This document shows positions 1 to 64,000 of a stretch of 64,000 bases of DNA, in pieces (positions within the stretch are counted from its first letter, which is position 1; each line of letters opens with the position of its first letter). This DNA comes from Eopsaltria australis (Eukaryota > Chordata > Aves > Passeriformes > Petroicidae). The notes under the pieces are model-generated. The model was not told the origin of the DNA. It saw nothing but the letters and a program-made list of their open reading frames with translations, and ran no database searches. The stretch lies in assembly GCA_034509425.1 (NCBI GenBank), contig JAVTVJ010000439.1, forward strand, positions 62,001 to 126,000, in the 5' to 3' direction. A program made the position numbers and the translations under genes.

Positions 1-519
1 CTATGATGTGGTTTGCAGGGTGAGGCTGGGGGGGGGGGGTCCATCTGCTTTTGCAGGTGCAGATTTACAGCTGTAATTCAGCTGATGCAATATCACAGTG
101 GAGGCTCCTGACGTGGCATGGGGTAACCCCAAGGTCCATGCCACTGTATGATGAGCTGGGCTGTGGCACAGAAAAATGCTGCTTTAAAAGACAAGATGCC
201 AAAATGGATCTAAATGATGAATTGTGTGAATTTTCCTGTCATTTCATCCCTCCCTGGCAAACAGATCTGTGCTTGGGTGGTTTGGCAGGACTGTGTTTGT
301 TACAGGTGTCAGGTGTGAGCCCCATGTGTGATCTCCTCACAAACCCCAGGTGCTAATGGGGTGTGCAGTAAATGATGGGGCCATGGGGGGATTTGGAAGG
401 ATGGACGATCAGAGGACAGGCTCCAGCTCTCCCTCTTCAGGACATTTGGTGCAAGCAGAAGTTTAGTGTGAGCCATGACTAATGCTGGACCTCCCCAAAC
501 AGATAAGGGGCAGTGCAGG
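1..519. other. Left flank, no gene recognised
   Basis: No coding exon or recognisable repeat was found here. A run of about twelve G residues lies near 29-40. The segment from about 475 onward begins to resemble the start of the retroviral LTR downstream, but the outer LTR boundary and a target-site duplication could not be placed by eye. Confidence 0.4.
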
Positions 520-672
520 TGCTGCCGTGTGATCTCAGCTTCCCTAATCAGTGTTGAAGAGGATAAGGAAAGACAAGGAAAGTGTCCTTGGGGAGGCAGC
601 ACATGGAGGAGGAAAAGCCACCAAGGAAGTAAACACAGGTGTCATCAGTCCCAAACAATAACCTGCCATGGC

Positions 673-680
673 TATAAAAA
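673..680 (+). promoter_or_regulatory. TATA box of the retroviral promoter
   Basis: TATAAAAA preceded by GGC lies about 120 bases upstream of the leader splice donor. Initiation would be expected near 700-705. The aligned position in the 3' flank reads GGTAAAAG, not a TATA box. Confidence 0.6.
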
Positions 681-794
681 TCACCGGGCTGAGACTTCGT
701 GACCACCTTTACCTTAAAGGTGCCGGATCTGCTGGATCTCTGCAGAGACCATCTCCAAGCTCCTGGGACTGCCGGAACATTCAGCCAAGGATTG

Positions 795-800
795 GTGAGA
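795..800 (+). promoter_or_regulatory. Candidate leader splice donor
   Basis: GTGAGA follows GGATTG and fits the donor consensus. With the acceptor ending at 6487 it would make a subgenomic env message with a leader exon of about 90-100 bases. The motif also occurs in the 3' flank as GGATTGGTGAGG, so it was part of the ancestral LTR or its edge. Confidence 0.5.
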
Positions 801-840
801 TCTTATTATTGGGGTCCTACTCTGTCTCTCCTTTGCTTCA

Positions 841-1087
841 CCCGCTCCCGAATCCCTTCCCCATTCCTTCCCCGGGAGCCGGCGGCTCGCGGCAGCTGCC
901 GGCTCGGCCGCAGCCTCCAATTCCCACCTTCCCCTTCCCTTGTGCCCAGGCTCGGTGTCCCCCAGGGGATTTTTGGAGGGGTGGGTTGTGGGGTCGCAGC
1001 CTTGCTCTGTGGAGGGGTTGGCAGTGCTGGTGTGTTATGGTAGTTTTGCCCTGAGACGGAGCCGTCTCAGATCTCGTCTCCTTCACT
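841..1087 (+). other. GC-rich structured leader before gag
   Basis: The start of this stretch is strongly CpG-rich compared with surrounding DNA. GAGCCGGC at 876-883 is the reverse complement of GCCGGCTC at 898-905, and the palindrome GGCAGCTGCC spans 891-900. A second hairpin, CTGAGACGG-AG-CCGTCTCAG, occupies 1051-1070, ending 17 bases before the gag ATG. A primer-binding site should lie here if the element is a conventional retrovirus, but I could not name one. Confidence 0.5.
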
Positions 1088-2785
1088 ATGATGAGCGACA
1101 TCGTTAGCAGCTGGAAGCTGGAGCAGTTTGTGCTCCAGAAGTGTCTCCCCCCAATTTGGTCACCGGGGTCTTTCCAGGGCCCGGACGCGTACCAGCAGCT
1201 GTGCCAGCAGTGGGAGAGCTGGTCAGAGGAGAACAAAAAGCCCAAACCCACTAACAAGTGTAAGAAGCGAGCGGCTTTGCAGGGTTTGCTGATGGTAGGC
1301 AGGGAGTTGTCCAGGCTCCTGAAGGATGCTCTTGAGAATGTGCAGACCTTGGAGCAGGCCAAGGAGGAGCTCAAAGTGCAGGTGGACAACCTGCGGGCGG
1401 AGGTGCAGGGCTTGTGCGGGGACTCTCTGCGGAGCGCGGTGGAGATCTCCCGGCTGGAGAGCAAGCTGGGCTATGAGAAGCTGAAAACGGAGGAGCTGAA
1501 GAAGGAGGTTGGCAAGTGGATCGGGGAGACCCACGATGCGCAGAGCGCGGTGCGGGCGGTCCTGCAGGACGTCCAGCGGGACCGGGGCACTGGCCCTGAC
1601 CACAAGGTATGCCATGCCAAGATCCAGGAGCTGGAGGCAGAGCTGGGGGTGTCAAGGGGCATTGTGGCTGCCATCAAAGGCAAGAGGCCCCCGATCGGGA
1701 ATGGTGAAGGGGAGGACTCCCTGGACTTGCACCCGCCCCACTATGATTATGAGGATGATGTGTGGGGTGCTAACGGCCCCACCAGGCCGTCCCCCTATGC
1801 TCCTCTGCGGGAGGAGGTGTGCCAGATGCAGCTAGGGGAGGTAGAGGCTTCCAAAGAGAAAAAGGTCCCCCACGATGAGCCAGTCAGCCATGTCCCACTC
1901 CAGCCCATAGACACCAACAGGCCTGTGGTTTGGTTTACCCCTGAGCAGCTCAAGACAGTGGGGAAGATGCTGGGGCCCCTGACAAAGGAGACAGCGATTA
2001 ACTGGCTGTCCAGGGTCCAGCGTCTGCCCAAGTGCCAGAGTGGCAGCTTTGTGAGTGACCTGATAGACATTGTGAGAAAGTGCATGAAGCCAGATGATTT
2101 CGCAGCGCTGCCAGGGGATGTGCAGATGGGCAATGTCCAGGACATTGGGGATGTCCAGCTGGCCGTGCTGAAGGTGTTCTTCCCAGAGGTCAACCCCTTA
2201 GTGCTCTTCCACCAGGAGAAGCAAAACCCCGAGGAGAGGCCCGATGCCTATATTAACCGTAAAAAGATGCTCTACCAGATGGCCGGGCTGCCTGGCTCAA
2301 AGGACTCCCCCACTGATTTTGACAGGCCTGAGTTCAAGGAGCCTCTGGTGGTGGGGCTGACACCCCCACTGCGGGTGATTGCTGGTGGGGATGCGGCCAA
2401 AAAGCCTCTGTCGGAGCTGGAGCAGATCCTGACCCAGAATTTTGAGCTGCAAAAGCAGGCATTCCCGGGATACCTGTTGGGGGGGAAGAAAGGGAAAACC
2501 TCAGCCATGTCTTTCCAAAATCCAGGGATGAGAAAAATGCAGGGAGACAACCGAAAAGATCCTGATGGCAAGGGGGGGTTGGGGAAGGAGAACCAGCAAG
2601 GGCTGAGGTTTCAGAAGTCCAACCCTTGGCGGGCTGAGCTGAGGAAGCGCTTGATAAAATACGAGAAACAGGAGGACATTGATGGCTTGCCGGATGCGGA
2701 GCTCTTCCAAAAACTGGCCCTGCACGAGGCCAAAAAGCACAGCAGCTCCCACCCCATTGACCCGGGGTCTAAGGCTCAGCAATAG
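1088..2785 (+). CDS. gag: Retroviral Gag polyprotein, complete frame
   Basis: This 565-codon frame begins at tandem ATGs shortly after the leader hairpin. Residues about 58-160 are rich in Leu, Glu and Lys with heptad spacing and are probably a coiled coil. An acidic/Pro-rich linker follows, with PPHY at residues 216-219 matching the PPXY late-domain pattern that recruits NEDD4-type ligases in other Gags. Residues about 275-460 look like capsid, with a Q-E-rich stretch near 376-395 in the position of the major homology region. The C-terminal region is Lys/Gln-rich and basic but has no Cys, so no CCHC zinc knuckle is present. The stop is UAG, with pol in the same frame immediately after. The call rests on position, architecture and these weak motifs. 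Confidence 0.85.
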   Translation: MMSDIVSSWKLEQFVLQKCLPPIWSPGSFQGPDAYQQLCQQWESWSEENKKPKPTNKCKKRAALQGLLMVGRELSRLLKDALENVQTLEQAKEELKVQVDNLRAEVQGLCGDSLRSAVEISRLESKLGYEKLKTEELKKEVGKWIGETHDAQSAVRAVLQDVQRDRGTGPDHKVCHAKIQELEAELGVSRGIVAAIKGKRPPIGNGEGEDSLDLHPPHYDYEDDVWGANGPTRPSPYAPLREEVCQMQLGEVEASKEKKVPHDEPVSHVPLQPIDTNRPVVWFTPEQLKTVGKMLGPLTKETAINWLSRVQRLPKCQSGSFVSDLIDIVRKCMKPDDFAALPGDVQMGNVQDIGDVQLAVLKVFFPEVNPLVLFHQEKQNPEERPDAYINRKKMLYQMAGLPGSKDSPTDFDRPEFKEPLVVGLTPPLRVIAGGDAAKKPLSELEQILTQNFELQKQAFPGYLLGGKKGKTSAMSFQNPGMRKMQGDNRKDPDGKGGLGKENQQGLRFQKSNPWRAELRKRLIKYEKQEDIDGLPDAELFQKLALHEAKKHSSSHPIDPGSKAQQ

Positions 2786-2850
2786 GGCTGCCAGGCACCC
2801 GCATCGCCCCTTTTTGTGGCACCGATTAAGACCGATTTGTGGGGGCGCCC
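2783..2850 (+). promoter_or_regulatory. Candidate UAG readthrough signal between gag and pol
   Basis: Gag ends in UAG followed by G, and the pol frame continues in the same phase with no stop. Nothing requires a frameshift. Downstream, CGCCCC at 2805-2810 can pair with GGGGCG at 2842-2847, a candidate stimulatory stem. Stop-codon readthrough is the known gag-pol strategy of gammaretroviruses; its use here is inferred. Confidence 0.55.
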
Positions 2851-5800
2851 GATAGTTGATGCAACTATTGGAGGAGGGGTGCTTGGACAAGTGATGTTAA
2901 TTGATACTGGTGCCTCTTATTCAATTCTGAATGTGGCCCCCGGCAGAGCCGGGATCTTCCAAACCTCTGAAATTATTGAACTGACAGGGCCGAATGGCCA
3001 GAAATCCTCAGTGCCCTTCACAGGGCCCGTACCCTTTGAAATTGGGGCTGCCAAAGGGTCTGAAAAATTTGGGAAAATGGAAATGAAAGGAAAGCCAGGA
3101 ATTTTAGCCATCTCTGCCCTGACAAAGATGGGGGTGGTGGTGGACCTGGCAAACCAAGCATTGTTACATTGCCCACAAATTGATTTGCCCGTCATCCCGG
3201 CAAGCCACAGGGTGATGTCAGTGAAAGCCCCTGAGGTCCTGGTGCACCCTGAGTGGGAGCCCCGGGTGAAACGGGTCACAGAGCAGTTCCCCCAGGTCTG
3301 GGCAAAGAGCAAGCTGGACTGTGGGCAGATTGATGCTGCTGTGTCAGTCAAAGGGCTGGATCCGCCTCCTCAACTTCAGCCCTGGTACCCAACTGAGGCT
3401 GAAGACAGCCTGTGGGACACAGTCAAAACCTTGCTGGACCAGGGCATGCTGGTGGAGCAGCAGAGCCCCAGCAATGCCCCGGTGTGGCCCCTGAGGAAAG
3501 CAGATGGGAAAATGTGGAAGCTGACAGTTGATTTCAGCATCCTGAACCAAGTCACCCCAATGCAGACCTCCACAGTGGTCAAGTATCCCAACATCATGGC
3601 AGCCATCTCCCGGGGGTCCGAGTGGTTCTCAGTGCTCAGCCTGACCTGCCCATCATTTGCCATCCCCTTGCACCCCAAGTCCTGGCACAAATTTGCCTTC
3701 ACAATTCGAGAACGACAATTTGCTTTCACCAGAGTCCCTCCAGGTTTCCACAATGCCCCTGCCATCTGCCATGCCCATGTGGTGAGGATGTGGGAGCAGC
3801 TCAGCCACCGGGAGAGCGTGCTGTCCTGTGCTGGTGATGTCCTCATCCACACTCAGACAAAGGAGAAGAACCTGGAGGTGCTGGCAGAGGTGCTGGGGGC
3901 TGTCCAGAAGACAGGCTTCAGGATCAGCCCCACAAAGGCCCAGCTGTGCTGGAAGGAGGTCTCCTTTTTGGGGGTGACCCTGGGGGAGGAAGGGCGCTCA
4001 CTGGAAAAGCAGAGGGTTGAGCTCATACAGAAGATGTCGGCACCATCCGATGTCACTACCCTGAGGTCCTTCCTGTCTCTCCTGAGGTTGTGCCGTGAGT
4101 TCATTGAGGATTATGCAGAGAAAGCAACCCCCCTTTGCCACCTCCTGAAGAAGAACATCCCCTGGGAATGGGGGCCAGAGCAGGACGAGGCAGTGAAGAC
4201 CTTAAAGGAGAGTGTGGCACGAGCCCCCATGCTGGTACATCCTCGGGGGGACAGACCCTATGTTCTGCAGCTGGCCAGCACAGGGAGGGGGCTGCAGGCC
4301 ACCCTGGGCCAGCAACACAGTGCCAACCTGCTCCCTGTTGCCCATGCCTCGCGTCTGCTGACGCCACTTGAGCAACAGTTCAGTGATTATGAGAGGGAGG
4401 CTTTAACCTTAACCTGGGCCCTGCAGCACTGGGAGTACCTGGTGGGGTCAGCCCCAGTGCTCCTGAGGACCTCCTGCACCCCAGTGAGGTACCTCTTGTT
4501 GGGAAAGGGGGATGAAGGTCCCCTGTGCCACCCCAGAATGGCCAACTGGGCGTTGGCATTGATCAACAAGGAGGTCCCTGGTGACCCCTCACCTGGTGCC
4601 TACAGGGTGGTGATCAGTGGAGAGAGGGATGGGGAGGAGCTGGGAGTCTCCCTTGCTGACCCCAAGCCATGGCGGGCACCCCTGTTTGAGAGCAGCCTCA
4701 GCTTGGAGGAGGCCAAGCAGAGAGGCTACGTTGTGTGGTTCGTAGATGGGTCCAACTACCATGAGGAAGGGGTGCCCTACACGGGCTATGCCGCTGTCAA
4801 CCGGGGCACTGGTGAGGTGGTGAAGGGGAAGTGCCTGCCACACTCCATCCAGGCTGCTGAGTTGGTGGCCGTGATGGCCGCCCTGGAAAACACGCCCCCA
4901 GACCAGCCCCTGGCCATATTTTCAGACTCGGGTTGGGTGGTGCGTGTGGCACTGGAGTGGCTGCCCCTCTGGAGGGAGAGGGATATGCAGTCTGCTGATG
5001 GCAAGCCTGTCACCTATGCCAAAAAGCTGCTGTACCTTGCCAGGCTGGCAGAGCAGAGGGCATGCCCAGCCCAGATCATTAAGGTCAAGGCCCACAGGAA
5101 GGGAACAGAGGAAGCCAAGTGGAACAAGGAGGCAGATACCAAAGCCAAGCAAGGTGCAAAGGAAGGGCTGATGTGGAAGGCCAGCAAGATATCAGAGATT
5201 GGCCCAGTGTCAGTGGCTCCCAGCAGGCACTGGGAGAGTGTGGATCTGGTGGGCTTGCAGGCACAGGACCCCAGGCTCCGGGAGCTAGCGCAGGGCAGGG
5301 AGTACAAAGGGTGCAAGGTGTGGAAAGATGTCTCAGGGCTGGTGCTGGCACGGAGGGAGGGGGCAGATTTCCCAGTCTGGGTGGTGCCTGAACTGGTCCG
5401 GACGGAGCTGGTGGCCCTGGCTCATGAGCAGGGGCATCTGGGGACAGACAAGACCATGGTGAGGCTGCAGGGTGCTGGGTGGTGGCCTGAAATGAGAGAG
5501 GATGTGGAGAGGTATGTCAGCAATTGCCTGACGTGTGCAGCCAACAATCCCGATGCCAAAACAGCCAAAGCCGTCCTGGGCCACCAGAGGGTTTCTGGGC
5601 CATGGAGCAAGTTGCAGATGGAGTTTATTGGCCCTCTGCCCCAAACTGCCCAAGGCAATAAGTACTGCCTAGTGGTCAGTGATATCTTCACCAAGTGGGT
5701 GGAAGCATTCCCAGCTCGAAACAACACGGCCACTGCAACTGCAAAGATTCTGGTAGAGCACATCTTCTCCCAGTGGGGCATCCCAAAGGAGATCCACTCA

Positions 5801-6451
5801 GACCATGGCCAACGCTTCATTGGGGAAGTTACAAAAGGGGTGTGCCAGGCCCTGGGAATCAAGCAAAAGCTTCACATCACAGGGCATTTCCAGAAGCCAG
5901 TGTCAGCAGAGGGTCCCAACCAGCCACTGAAGACAGCACTGAGGAAACTTGTGAGCCAGCAAAGGAAAGACTGGGATCGTAAGCTCCCACTGACCTTGCT
6001 GGCACTGAGGGGGGCTCTGGCATCTCGAGCACTTTCTCCCCCAAAGTTTCCTCCTGCAAGAGACCCAAAGCTTCTGGAACACTGGTGGCAAGGAGGGGAG
6101 CCCCCTGATGAAATGCAGCCCCGCGTGCTGATGGATAGGTGGGTCCAGGACATGCTGAGGATGGTGTCAGCCACCTACCACCAGCTCGCCTCAGTGCAGG
6201 AGACACACATCCCCAAGATGGATAAGCAGCTGGGAGTGCTCCTGCGCCCCGTGGAGTGGAACACGGGGGACCTGGTAATATACCGAGGGGTTAGGGAGAA
6301 GAACCAGGTGCTGGAACCCCAGTGGATGGGGCCTGTTAGGGTTGTGAACAAGGCCAGCCCCTCTGTGTACCAGGTAGAAATCAGAAAGGGGGCGAAAAGG
6401 CAGGAGAAATGGTTCCATTCTTCACAATTAAAAGCATGGAAGGGAAACTAA
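2786..6451 (+). CDS. pol: Retroviral Pol: protease, RT, RNase H, integrase
   Basis: Numbering is from the first codon after the gag UAG; the first start-like codon is GTG at 2816. The frame is about 1,221 codons with no break. Protease has DTGAS at 40-44. In RT, the motif A aspartate position holds Ser285 (FSVLSL), and the YXDD position reads C348-A-G-D351, so polymerase activity is probably lost. RNase H keeps an acidic set D654, E692, D714 and D784. Integrase keeps the zinc-binding set H880, H884, C914 and C917. In its core, D1006 and E1042 are spaced exactly D-35-E, but the first acidic position is E946 in place of Asp. A dead polymerase inside a fully open frame in an old insertion is unusual and suggests selection for something other than replication. 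Confidence 0.95.
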   Translation, partial: GCQAPASPLFVAPIKTDLWGRPIVDATIGGGVLGQVMLIDTGASYSILNVAPGRAGIFQTSEIIELTGPNGQKSSVPFTGPVPFEIGAAKGSEKFGKMEMKGKPGILAISALTKMGVVVDLANQALLHCPQIDLPVIPASHRVMSVKAPEVLVHPEWEPRVKRVTEQFPQVWAKSKLDCGQIDAAVSVKGLDPPPQLQPWYPTEAEDSLWDTVKTLLDQGMLVEQQSPSNAPVWPLRKADGKMWKLTVDFSILNQVTPMQTSTVVKYPNIMAAISRGSEWFSVLSLTCPSFAIPLHPKSWHKFAFTIRERQFAFTRVPPGFHNAPAICHAHVVRMWEQLSHRESVLSCAGDVLIHTQTKEKNLEVLAEVLGAVQKTGFRISPTKAQLCWKEVSFLGVTLGEEGRSLEKQRVELIQKMSAPSDVTTLRSFLSLLRLCREFIEDYAEKATPLCHLLKKNIPWEWGPEQDEAVKTLKESVARAPMLVHPRGDRPYVLQLASTGRGLQATLGQQHSANLLPVAHASRLLTPLEQQFSDYEREALTLTWALQHWEYLVGSAPVLLRTSCTPVRYLLLGKGDEGPLCHPRMANWALALINKEVPGDPSPGAYRVVISGERDGEELGVSLADPKPWRAPLFESSLSLEEAKQRGYVVWFVDGSNYHEEGVPYTGYAAVNRGTGEVVKGKCLPHSIQAAELVAVMAALENTPPDQPLAIFSDSGWVVRVALEWLPLWRERDMQSADGKPVTYAKKLLYLARLAEQRACPAQIIKVKAHRKGTEEAKWNKEADTKAKQGAKEGLMWKASKISEIGPVSVAPSRHWESVDLVGLQAQDPRLRELAQGREYKGCKVWKDVSGLVLARREGADFPVWVVPELVRTELVALAHEQGHLGTDKTMVRLQGAGWWPEMREDVERYVSNCLTCAANNPDAKTAKAVLGHQRVSGPWSKLQMEFIGPLPQTAQGNKYCLVVSDIFTKWVEAFPARNNTATATAKILVEHIFSQWGIPKEIHSDHGQRFIGEVTKGVCQALGIKQKLHITGHFQKPVSAEGPNQPLKTALRKLVSQQRKDWDRKLPLTLLALRGALASRALSPPKFPPARDPKLLEHWWQGGEPPDEMQPRVLMDRWVQDMLRMVSATYHQLASVQETHIPKMDKQLGVLLRPVEWNTGDLVIYRGVREKNQVLEPQWMGPVRVVNKASPSVYQVEIRKGAKRQEKWFHSSQLKAWKGN

Positions 6452-6467
6452 CGGGGCTGGAGAGCCC

Positions 6468-6487
6468 GCCTTGCTTATGTTTTGCAG
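6468..6487 (+). promoter_or_regulatory. Env splice acceptor
   Basis: A pyrimidine-rich tract ending TTATGTTTTGCAG precedes the env ATG at 6498 by ten bases and falls in the 46-base gap after the pol stop. It matches the acceptor consensus well and would produce a spliced env mRNA with the donor at 795. Confidence 0.6.
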
Positions 6488-6497
6488 ATAAAGGAAA

Positions 6498-9122
6498 ATG
6501 GAAGGCGATTGTGACCAGCGGGAAGGGCGAACTTCGTGGCATCACCAGCCCTGTTTGTGCTGCGGGGAAAATACTTTCAAATTTGTGATTGCAGGATTTA
6601 CTTTGCTTTCTGGTATGTGCATAGTGCTGAGCACCCAATGTGTCCAACCAACCCATCAGCACCTTGGACAAAATGTCATGAATTCTCACTTAGAAAGGCA
6701 CCTTGATACACAGGCCACAGCCCAGCACAGGGTTAGGAGGCACACAAAAATTGGGACTGATTGGCCCTGGTCCCAAGCTTACATAAAACATACAGGGATC
6801 ATGGGATTAAATTCTAACAAAGGCTTAAATTTGTCAACAGTGGTTATGCACGGGGCAGAGGTGTACTTGGAAAATGAATGGGGCTGGGATAGCATAAACA
6901 GACTTCCACAGCTGCTGGGGAAGGTGGGACAGGAAATAAAGGTTGGGTGCAGGGTAATCAATGGATCCACTCACCAGCGAGTAACTCAAATCTCTGTCAC
7001 TGAAGTAAAAACTAAGAAGAATCAGAAAAAAATCTGTGCTGTGGAAAATTTGGACTGCTGGTACAATTTTACTTTGGTCCAGCCAGTCTTTGTGGTCTGC
7101 CTCTGGGCACACAACAGTGTGGGTCTGTCCTTTAAATTCAAGATCAGCACCAATGCACCTTCCTTTGCTGCCATTAAGAGCTCAAAGTGCCATTTTTTGG
7201 CCTGGCATGCAGACCCTTATGCTGAAATTGGCAACAAGTTGAAATTGGAAATTAAATACTCCCAAGAAAGTGTAACTGACCCAATGCAAGTTGATGGCAC
7301 CACCGTGACTGTCACAGCCCCTACCAGCCGCAGGTGGATCATTCCACTGACCTGCCTCTGTGAGAGCAAAACCCTTGATAGATCTGAATTAGATGCGGAG
7401 GCTTCATGGTATAATCAGGATTATGGACGCTGCCCACACCTGATCATAACCCTCCAGGTGTGGTGTCAAGGAAACCTGAGCGTAGAAATGTCCCCCCAAC
7501 TTGGAGGAAAGTGGTGGATAGGAGGCCCCGAAGGATTTAAAAAAGAATTCGCCATCACTGCTGTCTTGCCCCCTTTTATTTCCAAAATAGGTCCTTATGT
7601 AGTGAAGCAAAATCACATCCAGGAGCTGCTGACAGGGCCTGTCCGGTCACTGAAGAAGGTGGTGCTGTCTCTATCCACTGTAAATATTTCCTCTGTCAGA
7701 CCACAGTGTGCCCCCTTCCTGTCCACTCTCCACACTGGCTGGCTGGCCTGGCTCCACAGCCGCTCCATCCAGGCCACCCGGGCCAGGAGAGACCTGCTGG
7801 CCACAGCACTGGGAGGAGGAGGTGCTGGCCTGGGAGTCCTCAACAGCATGAATGCTGAGGTCTTGGCAAACAAGCTGGAGACCGTCACCTCGGGCGTGCA
7901 GAGCCTCCTCAAACCCCTGAATTCATCCCTGTCTAGCCTTGGCATGGGGCAGTGGCTTGTGTCAGAGGTGCTGCCCACCTGGGAAAAAATAAGTGAGAAA
8001 GACCATCAGGTGCTGCTGCGAGCCCTGGGCATCGAACAAAGTAACGTCTCTCTTGCTCTTAGCTGCATCCAGGCCCAGATGTGGGTGCAGAGTGTCATTG
8101 CAGGTATCCTGAGAGACGGCGACAACGGCGTCCTGCCCACCGAGATCCGAAAGATCGTGTGGGACGTGGCCACGGACACGGAGCGGCAGCTCCAAGCCTG
8201 GTGGAGGCTCGTCAACTTCACCCACGACCGGGCCCTCAACGCGGTCATTGCCCACGTCCTCACTGTGGCCGAGGCTCGCATTGAAAAGGTCTACCCCATC
8301 GTGGCCCTGGGGGTGAACACCAATGGGTCTGTGGTCTACCCCCTGGATCACCGCATGTGGGCCAGGGTGTCTGGTGGGAGGTGGCAGACGGTAGATTTGG
8401 AAGCCTGCATTTTGGAGAGGGGGCTGGGATTCATATGTGAAGATGATGCCCTTAAGGCGAGCGATGTGTGCTTTGACACCAAAGAAGGGGTGTGCCACTT
8501 TGAGATCAACCCCCAGAGCAGCAACAAAACCGTGCTGGTGTATGTAGGGAAAGGCTGTGTGTGCTTCAGAACGATGTGTAAATACGTGCAAATTAACGAC
8601 GCTTATAACCAGACCGTGTTTAACGACTCGAATATGTGTGCTTGCAATGTAGCTACTATTAGAGGCTGTGATTTTGTGTATAAGCCACCTGTGTTTACTA
8701 GCCAGTTGCTAATCAGAAACTATACCTTGTATCGTAGCATAACCCCTACCCCCATCGGTATGGATTTATCACTTGTAAAAGAAATGTTAGAGCATGCAAA
8801 TTTGCAGCAGCTGCTAGAAAATGCCAAGGCCGAAGCTAAAAAGATCTTAATAACCGTTCACCATGATGGTACAGTTATAAAACAGGTAATGGAACGGATT
8901 AAGAAGGCGGGAGAACACCATTGGTGGGAGGTTTTTTTCGGCTGGTCCCCCACGGCCACTGGCATTTTCAACACGCTGCTGCACCCCGTTGTAGTTATCC
9001 TGCTGCTGCAAATCTGTGTGTGCTTTGCCATGGTAGCCACTTGTTACTGGCTGAGGCAGGTGAAGCTCCGCTTTGACAACCAGGTGAAAGGAGCTGGGCA
9101 GGCCAAGAGCCTCCTACAGTAG
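6498..9122 (+). CDS. env: Retroviral envelope glycoprotein, complete frame
   Basis: This 874-codon frame encodes a class-I-type envelope. An N-terminal hydrophobic stretch at residues 27-45 would be the signal peptide, after a long Cys-containing leader. SU follows, ending at R428-A-R-R431, which fits furin cleavage. The new N-terminus is Gly/Ala/Leu-rich (about 433-450), like a fusion peptide, followed by helical heptads. A hydrophobic span at 829-850 (HPVVVILLLQ onward) and a tail of about 24 residues end the protein. About 13 N-X-S/T sequons are visible. TM is long (about 443 residues) and has no adjacent CC, so the CX6CC motif of gamma-type envelopes is absent. The membrane topology looks complete. 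Whether it is expressed or fusogenic cannot be judged from sequence. Confidence 0.92.
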   Translation: MEGDCDQREGRTSWHHQPCLCCGENTFKFVIAGFTLLSGMCIVLSTQCVQPTHQHLGQNVMNSHLERHLDTQATAQHRVRRHTKIGTDWPWSQAYIKHTGIMGLNSNKGLNLSTVVMHGAEVYLENEWGWDSINRLPQLLGKVGQEIKVGCRVINGSTHQRVTQISVTEVKTKKNQKKICAVENLDCWYNFTLVQPVFVVCLWAHNSVGLSFKFKISTNAPSFAAIKSSKCHFLAWHADPYAEIGNKLKLEIKYSQESVTDPMQVDGTTVTVTAPTSRRWIIPLTCLCESKTLDRSELDAEASWYNQDYGRCPHLIITLQVWCQGNLSVEMSPQLGGKWWIGGPEGFKKEFAITAVLPPFISKIGPYVVKQNHIQELLTGPVRSLKKVVLSLSTVNISSVRPQCAPFLSTLHTGWLAWLHSRSIQATRARRDLLATALGGGGAGLGVLNSMNAEVLANKLETVTSGVQSLLKPLNSSLSSLGMGQWLVSEVLPTWEKISEKDHQVLLRALGIEQSNVSLALSCIQAQMWVQSVIAGILRDGDNGVLPTEIRKIVWDVATDTERQLQAWWRLVNFTHDRALNAVIAHVLTVAEARIEKVYPIVALGVNTNGSVVYPLDHRMWARVSGGRWQTVDLEACILERGLGFICEDDALKASDVCFDTKEGVCHFEINPQSSNKTVLVYVGKGCVCFRTMCKYVQINDAYNQTVFNDSNMCACNVATIRGCDFVYKPPVFTSQLLIRNYTLYRSITPTPIGMDLSLVKEMLEHANLQQLLENAKAEAKKILITVHHDGTVIKQVMERIKKAGEHHWWEVFFGWSPTATGIFNTLLHPVVVILLLQICVCFAMVATCYWLRQVKLRFDNQVKGAGQAKSLLQ

Positions 9123-9318
9123 TCAAGGGCAAGACTGGGTTGGCCTCTGTGTTTGCCACCAAGAAGATCTTTTGGCTCCGCTGTTGGCTGCAACCCAGTA
9201 GGCGTTGAGCGGTGGGGACACACGCCATGCCAGACCTTGATGAGAGGGATGGCCTTCTCTGTCACCAGAGGGCCACCCAGGAGGGGAGGACAGGCCAAGC
9301 AGCCTGCAGATGGCACGA
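9123..9318 (+). other. Retroviral 3' untranslated segment
   Basis: A short non-coding stretch lies between the env stop and the CR1 fragment. No second gene was recognised. No clear polypurine tract was identified immediately before the 3' LTR. Confidence 0.4.
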
Positions 9319-9515
9319 GTCACAGAATGGTTGAGGTTGGAAGGGACCTCTTGAGGGGTTTCATGTAGTCTGAACCCACCTGCTCAAGCAGTGTCACCTG
9401 GAGCAGATTGCCCAGGACTCTGTTCAGCTGGGCTTTGACCATCTCCACAGATGGAGACTCCACAGCCTCTCTGGGCAAAGCTGTTTCATTGTTTGATCAC
9501 CCTCATAGTAGAGAT
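9319..9515 (-). repeat. CR1 LINE 3'-end fragment
   Basis: CACAGAATGG followed by GGTTGGAAGGGACCTC, then the typical complement of CR1 with CTGCTCAAGCAG and GGAGACTCCACAGCCTCTCTGGG. Orientation is minus because these are complements of the CR1 tail. It lies between env and the 3' LTR, so it probably inserted after the retrovirus. Confidence 0.88.
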
Positions 9516-9567
9516 GCAAATTTAGCATAAGTCACTTGTTTTTGAACTTCCTATCCCCAAGTAGTAA

Positions 9568-9995
9568 TGTTAAGAAGCTCCTTTTGTGTGATTTAAGAGT
9601 CCTTAAGCCGGGGTAAGGAAAGCCAAGGACAATGTCTTTGGAAGGAAAGAGAAGGAAATGTAACACCTGAGCTTGGAAGAGCACCCATTGAAGTCAGCAG
9701 GGGTGTGAACAGCCTCAAGGACATGGAAAGATGGTAAAAGATGAGCAGAAAAGAAGACCCTGTAGTCACCATGGACTTTAAGGAACTGAATCCACATGGA
9801 CCTTTGCAGCACCACCTACTTCCAGGTTCCCAAGACTCCCAGTACGTCTGGCCAGCGGATTGGTGAGGTCTTGTTTTTGGAGCCTGGACATCACTGCTTT
9901 GCTTTGCTTTGCTTTCCTTACTTGTGCATGTAGTCAATAAATCTGTCTGTTAGAGAATGGGCTGTCTGTTCAATCACTGCCTCACTCACTACCCA
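9568..9995 (+). repeat. 3' LTR-derived flank
   Basis: It aligns in blocks with the 5' flank and, along most of its length, with a decayed copy at about 17455-17862. It holds four GCTTT units (about 9895-9915), the poly(A) signal, and TCTGTCTGTTAGAGAATGGG, which matches the 17.8-kb copy. The position aligned with the 5' TATA box is not TATA-like here. Boundaries are approximate. Confidence 0.72.
9936..9941 (+). terminator. Retroviral poly(A) signal
   Basis: AATAAA lies in the 3' LTR, followed by T/G-rich sequence (TCTGTCTGTT). No counterpart exists in the 5' flank, so full-length transcripts would not be cut prematurely. Confidence 0.6.
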
Positions 9996-12900
9996 GGCTT
10001 GTACCTTTGGCTGCACAGGGGAAGAGAAATCCTGGTGAAAAGAAAAAAATGTGGGTTTTTTTCTCTTTTATAAGCCCACATCTCTCACTTGCTTTTTGTC
10101 TGCAGAATATTCATTCAAACACAAAGATTTCTGCCTTGTGCTGCAGAACGAGGCTCTGAGCTGATGCACAAACCCACTCCCCTCTCACTCTGCCTCTTCC
10201 CACCTTCGTCTCTCCCCTGCCTCTGAATACAGAAAGAGCCTCAAAATACACATGGGGGGCTCAAACAATTTTAAAACATTGGCAGTTTCAAAAACTAAAT
10301 TAACCGCCTCATTTCCAGCCCATGTTCAATTTCATCTCAAGGTGCTGCACTCTCCGAGAACGGGGCAGGGAGTGGGGGGGTTACACAGAAAAAAAAAAAA
10401 AACCTTTGCAATTCAGGTTGAATTAAATAGATAAAGTCATTTAACACAGCAGAAACTGAGTAAAAACTGAGAAATTAATTTAAAACCTGCTTTTCATAAT
10501 CACCAGGCTGAGACATGCAAAGAAATATCATGTTGCTGCAGCATAAGTGTTTTAAAGAAATGCAAAACTTTGCTAAAGATACTTCCCCTTAAAAATACAC
10601 ATTATAACTGAGCTCATGAAAATATAAATAAATAAATCATGGTCTAAACCCACAGAAATCCATTTTTTCCTCTCCAAGAACCACAAATACACCCTTGGGA
10701 TGGGAGGTTGAACTCTCCCTTCACCCTTCCCACCTGGCTGGGAAAAGGCCAGTACCTGGTCCCCTCTAAGCTTTGCTGTTCCCTTCAGTTTCCCCATCTC
10801 AAAGCCTCACAGAAAACACATGGTTATTTTGGTTAAAGCACCTTTCTTACTTGCTAACACCTCACATGTTTCGTGAGAATTAATTCCTCAGTGAATATTA
10901 CACTTTGACACCACTACATTTATTACACTTACACATAGCCTTTACCCCTTAAACCTGTTTTGGGACCCTGTAGCAGAAGAAGAAACCACAGAAAATTCAC
11001 ATTATGCACTCTTCAGTCCCAAATATGCCCTGTGAGTGTGGCCCAGGATGGGTTAGCCCTGGGATGATGTTATAGCCATAAGGAGAGAGTGGTTCCTACA
11101 CCTACACACAGGTTTTAGCTGAGCACAGACCCCTGCACGTGCATCCTCTGCAGCTGCACCACGAGTTTTGCTCCCTTTACTGTCATTTGTTTATCACCAC
11201 AGACCAAGGAGGGCTGTTTTTATAGTAGCAGCATTGTTGTGGCTGTGACACACTTGGGGTTGCAGCCTGGGGGCAGGACCTCAGGATTTGTCTGCTTTTC
11301 CAGCAGATTCAGTAGATCCCAGAAAGGATTCTGCCCAAACTTGCCTGCTCTTCTGAGTCAAATGGGTAACACTGGTGGATTTATTCCCTGGTGTTTTTGC
11401 CCCTATCCTCTCTGCTTAGGGACAGAGGGGACTCTGTGAGCTGTGGCATGTAGAAGCCCCCCATCCATCCACTATGCTGTGGCTTCCCTCAACTCCAGCT
11501 AGGCAGATCAGAGGCAGATCTAGGCAGATCAGAGGCTGGCTCTAGCCCAGCCTGGCTGCCTCTGTGTCAGGCTGTGAGCAGGTCACTAGCCCCACTGACC
11601 TGGCCCCATGGCAGTAATTCAGACTAAATTATGAAAAATTAGAGGCTAAGGTGCTACTGAGAAGCAGTCTTGACTCAACCTGAACAAAGTGATGTGAAAA
11701 GAAGCATTGGTGGAACCCCAAACCTGCTGGGGTCCTCTGAAGACTCTAAAAAATGCCCAAAAGGGATGGAAATGTACCAAACACATAATTTAACCCAAGG
11801 GAAGTGCTGATCTCTGGATAAATCTCACAAGACTGCAGAGATATTTCTGTTATTTCTGTTGTGTACCTGGTGTGATGGACATTTCCTGCTCCAGCAGAGG
11901 ATCCTGCTGGTTTTTGAAGTGCCCTACAGTCACACAGAGGTGCCACAGCAGGTCCTCACTGCATTTGAGCAGACACGGAGTCTCCATCTCCTCCTGAGCA
12001 CAGGTGAGTGGCTGTGTGGGGATATCTGATCGTGGCTGCACATGATGGGGTCACCTCCAGAGCCAGCCCTGGGGTAAGGACCTAACAGCTACCCTGAACC
12101 TAAACATCCCACATGGGCTCAAATCAAATGCAGAAGGAATTTGCACCTGGGTGTTTCCCTGGCTAGGCTTGTACCGGAGCATGTTGCTCAGAAAAAGCTC
12201 AGACTTTGATTTCCCAGCCCCAAACAGATCACAGCATTTGTATTTTCACAAAAACGTCCAACAGAGCTTGGAGATTTTTGGGGTGGTTCTGCCTCTGAAG
12301 CCCTAAATACCATCAAGGTTCATTTCCTACCTCTTTGGGCAGGGCCAGCTGGGCAGATTCCTCTGTCAGAGCTGCCTTTCAAACCCATCATCAGCATTTT
12401 AACCACAGTCACTCTCTAGTGTAAACTTGGATTTTCAGACTCGAGGCTTGACCACGGCTCTTTTTCAAGTCTTTCCTCCTCTTTCTTCCCTCTTTCCCAC
12501 CTCCAACTTTTATCCCTTCCTGCACAACCTGCTATCCACCTTCCTTAACACCACTTTTCTTGCTTCTCAAATGTGACTGTCAGTCCAGATCATCCTTCAG
12601 GAGCAAGAAAGCCCCAGGGACAATGACAAAAGTACAGTGATATAACCTGGCTGATCACAATTTGTTACAGATGGGCAAGATGGAAGAAATGAGCTTCAGG
12701 CAGAGGAATAAGGAAGAGCATCAGGGCTGAGAGGCACAATGAGGAGAATTGGTTTGAGAGCTAAAATGCTGGGTAGGTCATCTGGAATGTGGGACAGATT
12801 ATGATTTGTGGTGATTTTTTTCTCTTTCATGGAGAGAAATTCTGTGATGTGCCAGCATTCAGCATGAAGGGAGATGCTTGATTTATTCCTCACAGCAGCC

Positions 12901-14885
12901 TCAGGAATGATCAGATCTACACCAGCCAGGCTGAGAAGGGTCATCAATAACTCAGCAGGGAGTCAGTTTACTCTTAGGAGTGGTGAAAAGACTGAAGATG
13001 TGTGTCCTGCAGAGGGAATTCTTGTGGGTTCACTCATCTTCTTAAAAATAAAATACAATTGAAACAAATTCCAATTTTGAGAGATATCTGTCGTCGATGT
13101 GACTGCTGAATTTGGCAAGGCTAACACAAGACTGGAATTAAGAATTAGGCCTTTTACAGCATGGGGCAATCACAATGCCCTTGTTCCTCCAGCTGCTCCC
13201 AGCATCTTCACCAGTGGATGGGAGTCACAAGTACCTGGAAAGAGAATAGAAAGACATGAAGTTACTTGAAAGAGTGCAGGCTAGAAGCTATGGGGGGAAA
13301 ATATCTGCCTTAAAAATCCTTGTGTTACCCTTGCTCTCCATAACCATATGTTGCAGTAAGGCTACAAAGATGCCTGCTTGCCTATGTTTGCCTAAGCAAA
13401 TGGCATCAGAGTGTCCATAAAAAATTGCTAAAAAAAAAAAGAGAAAGAAACAAAGGTTCATTTGTTTTAACAGCTCGCGCACCAATGAACAAGAAAGCAC
13501 CACCACAACAGCAGTGCTGTGTGTGTCCTCACTTCCTTCATGCTTGATCAGAAACCCTGTTGGTAATCTTGACCCAGTTATCTGCCAGAGCAGTAAAATC
13601 ATAATGAAAGGTGATGTAGCCATGAGAGGAGGGTTGGGGAGCGGATGAGGCCCCACGTTGAGGCAGAGATGGACACCAGCCTGGGAGGGCTCTCTCAGCC
13701 TCCTCTCCTCCACCAGCTGGTGCTTCTCAGTGCTTGGAGCAGAGTGGAGAGATGAAAGGCAGGCTGTGCTCAGTGTGCATCCCCCTCTCACAGCTGCAGG
13801 GGCTGTGCAGGGGCTGGTGACACCACACCTCCACCGCAGGCTCAGCGCCGGGGTCGGCACCCGGCACCTCCGGACACGTGCGGTCAGATTTCTTCACTTG
13901 CAGAGCTAGGGGGGAAAAAATATAATAAAAAGAGCTGTAAACAAACCAGAATGCAGTCAGTGAACAGCTAGCATCACCTTCTCCATCTGACTTGAGATGG
14001 GTTTTTCTGAAAGCAGAGCTGCTTCCATAAAATCCCCTCGTTTTAAGGGCAATTCTAAGGAAATGAGTCCATCTCCTTCTTTAGGCTGTGAGTGCAGATA
14101 CCCTCAGAGAGTGACATGGAATAACTGAGCAGGGAAGAGACATGCAGCCCAAGAGTTTTCAGAAAATATCACATAATATGAGTGCTCGAACAGACACAAA
14201 TGCCAGCAATGCCAGCTGCTGACCATTCACAAAGGGTCCCAGAATCCAGACTCGATTTAAATCTGATGGGATCTGATGCTGTTTTGCAGGATACAATTCT
14301 GCTATCATGGTGTTGATTTAACATCAGGTTCTCAGTTATCCTCCTCTACCCTGAATATGACAGTGTGGAGCAGAGAAGGAGCTCCTGTGTGAAGAAACTG
14401 CTGATGCACACTTAAATTTGAACACATTACAGGTGCAAAATGTGCCTTCCCAAGGGGCCCTGAGGTCTCTGCATCATGGGCATCACTGACATGAGCTACT
14501 GGGCCCAGAGACTTCGGTGCATGAACAAATGTTGCTCCTGAAGGCAACCCCAGGTGCTGCCTGAGGGAAACCCACAAGAGGTGAGCCCACGGGGCCCTGA
14601 CCTGGACCTGCATGAAACTGCAGCACCAAAACTTCTATTGACGTCTGAGGAGTGGGCAAAAGAGCCAAATCTTGCAAGCTGCTGAGAAGTCTCACATCTC
14701 AGTGGTCACACACCACTTTGCCCAGACTGAGTGACTCATTTGTCCAGACAGAAATGCAGTTTCCTGGTGTTGCAGCAACATGGGGAGTGCAAAGCAAGAG
14801 AGGGAGCATTACTGGGGTGAAGCTGAGCAAGGCTGAATGGTTTGTTAAATTTTTTTTAGCTATGCCCCCAGCATAAGAAGGATGT
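9996..14885. other. Intergenic DNA, no gene recognised
   Basis: AT-rich non-coding DNA without recognisable exons. A short direct repeat (CTAGGCAGATCAGAGGC) occurs twice around 11499-11536. A slightly GC-rich patch with a few CpGs lies at about 13640-13880. Open frames here are short and match nothing I know. Confidence 0.5.
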
Positions 14886-15040
14886 GGATCTGCTGGAGTG
14901 AGTCCAGAGGAGTCCATGAAGATGCTCAGAGGGCTGGAACACTTCTGCTGTGGAGACAGGCTGAGAGAGCTGGGGATGTTCAGCTTGGAGAAGAGAAGGC
15001 TCCAGGGAGACCTTCCAGCACCTTCCATCACCTAAAGAAG
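14886..15040 (+). repeat. CR1 LINE fragment
   Basis: Characteristic CR1 wording: GTCCAGAGGAG, GAGGGCTGGAACACTTCT, GACAGGCTGAGAGAGCTGGG, TTCAGCTTGGAGAAGAGAAG, GGCTCCAGGGAGACCTT. The sense strand of the CR1 3' region is on the plus strand. Confidence 0.88.
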
Positions 15041-17454
15041 CTACACATGTAGACTGATATAATGCAGTTCCAAAAGAAATGTTTTGAGAGAAAAAGCTTA
15101 GCTATATGTAAGTGGTATCACAGCCAATATGCTTCTCACACATCACAATATTATTTATAAGTGTAGTTCAGTCTGTGGAGCTTGAATTTATAATGCAGGT
15201 GGTGTGGAAACATCTAGAACTTAGCTTTGGGGAAAACAATTTCATTTCAGCTGTTTGTTAGGTTAGTGCTCAGAACACTGCTGGGAACTGTTTCATTCTT
15301 AATTCTAAGAAATCCTACTTCACTTTAAAGGTGCCCTTAAAATCTCCCCTCTCCCACACAAACAAATTTTCAGTTTTCTTCACAGCTCTCACAGAGAAAA
15401 AAAACCACAATGTACCACTTCTTTCACAATCCCCCCATTGAGAATCTGGTTTTATTTCAAACTTTCATATCTCAAGTACAGAAACAGCAAGGACCTGAGC
15501 CTGTCAAAGCAGGAAGAAAAGGTCTGTGACCTGAGGATCTGTGGTTTTGCCAGGTGTTGTTAAGTATCAATTCTGCAATGGAGCCCAACTGTGACACATT
15601 GTGCAAGGTGGGTTCCCACAGGTGTTCAGGACTTGTGGATGTGTCAGTCACCTGTGGAAACTTTGATTTACGATTTATGCCCACACTCAGTGCTCCCCTC
15701 TGGAGCAGGAGTGACTGACAGCACACTCCTAGGAGCAAACCTGGGCAGGCAGTTGGCTGCAGCCCTCTGAAACCACAGCAGAATTTTCCTGAATTCTATA
15801 GGAACCAATGCCTAAACCTTTATTTTTCCAGAAAAAAAACCCCAAAACTGATTGAAATAGCACTTCATTGACCTCTGAGAGGGAGATGAGGAACACTTGG
15901 TGCTCCTTTTTCAAAGCTGTCCCACAGATTTATGGCACTGCACTTATTTATAGTTTCCTATCCATTGGAGGGTTTTGTGATTATTTTTGTGACACTTGTT
16001 TTAGGGTATAATCAAGAGCTGTTACAGCTGGACAGGGTTATAAAGATACCATGTTTGGCTCTGATACCTTGCTCTGAAAACAGAAGCAGGATGGGAAACA
16101 GGTAGAGCTGGAGAGACACCAGCAGATCTGGCAGCTCTGACCTCTCTCAGGCCTGCGGAAAGGCTGGAAAGAGAATAAAAATCTCCCAGTCCTCACCCTG
16201 GTGCTTTCCTCTTATTGTTCTGGCAGATAAACACAGGCACCAAGCACAATGCCAGCTTCCATGGTGTGGGATGGCAGTGCTGGCCAGGAGCTCCACGCTG
16301 AAAAAGCCTTTAATTTAATTAAGCTGTAATAGCTCTCTGACTTGCTCAAACAACTGTTTCACACTGTGATCTGATTCCACAGATAAATGGTACATTTGAG
16401 GTGCAGCTCAAGGCGTTGTGTTTGGGTGATTTGTAGTGATTTTGGTTGGATGTCTCTCAGGCTTTATGGAAACAGGTTTGGACAAGTTATCAGGCTGGAT
16501 GTGACAAGGACATGGCTCATGACCCAACAGTGGGGTTAACTTGGCAGGTGTTGGTGCTCCCAGTGTGGCTCACTGAAACCACACCCTGAGTCCAGGGCAC
16601 ACAAGGTGATTCAATTGTTCTCTCTTTCTTTGGTGAGAACCTTCCACCGTGGAAACAACTTTTTCTCACTTCACTCTGAGATTTTCTGTTTCAGATCTGA
16701 AAGACTTTCTGCTCAGATGTGACAAAGAACTGTGGCTCCATTTGTGTCTCAAATCAAAGTTGTAATGCTTTGGTAGCTTTAATGGGAGGAACAGATAAGC
16801 AGAATTAGATTTCATTACTGACATTTGTCTCTAAGAAGTGAAAAAAGATGTACTTAAGTAAAGAGTAAATAACATAATCCATCTCTGTGCTTCGTACTTT
16901 TAATGTAGAGAACTACTGGCATAAATGTGAAAGGCCAGGAACAAGGAGATCAGGAAACACATGAACAATAACCATTATTTATGACCTTAGAAAACTGGTT
17001 ATTGCTTACGTAAATTAGAGCTGTAAGTCACTTCTGCTAGATGAGAATCTGTTATGTCTCATTTGCAGCATTTACATCATAGATTCATCATAATTAATGG
17101 AAATGCGGCAGGAACACTTCATTTGGGAACTTATCTTTCATGTTTGACACCAAGAACCTTTGTTTAGAGCTATTCTGCACAGTTTCTGCAGCCACTTCCC
17201 AGCAGGTGAGCAGAGTACAGAGCTCATGTACACATTTGGGAATGATCACTGAACAAACCAAACCCATTTTCTTGTTCTGCTAAATCATGCCTTATCAGTA
17301 TTTTCAGAGCTGTTAATCTCATCCTCCTCACTTCCAAAAGTGCAACTCTTATTTTCAAAAGCGAGTCAACTGGCACTTATTCCCCTTCAATTGATATGTT
17401 CACAGTGTACAAGTGGAGTACATCATGGCCTTTCCATCTGCTGGGAAGTTTTCT
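15041..17454. other. Intergenic DNA, no gene recognised
   Basis: AT-rich non-coding sequence. I see no exon, RNA gene or recognisable repeat. Confidence 0.5.
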
Positions 17455-17862
17455 AAGTGTTTTTAGACTGATTTCCTAAGGAAAGGAGGTCTGTGTGACC
17501 ATATGGAACAAGGGATGCCCTAGTAAAAAATGACACTGGCCAAACTTGCACAGCCCTCTGTGACAGAGTGGCAGAAATCCAGAGAAAAGATCAGATCTGA
17601 GTGAGAAAAGAGAGCCACTGAAGAAAGCAGAGGCATTATCAGCCTCAAATAAAGACTAGAAGAGTTTAGGGAAGGGGACCAGAACAAGAACCCCATGTAC
17701 ACTTTGAACTTAAAACTGAATCCTCATGGACTTGGGGTTCAGGTTCCTGGGATTTCTGACCAATGAATTGCTACTGGCGCCTGCAAGTCCTTGCTCAGCT
17801 TTGGTTAAGTTTGTCTGTTAGAGGATGGACTAAACTATTTGACAGCTCAGGTTCTGACTACT
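17455..17862 (+). repeat. Decayed solo LTR of the upstream retrovirus family
   Basis: This segment tracks the 3' LTR in order: CAGCCTCAA, then ACTTTGAACTTAAAACTGAATCC against ACTTTAAGGAACTGAATCC, then CATGGAC, CAGGTTCC, and TTGTCTGTTAGAGGATGG against CTGTCTGTTAGAGAATGG. No coding sequence accompanies it, so it is most simply a solo LTR, in the same orientation as the intact element about 8 kb away. Confidence 0.68.
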
Positions 17863-17929
17863 TAAAATTTAGCAGTAGCAGGAAAAATCTAGAGCCAAGA
17901 CTGCAGTCAACCACAAAATACAAATTAGA

Positions 17930-17975
17930 AAAACAAAACAAAACAAATAAAAAATAAACAAACAAAAAATTCCCC
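17930..17975 (+). repeat. A-rich simple repeat
   Basis: A run of AAAAC and AAATAAA units just after the solo LTR. It could be a decayed poly(A) tail or a local microsatellite. Confidence 0.6.
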
Positions 17976-20084
17976 CAGAAAACAGAAAAACAGAAAGAAA
18001 AAGCAAACTACATTATTTTTCAGGGCTTTTCAACCTACCGCTTATACCCACAAAACTAAAACTAAGAGAACTCAGACAGAATTCAAGGTTTTGAGGGCCC
18101 TGCTCTCTATCCCACAGCACAACAGCCCACAACAGAAAGCTGCATTTGGGCAGATTTACTGAGCACAGCAGCTCAGCACAGGTGGCTCTTCAAACAGAGT
18201 CACCCTGGGGAAAGCACAGAGCGGTACAAACCAACGCTGTGATGGCTTTCAGGTCCCACACCAAGGCTTGCAGAAGCTTTCCTGGGACCTGAAGACAAGA
18301 GAGAGACCTAAACATTTGTCTCAGTTCCAGAGCCCTAAAGATTCAGGTTTTCTGCACGGTCACAGGATGGTGATGAACAGATTTGACATGGAAAACAGGC
18401 AGGGTTCCCAAGCAGTAACTTGGCTGGGGAAGGCAGAGCAGCACCTCGAGCATGGCAGTGTCACCTGCTCTAATGCAGCTCCTGGCACTGCCCTGCTCTT
18501 ACATCAGCAAAGAGCACAGGAGCTCAGCTCCAGCTTTGCAGTGTCACACAGCCAAGAACAGCACAGCTTTGCCTGCTTCCCTGAGCCCAAACAAGGCCAG
18601 GACATCCTGATCCACAAACAGGGGCAGCAGCTGCTGCTCAGGTTGGCTAGCAGCACAGCAACTTCAGAAATGCTGGGTAACCACTTTAAAAAACCCTGAT
18701 CTGGTATAATTTCAGCTTCAAACCACATGAAAAAAATGTACAAATATGCATAGCATTTTTCTTTTTATTTCTGTATAGTTACTGCATTTTTAGGCATATG
18801 TATGTATGTATCTATCTATCATCTATCTATCTATCTCTATATAAAATATTAGGCAGTGTATTTACACATGGTATCCTGACAAAACTGCATGGAGGCAAGC
18901 TCAGCAATAAACTGATGTGTCTCTCACTTAAATCCCAACCAGGCAGGGAGCTGTAAGTGGCCCTCAGTTTGGTGTGGGATACTGCAGGCTCCTGCCCAAG
19001 GCCACCACGCACATCCACAGCTGCTAAATGACACATCCCTGCTCACTCCCAGAGAGGGGTCACCAACAAGTCTGACCTTTCTCCTTCTGACTCTGCCTCA
19101 AGGCCATTTGTCACACACAAAATTGACAGGGCATGGGGAGATCTATGCTCCCGCTGCCTGTGTGAAACCAGTTCTATAAATATTAAGCCAAATTTGAGGT
19201 CTTTAGCTTTCGGATTCACAAGACATCTCTCCTGGCAACTAAGAAAAACTTCTTTAAAAGGCTACCTGACAGTTTGTAACCACGCCATCAGAAACTTTTG
19301 AGAGAATCAATCAAAAGCTGTGGCCCTGCAGAACTGCCAGACTGACCTTGTCATTTATGTGCCTCCAAAATATTTAATGGTGCTGTTGGTGTGAATTTGG
19401 AGTGGATCAACCTTCTGACATTAATAAATGGTTCACTGCAGAGCAGGCCAATTAATGTTTGTCACAAAGGTAGTGCTCCTTGATAAAAAGATATTGATAA
19501 AAGTGTTTAAGAAATATAAGACAAGATTTTAGCTTGGTTTTTTTTTAAATAAAGAATACAAGCATTCATACCACATGATGATGTCAACCAGTAATTTTCA
19601 GTGTTGTTTTCCCTTTATTTTTAGTCTACACAGTTTGTTTGTCAACAGCCAAACTTTGGAGGGAAAATCAGATTTCAGGAGACATGAATTCAGACCACAC
19701 CTCCTATTTACCAGGACCCAATGGCAGTGTCTTCTCATGTCATTCTTAGTAGGTCTTATGGTCTTGTCCTTGCCACAGATTCCTCAGCTGTATTTTGGAA
19801 TCTGTGACACCTGGCAGTGCCACAGGCATGCTGTGTGTGTTCATGGCTTGTGAACTCCACTGCCATTCCATAGCCACAGCAAACATTAACAGCAGTTTAA
19901 GTGTCTAAAATGATGCATGAGTGAAGCAGCACAAATAAGGACTTTCTGGAAATCAAAGTATGAATCTGATCCTACTGGAATGTTAAGAAGAGCTTGGCAA
20001 GTGATTTTAGCACAAGGTATTGATGCCTTTTTCTGGTCTTAGGAAATAAAGGCTCAGACAGGGTCAGAGGGTTGGGGGTTGTTT
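17976..20084. other. Intergenic DNA with a GTAT/ATCT microsatellite
   Basis: Non-coding. A 143-codon open frame at 18268-18699 has no recognisable domain. At 18797-18846 TATG units pass into ATCT units. Confidence 0.5.
18797..18846. repeat. Compound TATG/ATCT microsatellite
   Basis: Four-base units TATG then ATCT in about 50 bases, flanked by AT-rich sequence. Confidence 0.85.
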
Positions 20085-20370
20085 CCCTCGGTATTTTAAT
20101 AGGATCCCGTTCCATGGCTTCTGCCGTCCAGGTAGAACGCGCCGCAAAAGCCCCGTCCCCCCAGTCGAGTGTACAATTAAAGACTCTACACATTAGCATA
20201 TCTACCAGGAGGGCCCAATAAGGGCCTGGGTGGGCTAACTTCTAGTTTACAAAATCTGTCCTACTAGGAGACATTGAGGGCCCACGAAAACAGAGTGTTT
20301 GGTCTCTAACTCTATGTGGTTTCAGGGGTGTTTAGTCTACCGGCTTCCTAAACACCATGAAACCAGGCTA
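20085..20370. other. CpG-bearing segment of unknown origin
   Basis: CpG-containing words (GAACGCGCCGC, CCCCGTCCCCCC, CAGTCGAG) stand out from AT-rich surroundings, and the segment ends in a strong hairpin. The composition resembles a fragment of an LTR or retroviral leader, possibly on the minus strand, but no family was recognised. Short GGGCCC/AGGGCCT palindromes lie near 20208-20228. Confidence 0.35.
20317..20365. repeat. Long hairpin (inverted repeat)
   Basis: TGGTTTCA (20317-20324) pairs with TGAAACCA (20358-20365), and GGTGTTTAG (20327-20335) pairs with CTAAACACC (20348-20356). This gives 17 pairs with a 2-versus-1-base internal bulge and a 12-base loop. Confidence 0.85.
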
Positions 20371-23300
20371 AACTATCACCTAAAGCATCACAAGTATGCA
20401 TGCTGATACTTGTGAATATAGGGAACAGTGTAAGAAATATTCAGAAGAAAAGCAGAAAAATCCTTCAGGCATCAATATTTAGCCTCAGATACTCATAAGA
20501 TCCCATCAAAAGAACTGCAAAGATCCCTCAAAGATTTAATTCCACGTTCATGGAAAGTGTGGAGCAGTGTAACAATTCCCTCTGGCTGCTGGGGTGAGAA
20601 ATGCCCCTGAACAGATTGGTACCTCTGCAGTTGTGGCCCTGTTTCCAGTTTCACAGCATCCCATCTGCCTCACCTGTACCATTTGCTTTGCCCCATCATC
20701 CTTCCCAAGCACTGCAGAAATACTTATTTTTGGAGGGAACTGGGCTGCAAAAAGCACCTGTCAATGCTGATTAGACAGAATGGGAAATGAGTGTTCAGGC
20801 ACCACCCAGGCATAAAGAGAAAATCCAGCAATAAAACTGGCAACATCTTCCAGTTCTGTCTCACTTCACTTGTGTGCCCAGAAAGTAAAAGTGAAATACA
20901 GCCTAGACTTCCATGAATGTAATACCTAAAAGCTGCTCTTTAAATAGCAGGTATTTGTGCCAAGAGTAACAAAATCTTATTGCTGTTGGATTCTCAAGGC
21001 CATAGAGAGCAGACCTTGGAGACTACTGCTACCCAGAGTGACATGATTCTTCTGATTACTAAATCTCAGCAGTCATATAGTATTTCTTGTGATTATTTTA
21101 GTTCTTATGATGATTCAAGAACTTAAAGTCTAGGACACAGAATTGGTGCCAAAAATATTTTATCCATCAAAATGCCTGCAAAGTGTTAAAAAAGCAAAAC
21201 ACATGCACACAGAAGTCAATCTGTATTCCTGCTAGGGTGTGTAACACTATTAATTTATAGTAGTCATCTGAGGTGCTTGGGCATTTTAATAAAGGGCTGC
21301 TTTACAATCAGACTTAAATTCCAAACGTGCTGCAGAGGCTGTAGAGCCCTAAGAGAGAAGAAAGAGGGGGGAGGAGGTGAGAAAGAAAAAGGCTGGAAAG
21401 TTGGGTTATGCCCTTGCACAGAGACAGGGGATAAGGCTTGGTGAACACCCCTAAATATATATTCTCACATGTAGGTACTATTGTATTTAGGCTTTTAAGT
21501 TTGAAATCCAATTTTTATTTCTGTGCATCTCTGAATCCTGCAGTGGTAGCACAGGAGAAATGAGTTACTGCAAAGGGATGAGTTAAAACTTAATTCTTAT
21601 GAATTTAATTGTGGTGGACCTTTCAGTATTATTGTAATAGCAGAACTGGCATAAACAGCACCACTTCAAATGACTGTTTTCAGTTAGGGTATGAACAATT
21701 TTTGTTTGAATTCACTGGTTTTATCAGAAAACAGGAGTTTCAAACCAAGTGCTTGACTCCTTTGGGCAAATACAGGGAATGTATTTGCTGCATCACTTCC
21801 CTCTGAGTCAATGTTCACCTTAAGTCACACTTGGAGTTCTGCTTCTTAATTTTACTTTTTATGACACCACTTTTAAAGCTTGAGATTGAGGTTTGTAGGG
21901 TAATAATTTGATTCAGAACTGATGTTTTAGTGAGTTGGTCTCAGTCTTACAAGTTCCCCAGCATAAGACAAGCCATGGATCACTGAAAACTTATTAATTA
22001 CCAAAAACCACTCAAACTTTACAAAGACTGGTGCATGAAGAGTTTCCTAAACACATCCACTTTTGCTCTCATAAAAATGACTTCTCGTTCTTATCTCCAG
22101 TGTGACTTGAATAAATAGAAAGACATGAATAAATAGAAAGAAACTGTTATTAAAGCAGAATAAATCATAACAATAAATGAGTGCTTGAAACCCAGCATGC
22201 TATTTATTGGTGCAATTTTCTGATTTGTGCATTCTGAGAGAAGACACAGCTCACAGATCAGATGAAGTGAAATTAAAAGCAGTCTGAGATAATAGTGAAT
22301 AGGAGTGAAGACAGAGTTCAACTTCATTGTTTCAATGTTCAGACACAGAAATTATGGGCATTGAGAAGGCAATGGGAACTTCAGACTCTCTTAACAAAAA
22401 ACCTGAAGCACTTTGAATAAATTAAAAGAATTAAAATAACTGAGGTGGATTTTGAAAACCTGAAACCAAACAAGTTGCCTAATAATAATGAATCAGACTC
22501 TTACTGTGTGAATTGAAAGATAATGATTTGCTTGCTGTATCTCTATTCTCCATTGTTATCTTAGAATCACACCCAGCCTTTATAAAAATTATTTTTTTTC
22601 CCTCATTGGCACTGCAATTCCATAAAGCCACTAAAACTCTGATGTGAGAATGCTTAAGGACATTTTAACATTGTTATACTTTCATATTTTACCACTTGGA
22701 AGAAGATTGAGAATGTCTTTCCAACTTTAAACCTTTGCTGTCTGTTTTCTTACTTTTGCTGCATTAATTGTAGAGGAATCTTTGTAGAATTCCATGCAGG
22801 AAAGGCAGGGGAAAAAGTGTCCCCTGGGGGCAATATAAACGTGGTAGGAAAAATAGTAACATTAATTAAAATATCAGAAACCGGCTAATTTTAAAAAGTC
22901 TGTTCACTCCAGGATTTTCTACCACTTGATTAAAAAGGAAATGCTCCCAGCTTCGGCCTATTATTAACTTTTATTTCCCAATTCTTCAGGGCAAAGAAGA
23001 CAGAAAGCAGAATAATGGAGTAAAGAAAATGTCTAGGCTAGACAAACCCCTTAAGGCAAAGGCATAAAGTTTCAAGTTCAAGGTACTAAACCCACAGGAT
23101 GACACGGCCAAATTGTACCTTCAAATGCCAGCAGCAAACACGGCATTTTAATGAGCACTGGGTGGATATCCATGAATCAGGCACAACAACTGCAGCTCCT
23201 CAAGAGCAAACACTGACTCACACCTCTCCTCAGTTTATGAGCCCTTTCACAAGGCTGTCTCTGAGCACATCCTCACGAGCCATGGGCTTACACACCTCAC

Positions 23301-23936
23301 CAGGACCACCTGCCAGCCCCACTGGGACTGTGCATGCTGCAGCCTGTCCCAGCAGCACAGCAGAACAGGTTCATTTGCATCACGTGCACCACATTAATTT
23401 GTTTTATTTTGCAAGCAGCCAAGGCAGGTGCCTGCACGCAGTCATTTGGCTCAGCTGACTGATTGCAGCTCTGCATGATGTTCAAAACTTATTGCTGGCA
23501 TTCAGGCCATCATATTCCTGCTCCATAAGGGGAGGAAAAAAGAAGAAAAGCTTGGATGCTGAGAGGATCAGGTGTCTCAAACTGTGGGCAAAGAGCAGTA
23601 CTGAAATCCAGTCCCTTTTGGCTGTGGGGCAGCAGGAAGTATGGTCACTGCACAGACAATAAATCTAGAAATACATTGATATCCACAGAAATTCAACTTA
23701 GGAAGGTCAGACAAAGCTAATAGATTTTAAATCCCCTGTCAAATACACTGGAGTGTGGTGTTACAGCACTGTATTCCTATATGAGGAAGGGAGGCTCAAC
23801 CAGTGAAATTTCCATTTCTGCAGTTAGGTGAAAGACTTTTCTCCAAGGAAACAATATTTTAGTAGCATTAAATTTTCACTTTCTCAGTGATTTTGCACAC
23901 TGAATATATTTTGAGTGATTTTTGTTTTGTTTTCAA
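20371..23936. other. Intergenic DNA, no gene recognised
   Basis: AT-rich non-coding sequence without exons or repeats that I can name. Confidence 0.5.
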
Positions 23937-24025
23937 AACAAAATGTAAAAAAATGTAAAAAATGTAAATGAATGTAAAACATGTAATGTAAAAATGTAAT
24001 GTAAAAAAAATGTAAAAAAAATGAA
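23937..24025 (+). repeat. AATGTAAA-type tandem repeat
   Basis: About ten imperfect copies of AATGTAAA(A)n, with variable A-run length. Confidence 0.85.
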
Positions 24026-25810
24026 ACATCAAACTGGTTTCTGCTTGGAAATGAAAGCTGTTAATGCTGGCATTGCACATCTCTATAAATTAGTTTCATC
24101 ATGCAAACACTAAGAATTTTCCCCCACATAATACTGTAACAAAAATTAACTTACAAGCTTTTATATGGATCCTTGAACACTCCATTAGCAGTGATTTGGG
24201 TATGACACATGGCTAAGCTTGTCCTCTGCTTCCTCCTTCCTATCACACCCACGAGAGCTGGGCCAGCCTGTCAATGCTGCAGCACGCTGAAATCAGCTAT
24301 TCTGCTTTCATCAGAAAAAAAAAACTGCACTTTTTAAAAGTGTCAAATAATTTTTACTGCTACAAACAGCTCAGGATTTCAGAAGACAAGTATTTGATTT
24401 TTTCTTCCAATTTCTGTGAGCATGGTTTGATCCAGCTGTGCTTTATTTCTTGAAACACCCCATCAAAACTTGACTAGGGTGCAGCAGAAAGCTGATTAAG
24501 TCTATGCTGAGTGGTTGATTCCTTCCAAAGAAGAATCCTTAGGATAACAGACTCTTTTCCCTTTCCACACTGTCTGTTTTAGTCCTCCTTGTGCCTTAAG
24601 AACACAGTAAGAAACACACCTCCCAATCCTCACTTTGCAGACTCTCTGGGGCAGGTTAAGACAAGGTCCTTGTCCTTCTGCCCAGCTCTTTCCTGACATG
24701 CAATGCTCCCATATGATTGCAAGAGAGCAGTTTGTGCAATGTTATTTCTCAGCCTACTCCCAGTGATTTTTAAGATTGGTTTGTGGAATACTGGGTGAGA
24801 AACATGATCAGTAAATTGGTACCCAAACTCTTTCTCCTTTTCAGTAAGTGAGTAAGGTGTGCTAAAAGACAGAAAGGGGGAAAATAGGAATTTATAACAT
24901 ATGAGAGCTATTTACTGAGTCTTAGAAAAGAATGCATGGTTGTAACTACAGATTAACTACAATCCTACAGGTTCTACATTCCTACAGGGGCTTTTAGCTT
25001 GTTACCACTGAGTCAAAAGAAACTTCTTACACGAAAACAAATAGAAAGCCCAAGGGGAGCACGTGTGTGTTGTGTGATAAAATTCTAAAGAATTGTGCCA
25101 TTGAGTCTTCCCAAAGCTGAAAGTTACTGCTGATTTTGCATTGAAGAAAAGGATACCCTCTGTTCTCACAGATTATCAGTCCAGAAAGTACCCATAATAT
25201 GCAGTTTCACTGTTTAGCATAGATATGAACTGACAAACACAACCAACAATCCTTGCTGTGTCTGGCTGATGGCAAAACCTGTACCAGCTCTGCACTAAAA
25301 ATAAGGGTGTGAGCTACCCCTAAAGACTGAGAATTTAAAAAACACAACCTTCAGACTCTGAAAACCCCTTGAAATTTCCAGGACGTCAAAGTCCTTCTGA
25401 AGTTGTGGATGTACCAAAGCATATTTTGGAGTTCAGAAACGTGACAATTCAATTCAGGAAATATGTGTGAAAATCAGAATTCAAACCTAAACATAGCAAG
25501 ACCATATTGCAACTTTCCCCAAGTAAATTCCTTTGAAGAGCATGCATACTTTCCTCCAGAAAGCTGACTGCTTAAAATAGCTGTCAGCTTTCTAAAGGCA
25601 GTGATTAATTCCACTGGAGTTATTTCTGCTTCCAAGAGTGCTACTAAATTTAACTGACAATGGGGAAAACTGCTGCTAATGGATGTCTCACATATTTTAA
25701 ATAAAGCCCACATTTGTGCATTGCTAAGTGTGTGGGGTTTTTTTTTAGTTTTTGAACTTGATTTTCATTACTGATCAGTCAATGCTTATAAAGCACTGAC
25801 CAAAGCCATT
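24026..25810. other. Intergenic DNA, no gene recognised
   Basis: AT-rich non-coding sequence with nothing recognisable. Confidence 0.5.
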
Positions 25811-26186
25811 TAATGACTGCTAGTAATTAGTAACTGCCTTGTAATTGCCTCAGTTAGTAGAACCTGTCTAGTGAATCCCAATGATTACCAGAGCTAGTAA
25901 GCCCCTAGTAACTTTTCAATAACTACAATAAGAGCATCCCAGTAACTACTAGGAAACTCTAACAACATTGCAGTAACTGTGTGGTAACACCTTAGTGCTT
26001 AACAACTCCTAGTAATGACTTTGTAGCTGCCTAATATCTGCCTAAAAATAAATTCATAAATTACTAATTACTGCTAGTAAATAACAGTTACTGCCTAGTG
26101 CCTGCCCAACAGCTCCTGGTAGCTACTTAATACCTGCCTAATAATTGCTAATAACTGCCTTGTAACTGCCTAGTAAATACTAGGTC
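25811..26186 (+). repeat. Degenerate minisatellite, unit near CTAGTAACTGCC
   Basis: About 375 bases built from loosely repeated words TAACTGCC, CTAGTAA, TAATTGC, TACTGC and CTGCCTAA with irregular 10-20 base spacing. Unit boundaries are blurred, so the array is old or evolved by slippage between related words. Confidence 0.7.
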
Positions 26187-26840
26187 TAATACCAGCCCTT
26201 CCATTCATGGCCCTATTGATCCATCCCTCTCCAGGGCCAAATTCCCCTCAGTCCCCATTGTTTTCACCCCAAGGAGAATGAACAGAGTGATTTCCCCCCA
26301 GTTTTCCCTGCTGCTGCCCCCAAAAAAGGGGCTTCATCCAGACCAGGGCTCCCCTCACCCTGTGAGGGACCACACTGGATGGTTAAAGCTGGGTTGCAGT
26401 GACAGGAGGAGTCTGAGGAGCTCCTGCTTGGCACAGGGATTTTTCTTCCTCCTCTTTTTTCCTTTTTTTTTCTCTCTAATTCATGACTTTCCTGAGCTTT
26501 GCTCACAAGAGTCCAAAGCTGCTGCTTTGAAAAAAAATTGATAAAATCGTGCTTTGGCTAATTTTTAGAGAGCAGCAGAGGGTGCTGCTAGTTCTCCTGT
26601 TGGGAGGATAGGGCCACTCACCCCTCCAGCCCAGAATCCAGACAGACCCAAAGCACAGAATAATCTCCTGCTGGGAGGTCAGCCTTGCTCCATGCTCCAA
26701 AATCTGTGTTCTTCTCCAGCTGAGTTTGAAATTCAGTGTTTTTTCAAGGGGCTCAAAGCAGGTTCACTGCTCTAAATACGGATTGAAAAAGAAGGAATCC
26801 CCAATATCCTGCATCTCTTTTAAAAGGATAGATTCTCTGT

Positions 26841-26887
26841 TTCTATTCTATTCTATTCTATTCTATTCTATTCTATTCTATTCTATT
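26841..26887 (+). repeat. (TTCTA)n pentanucleotide microsatellite
   Basis: About nine perfect TTCTA (= ATTCT) units in a row. Confidence 0.95.
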
Positions 26888-28329
26888 GATTTGTTATATG
26901 GGAACCAGAAACAGAGCTTTGTGTGATTAATGACTCAGTTCAATGGAGCCACACTCCAAGGTGTGTGATTTTGGGAAGAAAAAATAAACCAGTCAGCATT
27001 GATTCTGAGGTGCTAAAGTCCTTCTGGCAGTTTCTAAAAGGTGACTACAGCCAAGGGAACAACCTGTGAATAGCAGATGGAACCAGAGCATTCTGACCTC
27101 ACCCATCACACATGTAGAGCATCGAAGTTAAAATTGTAATTGCTTGTGGGAGTTAATTGCCTCTAGGCTGCACAGAGAGAACTGGAAGGCTTGCGCTGAT
27201 GGCTCTGGGACAGCTCTGGCCTTGCTCAGGAGCAGTGGAGGTGTCTGATTGTTTGTAGAAATACTGCTCATAACCACATGAACAGCCAGATCACCCTGAA
27301 TTTATGGAGCTGTGGATTGATACTGTTTGTGCTTGCCGAGCAGGCTATAAAACAGGGTATTTGTTACAATACCAGACTTCATTTGCAGGCAAGGAACACT
27401 GCCAGAGGCTTTTAGCAGAAGGTGCTGAGCAGTTCAGTGTCTTGAAGAGCCCAGTGATACTTCCCACTGCCTTGGAAATGTAAAGGATTTATTTTACTGC
27501 CACAGGATGTGCAGGATTTACCCTCTTTGTTTCTCTGCATCTCACTTTTGCTGTTAACCAGGCAGATTTCTCTGTGCAGCACAAAGATGTGGGAAGGGGT
27601 TTGCAATCATTGTTATCTGCACACTGCTTAGAGATGGAGGAGGAAACAGCATCAAGTTTCCTCAGGGTGGGAGGGTGAGATTAGGAGGAACCAGTTCTGT
27701 GAAGTGCTATTAAATGATAAAAGAATGCTGAAGTGCAATGTGGGCTGGGTTCAGTTTCCACAGCGAGGTTCACTCTTCTACATGAGGGCCTTTCCTTGTG
27801 TCTCCCTGAGCTTGCACTGGTGCAGAGAGTAAAGCCAGGGAGTTTAGTCTCTCTCTGCGAGTTTAACCTCTCTGATGGACCCTCCTTTTCCACTCAGGCG
27901 GCTCAGATTCTCTCCCACACCTGAGCGCTGGAGGTGGGGACAGCTCTCAGGTGCTGTTTCAAAGAGGTTTAGTGCACCCAGGATGGTGAGAGTATCTGAG
28001 ATGTCCTGTTTGCTCCCACAGTCTGTGCTGAACTGTCGGTGTCCTCCGGCTCCTTCCACACCGCTCTGTACATGCGCTGCCACTGGCATTGGGGAAGTGA
28101 ATTCCTCTTTTCCTGGTGGTGACAGGATGCTGAGAATGTCAAGGCCCATGTTTCTCTGTTATCCCTGCCTCTAAACACGCTGCCCATCTCTTTGAGGGTA
28201 AAAATAAAGCAGCTTTGTTTGATTTCTAGAAAAAGCCAGACGACAGTGCAGGGGTCAGAAATAGGCACCCCACCCTCCCCATCCCACTGTCTCAGCTGTT
28301 GCCTCCTGAGAGACAGAAGCATGTGGTGG
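26888..28329. other. SMYD1 upstream region
   Basis: No exon recognised. An E-box CAGCTG lies at 28293-28298, close to the promoter. Several short frames around 27.8-28.3 kb look like chance openings in a moderately GC-rich upstream region. Confidence 0.45.
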
Positions 28330-28384
28330 CTAAAAATACCCTGCAAAGAGAATACACTCTCCCTCCAGTGGGAGAGTATAAATT
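28330..28384 (+). promoter_or_regulatory. Distal SMYD1 promoter motifs (MEF2-like, TATA-like)
   Basis: CTAAAAATAC at 28330-28339 is one base off the MEF2 consensus, and TATAAATT is at 28377-28384. MEF2C control of Smyd1 in heart is established in mouse. Whether this pair is used here is inferred. Confidence 0.4.
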
Positions 28385-28577
28385 AAGCCGAGTTGTAATA
28401 TACACAACTTCTTGTGGCTGGGAGGAACATTTCCCAAACGTCACTTTTGGAGAGGGTTTTCCTAATGAAGCAGAAGCCCCAGCCCTGTCCCGTCCCTGTG
28501 TAGGTCGGCGAAATTGTGCAGAGGATCTGCAGCTCCTGCCTCTCCTGCTCCCTCCCCCTCGCCCTCCTATGGCAATC

Positions 28578-28620
28578 CATGTGGCCAGGGGTGGGGGGAG
28601 ACCAGCCCTCCTTTTATAAG
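28578..28620 (+). promoter_or_regulatory. Proximal SMYD1 promoter: E-box and TATA box
   Basis: CATGTG at 28578-28583 fits an E-box. TTTATAAG at 28613-28620 lies about 82 bases before the ATG, which would place initiation near 28645 and give a 5' UTR of about 60 bases. Myogenic bHLH factors regulate this gene in mammals. Confidence 0.5.
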
Positions 28621-28701
28621 CGTGGACATCCAAGCTGACAGGAGTGACGGGAGGTTTGGCTTGCTCTGAGATTCCTCCTCCCAAGCCTTGGGGTCCCTGG
28701 G

Positions 28702-28838
28702 ATGACCAAAGGAGGGATGGAGTCCGTGGAAGTGTTCACGACCGAAGGCAAAGGCAGGGGTTTGAAAGCCCAGAAGGAATTCTTGCCTGGGGATGTCATC
28801 TTTGCAGAGCCAGCCTATGCAGCCGTGGTTTTTGACAG
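28702..28838 (+). CDS. SMYD1: SMYD1 exon 1 (coding part)
   Basis: Codons 1-45 plus two bases, covering the start of the split SET domain ([13 protein letters not shown]). The donor is GACAG|GTAAGA. Intron 1 is about 8.6 kb, the longest of the gene. Confidence 0.96.
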
Positions 28839-31800
28839 GTAAGAGAAAAGTACTTGTAAAACTCAGGGCAAAAATTTCATCAGGCTGGTTGTATAAAGGT
28901 TTGGAGGTGCCTGGATGACATCAGAGAAGGGATGGGAGGGAAGTCAGAAGCATTTCTGTAAAGACACATTCACAGCTTGTAGTGAATGTCCTTCCCAGGG
29001 CTCAGATCAGCTTTTTCACTCTTAGTACAGTGCTGTTTGTTTCCAGGATGTGACCTGGCAAGGTGCTGGGTAACTTTTTAAAATGCAGTGAAAGTTGCAT
29101 GTGTTCAGTGCCCCACAAAACCAGCCCCATGCCCACTGCAGAGAACTGCCAGGAGTCAGGGTAATTCAGGTACAGGAACCTCAGACTGACTTTGCTGAAG
29201 TCTCTGATGGGTAATACATGATAAAAGTGAGTTCCATTGTGCTCTGCTTACCATCCCCAGCTGCACTTGCAGCTCCATCACCCGCAGCCCTGGAACTGGG
29301 AGCTGGTGAGGATCAGCGAGTGACACTGTTTCTCTTAAAGAGATTTAATATTTACATCTGGCTGAGCTGACTGGAGACAAATGTCTGCTTTTGCTCTTTC
29401 ACAAGACTGGTTTTAAATTTATCTTCACACTGATGTAGCCAGACTCTGAGTTCTGGTGCAAGGATATTTTTCTCTTCCGCTGCTTGTTTTAATCTCAACG
29501 TTCACTCAACCTGCACTGCTGGTGTGCCTGGTAGGTGCCCACTTCTGCCCTTTGAATCAGTGGAAGATTCACTTAAAAAACCTGGAAGAGAAAAGATGAA
29601 AAGAACTGATTTCTATGTTGATCTCCATTGGGCTAAATCTAAATTAAAGCCTCTGACACAAGTGGAATTTGTTCAGCCTTATAACATGCTAACTGAGAAC
29701 AGAATGTGGCCCAAATTTTTAAACTGAGGACTTAGAGGGCAGCTGAAAGTTTCATTCTGAGCTTAAGCAAGTTGTGAGTGTCCTTCAAGGGCATCATGGT
29801 GAGGCCTGAGACTGAATTTTTAGCCCCAAACAGCCAGTGACTTTAGTAAATACCCTGCACACTAAAGAGGGCTGGGAACAATTCTGCTTAGCTGCATTTT
29901 CTCTGATTAAATCAGCTCTGCTAATGAAGCCTGGGGCACAAGCAGAGGTCATGCTGCTGTATTAACCCTGATCATCTCATAGCTGATCAGTGCCACTCTG
30001 TGATCTGGCAGTAGCAGAGAATTGATATTAAATGGGCAGAGGAAGAAATAAGTTTTTTTGTGTGCCTTTCATTCACTGTTTCTTTGTCCTTTAACTGTCA
30101 GTGGGCGAACATTATTATGAATCTTTGCCATAGCAGGAATGACACCTTTAGTTTTTATTTTAATATGTCATCGCAAGAGCTCACATTAAAAATGTCATTT
30201 TCCACTTTAAAATGTTGAGTTCTTGAAGTCTTAACCCTGAGCTCAATTACAGGAGTTGGTCACAAAATCATTTCTCCTTGATGTGTCCTTTTAGCTCTTG
30301 TAATTCAGTTTCACTCATGCCACTAGCTGGAATTTTGTGGTGATTTGCTTCAGAAGTGCCTATGGACAATTACTTCTCTCATATACCTTATTAAAAGTAC
30401 TTTTTTTTTTAAAACCACTGAAAACATTTTGACTTTTGATAGTCTTAAAAATATTTTTTCTTCTGTGTGAAATGTGGCGCCATGCATAGGGCAGAGCTGC
30501 CTGTGTTGAAGAGCTACAACTTTGCTGCATTTTCAAATGTCACTTGTGTAATGTGAGATGAGGGCAGAAGCTGTCACTGCATCAGCTCTTAGACTGCAGA
30601 CTGTGTCTTAGGCTGAGGTTTCCAACAGAAAACCTCCCATGGGGATAGAAGTGCTTCCCTGCTTCCCTCCCTCCCTAGGCTGGGCTTGTTTAGCTCCCAG
30701 AGGGCAAGTCCAGAGGTTGAGCAGCAAGAAGTCAAGGTAAACACAGCCCTTCTCTGCAATTGTTGTGCAATAATAATGGATCCTTACCCTCCTGTGACAC
30801 ATTTCATCCCAAAACACTGGATATAGGTCAGTGGTGAAATGCAGCCCCAAAATCTCTGAAACAAACTAAATGCTTGTTGATTAGTGCTTGGCAGAATATA
30901 GCCTGGGTGTGAGATATAACGGAAACACACATTTTTTTCTTGTGGAAATCATCCTGATGCTTTTCTTACACATTCAGAGCTTTGATTTTAAAGGTACCTT
31001 CTACTGCTGTCCCAGAGTATTCAGTTGTATCAAACTCCATTGAATTGATTGCTGTCAAAGAAGGGTTGCCTGCATCCTCGTATTCTTTATTCCTGCAAGA
31101 ATAAATCCACACCTGGCCATGGTAGCTGGTTTTACCCTAAAAGAACTGCTGTTGCCTCTGCATGGATGAAGAGCCCAGTGAAGAGGCATGTGCTTTTCCT
31201 TGCCCACAAACACAAGTGTGTAGGTCCTAAAATTGCTGGTGAGTCTACACTATTAAAAAGAGTCTCAGCCTGCACAGGGGAAACCAAAATCCAGAGTTCC
31301 TCATCCTAATTCAACTCAGTATCTTACTGAAAGCACTGTGTATGTGTATTATGGAAAAGGGATTCAAATATGAACGATTGCTGGGTTTAAGTTTTTGGCT
31401 CAGCTTCTACCAAATATTTGACCAGATTTTCCAGAGATCTCAGCTTTCTCTGTGCATTAAAGGCCACACAGATGCACTGGAGTGCAGAGCTGGTCTCTGC
31501 TTTGCAGCCCTTTGAAGAGCTCAGTCCTTTGGGAAGTCTGCTCCCAGTCTGTGGGTGTTGAGATCCTGAAATCCTTCCCCTGATTTTGCTGTTAAAAGGT
31601 ATATGGAAGGCAGTCACAGTGCAGAGGCCACACAGGGATGTTCTGTGAGGCTGCATAGGCTGTGCAGGTGAAGCAAAGCTCTTTTTGAGATTAGCAGGAG
31701 CAGCCCTGCAGAGAGACAACACAGCTTGAAATGGAAATCAGACTGGGACATCAGCCACAATTTACCTGGACAATAACCAGATGGTCAAGTTTAAAGTCAG

Positions 31801-34800
31801 CAACAAGTTACATGTGGGAGCTTTGACAAGCTGCCAGGCAAATAAAATGCTTACCCAGAAAGTCAGGACTGTTATCACTGCTGGTTGCCTCTTCCACTGC
31901 TGGGAGCTGTTTGGAGGGGCTCTCCCATCACCCCACTATGGATCCAATCCAGGGCAACTGGATATCATAGCACAGACTCCAACCTTATATATGTAGATAG
32001 AGAGAGATAGACAGACAGACAGACAGATAGATAGATGAGAGGAGCTGTCAAAGGAATTAGGACCTGAGGCTGTCACCTAGCTTCACTCTGTTGATGTCTG
32101 TCTTTCAGTAGGAGGTTCAGTTTGAGGAAGTGTGGAGATTTTATTTTGCTAGCAAAAGAAGAAATGTTTTCTTTGACAAAACTCCACCATCAAGTGTCCC
32201 TGCAGAGCCTAACACTGGATTTCTGTGTCAAGCCGAGTGAATCCAACACTAAATGCTGATATAATCAATGGAACGCTGTAATGTGCAGTGGACATAGACA
32301 TTTAAGCTGAATGACTTTCCAGACCCCATTGAATGTGGTGGTGGAATCTCTACTCAGACACAGGGGGGACAAATGAGCAGTCTAGGCGTCTAAATCTACA
32401 GGCTGCATCCCACTCTGGAAGCCCCTGGAGGTCACAGGACCCCAAAGGTCCCTGAAGGCCCCTAAAGTCATTAAGGCTGGTGAGGGCTGGTACTTTTCAG
32501 CCCAATGATGGTCATCTGAGCAGCAGTTTCTTACACAGAGCCAGAGGCTTTTAATCTAGAAGTACATAAAACTCAAAGAAAAATGAGGCTCCTATAAACA
32601 CCAGCCAGCTCATAGATTTTAAGTCCAGGGTATGACTCACCAGGCCAACTCTGGCACTGCAGAGGGGTTGGAGTAGATGACCTTTAAAGGTCACTTCCAA
32701 CCCAAACCATTCTGGTTTTATGATTCTGTAACTTTGTTGCTTAACCCAGTGTTTATTTGGTGTTGATTCCTGTATCAAGCCTGTTGCTTCTACCTGAATG
32801 AGAGCAGGCTGCTTAAAGAGGTGATGAATACTGATGGAAAGGGGGTGCAGAACTCTCTGTGGTTTCCAGGATAAAGTGTAGACACAGCCTGATCTCTGTT
32901 TGATTCAGCCCAGGTTGTTACCAGCTGAAATACCACTCAGAAAACACCAGTGTCAGGCCTGCTTTGCCCTAAGGGAGAAGCAGGAAGCTGGAAATGCATC
33001 TTCTCAAGGGATTCTTTGCTTTTGTTGGGGTAATTCTTCAATTTGCAAAGGCCCTGAGTCTCTCACTGAAGCTTTCTATAAACCTTCCTCCCTCTTTGCT
33101 TTCTCCTCAAAGATCCCAGGTCTCCTTTCCTTCATCCCCTTCACAGGGATGGCATTCCCAGAGCCTGGGCTCCATGTACTGTATGTGACCTTCTCCTCTG
33201 ACACATCAGTTGGCTCTCAAGCCTCTAAGAGTTTACATTTCCTATAAGCAAGGGGATGCCTCATATGTCTCTGTCAGCCTTTGCCAAGAGAAGGTTTGCT
33301 CTTTAACCAGCAGGATTTGAGGGACAGTAGTCAAGGGAAACAGTGTCAAGTGGTGGAAAGCCAAGATCACCTGAAGGTCTGCTTGATGAGTGATCTGCAA
33401 ATTGCTAAAAAACTGAGATCATGCAGTTTTTGCACTTCTTTCTGATGTATGAAAGAGGCCGAAAACAGCTTCCAAAGAAACATGGGGAGCTCTGTTATTG
33501 TAGTTAGGATGATCTAGAGATATAAGAAATCAAAAATTTTCCATAACAGCACGACTGAAAAGATTATAGGAACAAATTCTTTGAACTGACTCCAATAAAA
33601 ACTGAGAGCTAATGTGATTGTATTCACATTTTTAACAATGTTCTGGGGTTTGATTTTTTAATTATCAACTCATTTGTTCAAAAACTTTAATAAAACCTGT
33701 GAGAAAACCTAGCTTTTTTCAGAAAACCTCACCCACACCTCTAAGAAGAGACTGGGAAATCTTGTAATGAAAGACTAAATATAAAATAGTCAAAAATTAG
33801 TCTGAAATAAATCCTCCTCTCAAATCAGAAAAGCTAGGATATGTCATCCCTGACATTTTAAAGGTGAAACTGCTTTTTAAAGGAACAAAACCATTCTTAT
33901 GCTAATAATTCATTTTTAGAGAGCTGATGTATTTCCTTAGGCTGTTGTCTTTGATGAAGTGTTACAGCCTCTGCTTTGGAAACCAAGGAGACTTTGCCTA
34001 CATCTTAAGCTGTTCTCTGGAGCAGACTGAGGAGAGAGATGCCCTACCAAGCAATAATAAACAGGATTTAGGTGTAAGTTAGGCCATCTGTGTGTATCAT
34101 CTGTGATGTGCAGAATAGCATGAACCCACATTAAACAGTTTGTGATTTACTCACTGTGTCCATGAGCAGCTCAATGAAATCCTCCTCTGTTCTTTGCACC
34201 AAAGCCATCTCACCTGGCTTTTCCAGGCCAGTGAATGAGATGTTGTGGGTGCTGGATGGCAGATGTTTGGGTTGTGCATGTCTCAGAGATGAGGTTGATA
34301 CATTTCCTGTGGCAGTGCTCAGCCCTCTGTCCTGGCAGGTCCAACAGACCTTAATCTGTCTGAATCCCGTCCAAGCAGCCACAAGAGTTGTTTCTTGTGC
34401 TTTCACTGTGAGCTGTGCTTGCAGGAGCCATGGCTTAGCTGTCAGTGCTCTGTTACCCCTTGCATTTGTTGGCTGGCATGATGAATCTATGCTTTTGTCA
34501 CTGTAGCTGCATTCAGGATTAGCTGTGGTTGTGAGTCTCACCAGGGCACGTGAGCCCTTCAGAGTTCAGCTCGGTTGGTGCTGGGCTGGGAGGCCAAGGA
34601 AACCTGAGGCTCCCCAGAAAGTCATGCAGTGAATCAGTCAGTGGCATCTGCCCTCTAAGTCAGTCCTAAATCCCTGGCCTGGCAAGCTTATGCTGGGCTG
34701 GAGGCATCACTGCACTAAAGATCCTGCTTTTGGGCAGGGTGAGAACCAGTTCTCACTATGTGTGGAGGATGGCAGTGATCACCTCAGAGGCTGTGGTGTG

Positions 34801-37800
34801 CACAGACACAGCACAAAGCAGTTGTTTTGTCCCTGTGGTGAAGCAAGGGAAGCTGAGCAGCAAGACACAGAGGGTTCAGACCTCCAGGGCTCCTGGGTAG
34901 GTGCCACAGCAGAAATCACCTCCCCATGGTTCTCTCCAGGAGCTTTCAGAGCTGCCTGGCCATGCAGCACCCTGACCATGTGAGTGTGGGGTGCTCTCTG
35001 TACCAGGAGGGGAGGCCTGGGACACCTGGAACCATTTGGGGTTGTGTTAAACACTTTTAGACCAGACAGAGAAGGTTTTATAGACCAGTGATTCCACAGG
35101 CTGAGAGACTTAGGTTTAATCTTGCTTGGAGAACCTTAACACTGCAGAGAGGATGAGAGAGGAGGCTGTGAACCACTGCAAGCCTTTGGTGTCCTGGGTG
35201 TTTTCTGTCTCCAGGACAGGTGGGATCAGAGCCCAGCCCAGGGAGAGCCCCACTGTGCCCTTCCCCTTTGGGGCATCCACCTCTGAGCTCCTCTGGCACT
35301 GCAGGAGTTTGCACAGCTGCCAAGGGGCACCTGGGAGATTTAGGTGCTTGCAGATGCTTAAGCAATGTTAGTTGAAGATTTAAGGAATAGATCTCAAATA
35401 CTTGTGTCTCCTGATTTTTACTTTGCTTAGAGTTGAGCCCAGGTCTCTGGAGTCCTGATAATACACAGTATCATAAATCCAGTGTTCTTTGAAACCATTT
35501 TGGGGCATGGAGGATCCCATGATGGTTTGTAAGAGCTGCAGTATTTCTTACACCTGCCAGTCAGATTAGCAGTGAGTAATCGTCTCTGCAGTTTCAATAC
35601 CACATGGGCTGCTCCTTTGATTTCTCAGGAAGTCTTGTATAACATTCTTGGTGCATTTCTGCATCTCCTCAGAAATTAGGGATTTCCAGAGCTGGCAGTA
35701 AGTTCTGCCAGCCAGGTTTGCTTTGGAAAATCTGGACACCCTATGCAATAAACAGCAAAATGCAAAGCCAGCATTTCAGTACTTTTTTATTCTCGAGGAG
35801 CAAACTGAGAGGAGAGAAGCACCTGTTGGAGGACTTGGGTTTTTCTGCATGGTGTTCCCTTCCAACTTGTCATTCCTCTCCACAAGGAAACTTTTTTTCG
35901 CTTTCTGACTGCCCTTAAAACACCCAGGAGGCAGGAGGGACCCTTCCCCATGTGAGATATCTCCCTGTGCTTCCTGGCACCATGTAACCATGTGGGTTTT
36001 ATCAGCTCCCTGGCTCTGCTTTGCCTTACAAGGAGTGTAATCTCTCTTGCACCTCTCTGGCCCCCTGACCTGACAGCTGACAGAGCACAGCCTCACATTT
36101 CTCACCAGCTCTCAGCTCTTCCATTTGACACAGTGGAGCTGGCTGCATCCCCTTCCCAGGCACATTTCCCCCTGCCCCACCCCAGGTGCTTGCCTTGCAC
36201 TGGGCTCCCTCCAGCACTGCTCACTTTCCTAAACCTCATTTTCCAAACCTCATTTTTGCACATGGTTTTGTCTGCTCTAGGCCATCCTGCTTTTAAATCA
36301 GTGCCTTCTTTATCCCACAAGAGCCAAGGCACAGGAGAGATTATGTCAGCAGCTCACATAATATTTTCAGAGAAAAGGAAATGCATTTTAAATACACTGT
36401 GACATAAATATAAATATAAATACAAATATAAATATAAATATAAATACAAATATAAATATAAATATAAATATAAATATAAATATAAATATAAATATAAATA
36501 TAAATATAAATACAAATAGTATAAATATAAATATAAATATAAATATAAATATGTTTGTGTGTACCTATATATATATATACAGTCTTTGGGCTGGATTCTC
36601 TGGGGCTGTGAGCTGATTCCTGCTTGTGGCACATCCTCCTTAGGCGGATCATCAATAATTTTTGTATTTCCCCATGCCTCAGTTTCCCCACTCTGCACTG
36701 TGCACAATGATAAATGTTCCTTTGATCATGAAGCCTCTGTGGTCCCTGAGCTTCTTGCAGTGAGGAGAACCTCCCTTTTGGCACCAGCAGTGGCTGAGTG
36801 ATGGGAATTTAAATTCTCCTGTACTGTCGAGCCTGGCTGGAGGCCCAGATAAAGTGGGCGGTTGCCTGGAGAAGCAGACAGCTGGAGACACCAAATCAGG
36901 CAGTGAAAAGCCTTCTGTAGCAGCAAGGGGAAAATCCCAAAATTTTTTGGACAGCAGACCAAAGTGTCTCCCCCTCCTTCTCAGTGAATTAAGATCTAGG
37001 AGCTGCAGCTGGACACATGAAGGGGCATATGGGGGAGGTTCCCCCTCGGTCTGGGACTCTGGACGCTCTCAGAGGGAGGATGAGAGGTCAGACTTCTTCA
37101 TCAGCATCCTCTGACTCACTCCTCCCCCAGCCTTGGATATAGTTAAACACATACAATTGTAGGATGTCTCTTGGAAATCCAGTTTTGAATCCCCCAAAGA
37201 TAAAATACCCCTTTTGAAGGGGTCCCACTTATTCCATGATGATTTAGCTTACAGCAACAGCATTGGGCAAGAACATGAGGATTAAGCTGGGTGGGGTGTT
37301 TCTCCATCCCCCCCAAAAATCCTGAGGGGTTCATTTTAGCGGCTGCAGGGAGCCCAGGGGTGCAAAACTGGCAGGATTTTGGCTGGGCAGAGCTGGCCCT
37401 CACTGATGCAAGGTGTCCCTCTGTCCCTGCAGCCTGACACACGTCATCTGCCACACGTGCTTCAAGCGGCAGGAGCGGCTGCACCGCTGCGGGCAGTGCA
37501 AGTTCGCCTATTACTGTGACAGGACCTGCCAGAGAGCAGCCTGGCTCAACCACAAAAATGAGTGCTCTGCCATCAAGAGGCACGGCAAGGCACCCTCTGA
37601 AAACATCAGGTGAGAGCTGGCCCCCCTGTGACCTGGGAGAGGACAGGGCATCCTGTGGCAAGGAAGAGCTGGGTGGCCTGATTTGGGCAGTTTGGAGGTG
37701 GGAGAAGGTTTAGGATAGGCCAGGAGCATCCCTGAGATGAAGGGATGGGGACCTGGAGTAGCATCAGTGGTGCAAAGAATGTGCTTCTCTTTGGGTTTTT

Positions 37801-40800
37801 TTGTGCTAGGCCCTGAAAACCCTGAACATGGTGATGCAAACCCACCCTGGATGGTTTAGGAGGTGTGGGAAACTGGGGAGTAGGTGGAAAAGTGAAAGAG
37901 GAGATGGGTTCTCCCCCAGTTTGCTGATAGGATACATTAATTTGTCTTCATATTCTGGCTCCACCGTAAGAATATGAGAAGAATCCTCAAGGAAATGGGA
38001 GCAGCTGTGGAGGGCTGGGGACCTGGGGGTCTGTAGAACTTCTCCAGATGAAAACACAGATGCAAGGACAAAACCCTGCATCTCCCTCTCCATCAGAAGG
38101 CTTTGGATGGTGACCATCCATCACCCATGTGACGCTGAGCCTGTCTCAGTCAGTCTCTGCCTGCCCACAGTTTCCCCCCAGGAGATGAATTTTGATTGTG
38201 CTTTGCTCTGTGCTTGTGGTGGTGGCGCTGTGACCGCTGTGGCTGTGCCCTGGCCAGGCTGGCTGCCCGCATCCTGTGGAAGATCGAGCGGGAGGGCAGC
38301 GGGCTGTCCGAGGGCTGCCTGGTGTCCATCGATGAGCTGCAGAACCACGTGGACAGCTTTGGAGAGGAGGAGAAGCGGGAGCTGCGCACGGACGTGGAGA
38401 GTTTCCTGGAGTTCTGGCCGCCCCACTGCCAGCAGTTCGGGATGCAGTTCATCTCCCACATATTCGGGGTGGTATGCTGGAGGGACGGGAGTGCAAATGG
38501 GGCAGGGTTTGTAATGCCAGCTTTTGGGATGAACTCCCCAGCTGGCCTGATTTGAGGATGGCTGCCTTTATCCCACTCTCCACCTGCTTCTGCTCTGCAT
38601 GACACTGGGAAATTGAGGCATGGCAAGGGTAAGGGTTGAAATATTTTGGCTGTCTAAACGTGCAGACAAGTGGTTTGCTCAGTCATTGGTGCTGCATTGT
38701 CATCACAAGTCCCACTGGGCATCTCTCTGCACCTGGGAGAGCTGAGAAAATCTAAATATATTTTTATCAATTTCACCTAGTATATATTTGAATATAGCAG
38801 ATCTATGCTGTAATTAATTTATGCTATAAATTAATGTCTATTATTGTTGTGTGCATTTTATTTTTTACATTGACATATATAATAAAATCAGAAAAAATAC
38901 TAATTATATTTAATAATATCCATTTCTAACTTGTTAACTACAAATCTTTGGTCTCAGTGTAGCAGAGAGGGAAATTCCAGTTCAAGCTGAACTGCTCTGC
39001 TCCCAACCCTGGGTATCCCTGCTCTACCCACTTAGCTCCCAACATTGCCAAGAGGAGACACAGGGGCTGCTCACCCCTCTGCCAGTGGCTGCTGTGCAAG
39101 ACAAGCTGGCCTTTGCCAGTCTCAGTACAGGGAGAGGACACAGCATCCCTTGGTACCCACACCACATAGAAAATCTTCCTGGACACAGGAAGACACCCCA
39201 TGTGCTAGTGACCAGCACAGCTTTTCTGTGGAGAAGCCAGGAAGTACAGAAAAACTACAGAATCAGTTCACAAAGGAAATAAAACTATTAACAGGGTAAA
39301 ATAATCAGCAGTTGAGTTAATTATTGCCTTTGGTTTATCCTATCACGTTTTCTCTTGACAGATACTGCCATTATTTATGTTTGTGACTAAGAACTGTCCT
39401 GTTCATACGTGATAAAAATGTATCAAAAGTAAAATAATTAATTCTTGGAATATATGTCATGCAAAAGTAGTCATTCTGAAAATTCACAGCAAAGAGTAGT
39501 AGCTGGTTTTTGTGAGCTTTGAGGGCAACCCAGCAAACATGACCAGGTTGAATGCAGCAGTCAAGGTTAATTTCTAACTGATACCTGTTTCCATGAGTGT
39601 GAACTTTGCTTTCTGCTTGAATTTCCTCAAAATAATTTTCCTGTGACCTTTTTCTGAATTATTTGCAGGAACCAAATATAAGGAAATCAATGCATGGCCA
39701 AACCAAATTTATCTTGGGCATCCCAAGTGAACACTGACAGCAAATATTCTGTAACATTTACTCAGCTCTGCCCTGGTCCCTCTGCATGAATCCTGCATTG
39801 CTTCTGTTCTGTTTTATCCCCACTGGAGTGTTCCAGCTTTTTCTCCTTTAATGCTTCTTCCTGCCTGTGTTTTGGGACCAGATCAGCTGCAATGGCTTTA
39901 CCCTCAGTGACCAAAGAGGACTGCAGGCTGTTGGTGTGGGAATCTTCCCCAACCTCTGCCAGGCCAACCACGACTGCTGGCCCAACTGCACTGTTGTCTT
40001 CAACAATGGCAAGTGAGTGGATTTCTTTCCCTTGGTGCAGCAGGGATGCATCCTAACAGGCAACTCAGCAGGCTCTGCCACCCCCAGAGACAGGTTCCTG
40101 TCCCAGAAAATTTATTCATTCTTATTTCTTCTCTAGCTCAGAAAAAAGAAAAACCCAAGCAGTATTTTCTTGCTAAAAATGAACTGGTTTCTCTCCTTGT
40201 TATTAAAAAAGTTATCATCTGATGCACTAACAAATACATCAGGTTTGACCCCAAATCCAGCAACCAGCAAAGATTTTTTCCCTGGTTTCTTATGAGTTTT
40301 GTAACTAGACTCAAAATAGGTAGCTGAAGTAGTAAGTAGCTGTTTAACTCACCCCTTATATTGAAGCTTCATTTATAGATAGTTGAGTAATTCCACTTAG
40401 TAAATTATTAAGGATTATGCTGAGTCCACAGTCCAAGAGTTTCTCATAACTGAAGCTTGCAATCAGCTGTGTATCAGCATCTGGTGTGTTTATAACCATT
40501 CCTAACACAACCCCCATCTGATGAGAGTGTACCATCTCAATTAATCACTGATTAACTCTTTAGCAACGGGACCTTAATGACAGTGGTGATTGCTATCTGC
40601 AAGCAGAGTCACCTGCAAGTGCAGGATGCTCTCAGTATCTGGGCATTCCCCATTCCCACCCAAGTCCTGTAAGAAAACCTCTGCAGGAGGAGTGAGATGG
40701 AAAAAGATTCAGTGGGAAATGTGGGGATGTTTCAGCAGAGCTGGGAGTGGAGGCAGCCCACAGGAGGGATCCTCTGCCCTTCCCAGCTCCCAAGCCATGA

Positions 40801-43800
40801 CAGGTATAAACTGCTGGTGATTCAGAAAGTTGCAGTGTGTGCAAGACATTAACTGTGGGAAATTGCTTGCCAAAAACTGCACAGCCGCAAGGTTTCCTCT
40901 GAACTTTCTGCTATGATTTTACAGCTGTCTTCACTAAACTTTAGTGCTATAACTTAACTGGCCCCCAGCCTCTCCTTTTTAACTAACACATTGCTTCTGC
41001 ACTCCAGTTATCACTGCTGGTTTTCCCTGATACAACTACACCAGCATTTACCAAGCAGCTGGTAAATGAGCCAAGAGAAAACAAAACTGCATTAGGGTGA
41101 TTGCCTTGGTGGGAAATAGGGTCTGATTCAAAGTCAAGTTGGAGTCTGTGCTATGATATCCAGTGGCCCTGGATTGGATCCATAGTGGGGTGATGGGAGA
41201 GCCCCTCCAAACAGCTCCCAGCACGGGAGGAGGTAACCAGCAGTGATAACAGCCCTGACTTTCTGGGTAAGTACAGGAACAGCATTTTATTTGCCTGGCA
41301 GCTTGTCAAAGCTCCCACATGTATCTGGTTACTGACTTTAAACTTGACCATCTGGTTATTGGCCAGGTAAATTGTGGCTGATGTCCCAGCCTGATTTCCA
41401 TTTCGAGCTGTGTTCTAGAGAGCACGACTGCTGATGTCAGTGGAGACCTTTCTGTGCAGGAGATCCAGTCCCCTTATTCCTGCCAAATGTCAGGAGCAGG
41501 TTTTGCACATTCCCTGACCTAGACCACTCCTAAAATCACAGTGCCAGGGCAGTTCTCCACCCAATCCTCCGTGGCCCAGTGATGGACAGTTTGGTCCTGG
41601 CAGCTGCTTAGCAAAAGGGAAGCTCTCATGCAGTGTCACATGAGGCAGGCACAGGGACCCCCCTTGCCACCTGTCAGCACAATGTCCACTGCTATGCCAT
41701 GTACCCACTTTTTTTGGTTGTTGTTCGTGTGTAAACTGCAGATGTTTGTTTTGTCTTTCAGTCATGAGGCTGTAAGATCAATGTTCCACACACAGATGAG
41801 GTGGGTCGGTCTTGAAAGCATCATTCTCCTCCATTACCCTGTACCCCTCACGCCCCGTGTTTAATGGAAAAGATGCAAAGACCCCAAGGGGCTCCCTCTG
41901 TTTGCACCAAATTCCACTTCTCCTGTTTTCTAAACTTCTCCTCCTCCCTTGTGTAAAGCCCCACTAAACCCAAACCTCACTTAACTCTGCATTTTGTAGT
42001 AAATTAAAACGATAGTGGTAATACTGTGACTGTCTTCCCCAGGGTGAATTCCCTCTCTGCCTCTCCCTTGGCTTCCTCCCTGTCAGTATTTCCCCTTTCC
42101 ACTTCTCATTTCTCCTCCCCTGGAGGCAAGAGCATGAAAGTCAGAACAAGGTCTCGCTAATCTTGTACAGCCCAAAATAAAACTTGCGTACTAGGAGATG
42201 AGAAATGACTGTGTTACTGACACACTAAATACTCCACGTTTCTCCTGCAACAAACTGTGCCCCAGGAATGTGTTGCCTACAGTAGCAGTACCATGAGATG
42301 CAGGTTTCAATTCCATTTTTTATCATAATCCATGATTAATGTTCCACCTTTTAATGATGCCACTGTTACCTGATCCAAACTAAATAAATCATAAAAGTAC
42401 GTGCAAAACAAAAAGTTTCTGCTTGACTCGTGGCATTTGGTGTATTATTGTCAGTGTTCTTAAGGGGACACTGCTGTCTTTAAAATTTAATTTCAAGCAG
42501 GCATGCAGCTTCCTCAAAGATGTGAAATACAAGTGAAGAAGTGCTCTTCTTCACCATTGAATCTTACTCAGTATTTTATAGACAGGGCCATTAAAAATGG
42601 GGCAAATGAATTTCACTTCTGATTAGGGTTGCTATTTGGGGCAGTTTGAGTTTTGAGCTCTCGGGCACTGGCTGTGCCTGTGCATGCAGCTATCAAGGTC
42701 CCTGCTGCTCATGGCAGATGCTGAGGAAAGAGCCCTGGACAAGCTCAGGGGTGTGCTCCTGGCTGCCAGTGTCTCTCTAACTACAGTATTTAAAACATGC
42801 CATGTGTTTCCTGGCTTACCCCAAAGGCTATCAGTCCCCTCCACACAAGGGATGGCTGCTTAAAATACTCCTACAGTGCTTGGGCTACCAGGGGCATCAT
42901 GAAAGTCAGAGGCTTGGTTGTGCTTCTCTGGTTGCATGACTCACTTTAACGAGGATCCTGTGAAGTGTGAACAGGAATGTTTATGGTGTAAACTTTTCAG
43001 ATGGCAATTGCTCTTTTTTTTGTGCGTTTCCTCCTAGAGTAGCTGGCTGCACTTTGGCATTTTCCTGTGGTTGTGACATAACTAATAGCTGCCCTTTGTG
43101 ACAATGGCATGTTTAGTGATAAGTTTTGTATAAAGTATGTTGTTGATATGAAAACACCCAGAAAAGGTCGAGACCAGCCTTGGAGAAGAATTTTGACAGC
43201 AGCTTTAGCAGAGCTGGAAGGCTCAGAGCTGAGAACCTGTAATGGGAATTCCAAGGGAATTAAAAGGGAATTACAGGAGAATTACTATCCCTTTGCAATA
43301 ACATGACCACACAGAGTAAATCATGTCCTCCCCAAAAGACTTTTAATGCACCTGGTGATGTCTGTGAGTCCTCTACCACCTCTGCCTTTAGTGAGGCTTT
43401 TCTTGGGTTCCACCTAAAGCACCTCATGGTCAGCAGGTCCCCCTCAGGTCCATCTCAGTGCAGACATATACATTAAACACACTATAAAAGAATTAAATTA
43501 AAGCTCACTGGTAGCTGGGAGAGCAGGTGGATACAGAAGAACCACCTCACAGCTGGTATTTGATGGATTTTTTTCCCCATTCTGGCTGAATTCTCCAGCC
43601 ACTTGTGCTTGTCTAGTACCTGCAGCTGAGAGATGGCCTAGAACACGTGGGAGAGTCAGTGTGTAGAGTGAAACAGAAAGGGAATAATTCTGAGTGCCCA
43701 CATTATTTAAGACATAAGGGAAAAGCAGGTACAAAGGTCTGGTTTTCCAAATCCTATCATTAGGGGCTTGCCATGGATTTCAGTAACAGAGGCTGGCAGT

Positions 43801-46800
43801 TGAATTGTGGTAATAGGTCAAATGAGCTATTTAAAAATAGGCTCTTTCCAGATAATTATTTCTAAGCTTTTATGTGGAAATGCATGAACAGGATGAGGGC
43901 ATCTCTTATGCAGCACCCAGAGGGAATTTGCCTTAACTTTTCAAAGTGAAAACGATACCGAAGGCAGCACAGCTCAGGATCTGGGAGTATAGCCAGGGGT
44001 GTGTGGGTAGCATGCAAAGCAGGACTTAAAAAAAGACCCAAAATCCAAACTCAGCATTTTGGTGCATATTTCTGATCTCAATGTTTTTTCCTTCTGGTGA
44101 GATCTCCTGCAACAAAATAAAAGTTGATGTGTAGGTTCAGCCCCCATACGGATAAAGTAATGGAGCCATAACCTGTTTATAGCTCAGACCTTTACATATC
44201 CCTCCCAGGGACTTGCAGAAGGGCAGGAAAAACTGGTGTGGCTGTGTTCCTGCTCTCTGTTCAGTCAACCAGACTGCTGTTCACCTCTTCATTGTCTCCC
44301 CAAAGACTTAAAGCAGAGCCTTAGGGCGAGGGCTCACCTGTGCAAGGCAGGGCAGGCTGCAGGATTCATCCCTGAGGATGCATCAGTGGCTGCACTTCTG
44401 CTTCTGCTGCTTCTCCAAGTGCACATCCCATCTGCTCTGCCCTCAGGATCGAGCTGCGGGCCCTGAGCAAGATTTCCCCAGGGGATGAGCTGACAGTTTC
44501 CTACGTGGATTTCCTGAGCCTGAGCGAGGAGCGGCGCAAGCAGCTGAAGAAGCAGTACTACTTCGACTGCACGTGTGAGCACTGCAAGAAACAGCTCAAG
44601 GATGACCTGATGCTGGCAGTGAAGGCAGGGGAAAGCAAGGTATGGCTTGTCCTGCTGTGCCCAGACCCAGTGGTGGCTGCATCTCCTCCACTGAGGTGTC
44701 TGTGGGTCTACAGGACTGTGGTTTCTCAGCACGGGGAAGCTCTCAAGAGGAGCAGAGTCAGATTTTGGCAAAAGCATGACCGATGCCAATGTGAAAAATG
44801 AGAACAGAACTGAACCTTGATTGGACACAACACTAATTCAAACCCATCATGCAAGACCAGCTTAATCCTTATTATGCAAGATAAGTGCAGTTTTTAATTT
44901 TAAAAAGCCCACAGAAGCTGCCTTTAACCTAGAAGTCCATCAATAAGCTTTTCCAAAAATATTGGCAAACTAGGTCTAGTGCTGAGAAAAACACTGGCAT
45001 TTAGATTGTGGTTTGTTTTTTTTTCTTCTGAGAAACTGCAAGGAAATCTACATTTTGAGCAGCAGAAAGAGAAATGTGTTGCAGATCTGTGGACTAATGA
45101 GTGCTGCTGAAACTCTGGTTTGTACCATCACACCGGCCCCAGGAATGTGGGAAGCCTGAACTGCCAGTCCCTCTTTGCAAAGGCCCATCACAGGGAGTTT
45201 GCACCATCACTTGGCATTTCTGTGGGTTTCCTGCAGGCAGACTGACTGTGAGGAATTCACATGTTTAACTGCTCGTTTTCAAGTTCTCCTCTGGTGCAAA
45301 AGACCCTGCTATATAACCCCATTTTAAATTATCAAGCTTCATTTTACAGCTAATCCTCACTACTGTACTCTCCACTTATAACATAAAGCTGTTCCAGAGC
45401 CCAGTTCTCTGATGGGGAAGGATTTTTATCTGGCTTTCTGCAGGAATAGTTTTGAACACATTCTCCAGCAGACAGCATAAAAAAAATCATCAACTCTCAT
45501 TCAACACCTGCTATCAAGCCTTGACTGAACAGTGAGACCACAAATCACAGAAGGATTTGGGTTGGAAGGGACCTTATAGATCATCTCATTCCACCTGCCC
45601 TGCCATGCACTAGACATGCACCATGCCCTTTTTGTGAGCATTAGAGGTGCTGTGCAGCACAGGGCAGGAAAACATGCACTTCTGGGGGAATGTTCTCCAC
45701 AGCCTGTGCAGGAAAAGCCTGTGAGAATGCAAGGTGCATGATTTCAGCTAGTAAAAATACACCCTATCCACAGACAATAAGTATCCAGGCTGACCTCACC
45801 CGCAGAGCACGATGGCTGTGTGGCATTTCCTGGGTTCAGGCACACTTGCCTGGGAGCAGCAGAGCTCACAGCTGCGTGGAAAAAGTGCTAGGAATACATG
45901 GGAGATGGACAGCTTCCATCCTCAACAGCTGCTCCGACCTCCAGCCCTTCACCCCTCCCAAAGAGTAGCAAAGTTCCCATTGTTTATAGTGGTAACCAAC
46001 TCAGAAGTCTAGTAAAGGCAAAGAAGGATTTTTTATTAGACAAAACCCCCGTGGAAATGCTGTTTGAGGTCCCTATTCTGGGAGTCTTGACTCAAACAGT
46101 ACAGCAATGTGATTTGCACTGATATTAACACTGCCTGTGGCTGTGCTCTGTGCCCCAGGCCAGCCTGTGTGCTGCTCAGACAGCTGCCCAAATCTGGTCA
46201 GCTACAACAGCTTCAGTATAAAGCTATAGAATAATTTATCATAACACAAATGTATCCACAAATAGATGAGAGGTAAATGGCTCTGAAAACTACTGCTTTT
46301 CCCTCAATACTAAACTTCAAAAAGGATTTCCTAACTAGGTGAATTTCAGATTCCTCAGAAGTCTAATTTTCCCAAAAAGACAATAAGAGAGTCCTACAGT
46401 CCTGACTCCCAATCTTTGCATCCTTCATTGCAATGCTGAGACTTTACTTTTGATCTATACCCAGAGGTCCTCTCTGCCTGCTGGCTCTGCTGTGTGTCTC
46501 CAGACCAGGCTCTTCCCAAAAATTCCTGGAGTCACGTGATTTCAGGCTGATTTCAGATTCCCCACTTGCGAAAAGGAAGGTCATGATAGCTAGAATAGTT
46601 GGAAAGTGCAAATTTGAAGGGCTCAGAAAAGAAGATGAATGGTTGTGCTGGATATTATGTTATATTTCAGTATGAAAGGAAGAGAGAGGAGGCAGATAAT
46701 TATGAGCTCATTAGTGTTTTGCCAGGTGTTCCTAGATGTCTCTAAATGCATGGTGAAACACAAACTTCGCGCAGGAGAACACCTTCCTCTCCGGGTGCAC

Positions 46801-49800
46801 CTGAAATCTGAGCTCAGCCATCTCAGGGTATTTGGAACTAATGACAGCAATTCTCAGGGTGGGTAAAATTCAGGGATCTTTCCCATTCCACCAATCTCTC
46901 ATTCAAGAGCCTCATTTCTCTCAAGCAGCTGCACTAGGAGCACCTGATACTCACCAGCTGGTGGCTTTCATAGCCTCTCTGGTATCTCATGGGACCTCTC
47001 AGTTGCCGGGTGAATTCTGTCCCTTTTCCAGAGGGGAGGAGTGGCCAGGATCGTCGAGGAACCCAGAGGTCACCTGGCCACTACCCTTATGGGGAATACT
47101 CTTGCTGAAGTCAGCAGGACCTTCACCTTTTGACCAGGAACTGGGACCATTTCAGCCCCTTCCAGCCCTGGGCAGGTCTGAGGGGCACTGGTATTTGCAT
47201 CCAGCAGTGGGAGGTGGGTGATGTGGGAAGCATCCCACTCAGCTGATTTGGACCAAGCATCCTTACAGCAAATATATTTTGGCATGTGCGAGGCAGTGCA
47301 TTTTTCCTCATTGGTTTCCCTGCTGCTGTCCCCAGCCCTCTGCAGACACGGTGAAGGAGGTGATCCAGCTCTCCAAGGACACTCTGGAGAAGATCAACAA
47401 GGCTCGCATGGAGGGACATTACCACGAGGTGAGAACTGGTGCTGGTGCTCTCTTGCTGCACACACTGCCCAGGAAAGGAGGCCTTGTCCCCCTCTACATT
47501 CATGATTTATGGATGAAACAACCTCCCCACTGCTGCAACCTGAATATTCCATGTGCTTCCTGCCCTCTTGGCTGCTCAAACTGGAGAAGCTGATACTGGT
47601 TTCTGCCCTCTGTAAAGCACAACCATGTCTGAGACATCCCAGAATTTTTTTGTAGTGATGACACAAGGAGATTTGGGTAAATTCCAGCACCTCTGACTGA
47701 CACAGGTGCTGAACCAAGGCCTCCTTGGTGAAACTCATGAGTTATAGGGCAGGTGTAACAAGTCAGCTCTGCCAGGTAGCCTCACAAAAAGAAGGGCAGT
47801 GGGTTTGGAACAAGACAGGGGATTTTGTTTGTGTTGATCTCTTCAGCTCCTTGTGTTGCTCATTTCTTGGGTTCTGAGGATAGGTGAGTGGTTTGGGAGA
47901 ACCATGTCCCACCTGAAGCCCAGGCTACAAGGGCAAAGGGTGAGAGAGCTCAAGTAATTTCTTTTTTTCTCCCTCTTTTGCTCACCCAGGAAATATTTAA
48001 TTGTTCTCCTCAGAGAGCACTCCAGGTTGAGTAACAGCCTGTGGGTTTTACTGTCTTTGGGAAAAGGCTGAAGCCCCTAGAGCAGAAACCTGGACACTGA
48101 ATCACAGCTAGGTCAGGCATGGAACAGTGCAGCTCTGTGTCTCCAGCCCCAAGGGTAATTGAGAGTATTCCTTGCCTTGAATGCTTTCAGGAGGCTGGGA
48201 GGATGGCTGGGGTATGAGAATCCTGTAGGTACCTGACAATACTCAGCCTCCTGGAGTCTTTCTTCTCCTGAGCAGCAGACATCACTTTTTCCTCACCAGT
48301 TTTATGAGTGTAACCTTAGGAGAAAAAGCTTTGAGTACCAATCATTTTCCTAGGCTGATGTTTCTCAACAAATGAAAGCACATCTCTTCCACATCTTCTC
48401 TGAGAAGCACACCTTCTCAGAGGCTGACTCTGCAAACCACAGAACTCTGGTGAGGCAGCTTCAGGCCCAAAGGTGCTTGGGCTCACCCTTGCTCTCCCTG
48501 CTTCCTCCACACTCAGGTGGTGAAGCTGTGCCGGGACTGCCTGAAGAAGCAGGAGCCTGTGCTGGGGGACACCAACATCTACCTGCTGAGGATCCTCAGC
48601 ATTGCCTCCGAGGTGCTCTCCTACCTCCAGATGTTTGAGGAAGCAGCTGACTATGCCAAGAGGATGGTGGATGGCTACCTGTGAGTCTGTGCCCTCCTTT
48701 CAGCAGCTCTCTGTGCCCATGCAACGTTAAGCACTGTGTTGCTTACAGGAATAATTTTCTCAGTCTGCTCCCATCAGGGCAGTGGTGGTGAAATTCATAT
48801 GGGGACCTTTTTGTGCCACCAGACAGAGAGGGATCCCTTCTTAAATGCACAAGGACTCCCAAAAACCTTGGTTCACTAAACTGGAAGGGGCAAATGGTTT
48901 AGGAACATCTTTCATTAGCCTTTTGTTTTGCTTCAGGAGCATCTCAGAGCTGCCCTTAAAGCAAGACACAGAGTCTGGCTGCAGGACAGAGAGGCTGTGA
49001 CTGCCTGTTCTCTGCATGCTGCAGGAAGGAGAGGTCAGAGAGAAAAGAGGAACCATGTCAAATGGCTGTCCCTCAAGATATCCCCTCGCTCTTGAACAGT
49101 ACATGGATTTTGTCTTTGCTAATTATATAGTCCTGTGGTAAAACCTCAGTGAGAATAAAGAAATTCAGGTAGATCCAGGGTAAACATCACATTAAAAATT
49201 ATGTGCTTTACTATTACTGAGGTTTTATGACAGGACTGATGAGTATTTAACAGAAGGAGAAAAAAAAGGAAAGAAAGAAAAATAATGGAAACTGCAGAGA
49301 AGAGAGAAAAGCCTCATTTGTCATCACATTCACTCTCCTGCTGAGAGCATCTCACACTCATTACTTGTCCTTTTTGGTCAGTTCTACCCCAAAAGGCCTG
49401 TGATATTTTGTTCTTTTGCAGAGGGGTGACACAATCACCTCCCTGGCTTGCAGCCCTGACAAATAACTTCATGTCCCAGCCCTGGCACTGAGCTAATTTA
49501 TTGAGAGGAAATTCCTTCCCCTCTGTGTTCCTCAGTTTTTCAGACCACAGTAGGGACCTTGGTAGTTTCCTTTCTTGCTTTAACTGCCAATTCAAAATTC
49601 CAAATAAGTTCTTGAGGTCAGGTTTTCAGCTAAGTGCAAGCAGCTTCTAACTCTGCTTCAGCTCTTAAAGTTGGATGTAGAGGAGAAGTTTCATTTTTCC
49701 CACCTTAGCCACTGACAATTCCCAGATGAAGGGATGCATCTGCAGAGGGTGAGATGAACATTTCTGGAGTTTCTGGAACCGCCTGTTTCTCTTCCCATTT

Positions 49801-51949
49801 GAATGAGAAACCGGTGATTGTTGCATTTTCACTTCTCTAAGCGTGTCAAGTTAAGCTGGTGCCAGCTGAGCTGTAGGGACAGATTTGGGTTCTCTTTGTG
49901 CCAAAATACTGACAGCTTGGCGTCCTCTTGGCATGAGATGACAGAGTTTGGCTTTCTCCAAGCCAGGTGCTGAACTTTCCCAGTTCACATCCCATCTTTC
50001 ACAACTCCTGTCCTTGCACAGCTCTGTCCTTGAGTGAGGTGTCCTTGCCCCTTACTAAGGGCACATTTTGGGGACACCGGCTGCAACAGGCTCTTCACCT
50101 GAGTAAACAACCTGCTCTTTGGCAAACATATCAATGTCAGTGGCACTTTTGGGAATCCAGATTTCTCCTGAACTAAAATTACCCAATGTTTTCCCAGGAA
50201 AATATACCATCCCAACAATGCACAGCTGGGGATGGCCGTGATGAGGGCAGGAGTGACCCACTGGCACGCTGGCCTCATTGAAGCTGGCCATGGCTTGATC
50301 TGCAAAGCCTATGCCATCCTCCTGATAACCCATGGACCTTCCCACCCAATTACCAAAGACCTGGAGGTAAGTGTCATCTTCTGTCTTGTCTCTGCTCTCT
50401 ACCTGGGCAAGATTACAGTCCAGCTGTAGAAACAACCATCCATAAGAGCTGAGAGATGTATTAAGTGCTGACTGCTTCTTATTGGTGCTGTGGTTTTATC
50501 TAGATTATGTTACATTCTGCTGGGAAATGCATGTTCTTTCTTACTGAAAATTTTCATCCCTGAAAAATAGCTTTATTCTGCACCAGACCATACATGAGAA
50601 ATGGCAGCTGAGCCCCTGAATTTTCTTTGAAACTGCTGTGCCCAAAGACAGAGCCTCCCATTCTTCCAACCTGATTTCACTGCTCTCAGATGGATGACAT
50701 TGCACTTTGAGTGTATCAAATTACAAATGGTGGATGTGCCCAGTTTACCAGCTGATTTTCTTTATTGGTGTCCATTCTTCTTTATTTACCACTCCCCACT
50801 CCTTCTAGGCAGCAGTGTATTTTTTCCTCACATGACTGATAGGTGCATTTCCTAGCTTAGAGTCAAGAGCTGCAGATCCCAGGGAATTACATCTGCTCAG
50901 ATGTGAGGAATTATTTACAATTGCAGCTGGGGATCCATCGTTTCTTTAGCCTTTAATTCACTTGATGTGACCTGCTGGCTTTATAGCATTCTCCTTTATT
51001 ACCCCCAAAAATTTATAGGATACCAGATGAAATCCTTTATTGATGTCTTAGTCCCCATATAGCAGAGCTATAACCTTTATTAGTGCAATTTTATATCTTC
51101 AGAAAAATTAATATCTACTCCCTAAAGCCAACCTGTTGGTTGTTTCCATGTGTCTAGTAAAGGATGAGACACAGCACCTCCATTTCTGTGTTTCCCTTCA
51201 CATTTTAGGAAGAAAACAGTGAATATACGGCACATGCTTATCTCTGTGCTCCTAAACAAAGGGTTGAATAAATGCACAGATGGGTGTAAAAATATGTCCT
51301 AGAATCCCTTCTGATCCTCTGGGGTAATGCAGCACCAGGAATGACTCTGCTGATGAATGCTGGGGTGTAAAGGGTGCAACTGTGGGACTGAGCATCCCTC
51401 TCCTCCCACCTGAGGTGAACCCACCCTGGTGATGGGCCACCCCACGGGCCAGGCCCAGGGTGAGGATGGGAATTGCACTCATTCCCTGGCTCTGCACAGC
51501 ATCACCTCTTGGTCCTGCATCAATTTTGGGAGCATGAGGCTTGCCAGTAGCCTGTGGAAAAGCTGGATGCAGGAAAGGCTGATGCCTTCCTCCATACACA
51601 GGCAAATGGGTTTGAGAAAAGAACGAGCTCTCTGTGTTCAGCCAGCTTTGGTCCTGCTGGTGGGACACTGAGGGCAAGGTGCATGGCCTAGGACATCCCC
51701 TGGGGACAGGGCCTGTTTTTTGGCAGTGTTTTGTTCCCTTTCTTTGAGGTCCCCTGCATCACAGGGTTTGTAACCTGCTGTGTCCCTCAGGTCATGCGTG
51801 TGCAGACGGAGATGGAGCTGCGCATGTTCCAGCAGAACGAGTTCATGTATTACAAGATGAGGGAAGCTGCCCTCAAAAACCAGAAGATCCAAGTCATGCC
51901 TGAACCCAGCAATGAGAACGCCCCAAGCCTCTTCCACAAAAAGGAATAA
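28702..51949 (+). CDS. SMYD1: SMYD1, muscle SET/MYND lysine methyltransferase (ten coding exons)
   Basis: SMYD1 is a heart- and skeletal-muscle protein that methylates lysine and acts in myogenic gene control and in myosin folding at the sarcomere. Ten exons with GT-AG borders and matching phases join to 491 codons plus stop; the human protein is 490. The first ATG (28702, [11 protein letters not shown]) was chosen because the human protein has the same short extension; an in-frame ATG follows at 28717. The MYND zinc finger uses C52, C55, C65, C68, C74, C78, H86 and C90. The SET core has NHDCWPNC at 205-212 and the SYVDF tyrosine Y252, and the post-SET cysteines are C274, C276 and C279. Helical C-terminal repeats fill exons 7-10. 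Just before the SET core this copy reads LCQA where human has LGLV. FABP1 converges on it from downstream. Confidence 0.98.
28839..31719. other. SMYD1 intron 1, first part
   Basis: Non-coding. No repeat or RNA gene was recognised before the inverted-repeat copy at 31720. Confidence 0.5.
31720..31983 (+). repeat. Intron-1 copy of a repeat (plus orientation)
   Basis: This 264-base unit is repeated in reverse complement at 41138-41413, about 94% identical by eye. It lacks a 12-base insertion that the other copy has. The family is unknown; an LTR fragment is possible. Confidence 0.9.
31994..32038 (+). repeat. GATA/GACA microsatellite
   Basis: AGATAG, AGAGAG, (ACAG)n and (ATAG)n units directly after the repeat copy. 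Confidence 0.9.
32660..32731 (+). repeat. CR1 LINE 3' tail fragment
   Basis: TTGGAGTAGATGACCTTTAAAGGTCACTTCCAACCC followed by TTTTATGATTCTG (given here as adjacent words at 32669-32731), typical of the CR1 3' end on the plus strand, in SMYD1 intron 1. Confidence 0.9.
32732..36403. other. SMYD1 intron 1, middle part
   Basis: Non-coding. No exon or additional repeat recognised. Confidence 0.5.
36404..36552 (+). repeat. (TAAATA)n hexanucleotide array
   Basis: About 150 bases of ATAAAT units with occasional TAAATACAAATA variants, followed after a short gap by (TA)n at about 36566-36580. The array lies in intron 1, about 0.9 kb before exon 2. Translations of it on the minus strand are low-complexity artefacts. 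Confidence 0.96.
36581..37432. other. SMYD1 intron 1, last part
   Basis: Non-coding, moderately GC-rich, ending in the exon 2 acceptor. Confidence 0.5.
37433..37609 (+). CDS. SMYD1: SMYD1 exon 2 (MYND finger)
   Basis: Acceptor CCCTGCAG and donor AACATCAG|GTGAGA. It encodes the whole MYND zinc finger, C52 to C90, used for protein contacts such as with skNAC. Confidence 0.97.
37610..39881. other. SMYD1 introns 2 and 3
   Basis: Non-coding around exon 3. Intron 3 has an AT-rich block at about 38750-38930. No repeat family recognised. Confidence 0.5.
38258..38471 (+). CDS. SMYD1: SMYD1 exon 3
   Basis: The acceptor CCTGGCCAG has a weak pyrimidine tract; the donor is GGGGTG|GTATGC. It encodes residues 106-176 between the MYND finger and the SET core, including ISHIFGV. 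Confidence 0.95.
39882..40012 (+). CDS. SMYD1: SMYD1 exon 4 (SET core)
   Basis: Acceptor GGGACCAG, donor GGCAA|GTGAGT. It carries NHDCWPNC, the conserved SET motif for cofactor binding and folding. C208 also belongs to the post-SET zinc site. Confidence 0.97.
41138..41413 (-). repeat. Intron-4 copy of the repeat (minus orientation)
   Basis: Reverse complement of the intron-1 copy at 31720-31983. It has an extra 12 bases near 41270-41281. The pair is inverted, about 9.2 kb apart, and brackets exons 2, 3 and 4. Confidence 0.9.
41762..41800 (+). CDS. SMYD1: SMYD1 exon 5 (39-base cassette)
   Basis: Thirteen codons (N220-M232, [12 protein letters not shown] core) between TTTCAG and ATGAG|GTGGGT. 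The length is divisible by three, so skipping keeps frame. The mammalian skeletal and heart forms skm-Bop1 and skm-Bop2 differ by a 13-residue segment, which this exon appears to match. Confidence 0.93.
41801..44446. other. SMYD1 intron 5
   Basis: Non-coding. No repeat recognised. Confidence 0.5.
44447..44639 (+). CDS. SMYD1: SMYD1 exon 6 (SET end, post-SET)
   Basis: Acceptor GCCCTCAG, donor AGCAAG|GTATGG. It holds the SET tyrosine in LTVSYVDF and the post-SET cysteines in FDCTCEHC. Confidence 0.97.
45544..45640 (-). repeat. CR1 LINE fragment
   Basis: ATCACAGAAGGATTTGGGTT, GGAAGGGACCTTATAGATCATCT: the complement of a CR1 3' end, in SMYD1 intron 6. Confidence 0.9.
47336..47428 (+). CDS. SMYD1: SMYD1 exon 7
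   Basis: Acceptor TGTCCCCAG, donor CACGAG|GTGAGA. It encodes 31 codons at the start of the helical C-terminal domain (PSADTVKEV). A second AG ten bases in would break the frame. Confidence 0.95.
48517..48680 (+). CDS. SMYD1: SMYD1 exon 8
   Basis: Acceptor CACACTCAG, donor GGCTACCT|GTGAGT. It encodes TPR-like helices around residues 329-382 ([15 protein letters not shown]). Confidence 0.96.
50198..50366 (+). CDS. SMYD1: SMYD1 exon 9
   Basis: Acceptor GTTTTCCCAG, donor CTGGAG|GTAAGT. It encodes residues 384-439, very similar to mammals ([16 protein letters not shown]). Confidence 0.97.
51791..51949 (+). CDS. SMYD1: SMYD1 exon 10 and stop
   Basis: Acceptor TGTCCCTCAG. It encodes the last 52 residues, including [11 protein letters not shown] and a C-terminus LFHKKE, then TAA at 51947-51949. 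Confidence 0.97.
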   Translation, partial: VMRVQTEMELRMFQQNEFMYYKMREAALKNQKIQVMPEPSNENAPSLFHKKE

Positions 51950-52195
51950 ACCTTGATCTTGACACCAGTTCGTGCCTGTGGGGTGACACCACCTGTGGCA
52001 CTTTCAAGCATTGGGAATGTGACACAGCAGTGTGGTATATCCACAAGGATTGTTTCCAGTGGCACAAGTCTGACAGCATGGACCTGCTGGGGGAGCATCC
52101 TGAACACTCTTCTGAGGGCTTAAAGCAGAAGAGGTCCTGGCAGAAACAACATCCTTTTTTTCTATCTCTAAAGCATTAAATAATCAAAGCAAAAA
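51950..52195 (+). other. SMYD1 3' UTR
   Basis: A short trailer from the stop codon to just past the ATTAAA poly(A) signal at 52175-52180. Whether longer forms exist cannot be seen. Confidence 0.6.
52175..52180 (+). terminator. SMYD1 poly(A) signal
   Basis: ATTAAA, the common variant signal, 226 bases after the stop. Confidence 0.6.
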
Positions 52196-54051
52196 AACCC
52201 GTTATAAAATTATTTACATTTTTATTGTAAGCCTGTTTCTCTCTACACATGTCCTGGTTCTGAATTCCTTTGTTAAATTTTAATTGATTTTTCCTAAGGG
52301 ATTCTACCACTTCCTTGGGATGACATAATTTCTTTCCAGTGGTGTCCATGGGATGGTAGAAGTGGGAAGCCAGTTCCAAGAAGTGTCATGTACACCTGTG
52401 GGCAATGAATGCACACTGAACAAGACCCACAGATGGTGTTTTGTGTTAAATGATATTTTTCTGAAAAAAAGCTGATAGAAAATGATTCGGCAGCTGGCAC
52501 AGGTGCAACATCAAACTTTGTGCCATTTGTAAGTGAGACTAAGTGGAATCCCTACATCAAGATAAGTTAATTGGGATAAATTATTATCCTTAGCTACAAA
52601 TCAGAAAATGTCTGCAGTGATGGACATGGGGTCATGCCAGAAGCCAACTGCTGTGGTTTGGTGCACTGGCTGTGTGGATTATTCTAACTGGACAGGCAGT
52701 TTCCAGGGAGGGGAATCCACCCTTGCTCATCTTCAGGGTGAGTTGGGGGCTCTGATGCCTTTCAGCAGCTGCCTTTTGACTTAGACAGGTGCCTAATCAA
52801 TTCTGCATTGAGGAAAAAAGGGATAGTCCATAGATAAGCTGCCAGTGGACAGCCAACAGAACTAAGAAGTCTAATGGCTAAAGTTGGATTTCTAGATTAA
52901 AAAAAAAGGTATTTGCTCTCTGCCCATTTGTCTCGAAATCCGACTGGTTTGCTGCAGAATTTCAGTGGCAGCCAGGAGAGGAGAAGATTTGTTCAAGAAT
53001 CCCCTACCTGCTCCTCAGTACAATAGCAAGAAAACAAAACCAGGGCTGTTCCTCTGACATTTCTCAGTGATTTTGCTGATGTTTCTCCAGATCTGAGTTC
53101 ACTAAAGACCAACATCTGCTTTTTAGGCACTGTTTAGCTAAGCCTTTCCATTTGTCTGTGAGGTGCCTCTCTGCTGCCCTGTGTGACAATCCATATTGGT
53201 TCAGTTCCTGGCATGAGGATCAATGTTGATTTGTAATATGGAAACCTTTCCTGGGCAGAGAGGAGCCCTGGCACCAGCCTTGGAAAAGGCAGATAAGAGG
53301 GAAGAGTTTCCCTTCCTGTGTGCAGCAAAAAACCACATCTCCCTTTGGCCTGAAGTGCCAAGCAGGAGCACAGGAGATGACTTTGGTGCTCCCTCTGTCT
53401 ACATGGTGAACAAACAGCCCATCTCCTGCCAGGAAAGAAAACCTGTATTTCACCCTGGAAGACGTGTTTAATTCCAGTTCAATCCAATTTATCAGGTGCA
53501 GCTTGGGGTGAAACACACACTGGATACCTGAAGACAGTTGTGACCCTCCTGCTGGTGGGAAGGGGTGGGGAGGAGATGGGGATGGGGTGGCCAGAGCTTG
53601 AAGGGCTGGATCCTACTGCAGAGGTGTGAGGATGAAGACAGCAGCTGGTAGCCCACGCTGGTCTCTTCCCCAGGGCAGCTTTCCAAAGGGGATCACTGGC
53701 ACTTCCTTGACTCCACCTAAACCTCCCCAAATTCTTTGGCCCTGTCTGTAAGGAAAGGGAACAGAGCCCTTTTCCTGCCCAGTGCTCCCCAGCCAGATCA
53801 GCCCCAGTCAGATCATGGGGCAGGATGCTGGCACCTGTCCCCAGGAAAGGGCTGGAAGAACACTGCTCAGCATGGGTCACTCAGTGGCTCTGAGCCTGTG
53901 CCCTGCCTCAGCTCCATTCCCCAACATCAGCACCCCCTTAGCTCAGTTTGTTGCCCAATTTCTACCATTGCTTCCATGAGCTTTGGAGGCTTGTGTCTAT
54001 TTATAGTAGCAGTGAAGAGGTTGATGACAATGAGGAGGCTTCAATAAAAAT
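52196..54051. other. Intergenic DNA between convergent SMYD1 and FABP1
   Basis: No gene recognised in the roughly 1.9 kb between the two poly(A) signals. Confidence 0.5.
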
Positions 54052-54057
54052 TTTATT
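54052..54057 (-). terminator. FABP1 poly(A) signal
   Basis: AATAAA on the minus strand, about 50 bases after the FABP1 stop, implying a very short 3' UTR. Confidence 0.75.
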
Positions 54058-54105
54058 TTACTGGACACATTTTACATGGTAAAATGATTGGCATGTGTAA
54101 GGTTT

Positions 54106-54156
54106 CTAGATTCTCTTGCTGATTCTCCTGAAGGTGAGGTCACCCAGGGTCATTGT
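54106..54156 (-). CDS. FABP1: FABP1 exon 4 and stop
   Basis: Acceptor CTTTTTCAG. It encodes [16 protein letters not shown] and TAG at 54108-54106. Confidence 0.97.
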   Translation of the reverse strand, partial: TMTLGDLTFRRISKRI

Positions 54157-57048
54157 CTGAAAAAGAAATGGAGAGTGTTAGCTTTTTATGAATTTGTAGA
54201 ATCATTGAATATCTCAAGCTGGAAGGCACACACAAGGGCAATGATGCTATTTAGCTCCAAACTGTCCTTAGGATCTGGTCTTGCAAATCAAAATAGGACT
54301 GATCCCCAATCTATCTCTTATAAACTGAATTTTTAAAGTTTTGGATTTCTTCATGAGTACCCCAAAGCAGATAGGGATAATTTGGCATCCCTCAGCTGGG
54401 ATCAGTTTGCCTCACCTCTCTTCTCTAAGAGTGCCAAGCCCTGGCACATTCCTGTTCCTCTGGGTGGGTGAGAACATTCCCTCATCACCCCAAACTTTGA
54501 TCAGCTGTGCCTAAACTGGGGTCTTAAAAAGTACATTCTGGATCATACTCCAGTGAAAAACTGCTTTCAGTGCCTGGCTGCACAACCTGTGTGCAAGCAT
54601 GTGCTCTGCTCTAGCACCTCCCAAGGTATCCAGTGCCTTTTTAGCTCCCTAGGGCCAGGCCCTGAAGGCAGCTCTGATATTCCAGCCATTGCCCTTCCAC
54701 ACTTACGTGGGTGATGGTGTCTCCGTTGAGCTCCGTGACGGATTTCATCCCTTTCACCTGTGTGACCAGTTTGTTGTTACCCTCCATCTGCACAACAGCC
54801 TGGTGGAAGACAGAAGCATCCATGTTATTGCTGGAGACCACCTCGACCCCTGCATTTTGTCCTTCCCCTGCTGTAGCAGGAGGGGACTGCAGAGCCACCT
54901 GAGCTGCACATCTAAAAAGGCTACAGGCAGTACCAGCACCCCAGGGCAGCTATCACTGATCAATGAAATTAATCAAATAAATAAGCCAGCAAAGCTCATT
55001 TCTGTTTATCTGTGTTGCCCAGCTATAAGATGTGCTCATTTGCCCTTGAGCTGCTGATGTAGAGAGGCTAAAACTCTTCTCATAACTGTTTCCCCCTGGT
55101 TTATGCCAAAGGGAGTGCATTGATGCTGGAAATTGTGACACAGCTGGTACAGCTCTCAGAGCCCCATTCACAGGGCATTTCTTTGGTGGTCATCCCTCCT
55201 GCTTTCAAAAGTTCCTGAAATGCCATCTTCTCCTGAGGCACAGGTGAGGCAGGATTGCCAGTGGTGTTGCCCTGACATTGTATGAACCATTGGAAATCAA
55301 TGTCCAGGAACAGGAGCTGACCCAAGTTCAAGGGTGGTAACTCCTCACCTTGCCAAATCACCTCACCCAGAGTAACCTGAAGCAGTGGGAAAGGCTAGCA
55401 GAGAAATTAACAGCTTACTGGGACTTAAAAGGAGAGATTTATTGGTTTATGATTCATTGTCTGATTTTCCTGCACTACCTCTGAGTCAACAAAATGAAGG
55501 TGCGGGTATGTTTTGTGTTGCAACAAGACACAAAGTTAATCTTTTTCCATCTCAGATCTTCCTGTCAAAAAAATTTATCAAAGCATCTCTATCCCCCTTT
55601 TCCAAATGGGATATTAAAACACTGGCTTCCAGTGTTTTTCAAAGTGACTATTAAAATAGATTCAGAAATGCAAGGCTTCTTCTGCAGGAAGTCCAGTACA
55701 TTAATTAATACCTGTGCTATGGTCAGTCCCTGTCTGGAAAGGAAATTTAATGTCCCAGAGCCCCCACAGCCCTGGCAGAGGAGGGGCTGCTCACTCACCT
55801 TCACTTTCTCTCCATTCAGCATCTCGATGTCACTCTCCTCCCCAATGGTGAACTCGTTCTTCAGCACTTTGGTGCCAGTGGTCACAGTGACCTTGAACTT
55901 CTTCCCATCCTGCACAATTTCTGAGATGCTCTTGATGTCCTTGCCCTTCTGGATCTGGTCCTCAGGGAGCCCTGCCCAGGAACAAGAGACATTGAGTGAG
56001 CAGTGGAGCCATCTGTGGGCAGATTCCTGCTGCTGAACAAATCCATGTAGCAGGATTTGGGGACATACAGATGGGAAAATTTCTGTTCCAGTGTGGAAAA
56101 CCCTTTCAATGATGATGCTTTCCCAAGAGCCACATGTCCCTGAGTCTGCTGAGGAGGAAGATTAATACTGTCAACCTGAATTTTGTGTGGAAACTAGACA
56201 TGTCCCGTGTCTTGCTGACTAGACTGGGAGCACAAACATCACCTCCCTGTCCAAGAATAAATCCTGCTTTCCTTCCTTCACTGACAGGCAAGGAAAAATG
56301 GATTAAATCAAGACAGAATAAAGGAACAAAGTGGGTTTTTTATGAGATTCAGGGTTCCTCAGAACCAGCTTATAAAATCTTCTCCCAAAGCCTGAAGGTG
56401 ATCTGACAGGTAGAGCCCTTCTGGCACATAACTGTGCAGAAATAGTGCAAAGCCCCCTAAATCCCTGCAGAACTACATTCCCTGTCACAGGCACAAGTGG
56501 AAATCTATCAGACACATTGATCATTTAGCACTTAAACAACACCAACTATTTTTCTGATGAACAGTGGGATGTGAGGCTTTGCAGTATCATAGCTCAGTGG
56601 CTGAACAATGTCCTGCTTGCCCTCAAATTTCACAGCCTGCTGGAGCAGATCTGCAGTGCCCCTAAGCCACCAAGGTCCTGCTGGCTTAACATGTGTGTGC
56701 AGCACTCAGCCACACTGGCCAGTGGCTGCAGAGCCTGCCAGGACTGACTTCCTGCAAGCCATAAAACTTCACCCATCATCTCTTGACCCCCAGCCCGAGA
56801 TGCCTTCTCTTCTGAGATCACATCTCCACATAAATACATTTAAAATCCCAGTAATTGCAAGGTGACAGACAGAAACAGGAAATCTCAGAGATGTCTCAAT
56901 CTACATCATCAGCACTTCAGCACAGTTGGTTCCCAAAAATCAGTGGAGACAAAGAAGCACACAGCACATGCAGGCACTTACCAAGGGCTTTCATGAAGGG
57001 CTCAAAGTTTTCCTGGGACTGGAGCTCATATTTTCCAGTGAAGCTCAT
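54106..57048 (-). CDS. FABP1: FABP1, liver-type fatty acid-binding protein (four exons)
   Basis: FABP1 carries long-chain fatty acids and other lipids in the cytosol of hepatocytes and enterocytes and delivers ligands to nuclear PPARs. Four exons of 67, 173, 93 and 51 coding bases join in phase to 127 codons plus stop, the standard length and exon pattern of the family. The N-terminus reads [20 protein letters not shown]. Exon 2 encodes the helix-turn-helix portal and first strands ([15 protein letters not shown]). Exon 3 has [20 protein letters not shown]. Exon 4 ends RRISKRI and keeps R122, the internal ligand-contacting arginine. A TATA box lies about 63 bases upstream of the ATG. The gene runs towards SMYD1, as in human. 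Confidence 0.98.
54197..54280 (-). repeat. CR1 LINE remnant in FABP1 intron 3
   Basis: TAGAATCATTGAATATCTCA, AGCTGGAAGGCACACACAAGG, like the complement of a CR1 tail, decayed. Confidence 0.6.
54707..54799 (-). CDS. FABP1: FABP1 exon 3
   Basis: Acceptor CTTCCACCAG, donor ACCCAC|GTAAGT; 31 codons starting [10 protein letters not shown]. Confidence 0.97.
54800..56981. other. FABP1 introns 2 and 1 (non-exonic parts)
   Basis: Non-coding sequence on either side of exon 2. No repeat family recognised. Confidence 0.5.
55799..55971 (-). CDS. FABP1: FABP1 exon 2
   Basis: Acceptor CCTGGGCAG, donor GTGAAG|GTGAGT; 173 bases, as in other FABP1 genes. Confidence 0.97.
56982..57048 (-). CDS. FABP1: FABP1 exon 1 (coding part)
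   Basis: Start codon at 57048-57046; 22 codons plus one base. The donor is GCCCTTG|GTAAGT. Confidence 0.97.
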
Positions 57049-57110
57049 GGTGGAAATGTTCTCTGTGCTCCTAACACAAGAGAAGGTGCCTTGCTGGTAG
57101 GCAGAGCTGG

Positions 57111-57117
57111 TTTTATA
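57111..57117 (-). promoter_or_regulatory. FABP1 TATA box
   Basis: TATAAAA on the minus strand. Initiation would fall near 57085, giving a 5' UTR of about 35-40 bases. Confidence 0.7.
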
Positions 57118-57129
57118 TCATCCTTCTGC

Positions 57130-57190
57130 CTTCAAAGTTGGCCAGAGGTAAGATGATGTAATTAGTTTATGGGCATGTTCAAACATTAAC
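57130..57190 (-). promoter_or_regulatory. Possible HNF4- and HNF1-like sites upstream of FABP1
   Basis: CAAAGTTGG (plus-strand reading, about 57135-57143) resembles an HNF4 core. GTTAAT on the minus strand (57190-57185) matches an HNF1 half-site. Both factors drive mammalian Fabp1; these matches are short and could be chance. Confidence 0.3.
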
Positions 57191-60100
57191 GTAAAACTGG
57201 GCAATGGTCAGTGATAAATTGCTCTACATTTTACAGACCACAATTCACAACGTGGGGGCAGGGAAAACCTCATAAAATACATTTTATGGAGGTTGCAATG
57301 TGGCATCCATAAACAAATGATAAAAAACAATAATAATTGTGCAAAGAGGCTCATTATCAGAGCAACGAGCCAAATCATCTGATGAGCTTGCAGTCTGGGA
57401 GCACGTATCTGGAGGAGGAGAATGTGGTGACTGTGGGCTCCCTGGAGCTGACACTGGGGGTTTCTACTTGCTGGTGTGTGCATGGTGGGTGTTTAGCACT
57501 GGCAGAAGAGTGGCTGCACACTGGCAGGGACTGACTGACTCACAGACCTGTTCTGGTGGGGTTTGGTGTAACCCAGATGTAGCAGTAGCACAAACCCATC
57601 ACTGTCCCCTGAGAAAAAAACTACTCCAAATCAACTCCTGGCCTTGCACTGGCCCACCTGAAGGCTGCAGTTTGATTCAGGCTTCACATCTATGATCCTG
57701 TAGAGATCCTGGATAGAGAGCTGGTGCCAGTAGTGAACTATCAAACCCCTTTCACCTCCTTTCCCCATAGGAGCCACAGCCACTCAGGTACTGAAGGAGC
57801 ATTCCAGCCCTTGGAGCTGCAATTCTCCCCAGTGCCACATCAGAAGGGCCAGCAGCAGCCTCCAAGCTGAGCCCAATTCCTCCCTCCAAAGCACGACTCA
57901 GAGCTGGGTTCCTCTTCCAGTCCTGTCCCTTTGGCTGAGCATCCCAGATTGCTTCATGGCATCTGAGCATCCATCCTCTGGCTCTGGATTCCCAGGCTCA
58001 GCTTCTTGTCTCAAGGAATTCCTCCTCCCTCCCCAGGTCAGCTCAGGGGTTTTCTACCTTTTCACTCACACGCCTTCTCCTCTTTGCAATTCTTCCATTT
58101 TCCTTCTCCTAGCATCTTCGTCCTTCTTCCGGAGTGAAATCATGGACAAGAATGAAAAAGAACTCTCTCCTTCCAATTTGGAGATATTGTCAGAGCCTTC
58201 TGTTGTCATCTGTCCTGCTGCTGCCAGCTCAGCCCTGCTCTCCGTGCTGCAGTAGTGAGCCACAGTTTCTGGTTAATTAGTACAGGCAGTGCCTGCCAGA
58301 TGAGGCAGGAGAGGGAAAACCTTGGCCAGTGGGATGGACAGTGGATGAAGTTGGCTGGGAGGGGGGAAAATCCTCGGGGACATCATCCCTACACACCCTG
58401 GAGGCAGCCAGGCAGGTTCAGAGAGCGTTCATGGAGGGGTTCATTGACTCAGCAATTTCTCCAAACAGCTTTTTGGCTTTTTTCCATTTTATCCCCTCAG
58501 GAATGTCGTCACCTTGGGAACTGCATTTTGTTTTTATGCCTGCCTCAGGTGAATACCCTTGTGTGACATGGGGCTGTGCTGACATGACCCTTTTCAATGT
58601 CCTCTTCATGGGAACAGTGGTGACTGACCTCTTATGCTTGTCCTGGCAGCAGCCTGAGCTGGTAGATCCCTCTGACCTCCTGTCAGCCAACGTTCCCTGG
58701 CCATGGGCCACCTGGAAGCACATATGTGCCTCCCACATTTTCCTGCCCTGCACCTCTGGCTGCTCCTCCAGGCAATTCAAGTTCCCTCTCTTTGCATGAT
58801 GGGGAGAGAGAGATTAGACTTGAAAAAACTGCAGAGTTCCTAGGCCCACAGTGTCCATGGAGACAAAGCTTCTAAGGGCTGGATGACACTCATCAAATGT
58901 TAAAAGGGGAAAATATTTGTCCAGGACTCTTTTGGTAACTGGGCAGAAATTTTTCCATTCATGGAAATGGACAGCTCATGAGAGAATTCACCCCATTTGG
59001 AGCCCAAGCTGTTTTCTGTAGGTATCCTCTACTCCTCTGCTTACTGTGTAAAGCTATAACATATCTATGCTCCTGATTTTCTATTGGATGAATGGGGACT
59101 GTGAATCACTGCTGGAAAATTTGCAAATGTGACCAACTGATTCTTGATCAATGAACAAAAATTAAACCTCTTTGTGTTCTACTGAGCTCAATGTTCTTTT
59201 ATTTTCTTTAGCAAAAAAATGCAGTTCATATTTTAAAAAAGGAGAAATGCTTATTGAATGAAATTTGGCCAAGGTAATTATTATCTAGCCAGGACTGCTG
59301 AGCAAATGGCAGGTGAGATAAACTTAATCTCAATAGCAAAGTTCAGAATACTTGTACATCTCCCCAACAGAGTATGGGATCTCTTAAAATATGATATCAC
59401 TTTAACCTTCCAGGCCCAAGAAAATGCACCTGATTTGCATTAACATAAGGCCATGTCAATTGATAATTTGATTAAAGTAAATCCATACCCTGAAGCCTGA
59501 ATCTGGTTTGTATAAAGAGAAAAGGCATGGATCATTTTCAAAAATTATTGAGGAAGCTGCATATTGAGGGAAGCCAGCAGGTACTTCTGTCTTTAAATTG
59601 CTTTGAAAATAAAGCATAGGGTCTTAGAAGCTTGTCAGAAAAAAAAAGACTGAAGTATCTTATTTCTGATTTTTGCACCTGAATCAGAGATACGGACAAG
59701 CAGAACTTATCAGACAAGAATATCACCAGTGGATCAGCCATGGTTTTGGCCAAATCTCAAACCCCACCTCCTCTGTCTCCCTGGGTGCTCGTCCTGGGTC
59801 TTGAAGGATGCACCCACCTCTTGAAGGATAGGTGCTCAACCCAGACCTCGCAAAGTGCAATTTGTGGCTGGTCCCTTGGGTTATAACATCTTACACAATC
59901 AAGAGGATTTTGGCTCTGTCACCTCTGTAGCTGCCTGTGGAGCAGTTCCATCCTTTTATGACTTCCCCTCAACACTTCCCTGGGATTCAGCTCTCACTTT
60001 CACTCAGTGTCTGGGAACCACCCTCCAACCTGCACTAATTCTTTATGAGTTGGACATTATGTCCAGATTTTGAGTTTTAGGGTTCTTACAAAGAAAAAAA

Positions 60101-63100
60101 AAATCTCTCTGCCTCCTCCAGTTCAAACTGAAATTCTTAATTAAGTTCTGAACTACAAAAATTACTTTACAGCCAAAGCAGTGTATGGGGAGAGGCATTT
60201 TGCTGTGGCCCAGGGGAGGGTCTCTTGCAACCTTGTGGAAGTCTGTGAATGTCTTCATGCATCTCTCCTCTATCACCTCACTTGCTTCTCTTAGCTATCC
60301 CACCAGTGACTCCCCAGAACTCAGTGAGCCCAGCACCTCAGTACTTTGGGAAGCCAGGGCTGGGTTCTACACTAGGATTTTCTTGGCCCAAATGTGAAAG
60401 GCTAAAAGTCAGGGCCTTTGATGATTCAGTTCTGGATTTTTCTAGTACAGGTCCAGCTGGACACCCCAAAACTCCTAGCCATTTTTTTTAAAAGCTTGGT
60501 CACAAGCTTGCCAGTCACAGATCCCCAGGTGGGCTTCCCTCTGTTTCAACCTATAGTATTGTTGGGTAATTCTATTTCTGCTGCCCTTGAACCTGGGAAC
60601 TTGGTCTGCTGCCAGGTTTTCACATCTCTGGTATGATTATTTTGAACCTTGAGGAACAAAGGTTTCTTAATCAGGCCACATGGCTGCATTGCTTTGAAAG
60701 GTTGGATGGGATGGAAAAGATGCCACTGCTGTCGTGAGCTCTCCATCCCTCTTGGTTTCCACCAAGTTTTCTTTGTGCTGTGTTACCAGGATAGCATTGA
60801 GATGAAATACAGCATCTTTCCCAGATTTTTCTCTTTTTAAAATGGCTTTGGCAGCCTGCTGAGATTCCTGCCTCCAAGGAACTTCCAAGCTGCAGACGTG
60901 CAAGCGCCATTTCATACAGGTTTAGATTAGATATGTCATTATCAGAGCCCGGATACGAATGCCAAAAGCAGCAGCTTGTGCAGAGAGCTGATGCTTGATA
61001 AAGCTTTCCATCGATGCTGATATTCAGAGAAGGGCAGCCCTCAGCCCCTGCCATCTTATTGCAAAGGTAGCAAAGGGAGCAAAGGGTTGGTATTGCTTCT
61101 TCAAGGTCAAGGCAGCTCTATCACTGATAGCACAAGAGCCTGAGCTCTGCTTACCAATGGTCACCTGAGGAGCAGAGTTTATGGAAGAGTTGGACTTTGC
61201 TGCTGGAATCTTGCTTTAGAGTAGGAACAAAGCTGCTGGCTCTGCCACCCACTTCCCACTCTCTTGCCTCCAACATCTGTGGTGTAGTGCTGTGGCCTCT
61301 CTCCAGGCACAGGGACCCCTCTGTTTATGCTCTCAGAGGATGTGTATTGTTCTTGCAGCTTGGCCTTTGGCGGGATGAGGCCGCCCTCCATCCCACAGCC
61401 CAGCTCGTGCAGTCAGGGTGAAGGACTGAAAATGGTGCTCATTGCTTATGGAGCTCGTTTGTGCCAGGGCAAGGAAAGAAAATGTTGGGAAAGAAATGGA
61501 GCCATGAGCAGTCAATGTTCTTGAGTAAGGAAGGTCTGTAAGAGTCCTCCAAAGCAGAACCAGTGAACATCTCACCAATGCAGGTGATGCATCTGACCCC
61601 ACCACACTTCTGCAGTGCAAACCTCTCCCTCTGATCCAGGCACATGGAGAGCCCCTGAGACACAGTGGGGGTAAGGAAACCTTCATCTGACCAAGTGCAG
61701 GAGACTGGCATGGAAAGGGCAGCAGCCTCCAAGTGCCCACAGGTGGTCAGATGAACTCCAGTCCTGTAGGCACACCTGGCTGTCACTGGGCCAGTACTCA
61801 CCTGTCCAGCTGTGCTCCCCTCCATCCTGATTTATCAAGCAAAGTGGCTCACTCAGTGCTGCCCACAGAGGGTTGCAGTTGTTTAGTCAAGGAAAACATC
61901 CTGGGGCCAGACAAGTGTGGGGAGGAGCCTGTTCCTGTCTCTCCCTGAGGCAAATATACAACCACAATTTATATACAAAAGGAAAGTCCAAGCAACAACC
62001 CCCAAGGGCTTCCCTAGCAGATGGTGCTTCTTGGCTGGGGAAAGCAATGAGCCAAGAGTGATGCACCAGCCAGAGGGTCAGTGCTGAGGCAGGACACAGT
62101 TGTGAGGAGGGCAGAGAATTGCATGGAGTCTGACAGCAACTGAATTTTCACCAGGTTCAGGGTCAGGGAGGTGCTTCATGGGGAACAACCATGGTGCCAG
62201 CAAGACCAGAGCTGGGGACAAAGCCCAGGATTGCCACTGTCCATGTCCCCTGTTGTCCTGTTGTGTTTGTATAGTCAAAGTGCCTCCCTGAGCACAGGTA
62301 CCCTCATTTTGCACATTATGGAGCCTGACTTTCCCAAAGCCACCTGGAGAAGCTGATAAAGCATCTTCCTTGTCTAGTCCCTAATGGGAGGTTCACAGAG
62401 CCCATATGCTATGGGATTGCAGATTTTGAGAAAAAAAATGTGGCTCAGGGGTATAATGTAAAGTTCAGCATGGTAGAACCAGATTGCACAACCTTCTCCA
62501 AGTAACAGCTTCTCTGATATCCCACCAGGGAAGCCAGGACTGCACAATTCCTTGAGCTCCCTTTCTGCTCTGCCTTTATGAGTGGGTCCTGCACTTTGGC
62601 CCACAAGACCCAAACCACAACTCAGATGTCCCTGACCTGGTTGTGAAACACCTTGCTCTGAGGAAAGAGCATTGCACCCAGATGGGGGGAAAGGGCCGAT
62701 GTGCTGGCAGCTCCTTGCCCTGCAAAATCACCAGAGGTGGAAAAGTCTGTATGTGCACATTTGCAGATGAGAGCAGGTGACCCATGTGGAAGTTCTGCTT
62801 CATATCAACTGGGATACTGGCAATTTAGATCAGATTTAGAAAGAGGGGGAAAGGGCCACCTTTGCTGTAACAAAGATGCAGCTTTGTACACTTTAATTTA
62901 TTTACAGTCATACATTTCTGTCTTATATCTCATTGACATGAGGCTCCAGCAAATAATTCTGAGTGCATGTTTGCCTGTGCAGCTGCAGACATTCTGCAAA
63001 CTTTCTTAGCCCCCTTCCTGCTGTAGATTCTGAGCCTGACTAAGGTGTGGCTCTGCCTCTGAGAAAGGCAGAACTGAAATACTTTGATTTCTGGCCAGAA

Positions 63101-63613
63101 CCTTGCAGTTTTTACCTGGAACCTCTCTGTTTTTCTCCGTGAATATTTGCACTTCTGTACATGAGAGGGCAAGGGACACATAACCTCAACAACCCCCAGT
63201 GATAAGCTCCTATAATTTTTCTCAGCCAACACAACACACTTCCCACTGGGATATACTCTGTACAGGGTAGTAAATGGCATTGGAAAATCCCAAATATCCT
63301 GGTCACTGCCTTTCTGGACCTGCCTGGGTCACTTACATGTCTGAAAGCTTTTGTTTGTGTGTGGTTTTCAGACCCCAGACAACTTGTGGGCAGAGACAGG
63401 ACTGGGAGATGTGGGGACATTTTTGTGCTGCTCAGGGTTATGTAAGAGTTTTATTAAATTTGGTGCTTTTTGGACCTGAAGGAGAGTTGGGGTCCTTGCT
63501 GTGCGCCCATTTCTGAGTGTCTCCCTGGGTACAGGAGAGATCCTGGTGTAAAGAAGCTGATAAAATCCCAGGATGGGATTCTTCGGGGAGAAAATTAAGA
63601 ACATCCTTCCCAC
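57191..63613. other. Intergenic DNA downstream of the window's last recognised gene
   Basis: About 6.4 kb without a recognised exon, RNA gene or named repeat. In mammals the next gene in this direction is THNSL2, and no part of it was recognised here. Confidence 0.45.
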
Positions 63614-63764
63614 CTCGATGAGCTCTTGCATCAGCTTTGTATCCAACCCTCCTGCCGCAGGACAGCAGCCGTGCTTCCTTTTCCTCAGCTCCAAAATTTT
63701 GGAGAGGTGTTTCTCAGCTTTTGTTGGAATACGTGGCTGTCCATAACCCTTAGGGTGGAGGGAC
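63614..63764 (-). CDS. Candidate internal exon of an unidentified gene
   Basis: On the minus strand a 151-base segment is open in one frame between an acceptor-like CCCTCCCATAG and a donor-like ATCGAG|GTGGGA. It encodes 50 residues with a basic helical look (KAEKHLSKILELRKRKHG, then LDTKLMQELIE). The sequence is amphipathic and not obviously repeat-derived. I do not recognise the protein, and chance openness over 50 codons is possible. A CpG-containing stretch at about 63800-63930 upstream on that strand could be a promoter. Confidence 0.3.
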
Positions 63765-64000
63765 CTATGGGAGGGTGGGAAAGGCTGGATGGGATGAGGG
63801 AAAGGGACGTGCATCTCCCCCTGGATGCCGGGACACAAAGCACTGCCGCCATCTACTGACTCTGGATTCTCCGCTGGCTCCACAGCGCTCCTGGGGATGC
63901 TCTGCCGGGGACCCCGAACCAACGTGCTGCTCATGCCTGGGACGTCTAGAGGGGCCCACTTTGCTGGAGAGGATGAAAAAGCTGCTCAGCAAACACGAAG
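63765..64000. other. Right edge, moderately CpG-rich
   Basis: CpG frequency is higher than in the preceding 6 kb. No exon is assigned with confidence; a minus-strand ATG at about 63934 opens a frame that runs into the candidate exon without splicing. Confidence 0.35.

Follow-up and report, generated by a model that had tools for sequence, protein, structure and literature searches.

The element at positions 520..9995 of the window (the whole 64-kb stretch of Eopsaltria australis DNA that was analysed) is very probably the orthologue of Ovex1, and as such a gene set retained by the host, this confidence applying to identity and retention and not to the role of the products. The locus is not new, since Ovex1 was first described in chicken in 2009 (Carré-Eusèbe 2009, PMC2717909), in a report that already proposed host retention and gave dN/dS values of 0.08, 0.18, and 0.16 for gag, pol, and ORF3, respectively. 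Thus, the original prediction, in which the locus was a candidate new one with ovex1 as a relative or precedent, gives way to the locus being Ovex1 itself, in a species other than those published, here an oscine passerine.

Identity with Ovex1 is supported by the joint match of ORF lengths, gag TAG codon, lost catalytic residues, CR1 motif, and SMYD1 neighbour. On the + strand, gag (1088..2785) encodes 565 aa and ends in TAG, directly past which pro-pol (2786..6451) continues in the same frame for 1221 codons, giving a total of 1786, followed by env (ORF3, 6498..9122) with 874 aa. This layout agrees with the published one of a 565-aa Gag, TAG, a 1786-aa Gag-Pol, and an ORF3 of 873/874 aa, and the published Gag NLS, MHR (with one residue changed), and WMGPVRV motif are also found in the window; Ovex1 Gag is described as having no zinc finger (PMC2717909). 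When compared with known avian ERVs including ovex1, as had been proposed, Env was 82% identical over its full length to chicken LOC422926 (Gallus gallus), while Gag is 95% identical to Cyanistes caeruleus LOC111928306. The predicted proximity of SMYD1 was borne out by a MYND-domain exon at 37449..37610 (+ strand; best match SMYD1, E 5.3e-30), which serves as synteny anchor and lies on the same strand as the element, in agreement with the synteny already published for chicken and zebra finch (PMC2717909). Ovex1 of these two birds (LOC422925/LOC422926) shares with the window the SMYD1 side, the three ORFs and their lengths, the reverse transcriptase (RT) and integrase losses, the TATA box, the splice sites, and CR1 in the 3' UTR.

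The three genes comprise 2,660 codons, all open as originally read, and are the sole + strand ORFs of at least 200 aa in the window, the remaining two + frames across the same stretches containing 26-51 stops each. Inside the element there are also two antisense ORFs, of 208 and 209 aa. The expectation that a neutral insertion of such age should carry many stops was supported by simulating random mutation at 0.17 substitutions/site, less than half of the divergence between the terminal repeats, in 300 runs per gene: mean stops amounted to 8.9 for gag, 19.8 for pol, and 14.2 for env, and stop-free runs to 0/300 for each. Distant Env sequences are 82% (kiwi), 82% (chicken), and 79% (woodpecker) identical to that of the window, whereas under neutral change 44% is expected if divergence equals that of the repeats, and even at 0.15 substitutions/site no run exceeded 78%; this expected amino-acid identity is used instead of dN/dS, is weaker than it, and assumes the neutral divergence between birds. 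Scans of viral contigs (pol, env, and gag) and genome contigs (pol) found no nucleotide relatives, and protein databases list open frames, so that broken orthologues would be missed. Published work reports 207 sites under purifying selection in Ovex1 Env.

The flanks contain remnants of both LTRs, the 5' one at 492..838 (U3, R, and perhaps the beginning of U5) and the 3' one at 9554..9904, both on the + strand. Of their 328 ungapped aligned columns, 223 are identical (68%, within the 60-70% previously estimated by eye), and a further 42 columns are gapped. The alignment score of 299 compares with maxima of 95 in 200 shuffles and 98 in 44 other stretches of the window, the boundaries given being alignment ends and not proven LTR ends. 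Looser scoring aligned 303-1087 with 9314-10189 (score 778, against a maximum of 641 in 200 shuffles) and is too permissive for setting ends. A target-site duplication noticed by eye (CTGCC, 522-526 and 9977-9981) was rejected, as the flank alignment begins upstream, at 492. In published Ovex1 the repeat described is R-like and limited to 120-122 bp, and the homology found here newly extends into U3. The repeats are imperfect, no identical LTR pair being present, and diverge by K80 = 0.42.

Together with the catalytic positions described below, these repeats make it extremely improbable that the element is a recently active, replication-competent ERV that only looks old by eye. Every frame being open would fit such a virus, and other ERVs of the same genome also keep open pol frames of ~1,173 codons. 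Against it, the repeats have diverged, gag has a single match in its own genome (46/46 candidates scored), RT and integrase catalytic positions are lost, and close relatives are as distant as kiwi and ostrich. The next pol match in the genome is 28% identical (38/7710 candidates scored), so that among the candidates scored neither gag nor pol had another close copy.

Several transcription and processing signals can be placed on the + strand of the element. A TATA box lies at 673..678, conserved in chicken and zebra finch, and in chicken the transcript starts just downstream of it, producing a full-length and one singly spliced mRNA with an intron starting at +97 (PMC2717909). By analogy with that start, exon 1 of the spliced env mRNA is predicted at 699..794, with GTGAG as candidate donor at 795, inside a repeated LTR stretch (direct repeat 789-812/9857-9880, 88%). 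Exon 2 is predicted to begin at 6488..6497, after the candidate splice acceptor TTTTGCAG and before the env ATG at 6498, chicken ORF3 beginning 11 bp past its acceptor (PMC2717909). A run of 12 purines (9279..9290) is a candidate polypurine tract, comparable to the 13-purine run of the chicken Ovex1 3' UTR (PMC2717909), and a polyadenylation signal AATAAA lies at 9936..9941. The CR1 fragment already noted between env and the 3' repeat is represented by a 16-mer at 9335..9350, without mismatch, which we take to be CR1 and past which the fragment probably extends. Rfam gave no match at gathering score across the whole window.

Pol is presumed to be made by readthrough of the TAG, 3' of which a single energy fold gave a candidate stem. 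The product would comprise protease, RT, RNase H, and a degenerate integrase. A contrast new to this locus emerges from 17 Pol sequences (the window and 16 relatives): in all 17, RT has lost two of its three catalytic aspartates and integrase has glutamate for the first of its own, whereas the protease catalytic D is kept in 14/14 with sequence there (DIG for DTG in P0069) and all four acidic residues of RNase H in 16 of 17, the exception being a V for one aspartate in P0066. The Patagioenas entry P0057, a gene model mixing pol and env pieces, was left out of these counts; its row has the RNase H motifs but neither the protease nor the RT sites. It belongs to 40 weaker Pol matches that were not used, and is shown only for its catalytic row, the other 39 being at most 30% identical. 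With catalytic RT residues and matching LTRs missing, the element seems not to be replication-competent, and the RT and integrase losses indicate that what is kept is a protein set and not a working replication machine. The proposed co-option of a whole gag-pol-env set holds as far as an old provirus with three host-kept genes can be tested, and has to be qualified for the catalytic functions of RT and integrase.

These same losses, shared by every Pol sequence, would fit a host that uses just Env, perhaps with Gag, Pol staying open through the shared full-length RNA or for some RNA-level reason. A paper of 2016 treats env as a co-opted gene, and two RT blocks (251-350; conservation 0.79-0.80) belong to the more variable parts of Pol, although blocks 551-650, 801-850, and 1051-1100 score no higher. 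However, the published dN/dS for pol lies near that of ORF3, the protease and RNase H residues are retained, and of the 16 Pol relatives with at least 79% identity, 13 have lengths of 1188-1214 aa, even if databases favour open frames. Env-only use is on balance unlikely, and retention of the three genes remains the preferred reading.

Regarding Env, a hydrophobic membrane span is found at ~818-853, and two furin-type sites, RVRR at residues 78-81 and RARR at 428-431, are newly recognised as conserved: all 11 aligned sequences have R-X-R-R at the first and RX(R/K)R at the second. The Env fold model is too weak for a leader/SU/TM layout. The alignment left out P0017-P0030 (839-aa rows with the same 83% identity as P0016), P0041, and P0057, and the alignment used for folding additionally P0032-P0034, P0050-P0056, and P0058. 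In foamy viruses (Spumaretrovirinae) the donor lies in the LTR repeat and two furin sites set apart Env leader, SU, and TM. Ovex1 shares with them the missing Gag zinc finger and the candidate donor within a repeated LTR stretch, and its two furin-type sites would yield leader, SU, and TM. Foamy virus Pol is made from its own spliced mRNA; by contrast, pol of Ovex1 lies in frame behind the gag TAG, and in chicken a full-length mRNA and a singly spliced one are described. In the published RT tree, Ovex1 does not group with spumaviruses. CrocERV37-39, similar to SpeV, cluster with it in a published RT tree, and tuatara SpeV is its closest RT (42%; PMC2717909); these are ERV groups or a fragment, apparently with no conserved host locus, and the likeness comes from published comparisons.

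Regarding age, a full-length kiwi Env relative and an ostrich Pol with 81% identity over 91% point to an origin of Ovex1 that would predate crown birds, a matter left open in PMC2717909. The Env tree without outgroup places kiwi and chicken on one side, suboscines and oscines on the other, and crane and woodpecker between them; with an outgroup, the root falls beside suboscines, not kiwi, on a branch of 1.15. In the Pol tree, 8 of 14 inner branches are weakly supported. Repeated insertion of similar viruses into different birds, instead of orthology, would account for the more distant Env relatives (39-55% identity) that occur in many birds, one stork species having several, and synteny was examined here in the window only. 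Such repeated insertion is nonetheless very improbable, as the Env tree without outgroup follows bird groups, identical catalytic losses occur throughout Pol, and synteny is published between chicken and zebra finch. The env genes of bird ERVs (for example kiwi P0035, stork P0036, and gull P0040) are ~50% identical over ~55% of the length and have the same SU/TM cleavage site and, much as in Ovex1, a start that resembles a fusion peptide. Where their own start is present it is a plain hydrophobic one, unlike the Ovex1 leader with its furin-type site, and in 13 of 14 relatives 110-125 residues of the surface part found in Ovex1 are missing, as against 61 in P0048.

Orthology being preferred, the locus would go back to a single retroviral insertion that was apparently already inherited before crown birds arose and that was kept as a host gene set. 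Its old 5' LTR may act as promoter, the full-length mRNA yielding Gag and presumably, by TAG readthrough, Gag-Pol, and the spliced mRNA yielding Env. Published expression of Ovex1 is in the ovary and left gonad, in chicken in ovarian cortical and granulosa cells (PMC2717909), though published RNA-seq finds it in many tissues, not purely gonadal. We additionally noticed that LOC422926 figures as a quantified protein in a published proteome of chicken follicles. The Gag structural protein, protease, and membrane glycoprotein would act without replication, at the surface of somatic cells around the oocyte, and in somatic cells of the ovary Ovex1 likely works, by way of Gag and Env, as a replication-dead gene set run by the host. 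As for its role, our leading but tentative guess, somewhat short of even chances, is that Env and/or Gag restrict related retroviruses in the ovary; a purely developmental or cell-contact function ranks next, as a plausible minority view, and particle-like transfer, an improbable one, below it.

Syncytins are env genes that were kept and fuse cells. Ovex1 resembles them as a host-kept retroviral env expressed in reproductive tissue and differs in that gag and pol are kept too, any fusion by its Env being putative. It is conceivable, if rather unlikely, that Ovex1 is a replication-dead yet assembly-ready particle module, in which Gag, the protease to mature it, and a cleavable Env were kept, reverse transcription and integration having gone before crown birds arose. 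In that case, particles built of Gag and bearing Env might leave the granulosa cells for the oocyte or for neighbouring cells, which would make Ovex1 a match, at the level of a whole provirus, for domesticated single capsid genes such as Arc or PEG10. To our knowledge, the familiar examples of retained viral genes mostly concern one gene each, and Ovex1 has gag, pol, and env all open over approximately the age of living birds, with expression in the chicken ovary. The kept protease and RNase H versus the lost RT and integrase, the kiwi and ostrich relatives, and the protein detection make its translation and purpose directly testable in chicken.

The gag (1088-2785, 565 aa, ending in TAG), pol (2786-6451, 1221 codons, in the same frame past the gag TAG) and env (6498-9122, 874 aa) genes are all open on the forward strand, a recount giving exactly the 2,660 open codons of the original prediction. 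Chicken Ovex1 is described as having a Gag of 565 aa, an amber stop, a Gag-Pol of 1786 aa, repeats at 73%, an antisense CR1-Y4 and a location between CD8 and SMYD1, its ORF3 comprising 873 aa in chicken and 874 aa in zebra finch (PMC2717909). The window agrees with published Ovex1 at every point tested: the SMYD1 MYND exon is found at 37449, as at the Ovex1 locus, the Ovex1 Gag motifs are present, with the MHR differing by one residue, and Env is 82% identical to chicken LOC422926 over its full length. Upon tree construction, the window Env clusters with Cyanoderma, Molothrus and Haemorhous, which are oscine passerines. Within its own genome, gag gave one match, and the next match to pol was 28% identical (best 38 of 7710 candidates scored). 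Considering together the ORF plan, SMYD1, the Gag motifs, the Env identity and the copy number, the element is the known Ovex1 locus in another species. Thus, what was predicted from the sequence was real and correctly seen, but not new, being already known as Ovex1.

Two further CR1-type motifs flank the SMYD1 MYND exon at 32687-32702 (reverse strand, 2 mismatches) and 45560-45575 (forward strand, 1 mismatch). Other ERV pol copies in this genome (L003-L007 and further pol-matching places) are numerous, 26-37% identical by piece to the window pol and often with an open frame of 1,173 codons; most of the 73 other pol matches listed are stop-free. These many open copies indicate a multicopy retrovirus family, perhaps a young one.

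The flanks at 492-838 and 9554-9904 align with a score of 299 and 68% identity (328 ungapped and 42 gapped columns; K80 0.42), within the 60-70% earlier estimated by eye, the maximum scores in controls being 95 for 200 shuffles and 98 for 44 other window stretches. A TATA box is present at 673, and the homology of the flanks reaches ~180 bp further upstream; the repeat published for Ovex1 is R-like and of 120-122 bp, that account finding no U3/U5 repeat (PMC2717909). The repeated part of the flank contains a candidate splice donor (GTGAG at 795), in the direct repeat 789-812/9857-9880. By eye, CTGCC borders the element at either end (522-526 and 9977-9981), a possible target-site duplication, with the flank alignment beginning upstream of 522.

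The remaining forward frames of the gag, pol and env stretches contain 26-51 stops. Random neutral change simulated at 0.17 substitutions per site (300 runs per gene) produced on average 8.9, 19.8 and 14.2 stops in gag, pol and env, respectively, with 0/300 runs stop-free for each gene. Third-position G+C is 0.75 in gag, 0.68 in pol and 0.59 in env, the value for all sites of the flank 10001-36000 being 0.44. Reported dN/dS values between chicken and zebra finch are 0.08 for Gag, 0.18 for Pol and 0.16 for ORF3 (PMC2717909), and 207 sites (18.8%) of an Env alignment are reported under purifying selection (PMC5006616). Under random mutation, the amino-acid identity expected for a divergence equal to that of the repeats is 44-45%, and for 0.15 substitutions per site it is 73-74% (highest run 78%); the Env sequences of kiwi and chicken are each 82% identical to the window Env, and that of a woodpecker 79%. 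Broken orthologues would escape this protein-database comparison, since databases favour open frames.

The catalytic positions of protease, RT, RNase H and integrase in Pol were counted in 17 rows, namely the window and the Pol matches of at least 79% identity (P0059-P0074, whose species-named rows are Grus, Willisornis, Heliangelus, Melanerpes, Ciconia and Struthio). The protease D is present in 14/14 rows with sequence there (DTG in 13/14), while RT has lost its first aspartate in 17/17 (S or C instead) and the first D of YXDD in 17/17 (G or S), the second D being present in 16/17. The four acidic residues of RNase H are present in 17/17, 17/17, 16/17 and 17/17, and integrase conserves HHCC in 17/17, with its first D replaced by E in 17/17 and its second D and E each present in 16/17. 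Mean pairwise identity per block of 50 is 0.79-0.80 at RT blocks 251-350 and 0.86-0.89 at 151-250 and 351-400, reaches 0.86-0.90 at RNase H blocks 651-800 and 0.91-0.92 at 851-950, and is lowest in the spacer 551-650 (0.71-0.76). Most of this residue pattern had already been seen in two birds in 2009 (PMC2717909).

Env conserves R-X-R-R at 78-81 and RX(R/K)R at 428-431 in 11/11 orthologue rows, and 8/13 N-glycosylation sites are common to all 11. The 2009 description reports no signal peptide found in Ovex1 Env (PMC2717909). ERV Env relatives with their start kept show a plain hydrophobic stretch shortly upstream of the common WPWSQA-like stretch, so Ovex1 may use a hydrophobic leader followed by a furin-type cut in place of the signal peptide. 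Such an arrangement would resemble that of foamy-virus Env, a comparison for which the fold model is too weak. P0048, a Zosterops lateralis ERV Env, apparently bears, by eye, two tandem copies of a Cys-containing surface motif, other relatives having one.

Two Ovex1 mRNAs from a TATA promoter are published for chicken; the promoter would be an LTR remnant, Gag-Pol would be made by readthrough, Env is probably processed, and Ovex1 presumably does not replicate. Its expression in chicken is described as left-biased in gonad and present in granulosa (PMC2717909), left-biased at E4.5-E6.5 in both sexes (PMC10572726) and low in large yellow follicles (PMC8944860); RNA reported in many tissues, with ovary at the top, contradicts the earlier gonads-only view (PMC5006616). 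Translation was still to be shown as of 2009 (PMC2717909). In a TMT chicken follicle proteome, C7ACT2/LOC422926 ranks as one of the ten most decreased proteins (F6/SY ratio 0.476, P 0.00066), outside the nine re-checked by PRM (PMC7367319). LOC422926 names the chicken 873-aa Env in our database match, presumably the ORF of C7ACT2.

Restriction of related retroviruses, an ovarian cell-contact role and particle-like transfer all remain as candidate roles. Restriction is plausible because Env relatives occur in many birds, but a shared receptor is made less likely by a stretch of 110-125 residues in the surface part of Ovex1 that is missing from 13 of 14 relatives.

Palaeognaths were named in 2009 as the missing test for the age of Ovex1 (PMC2717909). 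Protein database matches include a kiwi Env of 874 aa, 82% identical to that of the window, and an ostrich Pol of 1109 aa, 81% identical over 91%. In the Env tree, kiwi, chicken and one further row group together (support 100/99); ignoring the outgroup, the order of rows is that of the bird groups, and with it the root adjoins the suboscines, the branch measuring 1.15. Less well supported (8/14 inner branches drawn open), the Pol tree agrees at its supported branches, placing the window with Willisornis and ostrich with two further rows. In NCBI, five of the six species-named Pol relatives carry the label "protein NYNRIN-like" and the sixth is called "hypothetical protein", so that a search by name misses these orthologues. 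A limited literature search, offering weak grounds, found no published report of Ovex1 in palaeognaths. Judged from sequence, the kiwi Env and ostrich Pol would add to the published picture of Ovex1 age.
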